Source: a virus. Taken from it: a stretch of 36,610 nucleotides of DNA. Shown one piece after another: positions 1-36,610 of this stretch. The stretch covers positions 1-36,610 of the IMG/VR virus record IMGVR_UViG_3300021356_000066, one strand, 5' to 3'. Both the position numbers and the translations under genes were made by a program. The notes under the pieces are model-generated. The model saw only the letters and a program-made list of their open reading frames with translations. It did not search any database and had not been told where the DNA came from. Within the stretch, counting starts at the first letter, position 1; each line of letters begins with the position of its first letter.

Positions 1-1
1 G

Positions 2-187
2 AAACTTGACTATAAATTCATAGGTAACATACATGACGAAGTACAATCGGAGGTGGCTGCAGACCAAGCAGAGAAGTATGGCTGGCTCGCAGTGGAGTGC
101 CTCAAGGCGGCAGGTGTGGAGTTCAACCTCCGATGTCCCCTTGACGGAGAATACAAAGTTGGAACAACGTGGGCAGAGACTCACTGA
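2..187 (+). CDS. Family A DNA polymerase, C-terminal fragment (5' truncated by window edge)
   Basis: The frame opens at the window edge and reads KLDYKFIGNIHDEVQSEV, which carries palm motif C (HDE) of family A polymerases with its catalytic aspartate. It ends in TTWAETH and a TGA stop. It matches the last 61 residues of the complete polymerase at 33988-35619, with only one or two substitutions. Only motif C and the C-terminus are present. It is not a separate gene but the left-hand repeat copy of the polymerase 3' end. The exonuclease ATG follows 9 nt downstream. Confidence 0.95.
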   Translation, partial: KLDYKFIGNIHDEVQSEVAADQAEKYGWLAVECLKAAGVEFNLRCPLDGEYKVGTTWAETH

Positions 188-196
188 GGGAAACGT

Positions 197-1063
197 ATGA
201 AAAGCGTGTACACGTTGGTAGACGACATCTACAAACTGATGGAGACGAAAGAAGTAGCAGAAGGAGTGGACCTAGAGTCACACATCGAGCTATTCGGCGA
301 GAACGTCAAGGACCTCATGCGTAAGGAGTTTGGTGAGAAGCGAAGCGACAACCGCAAGCTACGCATGTCCAACATTGGGCGCGAGGACCGGTATCTGTGG
401 AACGTCTACAATGACGTAGAGAAGTCCGACGACATACAGGGTCACACCTATGTCAAGTTCCTCTACGGCCACCTCATTGAGGAGATGCTACTGTTTCTAA
501 CTAGAGCCGCAGGTCATGAGGTAACGGATGAACAGAAAAAGTGTGAAGTTAACGGTATTACAGGTTCGATGGACTGTAAAATCAACGGTATTGTTACTGA
601 CGTTAAGAGTGTGTCAACTTATGGGTTTAGGAAATTCAAAGATGGTACACTGGCTTATGACGACCCATTTGGCTACGTGGCTCAAATTAAAGGATACGCA
701 TATTCAGAAGGTGCTTCTAAATTTGGATGGTTAGCCATGGACAAGCAGAATGGACACCTGACGTACCTCATGTACGATCAGGACGACACTCAGGCTCCTG
801 TCTATGATCTTATCAGCTATGACATCACGGAGCGCATTGACCACGTAAAAAAGCTAGTGGAGCATCCAACCCCGCCCGACGTATGCTACGGCACTATCGA
901 CGATGGAAAGAGTGGGAACCAGAAACTCGCCGTCGGATGCTCCTACTGTTCCTACAAAAAGGTATGTTGGCCTACCGTTCGCGCCTTCGCCTACTCCTCA
1001 GGTCCAAGATATTTAACGGAGGTTATCAATGAGCCGAAGGTCCCGGAAATCACGCTTTCGTAG
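197..1063 (+). CDS. Cas4/RecB-like PD-(D/E)XK exonuclease (left copy)
   Basis: This 288-aa protein is a probable DNA exonuclease of the RecB/Cas4-like PD-(D/E)XK superfamily, filling the place of T7 gp6 exonuclease in recombination and host-DNA turnover. Visible motifs in order are YGHLIEE (H92), GSMD (D126), D135-V-K137 and QIKGY (Q163xxxY167, typical of RecB-family nucleases). C-terminal cysteines C230, C248, C251 and C257 (CSYC then C five residues on) resemble the Fe-S cluster cysteines of Cas4 and AddB. The ATG has a GAGGG purine stretch just upstream. The gene follows the polymerase by 9 nt and overlaps endonuclease I by 35 nt. A second copy at 35629-36501 differs at about ten residues and at the C-terminus. 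No cas1, cas2 or repeat array is present, so it is not part of a CRISPR system. Confidence 0.85.
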   Translation: MKSVYTLVDDIYKLMETKEVAEGVDLESHIELFGENVKDLMRKEFGEKRSDNRKLRMSNIGREDRYLWNVYNDVEKSDDIQGHTYVKFLYGHLIEEMLLFLTRAAGHEVTDEQKKCEVNGITGSMDCKINGIVTDVKSVSTYGFRKFKDGTLAYDDPFGYVAQIKGYAYSEGASKFGWLAMDKQNGHLTYLMYDQDDTQAPVYDLISYDITERIDHVKKLVEHPTPPDVCYGTIDDGKSGNQKLAVGCSYCSYKKVCWPTVRAFAYSSGPRYLTEVINEPKVPEITLS

Positions 1064-1418
1064 CACATTTGAAGAAGACGTTTCTAAACTACTAAAGGGT
1101 TTTGATTATGAGCCGTTCACCGTCCCCTACACCATTCAGCGCAGTTATCGTCCTGATTTTGTTCACAGCGCCTCTGGTGTTCTCGTGGAGTGTAAGGGGT
1201 ACTTTAGAGACGGAGACACTAAGAAGTACACCAGCATCAGAGATAGTCTGCCAGCAGGACAAGAGCTTGTCTTCGTACTGATGCAACCCAACAAGAAGAT
1301 ACGCAAGGGGGCTAAAATGACTATGTCAGAATGGTGTGACAAAGAGAACATTTTATGGTATACTATAGAGACACTACAGGAGTTGATTGACCATGTCGCT
1401 AACACTAGAGGAAGTTAA
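1029..1418 (+). CDS. Endonuclease I, Holliday-junction resolvase (T7 gp3-like)
   Basis: This 129-aa protein resembles phage T7 endonuclease I, a dimeric resolvase that cuts branched DNA, debranches replicating concatemers and degrades host DNA. The catalytic pattern is intact: E15/E16 near the N-terminus, P42-D43-F and E54-C-K56-G, matching the E-D-E-K set of the T7 enzyme. The VPYTI segment and the basic first ten residues also fit. Length is close to the 149 aa of T7. The start codon lies inside the exonuclease gene, preceded by GGAGG at 1018-1022, so translation is probably coupled. A diverged N-terminal part of a second copy, with three extra residues, is at 36461-36610. Confidence 0.9.
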   Translation: MSRRSRKSRFRSTFEEDVSKLLKGFDYEPFTVPYTIQRSYRPDFVHSASGVLVECKGYFRDGDTKKYTSIRDSLPAGQELVFVLMQPNKKIRKGAKMTMSEWCDKENILWYTIETLQELIDHVANTRGS

Positions 1419-1569
1419 GGAACGCCTCTTGAAAACCTTTGACCCAGACGACCTACTGGAGGCCCTACAGATAACCTCAGAGCAGATACTGGAAAGGTTT
1501 GAGGACAAGCTAATCAACAGACTGGATGTGTTTGAACAAGAGCTAGAGGAGGAAGAGAATGAGTATTGA
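1393..1569 (+). CDS. Small acidic helical protein of unknown function
   Basis: This 58-aa protein is rich in Leu, Glu and Asp and probably all alpha-helical, ending in a Glu-rich tail (ELEEEENEY). I do not recognise a family. The ATG at 1393 was chosen because AGGAG at 1378-1382 lies about 10 nt upstream; an in-frame TTG at 1387 is a possible but less well spaced start. The gene overlaps the end of endonuclease I by 26 nt and the next gene by 11 nt, so it belongs to the same translationally coupled replication operon. The early helical part (LEEVKERLLKTFDPDDLLEA) could mediate protein contacts, but this is only a guess. Confidence 0.75.
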   Translation: MSLTLEEVKERLLKTFDPDDLLEALQITSEQILERFEDKLINRLDVFEQELEEEENEY

Positions 1570-1840
1570 TGACGCGACTCCTGCTGAGTGGGACGGTATT
1601 TCTATACTGAAGAAGCAGAAGAAGGTAGACCCTGTGGAGCAACCTGACCACTACAACAAGGGAGCAATCGAAGCCATCGAAGCAATCAAAGCGTCCATGC
1701 CTGAACAGGAGTTCAACGGTTATCTCAAGGGTAACGCACTGAAGTACCTCTGGCGCTATGACTACAAAGGCAAGCCCGTGGAGGACCTACGCAAGTGCCG
1801 TTGGTACATCGACAGGCTTATTAAGGAGATAAACCAGTGA
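1559..1840 (+). CDS. DUF3310 family protein (T7 gp1.7-like)
   Basis: This 93-aa protein carries the DUF3310 signature: PDHYNKGAIEAIEAI at about residues 29-43, then YLKGNALKYLWRY and a C-terminal WYIDRLI. T7 gp1.7, which I recall as belonging to this family, has been described as a nucleoside monophosphate kinase, so a role in phage nucleotide supply is plausible. That fits its place two genes before the ribonucleotide reductase. No Walker A loop is visible, so the kinase activity is inference from the family, not from the sequence. It overlaps its upstream neighbour by 11 nt and the next gene by 4 nt (GTGA). Confidence 0.85.
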   Translation: MSIDDATPAEWDGISILKKQKKVDPVEQPDHYNKGAIEAIEAIKASMPEQEFNGYLKGNALKYLWRYDYKGKPVEDLRKCRWYIDRLIKEINQ

Positions 1841-2025
1841 AACGACTACTTCTGCTGCTTCTCCTGTCTGGATGTGTTACTGAGCCTGACACAAGGATCT
1901 GTGCTGAATACGGTTCGTATACGTACACAAAAAATAAGTGTGTTCCTTTCTACGGTGCGTTAATATGTGGAGACGAAGAAGTAACGGAAGTGTTTTGCAA
2001 AAGATATTTTGAAGAGGAAAATTAA
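1837..2025 (+). CDS. Small lipoprotein
   Basis: The 62-aa product starts MKR followed by seven leucines and the lipobox LSGC, cleavage being expected before Cys13, so it should be a lipid-anchored periplasmic protein of about 50 residues. The mature part has four further cysteines in two likely disulfide pairs. The start is GTG at 1837 (GTGA overlap with the previous gene) with AAGGAG at 1821-1826. A lipoprotein in a replication operon is unlikely to be structural. Superinfection exclusion or an Rz1-like outer spanin are options, but the Cys-rich, Pro-poor mature part does not look like Rz1. It overlaps the RNR start by one base. Confidence 0.8.
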   Translation: MKRLLLLLLLSGCVTEPDTRICAEYGSYTYTKNKCVPFYGALICGDEEVTEVFCKRYFEEEN

Positions 2026-3896
2026 TGGACGCATATCAACAGTACATTCACAAGTCACGGTACGCCCGTTACCTACCAGAGGAACAGCGACGGGAGACTT
2101 GGGAAGAAACAATCGACAGATACCTAAACTTCTGGATAGAGAAAGGTAGACTGACTCTTGAGGAAGCTAATGGCATCTTTTCTGACATCCATAGCTTAGA
2201 TGTCATGCCCTCCATGCGGGCACTTATGACTGCAGGAGAAGCACTGGACCGTGACAATGTCGCTGGGTTTAACTGCTCCTACTTGCCTATCGACCACCCC
2301 AAAGCGTTTGACGAAATGATGTACGTCCTGATGTGCGGTACAGGCGTAGGCTTCAGTGTCGAACGTCAATACATCAGCAAGCTACCAGAAGTAGCGGAGG
2401 AATTTCATGACACCGATACCGTTATACACGTCGCCGATTCTAAAATTGGCTGGGCTAAAGCATACAGAGAACTTATTAGCTTGCTCTATTCGGGTCAGCT
2501 TCCAAAGTGGGACGTATCTGGAGTACGACCTGCAGGCGCAACCCTTAAGACCTTCGGCGGTAGAGCATCTGGTCCAGAACCTCTTGTCGATCTGTTTAAC
2601 TTCACCGTTGACATCTTTCGGGAGGCTCATGGACGTAAACTCTCCTCAATCGAATGTCACGATCTCTGCTGTAAGATTGCACAGATCGTCGTTGTCGGGG
2701 GAGTACGCAGAAGCGCTCTCATCAGTTTGTCTAACCTCACTGACGATAGACTCCGACGATGCAAGTCAGGCCAATGGTGGCAGGACAATCCTCAGCGTGG
2801 CCTAGCCAACAATAGCGCATGTTACACAGAGAAGCCAGATTTTGAGGCGTTTTTAAATGAGTGGAAAAGTCTATACGAGTCCCGCTCCGGAGAGCGAGGT
2901 ATGTTCTCTAGAGTCGCAAGTCAAAAGCAAGCTGCAAAGAACGACCGACGAGATGCTACCTATGATTTTGGAACTAATCCATGTAGCGAAATCATCCTCA
3001 GGCCCTATCAGTTCTGCAATCTATCAGAAGTTGTTGTCAGGGCATCCGATACTTTGTCAGACCTCAAACGAAAAGTACGTGCTGCGGCTATCCTTGGGAC
3101 TCTTCAGGCTACCCTGACAGACTTCCGCTACTTGCGTAAGGTGTGGAAGAACAACACTGAGGAAGAAGCACTATTAGGGGTATCCCTAACAGGGATCATG
3201 GATCATCCGACGTTGTCGGGAAGGAGAGACAAAGGTGTTCTCAAGACTTGGCTTACTGAACTCAAGGAAGAAGCGATTAAAACTAATGCAGAATGGGCGA
3301 AACGTCTTGATATTAATGTGTCTACCGCCATTACTGCTGTTAAGCCTTCCGGTACTGTTTCTCAGCTTGTTGATTCTGCTTCTGGTATCCATCCTAGATA
3401 CTCAGATCAGTACATTAGAAGAGTCAGAGCGGACTCAAGAGACCCACTCTGTCGAGTCTTAGAGGCCGCAGGAGTGCCCGTAGAGGACGACGTAATGTCA
3501 CCCACTACCAAGGTATTTTCCTTCCCTATAAAATCCCCTGACGGGGCTGTGGTGGCTTCTGAGATGGGTGCAATGGAACAACTTGAGCTATGGGAAATCT
3601 ATCAGGATTACTGGTGTGAACACAAGCCGTCCATGACGTGTTACTACCGTGATAATGAGTTTCTTGAGGTAGGCCAATGGTTGTACAACAAGTTCGACAA
3701 GATAAGCGGAATCTCGTTCTTGCCTTATTCCGAACACACGTACCAACAGGCCCCTTACGAACCCATAGACTTAGAGACCTATGAGAAGCTGAAGAAGGAG
3801 TTTCCTGAGTCCATCGACTGGGCAATCTCAGAAAACTCTGACATGACGGAAGGGTCTCAGCAGTTAGCCTGCACCGGTAACAACTGCGAGTTGTAA
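2025..3896 (+). CDS. nrdJ: Adenosylcobalamin-dependent (class II) ribonucleotide reductase, monomeric type
   Basis: The 623-aa enzyme reduces ribonucleotides to deoxyribonucleotides using a cobalamin-generated thiyl radical, supplying dNTPs in the cytoplasm without oxygen or a second subunit. All expected residues are present: C84 in FNCSYLP and C331 as the redox pair, N318, C320 and E322 in NPCSE as the radical site, and C616/C621 (CTGNNC) as the C-terminal reducing pair, matching the spacing of the Lactobacillus leichmannii enzyme (C408/C419 and Cx4C). It is shorter than that 739-aa enzyme. The gene ends the rightward operon and is followed at once by a strong terminator. The phage depends on B12 in the host cell. 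I see no thioredoxin or glutaredoxin gene, so the host must reduce it. Confidence 0.93.
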   Translation: MDAYQQYIHKSRYARYLPEEQRRETWEETIDRYLNFWIEKGRLTLEEANGIFSDIHSLDVMPSMRALMTAGEALDRDNVAGFNCSYLPIDHPKAFDEMMYVLMCGTGVGFSVERQYISKLPEVAEEFHDTDTVIHVADSKIGWAKAYRELISLLYSGQLPKWDVSGVRPAGATLKTFGGRASGPEPLVDLFNFTVDIFREAHGRKLSSIECHDLCCKIAQIVVVGGVRRSALISLSNLTDDRLRRCKSGQWWQDNPQRGLANNSACYTEKPDFEAFLNEWKSLYESRSGERGMFSRVASQKQAAKNDRRDATYDFGTNPCSEIILRPYQFCNLSEVVVRASDTLSDLKRKVRAAAILGTLQATLTDFRYLRKVWKNNTEEEALLGVSLTGIMDHPTLSGRRDKGVLKTWLTELKEEAIKTNAEWAKRLDINVSTAITAVKPSGTVSQLVDSASGIHPRYSDQYIRRVRADSRDPLCRVLEAAGVPVEDDVMSPTTKVFSFPIKSPDGAVVASEMGAMEQLELWEIYQDYWCEHKPSMTCYYRDNEFLEVGQWLYNKFDKISGISFLPYSEHTYQQAPYEPIDLETYEKLKKEFPESIDWAISENSDMTEGSQQLACTGNNCEL

Positions 3897-3901
3897 CTTA
3901 C

Positions 3902-3921
3902 GGGGCTTCGGCCCCTTTTTT
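3902..3921 (+). terminator. Rho-independent terminator of the replication operon
   Basis: GGGGC, the stable tetraloop TTCG, GCCCC, then six T residues. It lies 5 nt after the RNR stop codon. The reverse strand has the hairpin but no U-tract after it, so it should stop rightward transcripts only. Confidence 0.93.
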
Positions 3922-3935
3922 ACTTAGGTTTAATT

Positions 3936-4070
3936 ATGAACATCAAGCGTGACATCGAAATCAGAATCAAAGTTCTTGAAAACAAGTTGACCAAATCCAT
4001 ACCTGCTGCTCGCAATAACGAGATACGTGGGGAGATTATGGGCCTGAAGTGGGTGCTAGAGCGTATCTAG
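3936..4070 (+). CDS. 44-aa ORF at the convergent junction
   Basis: ATG at 3936 opens a 44-aa frame (starting MNIKRDIEIRIKVLENKL) that ends at TAG 4068-4070. The product is basic and probably helical, with a heptad-like spacing of Ile/Leu in the first half. The upstream ribosome site is weak (TTAGG). It sits beyond the terminator, so it would need read-through or its own promoter, which I cannot see. Its stop and the stop of the opposing gene share the palindrome CTAG. Coding status is uncertain, but the coherent amphipathic sequence filling the gap argues for a real gene. Confidence 0.5.
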   Translation: MNIKRDIEIRIKVLENKLTKSIPAARNNEIRGEIMGLKWVLERI

Positions 4071-5797
4071 CGCTCTTCTTCCTCCTTGGACGCTAAAACG
4101 CCAGTAAACATACCAGTGCGTCCTATGTTACCCAACGCCTCTTTGTAATCAGCACGATTTGGATCTCCTTTGTACTCCACCATGACCCTTTGCTGGTACT
4201 GCTGGTTGCTTTCTTTCGGTCTCTTTGAAATTCCTGTTATCTCTTCTATCTTCGCAACACTAGGTTCTACCTTTGGTGTACGCGGGGCAGAAGCTTTACC
4301 CTTGGTTCCAATCTTGAAGGACTCCATAGGCACTACATTAATCAACGATGTACCACCCACAGGGTCCATACCAAAGAGGTCATGACCGTCAGAAATCATT
4401 GTGTACACTGTGTCTGTGTTTGTGTCGATAGCAATGAAGTCATTGACACCACCTAAGTCCTGAGCAGTAGACCTGTGAGACGCAGAGTAAGAATAGACGC
4501 CGTCTGCTACTTCGTTCACTTCTAACTTCTTCTGCCCGTCAAAGTAGTCCAAGATCTTCTGCTGTCGCTCGTTAGGGTTCTTCGCAAGCTTGGCCCTAAA
4601 GTAATCCTGCATAAACCTAGCTTTTTCTACGGCCCCTGACGTGGTATTCAAGACGTTTTTAGGCAGAACTTCTTTAAACACTGCTTCTCGAACCTTCAGG
4701 GCGTCCGAAGCGTTACCTACAGTACGAACCATTCCGTAGAAGTCCTTGTCGTTCATGTCTGGAAACGCTTTTCTAGCAAGGTCTATCGTGGGTTTACTCG
4801 AAAGCAGAACGAGAGAAGGAGTAGCAGTGCTACCACCTAAGGCTTCCGCCTGTAGTTTTTCCCCTGACTCTTGACGACGAACAACAAGCTGTGTACCGCC
4901 GGGAGTTGTGGGTGTGTCGTGTACTTTGTACAGGTGGTTCATAGCTCTGTCTAGGATTACGTCCGGTACGTCTGTTGTTCCTTTGACTGCCTGCCTAGCC
5001 CGTGGTTTATCAGCCATGTCAAAAGCGTCGTCCACGTATCGCTGCATTTCAACTGAGCTACCTACGACGGTATCACGGTCAGGCGTCATACGTCCCTTCT
5101 TTTGTGCGTCGATGAAGGCGCTTTCTCTTACACTAGCGTCTCGTACATTAGCTTTAGGATCAGTAACGGCTTCCTTTACCCTGCCTCTTCCTGTACCGAT
5201 AACTCGTTTTTTAGCTATAGCCTCAGGAGAAAACATTTCGTACATAGCGTCTGGGATTGCACCTATAGCAGGACCGGCGACTGCCTGTAGTTTACTAGCG
5301 GGGTCTGGAGATCGGTAGAAGTTATCAATACGTGTAGGCAGGTTCTCTGCCAGAGTGTTTATAGCGTCGCCAAAGAGCCTACCAGAACCCTTAAGTCCTG
5401 CTAGTTCTGCTACGTTGCCTACTGCTTCTGCTTGCCTTGGATATCTACGGGCAGTCTCCATAAGACCTTCTGGTATACGTTGAGCCACAGCTTGTGATAT
5501 AGCTTCAGTGGGCAAAACCGTACGCGCTGCTCCAGTAAAAGGAGACAGAGCAGCACCCGCAAGTCCTGCCATCATGTTTAAACCGCCGTACATTGGGTCT
5601 GCAGGAGTTCTGGGGTTGAAGCCTTCTCCTGCTCCTTTACGTACCTTAGCTACGGAACTGCTAAAGTCCTCTGCAATATTCCCAGCAGTAGTTGTCACAG
5701 GACTAGCCACAGCCCTGCTAATGAGTCTTCCAGCCTCCCTTTCTTTTACTCTAGCGGCGGCTTTCATTTCCCTACGAAACTTTTGAAAATCACTCAT
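4067..5797 (-). CDS. Putative virion protein, last gene of the structural operon
   Basis: This 576-aa protein is of unknown family. The N-terminus is basic and helical (MSDFQKFRREMKAAARVKER), followed by an Ala/Gly-rich stretch with weak hydrophobicity and a more globular C-terminal half. It is the last of four large genes after the tail tube genes, the position where T7-like phages keep internal core and ejection proteins, so a DNA-ejection or internal virion role is inferred. An upstream TTG at 5827 would add ten residues. I prefer the ATG at 5797, which overlaps the previous gene by 8 nt and has purine-rich GAGAGGAAACGAAAGAAG before it. No lysozyme or transglycosylase motif was recognised. 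Confidence 0.75.
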   Translation of the reverse strand: MSDFQKFRREMKAAARVKEREAGRLISRAVASPVTTTAGNIAEDFSSSVAKVRKGAGEGFNPRTPADPMYGGLNMMAGLAGAALSPFTGAARTVLPTEAISQAVAQRIPEGLMETARRYPRQAEAVGNVAELAGLKGSGRLFGDAINTLAENLPTRIDNFYRSPDPASKLQAVAGPAIGAIPDAMYEMFSPEAIAKKRVIGTGRGRVKEAVTDPKANVRDASVRESAFIDAQKKGRMTPDRDTVVGSSVEMQRYVDDAFDMADKPRARQAVKGTTDVPDVILDRAMNHLYKVHDTPTTPGGTQLVVRRQESGEKLQAEALGGSTATPSLVLLSSKPTIDLARKAFPDMNDKDFYGMVRTVGNASDALKVREAVFKEVLPKNVLNTTSGAVEKARFMQDYFRAKLAKNPNERQQKILDYFDGQKKLEVNEVADGVYSYSASHRSTAQDLGGVNDFIAIDTNTDTVYTMISDGHDLFGMDPVGGTSLINVVPMESFKIGTKGKASAPRTPKVEPSVAKIEEITGISKRPKESNQQYQQRVMVEYKGDPNRADYKEALGNIGRTGMFTGVLASKEEEER

Positions 5798-7400
5798 CTT
5801 CTTTCGTTTCCTCTCGTGTCTGGTCAATGAGGTCTACGAGCAAAGCTCTGTCCATCTCAAACTGCTTCAACAGGTAAGCGTCCTTAGTTCCTTTTATGGC
5901 TTTGTCAATACCTGACAGAAGCTCTGCGTATGCCTTGAGTCGTCGCTTGGGTTTTAACGCAAGATACGCACCATAGACACCTAAGCCAGCCGCAGCAGTA
6001 CCGGCAGCAGCCGCAGCACCACCTAAAGCAGCTACACCAGCAGAAGTAGTAGCAGTCAACGCAAGTGGTGTCGAAGGTAAATCTGCTACGTCCTTGACTC
6101 TGTCAAAACTACGAGCCAACATGTTGCCTAGTTCTTTTGCACGTTTGTTTGACATAGCGTCCAAAGCTAAAAATGCGTTGTGCTGTCGGTCCAACAGATT
6201 GTGCAGCTTTTCGCCTCTAGTGTTTGTCTTGAGGGTGTTGTTTAGGACGTTACGTATGGCCTTAGCTGCCAAAGCTCTACCAGAGGCAGACTCTGCGTCA
6301 AGAACAGTAGAAGAAGCTCTACGCAAGGCTGCGTCAAACTCGCGTCGTGCCTTAAGTACACCATTTAAGTCCGTACCGTGTTTTTGCACAAGCTCTAAAG
6401 CAATCTGTCCAAGCTCCGCAGCAATCTTCTGTGCGTCCCCTGTAGCCAAACGGAACACAGGGTCTTGTTTGAACTCGTTGATTGCTCCTAGTAGGTCTTC
6501 TGTTAACACGTCAGTGTCAATGGCCTTGTTCTGAGCTACAATCATGTTGTCCACAGCTTGTGCAGAACTGGCGATGTCCTTTTGTACAACACGGTAGTTG
6601 TAGGTATAGGAACGCTTAGGGTTAACTTCTTTGATGTCAGCCAGTGTTTCAATGACGCCTTGGTCTCTAGCGTTAGGTTGCCACTCACGTCTACGGAGTG
6701 GTCCTACTTCTTCTGCTACAGCGTCTCCGGGTAATACCTCTGGCTCAATCAGCTTAGTTGTGCCTGTGATTCTGTCAGCCCTGATTGCTTCACGGGCTTC
6801 TTTCTGTGCGCCTCTGACCACGCCTTCAGGCAGACCTACGTCAGGCATGTCAGGACGTGGGCTAAAGAGCGCACCTAAGTCAATAGACGTTTCAAATCGT
6901 TCTGCCATAGCTGGGTTTTTAGCTGCCCAGTCTTGGTAGAACTCGTAACCCTTAGACGCCGCACTGGCGGCTGTCTTAAATGCTTCAGTGTTTTGAACCT
7001 GAGCAAACAAGTCCTGTGCGCCTTCTTTGACTGATTGAGGCAACAAACCACCAATGTAACTACTCAAGGCCGCACCACCTGCTCTAGCAGCTTGTGACAC
7101 ACCGATAGCTGCGGCTTCTGGCGCTCTAAAGACCTGCTCTGCAACACTAGGGCCTTCACCAGCAACTCTAGCAAACCGTCGTTGTACTTCCGGTACAAAC
7201 TGTTGCGCTTCTTCTTGCAACGTCTGAGACGCCTGTTGAAGACCTATGCCGGGACCAAAGGGCTGCTGTGGTTGTTGCGGCTGTTGTAAAGGACCATAAA
7301 GCTCTGCAGCCTGTTCCGCTAGTTCTTCAGCAGACTGGCGGTCACCTGCAGCCAACGCAGCGTCAATAGCCGCCTTGTACTGTTGTTGAGTGTATTGCAT
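5790..7400 (-). CDS. Putative internal virion / ejection protein with C-terminal membrane segment
   Basis: This 536-aa protein has a short helical N-terminus (TPR-like AAIDAALAAGDRQSAEELAE at residues 10-29), a PQQPQQP linker near residues 39-47, a long Ala-rich helical middle and, near residue 460, a Gly/Ala-rich hydrophobic stretch followed by KPKRR, which looks like a membrane-inserting segment. That layout fits proteins ejected with the DNA to form the trans-envelope channel in short-tailed phages. The assignment rests on composition and location, not on a recognised family. It overlaps the next gene and starts 9 nt after the previous one ends. Confidence 0.7.
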   Translation of the reverse strand: MQYTQQQYKAAIDAALAAGDRQSAEELAEQAAELYGPLQQPQQPQQPFGPGIGLQQASQTLQEEAQQFVPEVQRRFARVAGEGPSVAEQVFRAPEAAAIGVSQAARAGGAALSSYIGGLLPQSVKEGAQDLFAQVQNTEAFKTAASAASKGYEFYQDWAAKNPAMAERFETSIDLGALFSPRPDMPDVGLPEGVVRGAQKEAREAIRADRITGTTKLIEPEVLPGDAVAEEVGPLRRREWQPNARDQGVIETLADIKEVNPKRSYTYNYRVVQKDIASSAQAVDNMIVAQNKAIDTDVLTEDLLGAINEFKQDPVFRLATGDAQKIAAELGQIALELVQKHGTDLNGVLKARREFDAALRRASSTVLDAESASGRALAAKAIRNVLNNTLKTNTRGEKLHNLLDRQHNAFLALDAMSNKRAKELGNMLARSFDRVKDVADLPSTPLALTATTSAGVAALGGAAAAAGTAAAGLGVYGAYLALKPKRRLKAYAELLSGIDKAIKGTKDAYLLKQFEMDRALLVDLIDQTREETKEDE

Positions 7401-7409
7401 AAATACCTC

Positions 7410-8678
7410 TTATGGAGTTAAGTAGCTCTGTGCTTGTGGAGATAGACCAGAAGCAGTAGGACCAGCATCTACAAAGATGTCGCCATAGAATGCTAAAGCA
7501 GGTGCGTTTTCTCCTAGTTTTTCTTCTAGGGTAGCTCGTGTGTCTCTGTAGTTTTTAATGGTACGCTGTGCGTTGTCTTTGATTACACCTAAAAGACGCT
7601 TTAAAGCTACTCTGTCAACAGTAATATTACCTGCTACTACTTTCTCTGCGTACTCACGGTCAGCATCCGACAAGCCCGTACCAGCACCTAAGTTGGTAAT
7701 GTACTGTGCCACACGTCTACCTGACTCTGCAATGTAAGCTTCTGTGTCAGCGATAGTAGAAGGATCAACTACGTCAAGACCAAAGGCACGAGCGTATCTA
7801 GAGATATTCAGCTTAAGTTCTGCACCAGCGCCTGTGAACATGTTGTCAATCGTCGGGAGTGTACGGTTGACCGATCCAAGAGCGTCTGCGGCAAGTCTAG
7901 CATTTTCGTGTGCTTCAGCAAAGTTCTTAGCACCTACTTTAGCCAACTCATCTGCCATACCTGTGGCGATGTTTTCCACACGCTGTATTTGAGGTGGTGC
8001 CTGTTCTAACCCAAGTTCGCTTGCTTCGACCCATTTTTGTGTTTCGTCGCTCCACACACGACCACGCTCGTTGACGCGGAAGAACTCAACTTTGTTGTCT
8101 CTTTGGAAAGGCTTAAGGTCGCCTTTTTCACCTGAGATGTACTCATTGAAAACACTGTCACGAACCGTTGCTAACTCAAGTTCATCAAACAAGTCTGGAG
8201 AAATACCAGCCGCATTTGCCATACGCTTTCGTACTAAAGGACTTTGAGTAGGCATTTTATCAAGTTCTGCCTGACGGATTTCTTTAGCAATGTCCTTAAG
8301 CTCTTCTTTATCAGCTACGCCTTCGACACGCGAAGCAAGCTCAGGCAAACCCAAAGAAGTAGCAGCAGCAGCAAGGCTGGCCTTACGTGCGCCAAAGGCT
8401 GACTCTGCTGTAATTTGTGCTTGTAGTTTACGTGCTGCTTCTTCGTACTTTACAGCATTAGGGATGTCACCTTGCTGCCGGTAAAACTGAGCCAACTGAA
8501 GCAAACCTTCAGGAGAGTTAGTGTCAATCTGAGCCAGCTGTTGACGCTGTTGTTGCATCTGTTGTTGCTGCCTAAGTTGTGCAGGAAGCTGTGCTGCTTG
8601 TTGTGAGGCAGTAAACAATCCTTGACCATAAGTAGGTTGCAACAGACCTTGTAAAAATGCTTGTGAAAACTTAGCCAT
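7410..8678 (-). CDS. Putative internal virion protein, Gln-rich N-terminus
   Basis: The 422-aa product begins MAKFSQAFLQGLLQPTYGQG and has a Gln-rich, probably coiled-coil segment at residues 35-50. A TPR-like helical pair follows (LLQLAQFYRQQGDIPNAVKY, about residues 59-78). The rest is mixed alpha-helical with no known catalytic motif. The gene lies in the tail/internal protein cluster, 2 nt after the preceding gene. By position it is an internal or ejection protein; a tail assembly role is possible. Confidence 0.7.
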   Translation of the reverse strand: MAKFSQAFLQGLLQPTYGQGLFTASQQAAQLPAQLRQQQQMQQQRQQLAQIDTNSPEGLLQLAQFYRQQGDIPNAVKYEEAARKLQAQITAESAFGARKASLAAAATSLGLPELASRVEGVADKEELKDIAKEIRQAELDKMPTQSPLVRKRMANAAGISPDLFDELELATVRDSVFNEYISGEKGDLKPFQRDNKVEFFRVNERGRVWSDETQKWVEASELGLEQAPPQIQRVENIATGMADELAKVGAKNFAEAHENARLAADALGSVNRTLPTIDNMFTGAGAELKLNISRYARAFGLDVVDPSTIADTEAYIAESGRRVAQYITNLGAGTGLSDADREYAEKVVAGNITVDRVALKRLLGVIKDNAQRTIKNYRDTRATLEEKLGENAPALAFYGDIFVDAGPTASGLSPQAQSYLTP

Positions 8679-8680
8679 AA

Positions 8681-9676
8681 TTAACCACTCCCCGGAATTA
8701 AGCTACCAAAAAAGTTACCTAAAGCAGAAGCCATACCAGAAGCAGAAGTCTGAGTTGACCTAGGCGTCAAAGCTCCTGACAAAAGGCCGGTGCCTGTTTG
8801 ACCCAGCAAGTTTGCTCGTGCCTGTTCTGCAATCAGTCTTGCTTCTAAGCCAGACATAGCCGCTTCGCCAAACAATCCAGCGCCCTGTAGCTGTGCTTGC
8901 TGTTGCAACGCTGCCAATTGCTGTGCAGGCTGCGTAGCCGCCATAAGCTGTTGCTGTGGTACGTAACCTGCGCCAAGGAATGCTTGACCAAGCTGTGCTT
9001 GCTGCATTTGCTCTTGACGTGCCTGCTGTGCCGCACCAAGTCTTGCTTGCGCCATTGCTTGTTGTTGCGCTCGTTCCATAGCAAGTTGCTCAGGTGTACC
9101 ACCAAACTGCGCTGTGCGTATACCAAGCCGTCCTTGTGCTGCTAAACGCTCTTCTAAGCCAAGACGCTCCATGCGCTCATCAGCCTCAGTAGCCGCCCTG
9201 ATTTGTTCGTATAGCTCGTTTTCACGGACAGAAGGATCAACCATAGCTCCTCCGAACATCTGACCAGCGCCACCTAAAAGCTGTCTTTGCATTGCCAGTT
9301 CATCAGGAGACAAACCCATAGTGGTTTCTACTACGCCTTCAGGAGTTACTCTTGTTCCCATTCCAGCGCCAGTAGCAGTCGTTACCGTAAACGGTCTAAA
9401 CTGCGTTTGCTCTAGTTGGGTTTCAGCAAGCTCCATAGCGCCCGGTATACGAACACCATCGACAGTCGTACCTAAAACTGCTTGTCTACCTATGTCGCTA
9501 AGACGATCGTAAGCTTCACCTGTTAACAGTCCACCAACAACACCCGGAAGTAAAACATCGGGTTGCAATAGGTATGACCCAAGATCTCCCAACAAACCAA
9601 GAAAGGCGTTTCCTCCACCTCCAGAGCTTTCCTCCGTGGTAGATGTTGTATTACTTGTTACTATAGGACCAGCCAT
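8681..9676 (-). CDS. Putative internal virion protein, Ala/Gln-rich
   Basis: This 331-aa protein opens with a Ser/Thr/Gly-rich low-complexity tail (to about residue 22), then a hydrophobic Leu/Gly-rich stretch (residues 24-52, LLPGVVGGLLTG) that could interact with membranes. A long Ala/Gln/Leu helix-forming region follows (about 190-290). The family is unknown. It directly follows the tail nozzle gene, so it probably belongs to the particle. High Ala and Gln content with few charges resembles ejected internal proteins such as T7 gp14, but there is no clear sequence match. Confidence 0.68.
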   Translation of the reverse strand: MAGPIVTSNTTSTTEESSGGGGNAFLGLLGDLGSYLLQPDVLLPGVVGGLLTGEAYDRLSDIGRQAVLGTTVDGVRIPGAMELAETQLEQTQFRPFTVTTATGAGMGTRVTPEGVVETTMGLSPDELAMQRQLLGGAGQMFGGAMVDPSVRENELYEQIRAATEADERMERLGLEERLAAQGRLGIRTAQFGGTPEQLAMERAQQQAMAQARLGAAQQARQEQMQQAQLGQAFLGAGYVPQQQLMAATQPAQQLAALQQQAQLQGAGLFGEAAMSGLEARLIAEQARANLLGQTGTGLLSGALTPRSTQTSASGMASALGNFFGSLIPGSG

Positions 9677-9688
9677 AGTTATCTCCCG

Positions 9689-11197
9689 TTAAAGTAGCTT
9701 TCCTATCAAAGCCATTACGTTAATCTCCTGTAGTGATAGCTGTGAGCCATCAATCTCTGCTTCTAAACCTACAACAACACTTGTTCCGTAGCCTGTTGCG
9801 TTTAAACTTCTTTGGTTAGTCAAAGCACCGCCTGTGAATTCCACAGTTGTGTACTCGCTTTCGTTGAAGAAACCAGTAATCTGATCTCCTACTGTAAACT
9901 CTGCTGTTGCGTACGTACCTTCAAAGTCATACGCCCATTTCATAAATACTGTTGCGTTGTTTGCACCAACAAGTGTAGGCTTTAGCTTCTTCAAGATCTT
10001 GACTCTGGAACTGTCACCAAATGTCAAACTTGGGCTGTAGTACTTAAAGCGGTAACCTAAACCGTTGTCCTGATAGCCAGTGTACTGACTTATACCTTCA
10101 GACGTGCCTATGTAAAAGTCACCGTTGTCCAAGCGCGTGTAACAGCTAAAGCCTGTAGAAGGCCAGCGAGTAACACGATACGAACCATTCTCTGTTGTGC
10201 CTCTAACGTCGAAGCAGTAGGTGTTGTCTTGGCCTACAAAGGTCAATAAGTAAAAACCTTCTTCAGGACTATAAGCAGATCTAAAGAATGTGTTTTCTGT
10301 TTGCAACGCACTAATAATGTCTTTTGTAATGTTTCCAGACAGACTACTAATAGGTAGTGACTTCTCTTGTATTGTTCTACCAAAACTTTTAAGACCTGTG
10401 TGTGCTAAGAACAACACGTCTGTACCAGTGTATTGTACAGTGTCTCTATCTACGCAACCAACGCCTGCTACAGTGTCAGCCAGTGTCATTGTTGCTGGTG
10501 CTTCTGCTCCTTGATATGCAATGATGCTGTGCTTACCAAAGATAATTAAGAGTCCATTGTGTGCAGCTAAAGCTACAATCTCGTCATACCCATCAGGCCA
10601 GACCTTTGACACATCAATAGAGCCGCTAGTACCGCCTGTGTAGTCGTGACCAATAAGCAAGTCAGACCAGTAAACAATAGAAGGACTACCACCAACACCT
10701 GTTACCCAAAGACGACCATAGGCTGACAGCACTTCGTTACCTAGTGGAACACCAGCAGCGCCAGCTACTGAGTCTAAACGTACTACAGACGAGCCGTCGT
10801 ACACCAAAGGCTCATGAGAAGCTTGAAACAAGTACGCCTTGTCGTTAAAGTTGACAATTTTCCAGTTGTCTGCTGTAACTGTGTAACTACCGGGTGTTGC
10901 GTCAGTAAGTGTAGTAGTTCCTGTGAATATTTTATTATTACCTACAGACAAAACTACGTTGCTGCCAGTGCTTCTGTCAAACTCTTTTATAGCCCTAATC
11001 GTGCCAGAGCCTAACGCTGTCTTGTTAGTTGTAATAACACTATGACCCTTACGTGCCGCAATACGACCACGTTTGTCAATAACAGCGTTGTCTGCTATTT
11101 CAGCAAACGACGGATCTTGAGCTAACGGCGAGTCTTCAGTGTTAATACCTTTGAAGGCCGGTGCTACAAGATTAATGCTTTGTAGTTGTTGTGCCAT
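9689..11197 (-). CDS. Tail nozzle / tail tubular protein B-like protein
   Basis: The 502-aa protein is predicted to be almost wholly beta-strand. It contains phrases typical of podovirus nozzle or tail-stabilising proteins: FKGINTEDSPLAQDPSFAE near the N-terminus, IDKRGRIAARKGHS, then repeated blade-like units (SVGNNKIFTGT, NFNDKAYLFQASHEPLVYDG) suggesting a beta-propeller. It follows the adaptor gene with one base between them, as gp12 follows gp11 in T7. It should form the distal end of the short tail through which DNA leaves. The fold is inferred from pattern, not from an alignment. Confidence 0.68.
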   Translation of the reverse strand: MAQQLQSINLVAPAFKGINTEDSPLAQDPSFAEIADNAVIDKRGRIAARKGHSVITTNKTALGSGTIRAIKEFDRSTGSNVVLSVGNNKIFTGTTTLTDATPGSYTVTADNWKIVNFNDKAYLFQASHEPLVYDGSSVVRLDSVAGAAGVPLGNEVLSAYGRLWVTGVGGSPSIVYWSDLLIGHDYTGGTSGSIDVSKVWPDGYDEIVALAAHNGLLIIFGKHSIIAYQGAEAPATMTLADTVAGVGCVDRDTVQYTGTDVLFLAHTGLKSFGRTIQEKSLPISSLSGNITKDIISALQTENTFFRSAYSPEEGFYLLTFVGQDNTYCFDVRGTTENGSYRVTRWPSTGFSCYTRLDNGDFYIGTSEGISQYTGYQDNGLGYRFKYYSPSLTFGDSSRVKILKKLKPTLVGANNATVFMKWAYDFEGTYATAEFTVGDQITGFFNESEYTTVEFTGGALTNQRSLNATGYGTSVVVGLEAEIDGSQLSLQEINVMALIGKLL

Positions 11198-11198
11198 A

Positions 11199-11846
11199 TC
11201 AAATAGTCCTAAAGTACATTTCCTCAGGATGCTTTGCTGCGTCTATAGCAATAGCGTCAGACAAAAACTTTTCTGCAATTTGAAAATACTCAGCAGCAGA
11301 AGTACCGCCCGTTTCTCCGCGTTCACGAGTTAACAAAGCAACAGCTAAATGAACTACAGGCATTGCAGGGACAAGCAACGAGTCTGTGTTAGCGCTCAAG
11401 TCAGCCTGTCGCTTAATTACGTCAAATCGTAGACTGTACACACCGTCTGGTGTTGGTCCTACAAGCACTTCAGTGTCTCCGTTAGAGTCTAAACCGTTGT
11501 ACGTGTAGTACTTAGGCGCACCCTCTACCGCATTAGAAATATACAACGCGTCGTTAAACCAGTTTTTAGTTTGGTACTCCATAAAACAATTTTGAGTATC
11601 GTTTAAGACAGACATAACTTTTACGTTGTCACCACCGCCTGTCAGTGAGTAACTGTTGTCAGAAGCAGAAGTAGTTACAACAATAGTTTCACGTAAGGCT
11701 GACCAGTCTGTTGCTTCTTCTACTAACTTCTTAGCGTCGTTAATAAAGTCACCAACCATTTTGTTATAGGTTGTGCTTGTGACTGACGTAGTTTCTTCTT
11801 CACGCAATCGACGCAGTACACTGTTCATTAAATTTAAATACGTCAT
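11199..11846 (-). CDS. Head-to-tail adaptor / tail tubular protein A-like (gp11-like)
   Basis: The 215-aa protein has the layout of podovirus adaptor proteins: an N-terminal helical part (MTYLNLMNSVLRRLREEE, then FINDAKKLVEEATDWSALR at about residues 33-51) and a central beta region (YSLTGGGDNVKVMSV). C-terminal helices (VVHLAVALLTRERGETGG and AEKFLSDAIAIDAA) end the protein. It would dock below the portal and carry the nozzle and fibres. The start overlaps the preceding gene by 4 nt (ATGA). Confidence 0.72.
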   Translation of the reverse strand: MTYLNLMNSVLRRLREEETTSVTSTTYNKMVGDFINDAKKLVEEATDWSALRETIVVTTSASDNSYSLTGGGDNVKVMSVLNDTQNCFMEYQTKNWFNDALYISNAVEGAPKYYTYNGLDSNGDTEVLVGPTPDGVYSLRFDVIKRQADLSANTDSLLVPAMPVVHLAVALLTRERGETGGTSAAEYFQIAEKFLSDAIAIDAAKHPEEMYFRTI

Positions 11847-14800
11847 ACTAACATTCCTGATTTTTTACCGCCCATTCCCATTGTTAATAACCTATCAATT
11901 TCTTTGTTATAGTCTGTTTTTGGTTGTGGCTGTAACGCTTTTGCCAACATTGGGTCATACTCAAATGTCTCTTTAAAAGGATCATACTCTCTAGGTGCAG
12001 GCGCAGGTGCTACTTGTCCACCCGCAATAGCCCCAAGAAGACCGCCAACACCACCAGTAATCATGTCTTGAAGTCGCTGTGTTTCTTCTCCTATGATGGT
12101 TCTAATTTCCTCTTGACCTCCAAGCAACCCCTCTTGTCCTGTAAGAATATCTCGTTGTCCTTCTGCTAAGCTATCAATTGCATTTAGCATTAAGTCTTGA
12201 CGTTCAAGAACACCATCTTCGCCTGTTATGGCATTAAAGCCAGCATTCAAGCTATTTGTTATAGACAAGAAAGCCTCATCCATATCAGCATTAGTTGGTA
12301 TGTTTTCTAGTGAAGCATTAAGAGCCAGAGTCAACTCGTTTTGAGTTAACGTATCAGGCATCAAAGCCGCTATCTGATTAAGCTGGTCTTCATTAAACCT
12401 AAACTCACTCAGCGCAGTACGGACGTTAGCGTCTGTAGCAAAGTTTAAGCCTGAGATAGCATCAGTAATGGTTGTTGTTGCGGTGTTTAAGCCTTCAGCA
12501 GTAGCAACACCCGTTAGTGCTGTATCAATCAATGTGCCAATATCAGTAAGCTGTAAGCCTGCTGGCATTGCGCTAACAATTTGATTTATTTGCGCTTCAC
12601 TAAATGCGTAGTTAGATAAGATATCTCTAACATTATCTGGAGTAGCAAAACCAAGATTGCTTAACGATAAATTAATTGCATTTACAGCGTCGGTAACGTT
12701 TGTTGCTGTTGCAAGATCCGCATCTGCAAATAACTGAGTAATCTCTTCACCTGACAGATTCTCAGGTATGTCGATTGCTCCAGATATTTGATCGAGTTGC
12801 TCAGGAGTAAACTCAAACTCTGACAAGGCTGTACGTACAGTCTCATCAACACTTATAGCGCCTTCACCGATTAAGCCCATGTCAGCTAACTCAGTTCGTA
12901 AGTTAGCAATGTCTGTCGCTGTGGCTACATCTGCTCCTTCACCAATTAAGCCAGCGGCTACAAGATCGTCACGGAGACTACTAATATCGCCAGTAGTAGC
13001 AAAGATTGCGTCTTCACCTAAAAGACCAGACTCAGTTAAAGCGGTAACTAAGTTATCTAGATCTTCTTGAGACGCAACAGTTACGTCTTCGCCAATAACA
13101 CCGGAAGCAATTAACTCATCTCGCAGACTAGAAAGCTCTTCTGAAGTTGCCAGTAATAAAGCACCTTCTTCGTCTATTACGTTTGTTTGTTGTAACGTTG
13201 TTACAAACTGGTCTGTAATATCCTGCTCAATGACATTACCGTCAGCGTCAACAATACCTGCATTTTGCAAGGTAAGTAAAACACTGTCGCTTACGTCTAA
13301 AGACAACTGCCCTTCGTCGTCAACGACGCCAAGAGTTTGTAACGCTGAAATAACACCGCCTTCAACATCAACAGCTTCAGGCTGAATAATGTTGCCTTCT
13401 TCATCAACTAGCCCTACATCTTGCAAGGTAGTTAAGAACTGACCTGAAATATCTTGTTCAATGACATTACCGTCAGCGTCAACAATACCTGCATTTTGTA
13501 AAGCAAGTAATACATCGCCGCTAACATCTAAAGATAGCTGTCCATCAGCGTCTACAAGGCCGATGCTTTGCAAGGCAGAAATAACACCGCCTTCAACATC
13601 AACAGCCTCTGGAGGTATTAAGTTGCCTTCAGCGTCTAAAATGCCTGCTGTTGTTAATGCTGCAAGAACTTCAGCTTGAACATCAGGGAAGACTTGTTGG
13701 ATAAAGTTACCATCAGCGTCTACAATACCTGCGCTAGTTAATGCGGCAAGAACTTCTGACTGTATGTCTTGACGTATAACATTGCCTTCAGCATCAATGA
13801 TTCCTGAATCAAAAAGAACTTGCCTAACACCGTCTACAAGATCTGCGGTTGTAGCAAAAGAAGCCTCGCCAATAATGTCTGCAAACAAGCTTCTAATAAC
13901 TGATTCGTCAGTAACTACGCTTGTATCGCCTTCAGGCTCTGGTTCAGGTTCTGGTTGAGGCTCACCCTCGGGTTCTGGCTCAGGTTCTGGCTCAGGTTGA
14001 ACAGGATCCATTACAGGGTCAGTACCGACATCTCCGAACTTATCATCACCCCCTGTTTCATCCCCTACGAATGTTTCTTCGGCTGGGTCGAACTCACCCT
14101 CTGGTTCAGGTTCTGGCTCTGTAACAGGATCGGTACCAAATTGATTATCTTCTTTAGTGTCGTCTCCGATTACTCCTATCTCTTCGGCTGGTTCAGGTTC
14201 TGGCTCAGGTGCTGGTCCTCTGTCAGGATCTTCAATGTAAGTAGGAACGTCGAAGTAGTCGTCTAAGAAGAAATCGTACCGTGACTGTTCATCAAGCACC
14301 TTCCAGTCTTGAGGGATTATACCTCCTTCTGCCTCATAACGCTCTATCAAGTCATCCATAGAATATTCATAGATGTCTTCTTCTAGTGCGTGAAACGACA
14401 AATCATCTAACAGTGACTGATATGTACCGGAACCAACTACCTCTAGACCAGTATCTTCTAACTGCTGTCTGGTGTACTCACCATTAAACTCAAAGTCAAT
14501 GTCTTCGCTTTCTGCTAATTGGAAGTACTCATTACCCTCACTGCTTACAAAGTAGTTGTCACCTCTATTGGTAAACATTAGGGTAGGGTCTGGCTCTTCT
14601 TCTTGAGTTATAGGTGGCAGCTGGTCTTCTGTCGCTGTGCCTGAGTCTATTAAAACATTGCGCACAGAGCTATATATAGCACCACCAATGTTTTCTGCTA
14701 AGATGCCTCCAAGCCAGTCAGGGATACCAGAGGGAAAACTGCTAGAGAATATACCGCCAATAATAGCTCCTGCTTGCGTAGGATCTGCTACTGCTCCTTG

Positions 14801-15616
14801 TATTTGACCAAGAACTTCAGTTAAAATGCCTTCATCACCAAATATTTCATCAGCTAAGTCACCGCCAGCGCCTATAATAACTTGACCAACACCGCTTAAA
14901 ATCTCTCCTATAGACTCTCCTTCTCCTACTGCATCAATAAGATCGCCAGCAATATCGTTGACTTTGTTTATTGTTTCTCCAACCGAAGGTAAGAAAATAA
15001 CACCAGCAGTAGGCATCCAGTTAGGTAGCGATATTCCGGGAATGTAAGGAATTAAATCTCTAAGAATGCCATCAACATTTTGTAAAATGTTTTCTGTTGT
15101 TATAGTGACACCAGCGCCACTACGAATGACTATTGTTTCTCCACTGGGTCCGCCAACAGTTGTAATAGGAGAAGTAGGAGTAGCACCAGCAAATGACATG
15201 CCTGCTTGAGATATAACTTCTGATGTTAAACTACCAGTAGGAGCAGGCAACTCTGCCAAGCCTTCTGGATTGTTTATCATCGTAGAAATGATTCTGTCTG
15301 CTTCTACAATAGAAACAGTTTGATCCCACCAGTCAGAAACGCCGTCTATGTCTTTAAGAAAATCAAGCTCAAAAGCAAGTAATTCGTCTACTGTTGCTTC
15401 ATCATTAGCATATCTATCAAACAACTCCCCTAATTCTTCAACTTCTTGCTGACGATAAATTCGATCCATATCATCGTATTCGCCAGCAGGATCTTGCTCT
15501 TCGTAGTAAGTACTTAAGAAGTTATTAAGTATGTCAAACCACTGATTGAAGGGAACTCCTTCGTTATTAGAAGCTTTGAAAACTCTACCGGTTCCCGGAT
15601 TTATTTCATATGCCAT
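11843..15616 (-). CDS. 1257-aa repeat-containing putative virion protein
   Basis: This is the largest protein in the window. The N-terminal 120 residues are acidic (MAYEINPGTGRVFKASNNEG). Residues about 130-320 are Gly/Ile-rich and partly hydrophobic. About 467-565 hold several Pro-Glu linkers. From about 595 a run of nine 23-28-aa repeats has the consensus LxxxGIVDADGNVIxxD, followed by four degenerate units of the form LRDELxxxGLIGEGA and further SEFxFxxxQLNQI units to about 1090. The C-terminal 160 residues contain a helical segment and a Gly-rich, Pro-rich tail. It lies between the holin and tail adaptor genes, so it is probably a particle component such as a tail or ejection protein. Function is unknown. 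Acidic DxDG loops might bind Ca2+, which is a guess. Confidence 0.8.
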   Translation of the reverse strand: MAYEINPGTGRVFKASNNEGVPFNQWFDILNNFLSTYYEEQDPAGEYDDMDRIYRQQEVEELGELFDRYANDEATVDELLAFELDFLKDIDGVSDWWDQTVSIVEADRIISTMINNPEGLAELPAPTGSLTSEVISQAGMSFAGATPTSPITTVGGPSGETIVIRSGAGVTITTENILQNVDGILRDLIPYIPGISLPNWMPTAGVIFLPSVGETINKVNDIAGDLIDAVGEGESIGEILSGVGQVIIGAGGDLADEIFGDEGILTEVLGQIQGAVADPTQAGAIIGGIFSSSFPSGIPDWLGGILAENIGGAIYSSVRNVLIDSGTATEDQLPPITQEEEPDPTLMFTNRGDNYFVSSEGNEYFQLAESEDIDFEFNGEYTRQQLEDTGLEVVGSGTYQSLLDDLSFHALEEDIYEYSMDDLIERYEAEGGIIPQDWKVLDEQSRYDFFLDDYFDVPTYIEDPDRGPAPEPEPEPAEEIGVIGDDTKEDNQFGTDPVTEPEPEPEGEFDPAEETFVGDETGGDDKFGDVGTDPVMDPVQPEPEPEPEPEGEPQPEPEPEPEGDTSVVTDESVIRSLFADIIGEASFATTADLVDGVRQVLFDSGIIDAEGNVIRQDIQSEVLAALTSAGIVDADGNFIQQVFPDVQAEVLAALTTAGILDAEGNLIPPEAVDVEGGVISALQSIGLVDADGQLSLDVSGDVLLALQNAGIVDADGNVIEQDISGQFLTTLQDVGLVDEEGNIIQPEAVDVEGGVISALQTLGVVDDEGQLSLDVSDSVLLTLQNAGIVDADGNVIEQDITDQFVTTLQQTNVIDEEGALLLATSEELSSLRDELIASGVIGEDVTVASQEDLDNLVTALTESGLLGEDAIFATTGDISSLRDDLVAAGLIGEGADVATATDIANLRTELADMGLIGEGAISVDETVRTALSEFEFTPEQLDQISGAIDIPENLSGEEITQLFADADLATATNVTDAVNAINLSLSNLGFATPDNVRDILSNYAFSEAQINQIVSAMPAGLQLTDIGTLIDTALTGVATAEGLNTATTTITDAISGLNFATDANVRTALSEFRFNEDQLNQIAALMPDTLTQNELTLALNASLENIPTNADMDEAFLSITNSLNAGFNAITGEDGVLERQDLMLNAIDSLAEGQRDILTGQEGLLGGQEEIRTIIGEETQRLQDMITGGVGGLLGAIAGGQVAPAPAPREYDPFKETFEYDPMLAKALQPQPKTDYNKEIDRLLTMGMGGKKSGMLV
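13136..13597 (-). repeat. Tandem duplication of a 231-bp (77-aa) cassette
   Basis: Within the 1257-aa protein gene, 13367-13597 and 13136-13366 are successive copies of a 231-bp unit, each made of three smaller repeats (24, 25 and 28 aa). Identical blocks such as TAACACCGCCTTCAACATCA recur at exactly 231 bp (13351 and 13582). The first two sub-units are best kept; the third has drifted in the second copy. Residues are about 674-750 and 751-827. Confidence 0.9.
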
Positions 15617-16015
15617 TTATTGTTCCCTCGATACGCCCTTAGTTTTTTCATAAGAGCGCATAGCACCAAGACCAAGCATACCCATCAGTACAGGCATCAT
15701 AGTCTCTAGGTCAATCAGTGGTATAGTAACTTCAATAGCCAACAGAGCTAGTACAAAGTTGGTAAAGGGTATAACCATAAAGTTACCAGTCATACCCAAG
15801 ACACAGCACCAGCCAACAGCAGGTCTCCAACCAGAGACAAACAAAGACTTGTGTGCTGCTTCTACTTTGTTAACTTCTAGCTGCGCCTTAGCAAGCTCCT
15901 GAGCGTGTCTTTGAGCCATTGTAGCAACTTCATGGGCCAGCCTAGCCTTCTGGTCCTTGTCCTGTACAAACTTGTCTAGAAGCCCTGTAACAGGCCCTAT
16001 GAGCGACTCAATCAT
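15617..16015 (-). CDS. Holin, GTA/3-TM type
   Basis: The 132-aa protein has a helical N-terminal half (residues 1-60, rich in Lys, Glu and Gln), then SGWRPAVGWCCVLGM and three hydrophobic segments at about 63-80, 82-100 and 105-120. It ends in a short charged tail. The SGWRP-GW signature and topology fit the 3-TM holin family found in gene transfer agents and many marine phages. It would open the inner membrane for the M15 endolysin encoded at 27603-27953. It overlaps the XhlA-like gene by 4 nt and directly precedes the 1257-aa gene. Confidence 0.82.
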   Translation of the reverse strand: MIESLIGPVTGLLDKFVQDKDQKARLAHEVATMAQRHAQELAKAQLEVNKVEAAHKSLFVSGWRPAVGWCCVLGMTGNFMVIPFTNFVLALLAIEVTIPLIDLETMMPVLMGMLGLGAMRSYEKTKGVSREQ

Positions 16016-16209
16016 CTAGCAAACTCCAAGATAGCAATAGCCATAGTGACGATAACAGCAATAGAAGCAAAGCCGCTTGTCATCATCTTTTCTAGTTTGT
16101 CAAAGCGTTGGTTATGTGCGTCCAGTTGCATCTGAATCATTTCATAACGAATACTACACTCACGCTCATGAGCTTCTAACCGACTTATTGCTTGCTCTAG
16201 GTCTGACAT
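16012..16209 (-). CDS. XhlA-like small membrane protein (lysis-associated)
   Basis: The 65-aa protein has a charged, coiled-coil-prone N-terminal part (residues 1-45, with QRFDKLEKMM) and a single C-terminal transmembrane segment (about 46-62, FASIAVIVTMAIAILEF). This is the layout of the XhlA/hemolysin family, which partners a holin. It sits between a spanin-like gene and the holin with a 4-nt overlap, so a lysis role is likely. The family call rests on layout and context only. Confidence 0.68.
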   Translation of the reverse strand: MSDLEQAISRLEAHERECSIRYEMIQMQLDAHNQRFDKLEKMMTSGFASIAVIVTMAIAILEFAR

Positions 16210-16211
16210 GA

Positions 16212-16571
16212 CTATTCCTTATTATTTTGCTCGACAGTTACCTGAGCGTCTAGTTTACCGATTTCTACTTCTAGTCTGTTTAGCTGCCTGCGTAACTCGT
16301 GTATTTCTACGTTGCGTTCTTCCAGAGCCATGATCTTAGCGTTCTGTATTAGATCGTCTGGTAACGCACCACGTAGACCTAGAGGCCATTCACGAACAAA
16401 CGCAGAGTTTTCCTGTATGTTCATGTCCTGTATTTCTTGGCTGTGTTCAACCGTAGTAATACGAGTGTCTAGAGTTACGTAAGCAGTAGTAGCCATAACG
16501 ATGCCAGCACCAAGAGCAACTAAGTTCCTTAGCGGTATAGCGACCTTGGTGTTGTCATCAATTTCAGGCAT
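16212..16571 (-). CDS. Putative i-spanin-like membrane protein
   Basis: The 119-aa product has one N-terminal transmembrane segment (LRNLVALGAGIVMATTAYVT, about residues 14-33) and a periplasmic part ending in a coiled coil (MALEERNVEIHELRRQLNRL). That is the topology of an Rz-type inner-membrane spanin. No overlapping Rz1-like lipoprotein frame was recognised, so a unimolecular or unusual partner would be needed. ATG at 16571 shares TAATG with the end of the upstream gene and is preferred over a TTG two codons earlier. It belongs to the lysis cassette with the XhlA-like protein and holin. Confidence 0.6.
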   Translation of the reverse strand: MPEIDDNTKVAIPLRNLVALGAGIVMATTAYVTLDTRITTVEHSQEIQDMNIQENSAFVREWPLGLRGALPDDLIQNAKIMALEERNVEIHELRRQLNRLEVEIGKLDAQVTVEQNNKE

Positions 16572-16888
16572 TACCAAGGCATACCGTCAGCAGATACAGG
16601 ATTTTTTTGTCCTTCAATGTTAGCCGTTAGTGCCGCTTCAGTAGCACTCTGGTCTACCTCTGCGTGTACCCAGCCCAATACAGTAGCCTCTGTTAGGCTG
16701 TCATAAGCAACAAAGTCATCAGCATCAGGGTCAGGTGTAAAGCCTACAGTGCCGTATGAAGAGGCAGAGTAAGTCACAGCGTCGTCACCAGTACCAACAG
16801 TTTCAGATTCAGTAACACGCCAGTGCGCCACGGTTACACCGCCGTCTGCCACGTTACGCTCAAGGTTTGCGATAGTCCATGTAGCCAT
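16571..16888 (-). CDS. Conserved phage protein (DUF7936-like)
   Basis: The 105-aa protein begins MATWTIANLERNVADGGVTV, followed by HWRVTESE and YSASSYGTVGFTPDPDA, a pattern I associate with a small conserved protein next to tail fibre genes in marine podoviruses and myoviruses, recently named DUF7936. It is mostly beta-strand and acidic, without membrane segments or catalytic motifs. Placed after the fibre gene, it may be a fibre accessory or chaperone, but this is not shown. The stop overlaps the spanin-like start as TAATG. Confidence 0.72.
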   Translation of the reverse strand: MATWTIANLERNVADGGVTVAHWRVTESETVGTGDDAVTYSASSYGTVGFTPDPDADDFVAYDSLTEATVLGWVHAEVDQSATEAALTANIEGQKNPVSADGMPW

Positions 16889-16890
16889 TG

Positions 16891-17118
16891 TTAGTCTCCA
16901 AATACTGCGTCACAAATTGAACGCACGTTAGCGGGTTCAGATGTCCAGTCGTCACCTGATTGAATTACATGACGGTGATACGACTGTGAAATTACAGCGC
17001 CGTCTTCGAGTACCTTAGTAGCAGTCCGTACTTGAACAGAGGTTACGTCGTTGCCGTTCTCGTCCTGAGTAGTGACTACTTCTACTTTGTCTGCTGTTAC
17101 GCTTTTAGTTAATGCCAT
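16891..17118 (-). CDS. Small protein of unknown function downstream of the tail fibre
   Basis: This 75-aa, probably beta-rich soluble protein begins MALTKSVTADKVEVVTTQDE. I do not recognise the family. The upstream AAAGGAG (complement of 17127-17133) gives a good ribosome site. It comes first after a hairpin that follows the fibre gene and ends 2 nt before the DUF7936-like gene. The two small genes may work as a pair. Confidence 0.75.
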   Translation of the reverse strand: MALTKSVTADKVEVVTTQDENGNDVTSVQVRTATKVLEDGAVISQSYHRHVIQSGDDWTSEPANVRSICDAVFGD

Positions 17119-17138
17119 TGTCTTTCTCCTTTAGTCCG

Positions 17139-17158
17139 TCTCAAGAGTCCACTTGAGA
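17139..17158 (-). promoter_or_regulatory. Hairpin between fibre gene and downstream genes
   Basis: A perfect 7-bp inverted repeat (TCTCAAG, 6-nt loop, CTTGAGA) lies 3 nt past the fibre stop codon. No T-run follows on the minus strand, so it is not a classic terminator. It could shield the 3' end of the fibre mRNA or mark a processing site. Confidence 0.5.
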
Positions 17159-17161
17159 TAA

Positions 17162-20100
17162 TTAAGCGGCTTGATATGCAATCGTAATAAGCATTTGTTG
17201 GGTTTCGTTTGTAACTTGTTGTGCCTGCCAGTTTGCGTTATCAGATGCATAATAAACCCTTAAAAACGCATCTCCACCTGTGGCATAGCTTTGCAAATAA
17301 CTACCACCGCCCCAATTCAAACCGCTAGGCAAAAATGCACCAATAGAGCCAAGTGAAGCAACAGTAAAAGGTATTCCGCCTATTTTTAAAAATCCTGAGC
17401 CTGTAGTTGCGGAAACATCTAAATAAATTCTTACATGAACTGTATCGCCTATTTTTGTATATGTTCCAGTTTGTGTTGTATATGTGGTTGTTCCAAAAGA
17501 AGTGCCTCCACCAAGCGTAGGAGTAAACGTCCCTTCTTCGTAGTCGTCTAGCTTATTGGCTGAGCCTGTGCCGCCTAGGTATGCCCCGCCTGACAGGTAA
17601 AGGTCTTTAAAGCGGTTACCAGCGTTTCCTAAGTCAGTTGTCCCATTAGACAAGGCTCCAGACAACATTGGATTAATAGATGTACCACCAAAATCAAGAC
17701 CAGTTTCGTCTGTTCCTTCAGAGGTTATATAAAGTACAGTTCCTGCTCGACTACCAATACTACCGACTGTTATGCCGTCTTTGCGGAGGTCAATAATTGA
17801 GCCGTCTGAAGTCTTACGATTAAGCAATAGCGCATCGTTGCCGTCAGAAACTAAGACAGCGGCTCCAGTAGGTCGTAGGCTTGCACCAACAGTAGTGGAG
17901 TCAAAAGAAGTTTTACCAACCAACAAGTTGCCGCTTGAGTCGATGCGCATGCGTTCTGCGGGAGAAGTAGTGCCAGTTATAAACTGAATGGTTGAGGCTC
18001 CACTATTGGCAGAAGCCAGCTTCAAATCAGATTTATTAGTTGCAAAAATTCTAGGGTTAGCGGCTTCTGTTGTACTGTCTGCAAAAGCAATTTGTCCACC
18101 ATCAGAGCCAGTAGAAACTTGAAGAACACGCCTACTGCTACCAGTAACTAAACTAGAAACGCCAATACCGACGTTGTTGCTGTCATCAATAACGATGCCA
18201 ACACCTGTACCGCCGCCTGCCGCTAGTCCAAGGTAATCACTTGCGCCTGCTCGTAGCTGTACGCCTGCATCACCAGTCGCAGGAGTGTCCTCTAGCTTCA
18301 AATCAAGCGTTCTGTTTCCTTTTGCGAAACTCATCAAACCCGACGGGCTGGAAGTGCCGATACCGACATTACCACTAGAGTCGATACGCATTGCTTCGTC
18401 TGCGTTGGTTTGAAAACGCATGGAGTTATCACTGTGGTCGTATTGTACTCGACCTATTGAACTACTATCGCTATCACCAAAAAGCACCGTAGTTGACGCA
18501 TTTGTAGTGCCTGTAGTAATGAATAAATTAGCATCACCAGAAGCACTATGAACATTGAGCAATCCTGACGGACTGGTAGTGCCGATACCAACATTCCCGC
18601 TGGAGTCGAGCGTCATGACTCTTGTGGTAGTGTCTTCGTTATAAAAACCTAATTTACCACCGCCGTCAGATGCGGCATCATTTGTAGACCATATACGCCA
18701 AGTGTTTCCGCCTGTGCCAGTGTTATCAATTTTAATAGGAACTGTTGAGCCAGAACCTGCAACATGAAGCGGCCCTGTTGGACTGCTAGTACCAATACCG
18801 ACATTGCCGCTTGCATCTACAAGCATATGCGTAGTAGACCCGTCGTTGCTTAAATAAAACTTGCCGCCTGTATGTGCTAAATACGTCTTGTCAGTTGTGT
18901 TGTAATTTTCTAGTACAAGTGAAGCGTCAGCAAATGACGAACCCGTGGCTTTCACTGTCATCCTTGAGGTTGGGCTAGCCGTACCAATACCCAAAGACTC
19001 CGCAGACGCATCCCAGAAGAACTTCGCAGTCGTGCCAGTGTCTTCGTAGAAGCTGATGTCTCCGCCTGAGCCTATTTTCATGCGAAGATTATTTCCCGCT
19101 GTTTTGAACAGCATTTCATCTGTTCCAGAGGGGCTGTTTTGTAAAAGCTCTAACTGTCCATCTGTATTGTGATAAACATAGCTATAGTCACCACCTGAGC
19201 CATCGCCATTACTATCACCGTCTAAAATTAACATTGCACCGCTGGCATTCGTACTGCCCACAAGAACGCTTGTGAAGCCTGCTTGTTGTACGTCTAAGTC
19301 ATCAGCCGTCACAGTACCCGTTACGTCAATGCCTGTGGAGGTGGTGGCTAGTTTTTCTGCGTTGTCGTAATAAAGTTGAACAGAGCCATTCTCATTGAAA
19401 ATAGCCATGTTTTCGCCGTTTACACCCTCAAGCTGAATATTTGTGGAAGCTCTAACAAAAAGACTTCCTGCGCCTGCTTCTTGAATAATGGAGCCAGCAC
19501 TAGGGTCGTGATAAATCTGTAGGTCAGAGCCAGCGCCGAAAATAGCCTTGTCGTTGTCGCCGAACGCAATGTCTGTACCGCCAGTGGTATTACCGTTGCC
19601 AAGGACTTCAGACAGTGTGTCTGCACCGGCAACTTGAGAATCTACATACGCTTTGATCGACTGTTGAGTAGCCAGCTGTGTCGCTGAGTCAGATACCATG
19701 TCGTCTTCATCAAGCACAGCCGTACCTGATACACCTGTGTCTAGTACAGCAGATGTCAGCGTCTTGTTAGTTAGTGTTTGTGAACCAGTTAAAGTTGTAA
19801 CAGTGCTATCAATAGCAAAGGTAACAGCATTCTCTGAGCCAGACGTATCAATACCAGTACCGCCTGTAAAGGTCATCGTTTCGCTGTCTAGGTCGATACT
19901 AAGCGCACCACCAGAATCAGCTTGGAAGTCTAGGTCTTGCGCGGTTGTTTGTGAATCGACATAGTCTTTAACTGCAGCGGACGTAGGTAATGTAGTGTCG
20001 TTGTCATTAGAACCAATACCTTCTGATTCAATAACAATGGCTGCTGCTTTAAAATTATCTACTTCTAAGTTTGATATTGTGTTGTTGTCTGCATCAATAT

Positions 20101-20581
20101 TTTTATTAGTAAGTGTGTCTGATCCTGTAATAGTAGAAACAGAGCTGTCAACACTAATTGTCAAAGTGTTTCCAGAACCTGAAGTATTAATTCCGGTTCC
20201 ACCAGCAATTGTCATAGTTTCAGAATCTAGGTCGATACTTAATGCACCGCCTGAATCACCTTGAAAGTCTAGGTCTTGAGCAGTAACTTGGGCATCAACA
20301 TAGGCTTTTACAGATTGTTGCGTAGGCACCAAAACAGCGCTGTTGGACGACATATCGTCTTCGTCAACAAAAGCACCAATAGAAATAGTACCGTCAGAAA
20401 TAGTGTCAAAGGTCAGGGTTCCGGTAAACGTAGGCCCTGCTGTGTCAGCTTTGGTTGCAATAGCGGTGGCAATCGCATCGAACTCAGTTTCAAATTCAGC
20501 GCCACGGATGATCTTTCCTGAGTCGCCTGTAGGTAACGAGTCCTTAGCTTCAAAGTCTGTAGTCTTAGTATAGTTCGACAT
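17162..20581 (-). CDS. Tail fibre / receptor-binding protein
   Basis: This 1139-aa protein is built of repeats typical of trimeric phage fibres. The N-terminus (MSNYTKTTDFEAKDSLPTGD) probably binds the tail. Residues about 85-310 hold a 113-aa tandem repeat with QSVKAYVDSQ and AQDLDFQ-DSGGALSIDLDSE. The middle has at least five copies of a GNVGIGTSSPSG-type unit. The C-terminal domain after NKLDDYEEGTFTPTLGGG is unlike the rest and would carry host recognition. I see no S74 chaperone motif at the end. The gene follows the capsid terminator. An AAGGAGGAGAAA-type region is absent directly upstream; TAGGACTTTCCG precedes the ATG. Confidence 0.85.
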   Translation of the reverse strand: MSNYTKTTDFEAKDSLPTGDSGKIIRGAEFETEFDAIATAIATKADTAGPTFTGTLTFDTISDGTISIGAFVDEDDMSSNSAVLVPTQQSVKAYVDAQVTAQDLDFQGDSGGALSIDLDSETMTIAGGTGINTSGSGNTLTISVDSSVSTITGSDTLTNKNIDADNNTISNLEVDNFKAAAIVIESEGIGSNDNDTTLPTSAAVKDYVDSQTTAQDLDFQADSGGALSIDLDSETMTFTGGTGIDTSGSENAVTFAIDSTVTTLTGSQTLTNKTLTSAVLDTGVSGTAVLDEDDMVSDSATQLATQQSIKAYVDSQVAGADTLSEVLGNGNTTGGTDIAFGDNDKAIFGAGSDLQIYHDPSAGSIIQEAGAGSLFVRASTNIQLEGVNGENMAIFNENGSVQLYYDNAEKLATTSTGIDVTGTVTADDLDVQQAGFTSVLVGSTNASGAMLILDGDSNGDGSGGDYSYVYHNTDGQLELLQNSPSGTDEMLFKTAGNNLRMKIGSGGDISFYEDTGTTAKFFWDASAESLGIGTASPTSRMTVKATGSSFADASLVLENYNTTDKTYLAHTGGKFYLSNDGSTTHMLVDASGNVGIGTSSPTGPLHVAGSGSTVPIKIDNTGTGGNTWRIWSTNDAASDGGGKLGFYNEDTTTRVMTLDSSGNVGIGTTSPSGLLNVHSASGDANLFITTGTTNASTTVLFGDSDSSSIGRVQYDHSDNSMRFQTNADEAMRIDSSGNVGIGTSSPSGLMSFAKGNRTLDLKLEDTPATGDAGVQLRAGASDYLGLAAGGGTGVGIVIDDSNNVGIGVSSLVTGSSRRVLQVSTGSDGGQIAFADSTTEAANPRIFATNKSDLKLASANSGASTIQFITGTTSPAERMRIDSSGNLLVGKTSFDSTTVGASLRPTGAAVLVSDGNDALLLNRKTSDGSIIDLRKDGITVGSIGSRAGTVLYITSEGTDETGLDFGGTSINPMLSGALSNGTTDLGNAGNRFKDLYLSGGAYLGGTGSANKLDDYEEGTFTPTLGGGTSFGTTTYTTQTGTYTKIGDTVHVRIYLDVSATTGSGFLKIGGIPFTVASLGSIGAFLPSGLNWGGGSYLQSYATGGDAFLRVYYASDNANWQAQQVTNETQQMLITIAYQAA
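19650..20335 (-). repeat. 113-aa tandem repeat inside the tail fibre gene
   Basis: Two consecutive units of about 339 bp encode the same order of motifs: YVDxQ, AQDLDFQ, SGGALSIDLDSETMT, GGTGI, then SDTLTNK or SQTLTNK. Matching nucleotides such as TAGGTCTTG recur at 19931 and 20270, an offset of 339. The unit boundaries are approximate. Confidence 0.75.
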
Positions 20582-20618
20582 CGGAAAGTCCTATTGCAGA
20601 GAAGAAGGAGGAGAAAGG

Positions 20619-20642
20619 AAAAGGGGCCATTGCTGACCCCTT
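20619..20642 (-). terminator. Terminator after the major capsid gene
   Basis: On the minus strand AAGGGGTC, a 6-nt loop AGCAAT and GGCCCCTT form an 8-bp stem with one G-U pair, followed by TTCC. It lies 7 nt past the capsid stop codon. The T-run is short, so read-through into the fibre gene is likely; it would lower fibre expression relative to capsid. Confidence 0.75.
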
Positions 20643-20649
20643 GAGTTCG

Positions 20650-21630
20650 TTACTCTGCAACTGCGAGAACGAAACCAGCTTCAGGACGGTATACTTCAAC
20701 ACCGTAGAGGCAATCAGCCGTGTACAGAGTTGAGAGGTATTCCTGCTTGTACTGGGTTTGTGAACGAACAGCTTGCTGCTCAGCCATAACGATAGCGTCA
20801 CGGTGGAACAGAAGTGCTGCGCGAGTATCGGCAGATCCAGCAGTGTTGTCTGCAGCAGCTTCGATAGTTGCACAGTTAGCTGAAACGTAAACGTCTACGC
20901 CGTAAAGGTTACCGATAAGACCAGACTGTACGCTTTGGCCTGATACAAAGTCAGAAGACACGTATCGGTCGATGCCCATGATAGTGTTACGAACAGAAGG
21001 TGGGATAACAAGTACACGATCTTCCATTGGTACGTTGTTGTCGTCAAGCTTCTGGATCATGTCGCGGAAGAAAGCATCAGTAAACACGTCAGCAGGAACA
21101 ATAGTGTCGTCAGTGTACTGAGTAGTTGTGCCACCGTCGTTAAAGAAACAACCAGTGTGCTGATAGTCAGTAGGAGCTACTGAGTCAGAGAACACAACAG
21201 TTCCACCGTTACCAAAACCAGTACCACATGAGTGGAGGTCAGTGTCGATCTTAGTAGCAAGAGCATAACCAGCGTCTTCAGTGTAAAACTGACGGAGGCT
21301 AGAAAGCGCCTGTACTTCAACGATGTCTTCGATCAAACGTGAGTACTCGAAGTGACGGTCGATGTCAACAGTCAGTTCGCTCTCAGTGTTTGCAATGATA
21401 GTAACTGCAGTGTCAGCAGCCTTAGCATTTGCATCGCCACGAGTTGGCTTTGGAATGTGAAGCTTGTCGCCCTTCTTGCCGTTCATAGCGATACGCTTGA
21501 CAAGTGGAGCCATCTTCAGGTTCTTTTGGTAAGCAGCAATAATTTCGTCACTCCAGATTTCTGGAATAAACGTTGCCGCTTCAGTCTTCGCAGTATTACC
21601 GGCTGCGCCCGGATAAGTTGCAGTAGCCAT
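20650..21630 (-). CDS. Major capsid protein
   Basis: This 326-aa protein is the likely capsid subunit. It follows the scaffold gene and precedes a terminator, as in most podoviruses. The sequence begins MATATYPGAAGNTAKTE, with FIPEIWSDEIIAAYQKNLKMAPLV (about 20-43), KKGDKLHIPKPTRGDANAK and DIDRHFEYSRLIEDIVEVQA. It continues with the helix FYTEDAGYALATKIDTDLHS and a C-terminal QYKQEYLSTLYTADCLYGVEVYRPE, a pattern matching HK97-fold coats of T7-like marine phages. Length is normal for that group. The ribosome site is AGGAG (complement of 21637-21641). Confidence 0.88.
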   Translation of the reverse strand: MATATYPGAAGNTAKTEAATFIPEIWSDEIIAAYQKNLKMAPLVKRIAMNGKKGDKLHIPKPTRGDANAKAADTAVTIIANTESELTVDIDRHFEYSRLIEDIVEVQALSSLRQFYTEDAGYALATKIDTDLHSCGTGFGNGGTVVFSDSVAPTDYQHTGCFFNDGGTTTQYTDDTIVPADVFTDAFFRDMIQKLDDNNVPMEDRVLVIPPSVRNTIMGIDRYVSSDFVSGQSVQSGLIGNLYGVDVYVSANCATIEAAADNTAGSADTRAALLFHRDAIVMAEQQAVRSQTQYKQEYLSTLYTADCLYGVEVYRPEAGFVLAVAE

Positions 21631-21644
21631 GTCAATCTCCTAGA

Positions 21645-22448
21645 TTATTTGACTCGACCCTCCGCATAAGCTGCCATAATTTCGTCTGACAAAGCTTGAT
21701 AACGATCAGGGTCATTTTTCATTAGTTTAATAATGTCGGCCCTACGATATGTTTTTTTACGTGTTCCTGCACTGCTTCCTCGTGCATTGCCTGTGTTAGC
21801 TGCCTTCAGTGTCTGCTTACGTGCCTGTTTTTCAACCTTGGCAGTCTGCTGGGCTACTGTCTTCCGTTCTTTCCAGAGTGAGAAGAGTTCGTCCGCAGAG
21901 TCAGCGTCGTACTGTTGGTCAGCCGCTACAAACAACTGAGTCCTAATCTTAGATGCTTTAATCCATTCTGCAAACTTAGGATCATTAAGAATTGTCTGCA
22001 TGTCTGGATGTTTAGCTTGAAGCGTAGCCAATGATGACTGCTTCTTGTACTGCTCAGAGTACTGTTGCGCTTCTCTAATTTTAGGGTGATTCTCAATAGC
22101 ACGATTGACGGCTGCTTGAGGATCTGTAAAATAGTCAATATCGTCTTCAGGCTCAACGTATTGTTGAGGTGCTGGCGGTTGCGTTTGAGTACTAATGTAA
22201 TCGTCTACAACCTTACGAAGTTCACCTACTTCAGAAGACTGACGACCTAGTAGCTTTTCAGCTTCTTGGTGCATTTGTACTACTTCTTCTAAAGACTTGC
22301 CTTGGTACTTCTCTGGTAAGCTAGGTTCTTCTACTTGAGGTTGCTCAACTTCTTCTTTAACTTCTTGTTGAATCTCATCAACTTCGTTTTCAATGGTGTC
22401 CACGTTTTCCTCTTCAGGTTGTGGATCAAGCATCATAGCTCGTGACAT
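21645..22448 (-). CDS. Capsid scaffolding protein
   Basis: The 267-aa protein is highly charged and mostly helical. The N-terminal 80 residues are Glu-rich, with a coiled coil around EEVVQMHQEAEKLLGRQSSE. A Pro/Gln linker follows (about 89-98), then helices and a basic C-terminal part (GTRKKTYRRADIIKLMKNDP, YQALSDEIMAAYAEGRVK). A basic C-terminal helix that binds coat protein, with an acidic N-terminus, is usual for podovirus scaffolds. It sits directly before the capsid gene, 14 nt apart. CGGAG lies at a suitable distance before the ATG. Confidence 0.82.
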   Translation of the reverse strand: MSRAMMLDPQPEEENVDTIENEVDEIQQEVKEEVEQPQVEEPSLPEKYQGKSLEEVVQMHQEAEKLLGRQSSEVGELRKVVDDYISTQTQPPAPQQYVEPEDDIDYFTDPQAAVNRAIENHPKIREAQQYSEQYKKQSSLATLQAKHPDMQTILNDPKFAEWIKASKIRTQLFVAADQQYDADSADELFSLWKERKTVAQQTAKVEKQARKQTLKAANTGNARGSSAGTRKKTYRRADIIKLMKNDPDRYQALSDEIMAAYAEGRVK

Positions 22449-22460
22449 AATTAAACTCCG

Positions 22461-22472
22461 TGATTATAATCA
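22461..22472. promoter_or_regulatory. 12-bp perfect palindrome before the scaffold gene
   Basis: TGATTATAATCA is self-complementary. It overlaps the stop codon of the zinc-ribbon gene and lies 12 nt before the scaffold ATG. It contains a TATAAT-like hexamer, but there is no matching -35 box. It could be an operator or chance. Confidence 0.3.
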
Positions 22473-22691
22473 TTGTGGAGACTTCTTTCTACCTGCTTTT
22501 TCGTGTTCTCGTACCCATTTCATGTGCTGACCGGGGAAGTCCCCAGTAGAACCATCAAGGTGAAAAGACGGGGCAGATACCAATTTAGTAGCATTAGCGC
22601 CACAACCGCACCTACTGGTTGTAACGCCAGACTCTACCATTTCTTCAAAGACATGTCCGTTTGTACAACGGAAGTCATAAATTTTATACAT
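22470..22691 (-). CDS. FmdB-like zinc-ribbon protein
   Basis: The 73-aa protein begins MYKIYDFRCTNGHVFEEMVE and has the FmdB/CxxC zinc-ribbon pattern: C9 with GH (CTNGHVFE), then SRCGCGANATKLVSAPSFHL. The first knuckle has only one cysteine plus a histidine, so metal binding may be C-H-C-C. The tail is basic. Phages often carry one such gene near capsid genes, but its role is not established. The ATG at 22691 overlaps the upstream gene by 8 nt; a TTG one codon earlier is less likely. Confidence 0.82.
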   Translation of the reverse strand: MYKIYDFRCTNGHVFEEMVESGVTTSRCGCGANATKLVSAPSFHLDGSTGDFPGQHMKWVREHEKAGRKKSPQ

Positions 22692-22938
22692 CAACAGGGC
22701 CTTCTTCTTCGGCTTCTGCTTGCTCTCTAGCCGCTTCTATAGTACCTTGGAGGTTAATTACAGTAGCGAAAGCAGCAACTTGGCCTTTACGGAAGTACAG
22801 GTCTTCTGTGTCTTTGACTGTCTGAATGTCAGCCAATTGTTGTGCATTGTTGGATAACTCTTGTAAGAGTTGTTTGAAACCTTCGTGGTTGAAGAGTTCG
22901 TTGTAGTTGTCGAAGTAGGTTTCAAGCTCAGGAGTCAT
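22684..22938 (-). CDS. Small acidic helical protein, first gene of the capsid transcript
   Basis: The 84-aa acidic protein (MTPELETYFDNYNELFNHEG) is predicted to be two or three helices, ending in a Glu/Ala-rich tail. I do not name a family. It is the first gene behind the consensus promoter at 22970-22998 and has a good ribosome site (GAGGAAACT then ATG). A similar small protein commonly sits between portal and scaffold genes in T7-like marine phages, so a head-assembly role is plausible. Confidence 0.78.
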   Translation of the reverse strand: MTPELETYFDNYNELFNHEGFKQLLQELSNNAQQLADIQTVKDTEDLYFRKGQVAAFATVINLQGTIEAAREQAEAEEEGPVDV

Positions 22939-22969
22939 AGTTTCCTCTAATGTTGTTAACTATAGTTTT

Positions 22970-22998
22970 ATTATAGCATACTTTTTAGCAGTTGTCAA
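22970..22998 (-). promoter_or_regulatory. Perfect sigma70-type promoter for the scaffold-capsid genes
   Basis: On the minus strand TTGACA (complement of 22993-22998), a 17-bp spacer and TATAAT (complement of 22970-22975) match the bacterial consensus exactly. The -35 box overlaps the TGA stop of the preceding gene. Expected start of transcription is near 22963, about 25 nt before the first ATG. Confidence 0.9.
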
Positions 22999-23255
22999 GC
23001 TTTTCTTGTGGACTTCCTGCGTCTACCTGAAGCTGTGACTGCGTGTTTGATTGCTTTAGGGCCAGTCTTACGACGAGCAGAAGAGGCTTTTTCAGCTTTG
23101 GTCATTTTAGCTGCAACAGCTTTGGGACGACAAGAGGGGTAAGGACGCTTAGATTTACCTTTTTTTGCAGACTTACGTCCACAGGGCTTGCCTGTTTTAA
23201 CGTCTACCCAGTCTTCTTTAAACCACTTAGTGAGTCCACCTTTTGGTTTACTCAT
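22995..23255 (-). CDS. Small basic protein, DUF5872-like
   Basis: The 86-aa protein is strongly basic. It starts MSKPKGGLTKWFKEDWVDVK, followed by TGKPCGR, and has a second cysteine in YPSCRP, ending in an Arg/Lys-rich tail (GRRRKSTRKA). The KWFKEDWVDVKTGKPCGR segment is what I recall for DUF5872, widespread in aquatic phages with unknown function. The ATG at 23255 overlaps the stop of the previous gene by 8 nt; a GTG at 23267 lacks a ribosome site. Nucleic-acid binding is likely from charge only. Confidence 0.78.
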   Translation of the reverse strand: MSKPKGGLTKWFKEDWVDVKTGKPCGRKSAKKGKSKRPYPSCRPKAVAAKMTKAEKASSARRKTGPKAIKHAVTASGRRRKSTRKA

Positions 23256-23406
23256 AAGTACCGCCACGTTTTTTGTATTCTTTAGTTAACCAGCCTGAAG
23301 CATAAGCACTAGGCCAAACTTTGTATTTCTTTTTAGCCTCTGCTTTAACACGGGCATATAGCGCTTTATTTTTAGGCGTTGGAGATTTACTTTTTGCTTT
23401 AGGCAT
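23248..23406 (-). CDS. 52-aa basic protein
   Basis: ATG at 23406 opens a 52-aa frame ending at TAA 23248-23250. It begins MPKAKSKSPTPKNKALYARV and ends KVWPSAYASGWLTKEYKKRG, then GTYE. The WPSAYASG pattern followed by a basic KEYKKRGG end is one I recall from small conserved phage proteins. It lies in a row of four Lys-rich genes and overlaps the next by 8 nt, with no gap to the previous gene beyond 2 nt. It fills what would otherwise be a 140-nt hole. Function unknown; DNA or capsid-lattice binding is conceivable. Confidence 0.8.
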   Translation of the reverse strand: MPKAKSKSPTPKNKALYARVKAEAKKKYKVWPSAYASGWLTKEYKKRGGTYE

Positions 23407-23408
23407 GA

Positions 23409-23675
23409 TTACTTTTTCTTTTTCTTATTAGTTGCTGTTCGTTGACCACGCTTTGGTAAAGCGACTTTCTTTTTAGATTTGTTCATTTTCATACCATAAC
23501 CGGGCATAGCTTTCTCCTTTGCTGTCTTAGACAGATCTTCAAAATGGAAAAGTTTTACAGATGTTTTTCCGTGAGTTTTACCTGAGTGTAACGACCCGTC
23601 AGGCATCTTGTGTGTACCGCCTGTATATTCAGTGCCGTCACGTTTATAATGTTTTACGCCTTTAGCCATTACCAT
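23409..23675 (-). CDS. Small basic protein of unknown function
   Basis: The 88-aa Lys-rich protein includes KHYKRDGTEYTGGTHKMPDG, an HSGKTHGKTS stretch and a C-terminus ending in six lysines within NKKKKK. Two ATGs are possible: 23675, with AAGG about 5 nt upstream, and 23669, which overlaps the previous stop as TAATG. I list the first. The YTGGTHKMPDGSLHSGKTH pattern is common in aquatic phage small proteins found beside DUF5872-type genes. No function is known to me. Confidence 0.8.
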   Translation of the reverse strand: MVMAKGVKHYKRDGTEYTGGTHKMPDGSLHSGKTHGKTSVKLFHFEDLSKTAKEKAMPGYGMKMNKSKKKVALPKRGQRTATNKKKKK

Positions 23676-23959
23676 TTAACCTTATCAGCCCAATAAGCGG
23701 CTGACATTTTACCTTTAGAAATATTTTTAGCGTGTCGTGCTTTGAACGATGCTCGTTTTTTCTTCATGCGATCAGACTCACCTGATTTAGGTTTACCTGC
23801 TGTTTTAGCACCTTGCTCGCCAAAACGTATAGTCTTTACTTTGTCTCCCTCTTTAGCAACAACAACGTGAGACTTCTTAGGATGATTAGGCGTCCGCTTT
23901 GGTTTGTTGTACCCGCTTACGCCCGCTCGTGCTAGTCTTGGGTCTTTCTTTGCTGGCAT
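23669..23959 (-). CDS. Small basic protein, DUF6321-like
   Basis: The 96-aa protein reads GVSGYNKPKRTPNHPKKSHV, then VVAKEGDKVKTIRFGEQGAK and a conserved end FKARHAKNISKGKMSAAYWA. That is the DUF6321 pattern of small phage proteins. It is strongly basic. The ATG overlaps the portal stop codon as TAATG, so it is translated by coupling to portal. The nested frame 23886-24089 overlaps its first 74 nt. Function unknown. Confidence 0.85.
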   Translation of the reverse strand: MPAKKDPRLARAGVSGYNKPKRTPNHPKKSHVVVAKEGDKVKTIRFGEQGAKTAGKPKSGESDRMKKKRASFKARHAKNISKGKMSAAYWADKVKW

Positions 23960-24089
23960 TAGATAGTTCCTCCACCTTGGTTTCCAGTTGGTCCACCTTG
24001 GTTTGTAGGTCTGCTAGGAGTTGGAACGTTCCTTGGAACTCTTGGTTGACTCGCTGCAGGAGCAGGCGTAGTTCGTGGTCTGTCAACAT
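23886..24089 (-). CDS. Nested coiled-coil protein overlapping the portal and DUF6321 genes
   Basis: This 67-aa frame begins inside the portal gene (131 nt overlap) and ends inside the DUF6321-like gene (74 nt overlap). The protein starts MLTDHELRLLLQRVNQEFQG, with a regular heptad pattern in FQLLADLQTKVDQLETKVEE, then a basic tail. AGAAGG lies 8 nt before the ATG (complement of 24098-24103), a good ribosome site. The overlapped portal tail is Pro/Gly/Asn low complexity and so free to vary. The coherent coiled coil and ribosome site suggest a real overprinted gene. Confidence 0.65.
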   Translation of the reverse strand: MLTDHELRLLLQRVNQEFQGTFQLLADLQTKVDQLETKVEELSNASKERPKTSTSGRKRVQQTKADA

Positions 24090-26010
24090 TTGTTTTACCT
24101 TCTATTTGTTTTTCTTTAAGGAGAGTGTCAGCAACTTTCATACGTCGCTCAAACTCTTTATCTTCTTGGTCACCTTCACGAAGGTTTCGAGTGATAGCAT
24201 TAATCTTATCAATTTCTAGCTCTTGCGGCACTACTTGAGCTTCTGCAGCCAACTTAGCAGCCCTAGCTTGTGACTCCTGCGCTTGAGCAGACAGTGCTGC
24301 GGTCTGTGACTGCTGGAACTGTAACTGTGCCTGTTGCGCTGCCTGAGCCATCTGTTGTTGTTGTGGGTTAGGCTGCATAGCTTGTTGCATAGCCGCAAGA
24401 AGTTCTTCACGGTTAGACAAGTTCATGTTGTCTACAACAGACTGAATCAAGGTTGTATAAAGCGGTGAATCTTTGCCCATAGTCTGTAACAACTGTACAA
24501 GCTGAGTGACTTCGTACTCACGAGCAATAACGCCTAGTGTACTGCTAGCGTTAAACTTGTAGTCCGCAACAGGGTAGTTTTCTGGATCAAACTGCATATA
24601 GCGATATGCCGCTTTCTTAACAAACGGAATCAAGAACGATTGCTGGAAGTTAATCAAGGTGCGCTTGTGACGTTTAATAATAGCGCCAAGAGACATACTG
24701 ATACCAGCGGCAGTAGCCTCGCCGTTAACACTACCAGCAATTCCTGCTGAGTCAACTGCTCCGGTGGCTTGCTGTACCATCTGCTGCAATGCTCCGGCCT
24801 GAGCAAAAGTAATTTGACTAACTTGACCAAAGTTGAATGGTTGAAGAACTTCTTTAGGATTTCCACTGGTTAAGATCATCTTTCCGGGGCGTACTTCTGG
24901 TTTTGCACCGCGAGGTAGCCTAGTTGCGTCAATAGCCATCATTGGGTGAATAGTGAGGCTCAAAGCGTCGATACGTGCGCGTAGTTCGGTATCTAGAGCC
25001 TTCTGAGAGTTGTAACCTTTTTCGCAAACACCACGACCCCAGAAGCGTCCGGGTACTACGTCCCAAGGAAACGCAACAATAGGACGATCTGTCATCATGT
25101 AAGGGTTGGCTTCTGCTTTAAGAAGAATACCCCCGTTAGCAACCACTACAACGGCCTCTACGTACTTTGAGTTAGAGTCTTCCTCAAGTACTGCTTCTTC
25201 GTCATCTTCGCTTAGAGCGGAGTTTAGAAGCTCTCTGGGGACAAGCCCATAGTACTTAGTGAGTCGTACCTTGTCATCGTTGTAAATTGTAATGTCTTGG
25301 TCAGGTTCAAGATCAGTGTCAGGAGCAGCAGGACCAACATAAACACTTTTGTAAACACCCTGTTCTTGCAGTAGTTCTACTTGGTGTAAGCTTACAAATT
25401 CGTCTACAGCTACGCCCATGGCGTCTTCTACAGAGGTAGCTACAGGGTCAATCAGGAAGTTCTGAGGCAGTACGGGCTTAAGTTTAACCTTGACACGGTC
25501 TGTAATGTTTACTCCTACTGCTTGCAAATCTCCTCCCATAATGGGTTGAGTAGCAGGAGCCATCTCTTTCATTTCTTCGATAACAATTTCGCCAATGCCC
25601 GTGCCAAAGACTGCAGCGTTAATTAGGCACTCAGCGACGGCCTTACGTACCATACACTCTTCAAAGTCTTCTGTGAGTTTATTCCTAAGAAACTGTACGT
25701 CTTGCTTGTCGGTGTCACCAAAGTTGTCGCTTACGTCAAACCACTTGCCACGTCCAAAGGTGGCTTCTTCTAGTTCCGCTACATTAGACTCAACTGCCTG
25801 TTGAAGTGCAGGAGAAATAATGCGGGAACGCTCAGACCTACGCTCACTGTCAGCAGGGTCCCATATACCACGCCATAGTCTATAATATTCTTCAAATCTT
25901 GCTTCATAATTACTTTCGTAGTAGTCCCTCCAGTCTTCACACTTGGTAATAACCCAATCTTCAATTGTTTCTTGAACCATAAGTGGGTCTTGTTCATATA
26001 AGTCAGTCAT
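23959..26010 (-). CDS. Portal protein (head-tail connector)
   Basis: The 683-aa protein fits podovirus portals of the T7 gp8-like type, the dodecameric ring through which DNA is packaged and ejected. It follows the large terminase by one base. The N-terminal part (WRDYYESNYEARFEEYYRLW, RIISPALQQAVESNVAELEE) and the middle (GRFWGRGVCEKGYNSQKALD, AGSVNGEATAAGISMSLGA) are typical. Residues about 540-600 are a Gln/Ala-rich helix (barrel region), and the last 50 are Pro/Gly-rich. The last 131 nt also encode the nested frame at 23886-24089. Confidence 0.88.
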   Translation of the reverse strand: MTDLYEQDPLMVQETIEDWVITKCEDWRDYYESNYEARFEEYYRLWRGIWDPADSERRSERSRIISPALQQAVESNVAELEEATFGRGKWFDVSDNFGDTDKQDVQFLRNKLTEDFEECMVRKAVAECLINAAVFGTGIGEIVIEEMKEMAPATQPIMGGDLQAVGVNITDRVKVKLKPVLPQNFLIDPVATSVEDAMGVAVDEFVSLHQVELLQEQGVYKSVYVGPAAPDTDLEPDQDITIYNDDKVRLTKYYGLVPRELLNSALSEDDEEAVLEEDSNSKYVEAVVVVANGGILLKAEANPYMMTDRPIVAFPWDVVPGRFWGRGVCEKGYNSQKALDTELRARIDALSLTIHPMMAIDATRLPRGAKPEVRPGKMILTSGNPKEVLQPFNFGQVSQITFAQAGALQQMVQQATGAVDSAGIAGSVNGEATAAGISMSLGAIIKRHKRTLINFQQSFLIPFVKKAAYRYMQFDPENYPVADYKFNASSTLGVIAREYEVTQLVQLLQTMGKDSPLYTTLIQSVVDNMNLSNREELLAAMQQAMQPNPQQQQMAQAAQQAQLQFQQSQTAALSAQAQESQARAAKLAAEAQVVPQELEIDKINAITRNLREGDQEDKEFERRMKVADTLLKEKQIEGKTNVDRPRTTPAPAASQPRVPRNVPTPSRPTNQGGPTGNQGGGTI

Positions 26011-26011
26011 A

Positions 26012-27265
26012 TTAGTATCCTGCTACCACGTCTAAAATATCATGGTCTTCTATTTCGTAGTCGTAGTCATACGCTACATTTGCCAGTTGGTCGATGTACG
26101 CCAAAGCGTCCACTAAGTCGTCATGGGTCAAAGGGTCAGGAAACTGAAAGAGTTGGTCTAGAAATCTAGAGTTCCACTCTCCTTTGTTCAGCGTAATGTA
26201 CCCATTTTCAAAGCGTCCTTGTAACGCCCACATTACCCTGTCTGTTTTCTTTTTGTTACCGTGTGTCAACTCTTCTACTCTAAAGAATGTTCCGTACCGC
26301 TTCTGTAGATCCATCAGAGGTGACATAACGGCTTGTTTAGCAATACCTCTTTCGATTCCCACCGATATGGGACGGTAATCTCTAACGGCCTGAAATATCT
26401 TAGCTGCTGTTTCGTCAAGTGACCATCGACCGTATATGATATTGTCAACAAACCAACCATGCTCATTGACCTTAACCACGGCGATCGCTGTGTCGTCAAG
26501 TTTGGAATTCTTAGTCTTTTTCTTGTTGACTTCCTCAAATCCTGCCAAGTCAACTGCAATGTAGTAATCTCCTATTTCGGGCCTATCTTCACTAAATTGG
26601 ACCCAGTCTTCCTTAAACATTTCTGACCCACGCGCTTCAAAGCTTGCCATAAACTCTTGGCGAAACGCATAAGAAGACATAGACTTTTTAGCAATATCAA
26701 TTTCGTCCGGGTCCAGCAACGGATTGTCGTAAGAAGTAAAGTGGTATGCAGCGTACGTCGAATCATTGCTTAACTCCGCGTATTTGTACAGTTCGTAGAA
26801 GTGGTTGCGACCCATAGGTGTTCCTATGAACATTGCACATCCCTTCTGGTCAGCCAAAGCAGGTCTCAGGATCTGCTCAAATACCTCAGGCTTCATGTCA
26901 GCGTACTCGTCCATTACGAGGAACTTGAGGCTAACTCCTCGCATAGTTTCGGGGCGGTCGGCTCCCTTGAGACTGATAGTGGCTCCATTAATAAGCTTAA
27001 TTTGAAGATTATTAACATGACTACCACTGATAACTTCATGCCCGAGATCGAGAAGGGTGGTCCACATGATGTCTCTGGCTTGTCCCTGAGTAGGTGCGAC
27101 GTAAAATACATGTCCTTTGTCTGCCTGTAGTGCGTTAACGATTAACATCCACGCTGCTAACCTAGACTTACCCGTACGTCGCCCAGCAGCTACTATTTTA
27201 AATCTTGTGTCGTCTGCCCAGACCTGTTGTTGCCAAGGCAGTAGTTCTATGTTTAGATCAGTCAA
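26012..27265 (-). CDS. terL: Terminase large subunit (packaging ATPase-nuclease)
   Basis: The 417-aa motor protein has a Walker A-like AAGRRTGKS (residues 26-34) and Walker B LVMDE (116-120) with the catalytic glutamate. The coupling motif region is FIGTPMGRN, and a C-terminal RNase H-like nuclease is marked by D239 (AVDLAG) and HDDLVDALAY (381-390). It cuts concatemers and drives DNA into the prohead. It is short compared with the 586-aa T7 subunit, but both domains are present. It overlaps the preceding gene by 4 nt (ATGA) and is followed by portal. Confidence 0.95.
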   Translation of the reverse strand: MTDLNIELLPWQQQVWADDTRFKIVAAGRRTGKSRLAAWMLIVNALQADKGHVFYVAPTQGQARDIMWTTLLDLGHEVISGSHVNNLQIKLINGATISLKGADRPETMRGVSLKFLVMDEYADMKPEVFEQILRPALADQKGCAMFIGTPMGRNHFYELYKYAELSNDSTYAAYHFTSYDNPLLDPDEIDIAKKSMSSYAFRQEFMASFEARGSEMFKEDWVQFSEDRPEIGDYYIAVDLAGFEEVNKKKTKNSKLDDTAIAVVKVNEHGWFVDNIIYGRWSLDETAAKIFQAVRDYRPISVGIERGIAKQAVMSPLMDLQKRYGTFFRVEELTHGNKKKTDRVMWALQGRFENGYITLNKGEWNSRFLDQLFQFPDPLTHDDLVDALAYIDQLANVAYDYDYEIEDHDILDVVAGY

Positions 27266-27603
27266 AAGTTCAACCTTGGTGTCGCTGGTACTAACTCAAA
27301 AGAAATAATACTGACAAACGTAGAGCCAGCTTCTGGAGTAAGCGTTAGGGTGTCTCCTTCTTTTGCTACAAGAAACTCACCGTACTGTCCACCGAACTCT
27401 AGAAAGTCTTTGGACCCTACGTTCTTCCCTGACAGGAAATCAATATTGACGCTGTTGTGTACCCAACGTGCATCAATACTTTTGCTGCTGCCTGTTGTGT
27501 TCGATATAAACAAATACGTAACTATAGCGTCGTAGCCAGTAGGCACGTCCAAGATAGTATTGGAAGAACCCGCAGTCAATGCGTCACCATGAGAAAACTT
27601 CAT
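27262..27603 (-). CDS. Small beta-rich protein between endolysin and terminase
   Basis: The 113-aa protein begins MKFSHGDALTAGSSNTILDV and is predicted to be a beta-sandwich (YDAIVTYLFISNTTGSSKSI, GDTLTLTPEAGSTFVSIISF). It resembles small minor virion proteins of marine phages that decorate heads or tails, but I cannot name a family. The ATG at 27603 shares TAATG with the endolysin stop and is preferred to an upstream TTG at 27615. Its end overlaps terL by 4 nt. Confidence 0.75.
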   Translation of the reverse strand: MKFSHGDALTAGSSNTILDVPTGYDAIVTYLFISNTTGSSKSIDARWVHNSVNIDFLSGKNVGSKDFLEFGGQYGEFLVAKEGDTLTLTPEAGSTFVSIISFELVPATPRLNF

Positions 27604-27953
27604 TAGTACAACCAAATCACTGGAGTAGTACCCCTAGTGTCCACATGTACAAACGTATCAGCAATACCCACACCAGTAAAACCAAGGTTTAAAGCATTAG
27701 CCACAATAGTGTAGCGGTGGGCGGCATTAGTTATTTTTATGTCAGCCGCGATTCCTTGGGCATGTGTTCCCGGCACTTCCTTTTTTCTTTCAATAGGGTG
27801 CTGAGTTGGATGACGGTAACCAGACGTCACCTCAAACGGGAAGCCACATGCACCCCGCAATTGGTCTAACTTCTCTAGGAATTCTTGTTCCATGTTGTTG
27901 GTGCCAGTGACCTGACAGTCAAACTCTTCTCTTGTGAAGTGCTTAAGACCCAT
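27603..27953 (-). CDS. M15 family peptidase endolysin (L-Ala-D-Glu or D-Ala-D-Ala type)
   Basis: The 116-aa enzyme has the peptidase M15 pattern: HFTREEFDCQ at the N-terminus, SGYRHP near 44-49, and zinc ligands H64 (THAQG), D71 (AADIK) and H103 (FVHVD). It should cleave peptide bonds in peptidoglycan after the holin opens the membrane. It lacks a signal peptide, so it needs the holin. It is encoded between the small and large terminase genes, about 11.6 kb from the holin cassette, though in the same strand and arm. It overlaps terS by 11 nt. Confidence 0.88.
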   Translation of the reverse strand: MGLKHFTREEFDCQVTGTNNMEQEFLEKLDQLRGACGFPFEVTSGYRHPTQHPIERKKEVPGTHAQGIAADIKITNAAHRYTIVANALNLGFTGVGIADTFVHVDTRGTTPVIWLY

Positions 27954-28329
27954 CTACTACTTCTCCTTCTATGATATCGTCTGGAGTAGTTACTTCGGCA
28001 GTACCGACACCTGTAATATTAATTTGTATAGCGTTTCTACCGGTGTCTTTGACTACGTCTTTCTCAAAAGCACCCACTGGTAGTATACGGTCCATCACAA
28101 GTTTCCAAGCAGCAGCTTGATTCTTATGGTCATTGTCTAAAGCAGCATCAAAAATAGTCTCTAGGACCTTACGAGACTTAGGACTAGCCAACATTCTAGC
28201 CTTGTACTCATTAATTATCGCTGCGTCACCCTTGGGTCGGCCTACTTGACCCTTGTTTCCGGGCTTTACAGCGGCTACTTCGGACTTCCGGGGTCTGCCA
28301 CGACCTCTTTTTTTAATTTCAGTGGTCAT
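27943..28329 (-). CDS. terS: Putative terminase small subunit
   Basis: The 128-aa protein is placed just upstream of the packaging genes and is first in the leftward operon. It starts with an AT-hook-like KKRGRGRPRKS (residues 6-16) and a second GRPKGD, then a helical core (ARMLASPKSRKVLETIFDAA, AAAWKLVMDRILPVGAFEKD) and an acidic C-terminal strand region. DNA-binding tail plus oligomerising helices fits small terminases of podoviruses. The strong promoter at 28358-28386 lies about 30-57 nt before the ATG. Confidence 0.78.
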   Translation of the reverse strand: MTTEIKKRGRGRPRKSEVAAVKPGNKGQVGRPKGDAAIINEYKARMLASPKSRKVLETIFDAALDNDHKNQAAAWKLVMDRILPVGAFEKDVVKDTGRNAIQINITGVGTAEVTTPDDIIEGEVVDGS

Positions 28330-28357
28330 AACATAAATTATCCCTAATTACAACAAT

Positions 28358-28386
28358 AGTATAACACAAGTTGACACGAAAGTCAA
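28358..28386 (-). promoter_or_regulatory. Sigma70-type promoter of the leftward structural operon
   Basis: On the minus strand TTGACT (complement of 28381-28386), a 17-bp spacer and TATACT (complement of 28358-28363) give a near-consensus host promoter. Transcription should begin near 28351, 22 nt before the small terminase ATG. Confidence 0.85.
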
Positions 28387-28544
28387 GCTATTTTAAAGGT
28401 AAAAGCAGTAGAAGTATAAACACGAGTAAAATCAACAGGTTACATGAGTTTAATTTATGGGTAATTTTCCTAATTTTGACCTATTTTGTGCGTAAGGGGC
28501 TACTACAAAAGTACAACACATGTCAACCCCTCCCCCGGGGCCTA

Positions 28545-28592
28545 AAGTTATCCACAAGTTGCACACAAGGCGGGATAACCTGTGGATAACTT
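28545..28592. promoter_or_regulatory. Inverted pair of consensus DnaA boxes (putative replication origin)
   Basis: AAGTTATCCACA and TGTGGATAACTT form a perfect 12-bp inverted repeat with a 24-bp gap. Each arm contains TTATCCACA, the high-affinity DnaA box of E. coli (28548-28556 and, reversed, 28581-28589). A related GGGATAACC lies at 28572. Together with the nearby AT-rich DNA and direct repeats this suggests an origin bound by host DnaA. A phage operator is the alternative. Confidence 0.6.
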
Positions 28593-28777
28593 GGGGTGCG
28601 ACACTGGCATGGTTTGTGCTTGTGTTGACAAGTGTGTGAGCTTGTGTTGGACCCTTTGGACCTACCTTATATCACACGCGCACACGCGACTAGCACGGAA
28701 TAACATAAGCAGTCAATAGTCCAAATGTGTGAATATTTACGCTTCACATCTGGGTCAACCTGTGGCTTACTACACAC

Positions 28778-29068
28778 ATGGCGAGACGGGGACCGAAGCC
28801 ACCCCAAATGAGAATGATTCTTATGACTACACTAGACAGAGACACAGCGAAGAACATCGCGGAGATTATGACGACATACATGGTATGGGACAGCATCGCA
28901 AGTGATGCGCTAGACGATCCGGAGAAGACTAGCGACGACTATCGCCGGTATCGTGCATGGTCATACGAGGCAGTAGTAGAACTTGCGGACGTCTACGGAA
29001 TCGAGTTGCCAACAATCACACTCGCTAGGCGATACCTGCGAGACGAATACAGACAACTCGCGGCATAG
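28778..29068 (+). CDS. First early gene, unknown function
   Basis: This 96-aa protein begins MARRGPKPPQMRMILMTTLD; I do not recognise it. The first ten residues are basic (RRGPKP, somewhat like an AT-hook) and the rest is acidic and helical, with SYEAVVELADVYGIELPTIT near the end. Downstream ATGs at 28808 and 28823 are alternative starts; none has a good ribosome site, so a leaderless or short-leader mRNA is possible. As first gene of the rightward arm it could be a DNA-binding regulator or a host-takeover protein; nothing proves it. Confidence 0.65.
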   Translation: MARRGPKPPQMRMILMTTLDRDTAKNIAEIMTTYMVWDSIASDALDDPEKTSDDYRRYRAWSYEAVVELADVYGIELPTITLARRYLRDEYRQLAA

Positions 29069-29072
29069 GAGC

Positions 29073-29120
29073 GTTGACTAATCGCAGGGGATTCGCTAGA
29101 GTCCTCTGCAGTGAGTCAAC
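29073..29120 (+). promoter_or_regulatory. Long imperfect RNA hairpin between early genes (possible RNase III site)
   Basis: GTTGACT pairs with AGTCAAC (29073-29079 with 29114-29120) and GCAGGGGA with TCCTCTGC (29084-29091 with 29102-29109, one G-U). The two stems are separated by a 4x4 internal loop and capped by 10 nt. No T-run follows, so it is not a terminator. T7 early mRNA is cut by RNase III at comparable structures. A second small hairpin (CCGCA-TAGG-TGCGG, 29133-29146) follows. Confidence 0.5.
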
Positions 29121-29169
29121 ACACGACTAGCACCGCATAGGTGCGGAGAGCCACAGGAGGCATTGACAC

Positions 29170-29364
29170 ATGAAGTACCTAGAGTTAGAACACGAGACAC
29201 ACGGACACGTACGCATTGAGTGGAACGAGAACGCATCATTTAACTTTCAGACACCCAGCGGTGGACAATGGGTAGACTTCCACGCATTCACGTGTTACGG
29301 TCTAGAGACTGAACACGAGGCATTCACAGAAGCACTAGAGGCACTGGAGGAGTTAGAGGCATGA
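29170..29364 (+). CDS. Small acidic early protein
   Basis: This 64-aa protein (MKYLELEHETHGHVRIEWNE) has a beta-rich first half and a Glu/Ala/Leu helix at the end (EAFTEALEALEELEA). The family is unknown. The ribosome site AGGAGG (29155-29160) lies 9 nt before the ATG. It overlaps the next gene by 4 nt (ATGA). Small acidic early proteins in T7-like phages often inhibit host enzymes, but there is no direct evidence here. Confidence 0.75.
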   Translation: MKYLELEHETHGHVRIEWNENASFNFQTPSGGQWVDFHAFTCYGLETEHEAFTEALEALEELEA

Positions 29365-29636
29365 GACAGATTGAACAGAAGATGGTAGAGGCATTGAACA
29401 ACGGCGATAACTGGGAGTTAGCGAATACAGAAGTAGTTAGCGACGGCGAGGGTTTAAGCTGGGTATACTTGCATGGACACATGATAGCGTTGTCGGTTGA
29501 TGGGATCATTGAGCCTATTCGTGAGACGCTATTGAAATGGCCTACACGCACCACCATGTCACGCCTTCGCGCCTTAGGTGTGGACGTATGCACACGACGT
29601 GGAGACATCTATCTGAACGGGGAGAAACTAGCATGA
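29361..29636 (+). CDS. Small conserved early phage protein
   Basis: The 91-aa protein starts MRQIEQKMVEALNNGDNWEL, has a central strand pattern (LSWVYLHGHMIALSV) and TRTTMSRLRALGVDV near the end. This arrangement, an N-terminal helix followed by VYLHGH and TTxSRLRAL, is seen in small proteins of many T7-like phages. No function is known to me. It overlaps neighbours by 4 nt on each side. Confidence 0.72.
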   Translation: MRQIEQKMVEALNNGDNWELANTEVVSDGEGLSWVYLHGHMIALSVDGIIEPIRETLLKWPTRTTMSRLRALGVDVCTRRGDIYLNGEKLA

Positions 29637-29812
29637 ACAACGTAATACAAGAGTATCTTGCACTGGTAGAGCGTACAGTATACCATAGCGACCTAGACGC
29701 ATTTGACGCGCTAGAGCAGTTGGAGGAGGACTACCCAGAGTTGGCAGACTTGGTCTATCAATCGGCTGGTCCTCTGGCATACGACATACAAAACAACGAG
29801 GTGACATCATGA
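29633..29812 (+). CDS. Small acidic helical early protein
   Basis: This 59-aa protein begins MNNVIQEYLALVERTVYHSD, is probably two helices and is acidic. The family is unknown. The start is the ATG at 29633 in an ATGA overlap with the previous stop, with GGGGAGA upstream. The frame is open further upstream, but that part shadows the preceding gene. It also overlaps the next gene by 4 nt. Confidence 0.75.
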   Translation: MNNVIQEYLALVERTVYHSDLDAFDALEQLEEDYPELADLVYQSAGPLAYDIQNNEVTS

Positions 29813-30045
29813 ACTTCGGACGCTATACAATCTGGTACAACCACGAGGACCACGTGTGGGACATCTACGACTCACGCAAGGGTTTCAGGTACCCAGAGTA
29901 CACCATCAACAACTACTCACGGCTCCTATGCGGTCTTCGGGACCGCTTGGGATTCCTAGACACTGACAAGAACCACCGGAGATTCTGGAGAGTCATCCGA
30001 TGGTGGGACAAGCTACGACACGGGAGGTACTCGCCATGGAACTAA
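29809..30045 (+). CDS. Small aromatic-rich basic early protein
   Basis: The 78-aa protein (MNFGRYTIWYNHEDHVWDIY) is rich in Trp, Tyr and Arg. A basic C-terminal helix (RRFWRVIRWWDKLRHGRYSP) could bind nucleic acid or membrane. The family is unknown. Translation is coupled to the preceding gene by ATGA. The last 10 nt overlap the tiny membrane protein gene at 30036. Confidence 0.75.
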   Translation: MNFGRYTIWYNHEDHVWDIYDSRKGFRYPEYTINNYSRLLCGLRDRLGFLDTDKNHRRFWRVIRWWDKLRHGRYSPWN

Positions 30046-30143
30046 TGCTCACACTGGCACTGATGGGCGCCTGCTTCGGCTTTGGCTGGATAATTGGACA
30101 TGCCGCAGGATACGAGACGGGGAGAAACGAATGGCCCAGATAA
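30036..30143 (+). CDS. 35-aa membrane peptide
   Basis: ATG at 30036 opens a 35-aa frame ending at TAA 30141-30143. It starts MELMLTLALMGACFGFGWII, giving one transmembrane helix of about 20 residues, then a short polar tail. GGGAGG (30022-30027) lies 8 nt before the ATG, and the gene overlaps both neighbours. Size, membrane span and ribosome site suggest a real membrane peptide, perhaps acting on the host inner membrane. Confidence 0.7.
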   Translation: MELMLTLALMGACFGFGWIIGHAAGYETGRNEWPR

Positions 30144-30403
30144 CACTAGAGGAGGACGCTAGACGCTACGTGGAGGTCCTACGGTCTCCGGCTAGCGCAT
30201 GGGGCCGACACATGGTGCCTTTCAACTGGAAGAACAAGGAGGGAAAGATAGTGGAGGACTGTACAACGTCGGACAGCTGGCGGTCCTACATGGGCAGACG
30301 CTACGGCGTACAGGAGACGGACAGAGCGATACAGGAAGCACTAGGGCAGTCGTTTACCCATAGAGGTACGACGTGGTTCTATGACGGCACTGAGGAGGAC
30401 TAG
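30131..30403 (+). CDS. Small early protein of unknown function
   Basis: This 90-aa soluble protein (MAQITLEEDARRYVEVLRSP) has helices at both ends and a central WRSYMGRRYGVQETDRAIQE. No family was recognised. GGGGAGA (30119-30125) precedes the ATG, and the start overlaps the membrane peptide gene by 13 nt. Confidence 0.75.
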   Translation: MAQITLEEDARRYVEVLRSPASAWGRHMVPFNWKNKEGKIVEDCTTSDSWRSYMGRRYGVQETDRAIQEALGQSFTHRGTTWFYDGTEED

Positions 30404-30405
30404 AC

Positions 30406-30507
30406 ATGTTTGAGAACTGGCAACCATTTTGGGACGTGTTGATATTGGTATCAACATCTGGTATACTCACGCTTTGGCTATACTTGAAAGGAGAGCTTGA
30501 CGAGTGA
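30406..30507 (+). CDS. 33-aa membrane peptide
   Basis: The ATG at 30406 follows GAGGAGG (30392-30398) by 7 nt. The frame encodes MFENWQPFWDVLILVSTSGI and a short tail ending KGELDE: one transmembrane helix (about 11-28) with an N-terminal aromatic patch. It overlaps the next gene by 4 nt (GTGA). Function unknown. Confidence 0.7.
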   Translation: MFENWQPFWDVLILVSTSGILTLWLYLKGELDE

Positions 30508-30635
30508 AATATATAGTTGGAGGCTTGGGCCTACTCATGGCCCCTTTTCTGTTACCCTTGGTGACTTTGGCCGCCTTGGTGTACATAGTGAGCGCAGTAT
30601 TCAAAGACAACACAGGAGACACAGACAATGACTAG
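30504..30635 (+). CDS. 43-aa membrane peptide with GTG start
   Basis: GTG at 30504 overlaps the previous stop (GTGA) and has AAAGGAGA (30487-30494) upstream. The product is almost wholly hydrophobic (KYIVGGLGLLMAPFLLPLVT, then LAALVYIVSAVF), enough for one long or two short membrane helices, with a polar tail KDNTGDTDND. It overlaps the next gene by 8 nt. The pair with 30406-30507 may act together. Confidence 0.7.
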   Translation: MKYIVGGLGLLMAPFLLPLVTLAALVYIVSAVFKDNTGDTDND

Positions 30636-30783
30636 AGAAACATGGGAGATGTGGGCAGACGAGTATCAGGAGTACTACGACGACGAGACTCCGGTATACC
30701 CAGACGATCTGGAGGAGTGGAAGAAGGAGGAACAGAAGGTGATAGACGAAGTCATACAGGCACTACAGGGGGTCACAGCATGA
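30628..30783 (+). CDS. 51-aa very acidic early protein
   Basis: ATG at 30628, with AGGAGA (30613-30618) upstream, gives a 51-aa acidic protein (MTRETWEMWADEYQEYYDDE, later DDLEEWKKEEQKVIDEVIQA). The high Asp/Glu/Tyr/Trp content resembles DNA-mimic inhibitors in composition, but there is no specific match. It overlaps the next gene by 4 nt (ATGA). Confidence 0.7.
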   Translation: MTRETWEMWADEYQEYYDDETPVYPDDLEEWKKEEQKVIDEVIQALQGVTA

Positions 30784-31004
30784 CATTTGAAGAATACGAA
30801 CAGGGGTACTACTCTGGTGACTCTGAGGACCCTTCAGGGCCACCAGAGGACCCAGAGACACACGCCATGGTTGAACACTTGGTGGAGTTTGACACTGAGA
30901 TGTACCGACTAGAGAGCCGCAGAAAGTACAAGGGGCTATCATACAAACACCTTGAGATGCTCATGGTGGAGCTACACGGGAAGGAGTGGAGAGATGCGCT
31001 GTAA
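30780..31004 (+). CDS. Small acidic early protein
   Basis: The 74-aa protein begins MTFEEYEQGYYSGDSEDPSG; the first 30 residues are acidic, Pro-rich and probably disordered, and the rest is helical (KHLEMLMVELHGKEWRDAL). The frame is open upstream, but the ATGA overlap at 30780 sets the start, since the upstream part shadows the 51-aa gene. No family was recognised. Confidence 0.72.
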   Translation: MTFEEYEQGYYSGDSEDPSGPPEDPETHAMVEHLVEFDTEMYRLESRRKYKGLSYKHLEMLMVELHGKEWRDAL

Positions 31005-31185
31005 GGCTTGCGATAGAATCCTAGAGGAATCAGAACTGACTAAAAAGGACGCACACGGTGACTTTCTTGATCTTTGCGGTATTTGTCTTTCTGCTACTGC
31101 TAGCGCGGGAGTAGATACAGAAACTATGCAATATTACCAATATGAGATATTTACAGAGGACAAAGATTATGATACCCTCTACTAA
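30994..31185 (+). CDS. Small zinc-finger-like protein
   Basis: The 63-aa protein begins MRCKACDRILEESELTKKDA, followed by LDLCGIC, giving a CxxC...CxxC knuckle pair (C3, C6, C28, C31) typical of a zinc ribbon, then an acidic, Tyr-rich tail. AAGGAG (30980-30985) precedes the ATG. The gene overlaps its neighbour by 11 nt. Similar small CxxC proteins occur in many T7-like phages without a known function. It could bind nucleic acid or a host protein. Confidence 0.78.
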   Translation: MRCKACDRILEESELTKKDAHGDFLDLCGICLSATASAGVDTETMQYYQYEIFTEDKDYDTLY

Positions 31186-31246
31186 GGTATACTTAGGTAT
31201 ATATACTAAAGAAGAAGCAGTAGTAGTTACTACAGGAGTATAACTT
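31186..31246. promoter_or_regulatory. AT-rich intergenic segment with palindromic TATA motifs
   Basis: GTATAC (31187-31192) and GTATATATAC (31197-31206) are short palindromes inside the near-repeats CTAAGGTATA and CTTAGGTATA. Two TATACT hexamers look like -10 boxes, but neither has a -35 match at the right distance. This may be a weak promoter or operator; evidence is slight. Confidence 0.3.
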
Positions 31247-31498
31247 ATGTTAATCGACGAGAAGTCAATCTATGAGGTCACAGGCGGCGACTACAGTGTG
31301 TACTGCTTCGGCTACACACAAGCCCGCACAGTGACCAATGACATCATGAAGCGTGACCCTTGGGGTGGTATACCCTTTGTGATTAGGAAGGACCTAGAGG
31401 TGTCCTTTGACGACAAAGGCAACGTGGTTATGTCTAGGGTGGTACTTGATAAAATCCTATTCTTAGCCAGTGACGAGCTACCGGAGGGCGAGGGTTGA
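31247..31498 (+). CDS. Small early protein of unknown function
   Basis: The 83-aa protein (MLIDEKSIYEVTGGDYSVYC) is mostly beta-strand, with SFDDKGNVVMSRVVLDKILF near the end. No family was recognised. AGGAG (31234-31238) lies 8 nt before the ATG. It is the first gene after a 61-nt gap, so a promoter may lie just upstream. Confidence 0.72.
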   Translation: MLIDEKSIYEVTGGDYSVYCFGYTQARTVTNDIMKRDPWGGIPFVIRKDLEVSFDDKGNVVMSRVVLDKILFLASDELPEGEG

Positions 31499-31500
31499 AC

Positions 31501-31779
31501 ATGAAACAACCAGAGAACGACCACACGAAACACTTTGGCAACGACGGACCCATAGGTAATGACGCTGAGATCATTGTGTACTACGAGGAACGTGGTCCAG
31601 CAGAGCCAGTCCTACGTATACCCTTTTGGTACTGCAAGGACGAATTAGGGATGCACGAGAACTTTGAGGCGTCAGTACGTAGGACAGCCAAGGCACTCGC
31701 AGAGTCCTACACGTACTGGCCCGATGGGTACGTCCATGTACAGACAATCATTAACGAGGAGTACGTGAATATAATATGA
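31501..31779 (+). CDS. Small early protein of unknown function
   Basis: The 92-aa protein has an apparently disordered start (MKQPENDHTKHFGNDGPIGN), then a beta-alpha-beta-like segment (AEIIVYYEERGPAEPVLRIP, RRTAKALAESYTYWPDGYVH). No family was recognised. The ATG at 31501 has GGAGGGCGAGGG upstream; a TTG at 31495 would form a TTGA overlap but is less likely. Confidence 0.72.
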   Translation: MKQPENDHTKHFGNDGPIGNDAEIIVYYEERGPAEPVLRIPFWYCKDELGMHENFEASVRRTAKALAESYTYWPDGYVHVQTIINEEYVNII

Positions 31780-31928
31780 TGACGGAACAGCAGATAGAAC
31801 AATGGATACGGGACAACCCGTGGAAAGCTAACGTGATCTATCCTGCTGGGGGCATAGGGTTTATGATGTTTGTTATGTACACCTGCATACAAATCATAGA
31901 TTCTTTTTTGACAGGTAGTTTCATATAG
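31776..31928 (+). CDS. 50-aa membrane protein upstream of SSB
   Basis: ATG at 31776 (ATGA overlap; a second ATG directly follows) opens a 50-aa frame ending at TAG 31926-31928. It starts MMTEQQIEQWIRDNPWKANV and has one membrane helix (AGGIGFMMFVMYTCIQII). The ribosome site GAGGAG (31756-31761) is a little far. The SSB promoter overlaps its 3' end. Function unknown. Confidence 0.68.
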   Translation: MMTEQQIEQWIRDNPWKANVIYPAGGIGFMMFVMYTCIQIIDSFLTGSFI

Positions 31929-31936
31929 TGTATACT
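31908..31936 (+). promoter_or_regulatory. Sigma70-type promoter of the replication genes
   Basis: TTGACA (31908-31913), a 17-bp spacer and TATACT (31931-31936), near consensus. Transcription should begin near 31943, giving a leader of about 74 nt before the SSB start codon. It would drive SSB, primase-helicase, polymerase and onward. Confidence 0.88.
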
Positions 31937-31944
31937 ATTAGTAT

Positions 31945-31998
31945 GTCTTGGGGAAATTCCAAGACTAAACCAAAGCAACCAATGCCGCGCCTAGCGGC
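31945..31998 (+). promoter_or_regulatory. Two hairpins in the SSB leader
   Basis: GTCTTGG and CCAAGAC (31945-31951 and 31959-31965) form a perfect 7-bp stem almost at the predicted 5' end. GCCGC and GCGGC (31984-31988 and 31994-31998) form a second one, ending about 5 nt before the ribosome site. Neither has a T-run. A 5' stabiliser, an operator or SSB autoregulation are all possible. Confidence 0.5.
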
Positions 31999-32016
31999 GA
32001 CTACGGAGATTATTCC

Positions 32017-32394
32017 ATGACAGCAACAACAGTAGAAGGCGTAGTTAACTTCAGCAACCTGACCGCACATGACGTATTCAACGGTCAGTCAACTGGAGCC
32101 TACTCCATGACAATCACATTGTCAGAGGACGACGCTGCGGAGCTTGCAGCCAACGGTGTCAAGATCAAGGACTACCAAGGCAACAAGCAACGCAAGTTCA
32201 AGTCGAAGTACGAGATCAAGCGCTTTGACGCTGATGGCAACCCCTACACCGGAGAAGTTCCATACAACTCCAAAGTCCGCCTGAAGTACAAGCTGGGACA
32301 GCCTCACCCAGTGCATGGCGTAGCGACCTACCTTGAGGCGGTCAAAGTCTTAGAAGAAGCAGAAATGACTACGGCTGATGCCGCAGACTTCTAA
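32017..32394 (+). CDS. ssb: Single-stranded DNA-binding protein (T7 gp2.5-like)
   Basis: The 125-aa protein looks like a short gp2.5-type SSB: a beta-rich OB-fold-like body (GEVPYNSKVRLKYKLGQPHP, EAVKVLEEA) and an acidic C-terminal tail ending in phenylalanine (TTADAADF), the feature through which gp2.5 contacts the polymerase and helicase. It is about half the size of T7 gp2.5 (232 aa). It is first behind the promoter at 31908-31936 and directly precedes the primase-helicase, overlapping it by 17 nt. GGAG (32005-32008) is the ribosome site. Confidence 0.78.
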   Translation: MTATTVEGVVNFSNLTAHDVFNGQSTGAYSMTITLSEDDAAELAANGVKIKDYQGNKQRKFKSKYEIKRFDADGNPYTGEVPYNSKVRLKYKLGQPHPVHGVATYLEAVKVLEEAEMTTADAADF

Positions 32395-33991
32395 GTTCCT
32401 CAGACACGAGAGTTGTCCGGAGTGCGGTTCTTCGGACGCTCTCGCTATCTACGACGACGGGGGCCAACATTGTTTTGGTGCCGGTTGTGACTATCACGTT
32501 CACGGTGGAGACCATGGCATGACCTCAGAACTACCTAAGGCCAAGCCCCTGAATTTCAAGGGAGTGGTCTCAAGCATACCCCAACGACGCTTATCTCAGG
32601 ACACCTGTGGGCGCTACGGGGTCACCGTGGAGTACTCTTCCACAGGTGAAATAGAGAAGCACTACTACCCCTACTACGACCTGTCTACGGGTGACCTGTG
32701 CGCGGCAAAGGTACGCGAGGTCAAGACCAAAGGGTTCATGTCCATGGGGGACGTAGGCAACGTCGGATTCTTCGGGCAACAGCAGTGTAGTAGGAACACC
32801 TTTATTACAATCACGGAAGGTGAGCTAGACGCCCTAGCAGTCTATGAGATGTCAGGGAAACAATGGGACGTGGTTTCACTTCGGTCGGGCGCAAGTAACG
32901 CCGCCAAGGAGATCAAGGCCCAGCTGGAGTGGCTCGAAGGGTACGACACAGTGGTACTCTGCTTTGACAATGACAAGGCAGGAGACGAAGCAGTAGAGCA
33001 GGTGAAGGACCTCTTCAGTCCTGACAAGCTGAAGATCTGTAAGCTACCGCTGAAGGACGCCAGTGACATGCTCATGGCAAACAGGGTCAAGGACTTTACG
33101 CAACACTGGTGGAATGCGAAGGTCTATAGGCCCGACGGTATCGTCGCCGGTACTGACACATGGGACAAGCTGGTAGAAAAAAGAAACGTCAAGTCAATAC
33201 CTTATCCATGGGAGGGACTGAATCATATAACTAGGGGGCATAGACCGTATGAACTCGTTACGATCACTAGCGGCAGTGGTATGGGAAAGTCCCAATTTAT
33301 CAGAGAAATCGAGTATGATCTTCTACGCCGATGCGAAGGCAATATTGGAGTCTTGGCGCTTGAGGAGGATCTGGCCCGAACAACGCTTGGTATCATGTCG
33401 GTGGCGGCAAACAGGCCCCTTCACTTGGAAGAGGACACGCCTGTGGACGAACTTCGACCGTTTTGGGAGACCACACTGGGAACAGGACGTTACTACCTAT
33501 TTGACCATTGGGGGTCAACGTCGGCTGATAACCTCCTCGCCCGTGTTCGCTACATGGCAAAAGCACTTGACTGCCGGTACGTCATACTGGACCACCTGTC
33601 CATCGTCGTCAGTTCTCAGGAGTCAGGGGACGAACGGAAGGCCATTGACGAAATCATGACCAAGCTACGGACTCTGGTAGCTGAGACGGGGATTTGTCTG
33701 TTTCTCGTGTCACACCTCCGGAGATCCCAAGGCAAGGCCCATGAGGACGGTGCTCAGATCAGCTTGGGTGAACTCAGAGGTAGCCAAGCCATTGCACAAC
33801 TGTCAGACATAGTCATCGGCATGGAACGAGATCAGCAACACGAGAACGAGGATGTCCGGAACACAACCACAGTCCGCGTGTTGAAGAACAGGTACACGGG
33901 TGAAACCGGACCTGCCTGTTGGCTGGCCTATGATCGTTCCACAGGTCGTCTGTCGGAAGTCGCTAATCCACATATAGGGGACGACTTTTGA
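32378..33991 (+). CDS. Primase-helicase (T7 gp4-like)
   Basis: The 537-aa fusion opens duplex DNA and makes primers at the fork. An N-terminal zinc motif has C13, C16, C32 and C37 (Cx2C, x15, Cx4C; T7 has Cx2C in the second half). A TOPRIM domain is marked by E147 (TEGELDA) and D197/D199 (CFDNDKAGD). The hexameric RecA-like helicase has Walker A GSGMGKS (299-305), catalytic E330 in ALEED, Walker B YVILDH (401-406) and VSHLRRS (motif H4 region). It ends with an acidic tail and phenylalanine (GDDF), as T7 gp4 does. It overlaps polA by 4 nt (TTGA). Confidence 0.95.
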   Translation: MPQTSKFLRHESCPECGSSDALAIYDDGGQHCFGAGCDYHVHGGDHGMTSELPKAKPLNFKGVVSSIPQRRLSQDTCGRYGVTVEYSSTGEIEKHYYPYYDLSTGDLCAAKVREVKTKGFMSMGDVGNVGFFGQQQCSRNTFITITEGELDALAVYEMSGKQWDVVSLRSGASNAAKEIKAQLEWLEGYDTVVLCFDNDKAGDEAVEQVKDLFSPDKLKICKLPLKDASDMLMANRVKDFTQHWWNAKVYRPDGIVAGTDTWDKLVEKRNVKSIPYPWEGLNHITRGHRPYELVTITSGSGMGKSQFIREIEYDLLRRCEGNIGVLALEEDLARTTLGIMSVAANRPLHLEEDTPVDELRPFWETTLGTGRYYLFDHWGSTSADNLLARVRYMAKALDCRYVILDHLSIVVSSQESGDERKAIDEIMTKLRTLVAETGICLFLVSHLRRSQGKAHEDGAQISLGELRGSQAIAQLSDIVIGMERDQQHENEDVRNTTTVRVLKNRYTGETGPACWLAYDRSTGRLSEVANPHIGDDF

Positions 33992-35619
33992 TTTACCTTG
34001 ACTTGGAAGCCGACGGCCTCAACCCCACGCGCATCTGGTGTGTCGTGACACGGGAAAACGGAGTAAACACTGTACACAAGGACCCAGACACCCTCTGTAA
34101 GGCTCTAGAAGGCTCTGTGAGCGTCGTAGGCCACAACCTGATAGGTTACGACCTCCCAGTGCTAAAACGTCTCTGGGGCGTTTCTGTGGCCCCTGAGCGC
34201 ATAGTGGATACTTTAGTATTATCTAGGCTTTACGACCCAAGTCGTGCCGGTGGACACTCCCTGAAGGTCTGGGGTGAGCTTCTGGGCTTCCCCAAAGGTG
34301 ACCACGACGATTGGTCCTGCTTATCTACTGCTATGATTGAGTACTGTGAGCGTGACACAGAGGTCACAGAGGCCGTACACAAGCAGTTAGTCAGGGACAT
34401 GACAGGGTTCGACCAACGGTCCATCGACTTGGAACACAAGGTGCAGTACGCTGTACAACAACAGGAGAGAAACGGATGGTTACTTGACCAAGAGTTAGCA
34501 CATGACCTTTTAGCAACATTTAAGGAGAGAATGAATGAAATTGAAGAGGAATTACAGGAGAAGTTCCCCCCTATCATACATCAAAGGTGGTCTGAAAAGA
34601 CAGGCAAACGCCTTAAGGATAGAGTCGAGATATTCAATGTTGGTTCTAGACAGCAAATTGCGAGGCGCTTATCGACGCTTGGTGTTGTCTTTCAGAAAGT
34701 TACGGAGAAAGGGAATCCCATTGTTGACGAGGCTGTACTAGACACCATTGACCTGCCAGAGGCTAGGTCCATTAGTGAGTACTTGATGCTACAAAAAAGA
34801 TACGCACAGGTCCACTCATGGCTAGAACATGTGCAGGACGACGGAAGAGTTCATGGCCGTGTCATTAGCAACGGTGCAGTCACTGGACGCATGACCCACC
34901 AGAGTCCCAACATGGCTCAGGTCCCAGCAAGCCACAGCCCCTTTGGGCATGAGTGTCGCTCCTGCTGGACTGTGCCTGAAGGGAAGGCTTTGGTTGGCTT
35001 CGACGCTTCTGGGTTGGAACTTAGAATGCTGGCACATTACATGGACGATAAGGAGTTTACCAATGTCCTCCTCACCGAAGATATACACACAAGAAATCAA
35101 CTGGCTGCGGGGCTGGAAACAAGACCTCAAGCTAAGACTTTCATCTACGCTTTCCTCTACGGAGCAGGAGATGCAAAAATTGGAACCATCGTTGGAGGAA
35201 GCGCAAAGGACGGCGCAGACCTTAAACGACGATTTCTATCAAATACACCTTCTCTTGAAAGTCTACGAGACCGCGTTGCTAGAGCATCTGGGCGAGGCTA
35301 TCTCACAGGACTTGATGGACGTAGACTTAGAGTTCGATCTGAACATGCTGCACTGAACACACTGCTTCAGGCGGCAGGGGCTATCGTGATGAAGCAAGCT
35401 TTGGTCACTTTGGACGACTACGCACGACAGTGGAAACTTGACTATAAATTCATAGGTAACATACATGACGAAGTACAATCGGAGGTGGCTGCAGACCAAG
35501 CAGAGAAGTATGGCTGGCTCGCAGTGGAGTGCCTCAAGGCGGCAGGGGTGGAATACAACCTCCGATGTCCTCTTGACGGAGAATACAAAGTTGGAACAAC
35601 GTGGGCAGAAACTCACTGA
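33988..35619 (+). CDS. polA: Family A DNA polymerase with 3'-5' exonuclease (T7 gp5-like)
   Basis: The 543-aa replicative polymerase has exonuclease motifs D5-x-E7 (YLDLEADG), D55 (VGHNLIGYD) and YCERD (D123). Polymerase motif A is GFDASGLELR (D339), the O helix R379, K383, Y387 and Y391, and motif C IHDE (D494). Y387 matches T7 Y526 (E. coli F762), a Tyr state linked with virulent phages. It starts with TTG in a TTGA overlap; no ATG is near, and D5-x-E7 shows that the start cannot be much later. It is about 160 aa shorter than T7 gp5, and I see no clear thioredoxin-binding insert. The 3' end is repeated at 1-187. Confidence 0.94.
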   Translation: MIYLDLEADGLNPTRIWCVVTRENGVNTVHKDPDTLCKALEGSVSVVGHNLIGYDLPVLKRLWGVSVAPERIVDTLVLSRLYDPSRAGGHSLKVWGELLGFPKGDHDDWSCLSTAMIEYCERDTEVTEAVHKQLVRDMTGFDQRSIDLEHKVQYAVQQQERNGWLLDQELAHDLLATFKERMNEIEEELQEKFPPIIHQRWSEKTGKRLKDRVEIFNVGSRQQIARRLSTLGVVFQKVTEKGNPIVDEAVLDTIDLPEARSISEYLMLQKRYAQVHSWLEHVQDDGRVHGRVISNGAVTGRMTHQSPNMAQVPASHSPFGHECRSCWTVPEGKALVGFDASGLELRMLAHYMDDKEFTNVLLTEDIHTRNQLAAGLETRPQAKTFIYAFLYGAGDAKIGTIVGGSAKDGADLKRRFLSNTPSLESLRDRVARASGRGYLTGLDGRRLRVRSEHAALNTLLQAAGAIVMKQALVTLDDYARQWKLDYKFIGNIHDEVQSEVAADQAEKYGWLAVECLKAAGVEYNLRCPLDGEYKVGTTWAETH

Positions 35620-35628
35620 GGAAAGCGC

Positions 35629-36501
35629 ATGAAAAATGTCTATACATTAGTCTCTGACATTTACAAATTGATGGAGACGAAAGAAGTAGCAGAAGGCGTG
35701 GACCTAGAGTCTGCTATTGACCTCTTCGGAGAAAACGTCAAGGACCTTATGCGTAAGGAGTTTGGCGAAAAACGAAGCGACAACCGTAAGCTACGTATGT
35801 CCAACATTGGGCGCGAGGACAGGTATCTTTGGAACGTCTACAACGACGTAGAAAAGTCCGACGACATACAGGGCCACACCTATGTCAAGTTCCTTTATGG
35901 TCACCTCATTGAGGAGATGCTACTGTTCTTAACTAGAGCTGCAGGACACGAGGTAACCGATGAACAGAAAAAGTGTGAGGTTAACGGTATTACAGGTTCG
36001 ATGGACTGTAAAATCGACGGTATTGTTACTGATGTTAAGAGTGTTTCGACTTATGGGTTTAAAAAATTCAAAGATGGGACACTGGCTTATGACGATCCAT
36101 TTGGCTACGTGGCTCAAATTAAAGGATACGCATATTCAGAAGGTGCTACTAAATTTGGATGGTTAGCCATGGACAAGCAGAATGGACACCTCACGTACCT
36201 CATGTACGACGAGGAGGACACTCAGGCCCCTGTGTATGACTTGATTAGCTATGACATATCGGAGCGCATTGACCACGTAAAAAAGCTAGTGGAGCATCCA
36301 ACCCCGCCCGACGTATGCTACGGCACTATCGACGATGGAAAGAGTGGGAACCAGAAACTCGCCGTCGGATGCTCCTACTGTTCCTACAAAAAGGTATGTT
36401 GGCCTACCGTACGCGCCTTCGCCTATTCTTCAGGTCCAAGATATTTAACGGAGGTTATCAATGAGCCGAAAGTCCCGGAGATCCCCCTTAGGGAAATTTA
36501 G
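35629..36501 (+). CDS. Cas4/RecB-like PD-(D/E)XK exonuclease (right copy)
   Basis: The 290-aa second copy of the exonuclease keeps all motifs seen in the first (YGHLIEE, GSMD, DVK, QIKGY and the C-terminal CSYC...C). Changes include S3N, D9S, H29A, E31D and N130D, and the last residues differ (IPLREI instead of ITLS) because of the nearby 9-nt indel. It follows polA by 9 nt and overlaps endonuclease I by 41 nt. In a circular map it is the same locus as 197-1063. Confidence 0.85.
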   Translation: MKNVYTLVSDIYKLMETKEVAEGVDLESAIDLFGENVKDLMRKEFGEKRSDNRKLRMSNIGREDRYLWNVYNDVEKSDDIQGHTYVKFLYGHLIEEMLLFLTRAAGHEVTDEQKKCEVNGITGSMDCKIDGIVTDVKSVSTYGFKKFKDGTLAYDDPFGYVAQIKGYAYSEGATKFGWLAMDKQNGHLTYLMYDEEDTQAPVYDLISYDISERIDHVKKLVEHPTPPDVCYGTIDDGKSGNQKLAVGCSYCSYKKVCWPTVRAFAYSSGPRYLTEVINEPKVPEIPLREI

Positions 36502-36610
36502 AAGCGCGTTTGAAGACGATGTCAGCAAGATACTAACAGGTTTTGACTATGAGCCGTTCACCGTCCCCTACACCATTGAGCGCAGTTATCGTCCTGATTT
36601 TGTTCATAGC
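36461..36610 (+). CDS. Endonuclease I, N-terminal part (cut by the window end)
   Basis: Fifty codons of the second endonuclease I copy. The start MSRKSRRSPLGKFRSAFEDD has three more residues than the left copy (MSRRSRKSRFRSTFEED). The catalytic acidic residues near the N-terminus and PDF are present; the ECKG part lies beyond the window. GGAGG at 36450-36454 is the ribosome site. Confidence 0.9.
   Translation, partial: MSRKSRRSPLGKFRSAFEDDVSKILTGFDYEPFTVPYTIERSYRPDFVHS

Follow-up and report, generated by a model that had tools for sequence, protein, structure and literature searches.

Two perfect DnaA boxes lie in an inverted pair between the divergent gene arms of a virus in the T7-like group. 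Do they mark a replication origin, or do they serve another purpose at this place? The pair was found in a virus record of 36,610 bp, which was analysed as a whole and is called the window here. The original prediction was that host DnaA, recruited by the pair, starts replication in place of priming by a phage RNA polymerase.

Results

Gene arms of the window

The leftward arm carries the terminase, portal, capsid and tail genes. The rightward arm contains small genes, a Gp2.5-like SSB, a primase-helicase and DNA polymerase A, and this arm also encodes a Cas4-like exonuclease, an endonuclease and a class II ribonucleotide reductase. The box pair was expected between divergent arms, and it does lie in the noncoding gap that separates them.

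26012-27265, minus strand: large terminase subunit (TerL)
27943-28329, minus strand: conserved 128-aa AT-hook protein, candidate small terminase subunit (AT-hook Pfam match and family alignment)
28330-28777: noncoding gap between the divergent arms, holding the DnaA box pair
28358-28386, minus strand: sigma-70-like promoter TTGACT-N17-TATACT of the left arm, conserved in relatives
28778-29068, plus strand: first open reading frame of the right (early) arm, with no family match

The 128-aa AT-hook gene is a candidate TerS from its position; the predicted fold of its product was of low confidence (pLDDT 58) and uninformative. As the original prediction had assumed, no RNA polymerase of the T7 type was found in the window; three named T7-like phages, used as controls, were positive in this search. 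A Pfam-only search gave no positive control signal, and the absence of the polymerase rests on the positively controlled search. No phage-encoded DnaA was found in 13 records (controls positive). No integrase was found in 16 records, so there was no sign of lysogeny in them.

No close named relative of the window phage was found. When genome collections were searched for the host, the matches were phage contigs only, in MAG bins from mixed phyla. Contigs L439-L445 (63-84% TerL identity) were binned in MAGs of Bacteroidota, Actinobacteria, Verrucomicrobia and one archaeon, and look misbinned. The ends of the window contig overlap by 1178 bp at 91% identity (1-1169 and 35433-36610) inside the DNA polymerase and Cas4-like exonuclease region, which gives two near-identical copies of the Cas4-like exonuclease gene. 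Most likely the contig is a complete assembly, circle-like and about 35.4 kb long, in which two strains were joined.

The DnaA box pair

The perfect box TTATCCACA occurs exactly twice in the whole window. The pair and its surroundings were as follows.

28545-28592: inverted repeat with both boxes (arms 28545-28560 and 28577-28592)
28548-28556, plus strand: perfect DnaA box TTATCCACA
28581-28589, minus strand: perfect DnaA box TTATCCACA
28612-28649, plus strand: two copies of a GTTTGTGCTTGTGTTG-type direct repeat, 22 bp apart (28612-28627 and 28634-28649)
28673-28688, plus strand: tandem octamer CACACGCG, two copies, on the early-gene side of block A (see below)

The arms AAGTTATCCACA and TGTGGATAACTT form a perfect 12-bp inverted repeat, which extends to 16 nt at 94%. 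The DNA left of the pair (28338-28480) is 71% AT. The sequence elements of the original prediction (two perfect boxes in a 12-bp perfect inverted repeat, AT-rich DNA, 22-bp-spaced direct repeats and a tandem octamer) were all present. The cumulative GC-skew minimum was located at 28566, between the boxes, where it coincides with the coding-strand switch.

In dinucleotide shuffles (n = 300) the count of perfect boxes was 0.26 per window, and pairs within 60 bp never arose; the analytic chance probability of the pair is about 1e-4. That two DnaA-like 9-mers met here by chance would agree with the lack of the pair in the closest relatives (L002, L004 and L019), but this probability and the box arrays of cousins at the homologous place make such an accident extremely improbable. 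Judged by their sequence, these are real, non-random DnaA boxes.

DnaA boxes in relatives

Eighty TerL relatives were compared. The exact inverted pair was absent from L002, L004 and L019, which are among the closest relatives by TerL or primase, and the box set of L016 differs from that of the window. Box conservation had been proposed as a check, and the exact pair proved to be mostly missing from the closest relatives. Cousins carry large arrays at the same place (L006, L007, L008, L010, L011, L012, L013, L017, L020 and L021), with 3-13 boxes each when boxes with one mismatch are counted. Neighbouring boxes of the same orientation were 11 bp apart in 44 cases and 22 bp apart in 13, which puts them on one helix face. 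The density of perfect boxes was 1.94 per kb upstream of the candidate TerS gene and 0.006 per kb elsewhere in the related loci, a difference of about 300-fold. These arrays are helically phased.

Inverted pairs of perfect DnaA boxes were also seen in unrelated viral contigs (L082-L161). Among the matches listed, their total lengths seem to cluster at 30-34, 44-47 and 50-57 bp, as if helically phased. A conserved 215-aa protein encoded near the junction, seen in the early region of L006, looked exclusive to the phages with DnaA arrays at first. It was dropped as a partner gene when it was found in 7 of 16 loci with DnaA arrays and in 15 of 85 loci without boxes.

A conserved frame around a variable array

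The arrays lie within a frame of constant order, which runs from block A through the array, the G-tract CGGGGGAGGGG, 33 bp and block B (CAGACACAAAAAAG) to AT-rich DNA. Beyond the AT-rich DNA it continues with the sigma-70-like promoter and the conserved 128-aa AT-hook gene. In the window, these elements of the frame lie next to the box pair.

28469-28490, minus strand: conserved AT-rich element CACAAAATAGGTCAAAATTAGG
28484-28506, minus strand: block B (GTAGTAGCCCCTTACGCACAAAA), counterpart of CAGACACAAAAAAG in relatives, by alignment and core scan
28527-28537, minus strand: conserved G-tract CGGGGGAGGGG, adjoining the array
28629-28654, minus strand: block A (GGGTCCAACACAAGCTCACACACTTG), assigned in the window by homology only

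The alignment of the gap showed CGGGGGAGGGG, then 33 bp of variable sequence, then CAGACACAAAAAAGAGTMAAATTAG; the array is variable and the frame constant. A scan of the collection found the core, G-tract-N33-CAGACACAAAA, in 85 viral contigs. In 64 of 80 core loci (L331-L410) the spacer from G-tract to CAGACACAAAA was exactly 33 bp, and the candidate TerS (AT-hook) gene lay downstream of the core in 72 of the 80. The sequence of this spacer varies and its length is fixed, which amounts to a rigid geometry.

Block A of the relatives (GGTNCTNCYTAGACTCTCACAC) is a second conserved block, upstream of the array. Blocks A and B resemble each other in direct orientation: the best 17-nt match was at least 12 in 23 of 111 loci, compared with 2.9% of shuffles, and reached 16 of 17 in L080. 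In the window itself the similarity between A and B was not significant, and the blocks there were placed by alignment. At the beginning of contig L013 (1-75), the start of the AT-hook gene and its promoter are present as an inverted copy, which joins block A at an ACACAAGT microhomology. A chimera or a fold-back near the predicted end is suggested.

Different host-regulator-like sites in the same slot

Sites were counted within 230 bp of the G-tract, with the expectation taken from the rest of the same loci. Beside the G-tract, TTATCCACA was found 88 times against 0.29 expected, and the Fur-like TGAGAAYCRTT 21 times against 0.10. C[AG]TGCCAA reached 73 (0.9 expected) and AAACAN8TGTTT reached 15 (0.23 expected). 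The LexA-like TACTGTN8ACAG was found 13 times near the G-tract against 0.03 expected, with several of these sites outside block A. The alpha-proteobacterial LexA motif was not enriched beside the G-tract. The regulator names are assigned from matches to consensus sequences of the literature, and binding by these regulators is predicted. In most close relatives DnaA boxes are absent and other site families occupy the slot; some relatives fill it with CATGCCAA or CATGCAA repeats. The array is exchangeable: it is made of DnaA boxes, of Fur-like or LexA-like sites, or of repeats with other putative binders.

Several arrays were seen individually. Triple Fur-box-like sites fill the slot in L358, L361, L364, L379, L072 and L471, with a spacing of 23 bp except in L471, which has AATGATAATGATTCTCATT twice. 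LexA-like boxes (TACTGTATATNTGTACAG) of the CTGT-N8-ACAG type lie upstream of the G-tract in L391, L406, L337 and L344, in tandem in the first two; their sequence suggests gammaproteobacterial hosts for this subgroup. Arrays of AAACAN8TGTTT were present in L355, L376, L378, L388, L409, L410 and L064, of TTGCATTYTG in L026, L342 and L370, and of GTATGNNNNNCATAC in L366, L395 and L475. Repeats of the GTTCTATTATGGAAC type lie beside DnaA boxes in L463, L467 and L468. More LexA-like or Fur-like palindromes, in L366, L370, L378, L395, L405, L389 and L391, lie 150-214 bp upstream of the G-tract, beyond block A towards the early genes; in G050 a Fur-like palindrome takes their place in this region. 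These palindromes may be operators of early promoters that are also exchanged.

Contig ends and the predicted terminal repeat

The contigs L339 and L340 start at the identical place inside block A. L054, L388, L066 and L005 have an end within about 15 bp of this place, and the right end of G039 falls in the block. The full-length G057 (37.6 kb) runs from the G-tract to a point 36 nt beyond block A, with its break exactly in the array. Such clustering at block A would be expected of a fixed genome end, and assembly breaks at repeats could have contributed to it. Some observations speak against a genome end at the junction. Through exact overlap of their ends, three long relatives close into circles. 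Across viral contigs, tandem DnaA arrays showed no significant nearness to contig ends (8 vs 4.9). The window contig was opened elsewhere than at the junction, as in a circle-like assembly.

28484-28654: predicted direct terminal repeat or concatemer junction, from block A to block B, about 150-170 bp, by inference from relatives

The only two perfect boxes of the window fall inside this predicted repeat, and the physical ends of the window phage are predicted at the same place.

Terminal repeats of named phages

The Enterobacter phage phiEap-1 has a direct terminal repeat of 195 bp (1-195 = 38939-39133), the Shigella phage A7 one of 177 bp (1-177 = 39882-40058), and the Klebsiella phage Kp7 one of 238 bp (1-238 = 45760-45997). 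A DnaA-box array occurs together with a G-rich tract in each of these identical terminal repeats. Within the scanned stretches, phiEap-1 and A7 have perfect boxes in the repeat only, and Kp7 has a single one outside it. All three phages encode an RNA polymerase. The element of the window resembles theirs as a short noncoding element of repeat size, with a G-rich tract and with TTATCCACA boxes that are mostly separated by about one or two turns of the helix. Unlike the elements of these phages with their own polymerase, it lies between divergent arms, has two boxes, and its repeat is predicted.

The terminal repeat of T7 contains CCTAAAG repeats and CCCCCATAGGGGG. It shares with the window a G/C-tract and short repeats, spaced by about 13 bp, at a genome end, which is predicted for the window. 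The T7 unit CCTAAAG differs from the array of the window in that it is not known as a site for a host protein. The injection stop signal of T5 (9140-10149) is annotated within the terminal repeat (1-10219) and has one perfect DnaA box and three with one mismatch. The signal is described as carrying DnaA boxes, and repeats thought to contact components of the host (PMC13250531). The window would be similar if its DnaA boxes lie in a terminal repeat, as predicted here; T5 is a siphovirus with a 10-kb repeat and a single perfect box in the signal.

Discussion

Do the boxes start replication? In an origin at the pair, DnaA would bind the boxes and melt the AT-rich DNA at 28338-28480, after which the self-loading primase-helicase, the SSB and the DNA polymerase would start bidirectional replication. 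The box cluster (two in the window, up to 13 in relatives), the neighbouring GC-rich tract and conserved AT-rich DNA, the skew minimum between divergent arms and the missing RNA polymerase of the window all agree with this. The arrangement also recalls bacterial oriC and the DnaA basal unwinding system, in which boxes adjoin GC-rich and AT-rich DNA. However, DnaA arrays are found in the terminal repeats of phages that carry an RNA polymerase, and the predicted conservation of the boxes fails among the closest relatives. The slot of relatives holds Fur-like, LexA-like or other sites, at which no DnaA-style initiation is possible. Under the DnaA-trio rule, trios lie within 16 bp of a box, and about 15% of oriCs are reported to have none (PMC8287927). 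No run of three NAN trios was present at any box in the window, L008, L013, L017 or L020, which, like the replacement of boxes by other sites in relatives, sets the element apart from oriC.

The GC skew had been proposed as a further check. A minimum does lie between the boxes, but boxes seem not to be needed for one. In the box-free relative G041 the minimum lies at the divergent junction (+167 bp), and in G039 and G047 within about 1 kb of it; in G014 it does not. Three of these four relatives without boxes have the minimum close to the junction or at it; it follows the coding strand and cannot be credited specifically to DnaA. We consider an origin that depends on host DnaA unlikely, and the proposal that it replaces priming by RNA polymerase is not upheld. 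An element at the genome end may also help replication.

Because the array can be exchanged among sites of unrelated proteins while the frame stays fixed, a mechanical or decoy function is more likely than initiation. As a decoy, many phage copies would titrate DnaA, Fur or LexA, so that host initiation is stopped or iron uptake or SOS genes are derepressed. The different global regulators apparently targeted across relatives, with several sites each and up to 13 boxes in one phage, would suit this role. Titration needs no fixed place, yet the arrays are confined to the slot beside the G-tract, and the window has only two boxes; we regard a decoy as quite unlikely. The sites could also be operators through which host regulators control the divergent early and late phage promoters. 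A sigma-70-like promoter adjoins, and in L366, L370, L378, L395 and L405 some LexA-like or Fur-like sites are found beyond block A, towards the early genes. But most arrays adjoin the G-tract, far upstream of the promoter of the left arm, a set of 11-13 phased boxes is much larger than a usual operator, and no integrase was found in the 16 records. Control of promoters is, in our opinion, quite unlikely too.

We believe that the array most likely serves as an anchor or roadblock at the end of the genome, while the DNA enters or its ends are processed. The junction at 28484-28654 would provide a linear genome of the T7 type with its direct terminal repeat, with the packaging genes adjoining, and the box pair would be a reduced copy of the terminal array. 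The boxes at this end would be occupied by host DnaA; like binding by Fur and LexA in relatives, this is predicted from the sites. What matters would be the phased nucleoprotein complex of an abundant host DNA-binding protein, not the initiator activity of DnaA. Such a complex may hold the incoming end or pause its transfer while the DNA enters the cell. Alternatively, it may act when terminase and polymerase process the ends of concatemers. We would give an even chance that 28484-28654 is a direct terminal repeat whose array is such a site for a host protein. For the T7-like group, the proposal is that the terminal repeat contains a cassette that can be exchanged, made of phased sites for global regulators of the host and placed between the G-tract with block B and block A, so that the end becomes a docking platform for an adopted host protein. 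We hold this to be as probable as its opposite.

Repeats at the ends of T7-like genomes are already known, as are DnaA boxes in the stop signal of T5. In the open-licence literature, we found no description of DnaA-box arrays in T7-like terminal repeats, and none of exchangeable arrays of different host-regulator sites in them. Arrays of short repeats at the ends of T7-like genomes have no known role. In the phages compared here, the unit of the repeat is legible: some phages have a perfect box for host DnaA, and relatives have a Fur-like or LexA-like box, in one slot beside a fixed core. The findings are also a warning that DnaA boxes in a phage do not automatically mean an origin. They lead to a testable proposal, in which DNA-binding proteins of the host are drawn to the ends of phage genomes and act there as structural roadblocks, as anchors or as decoys.
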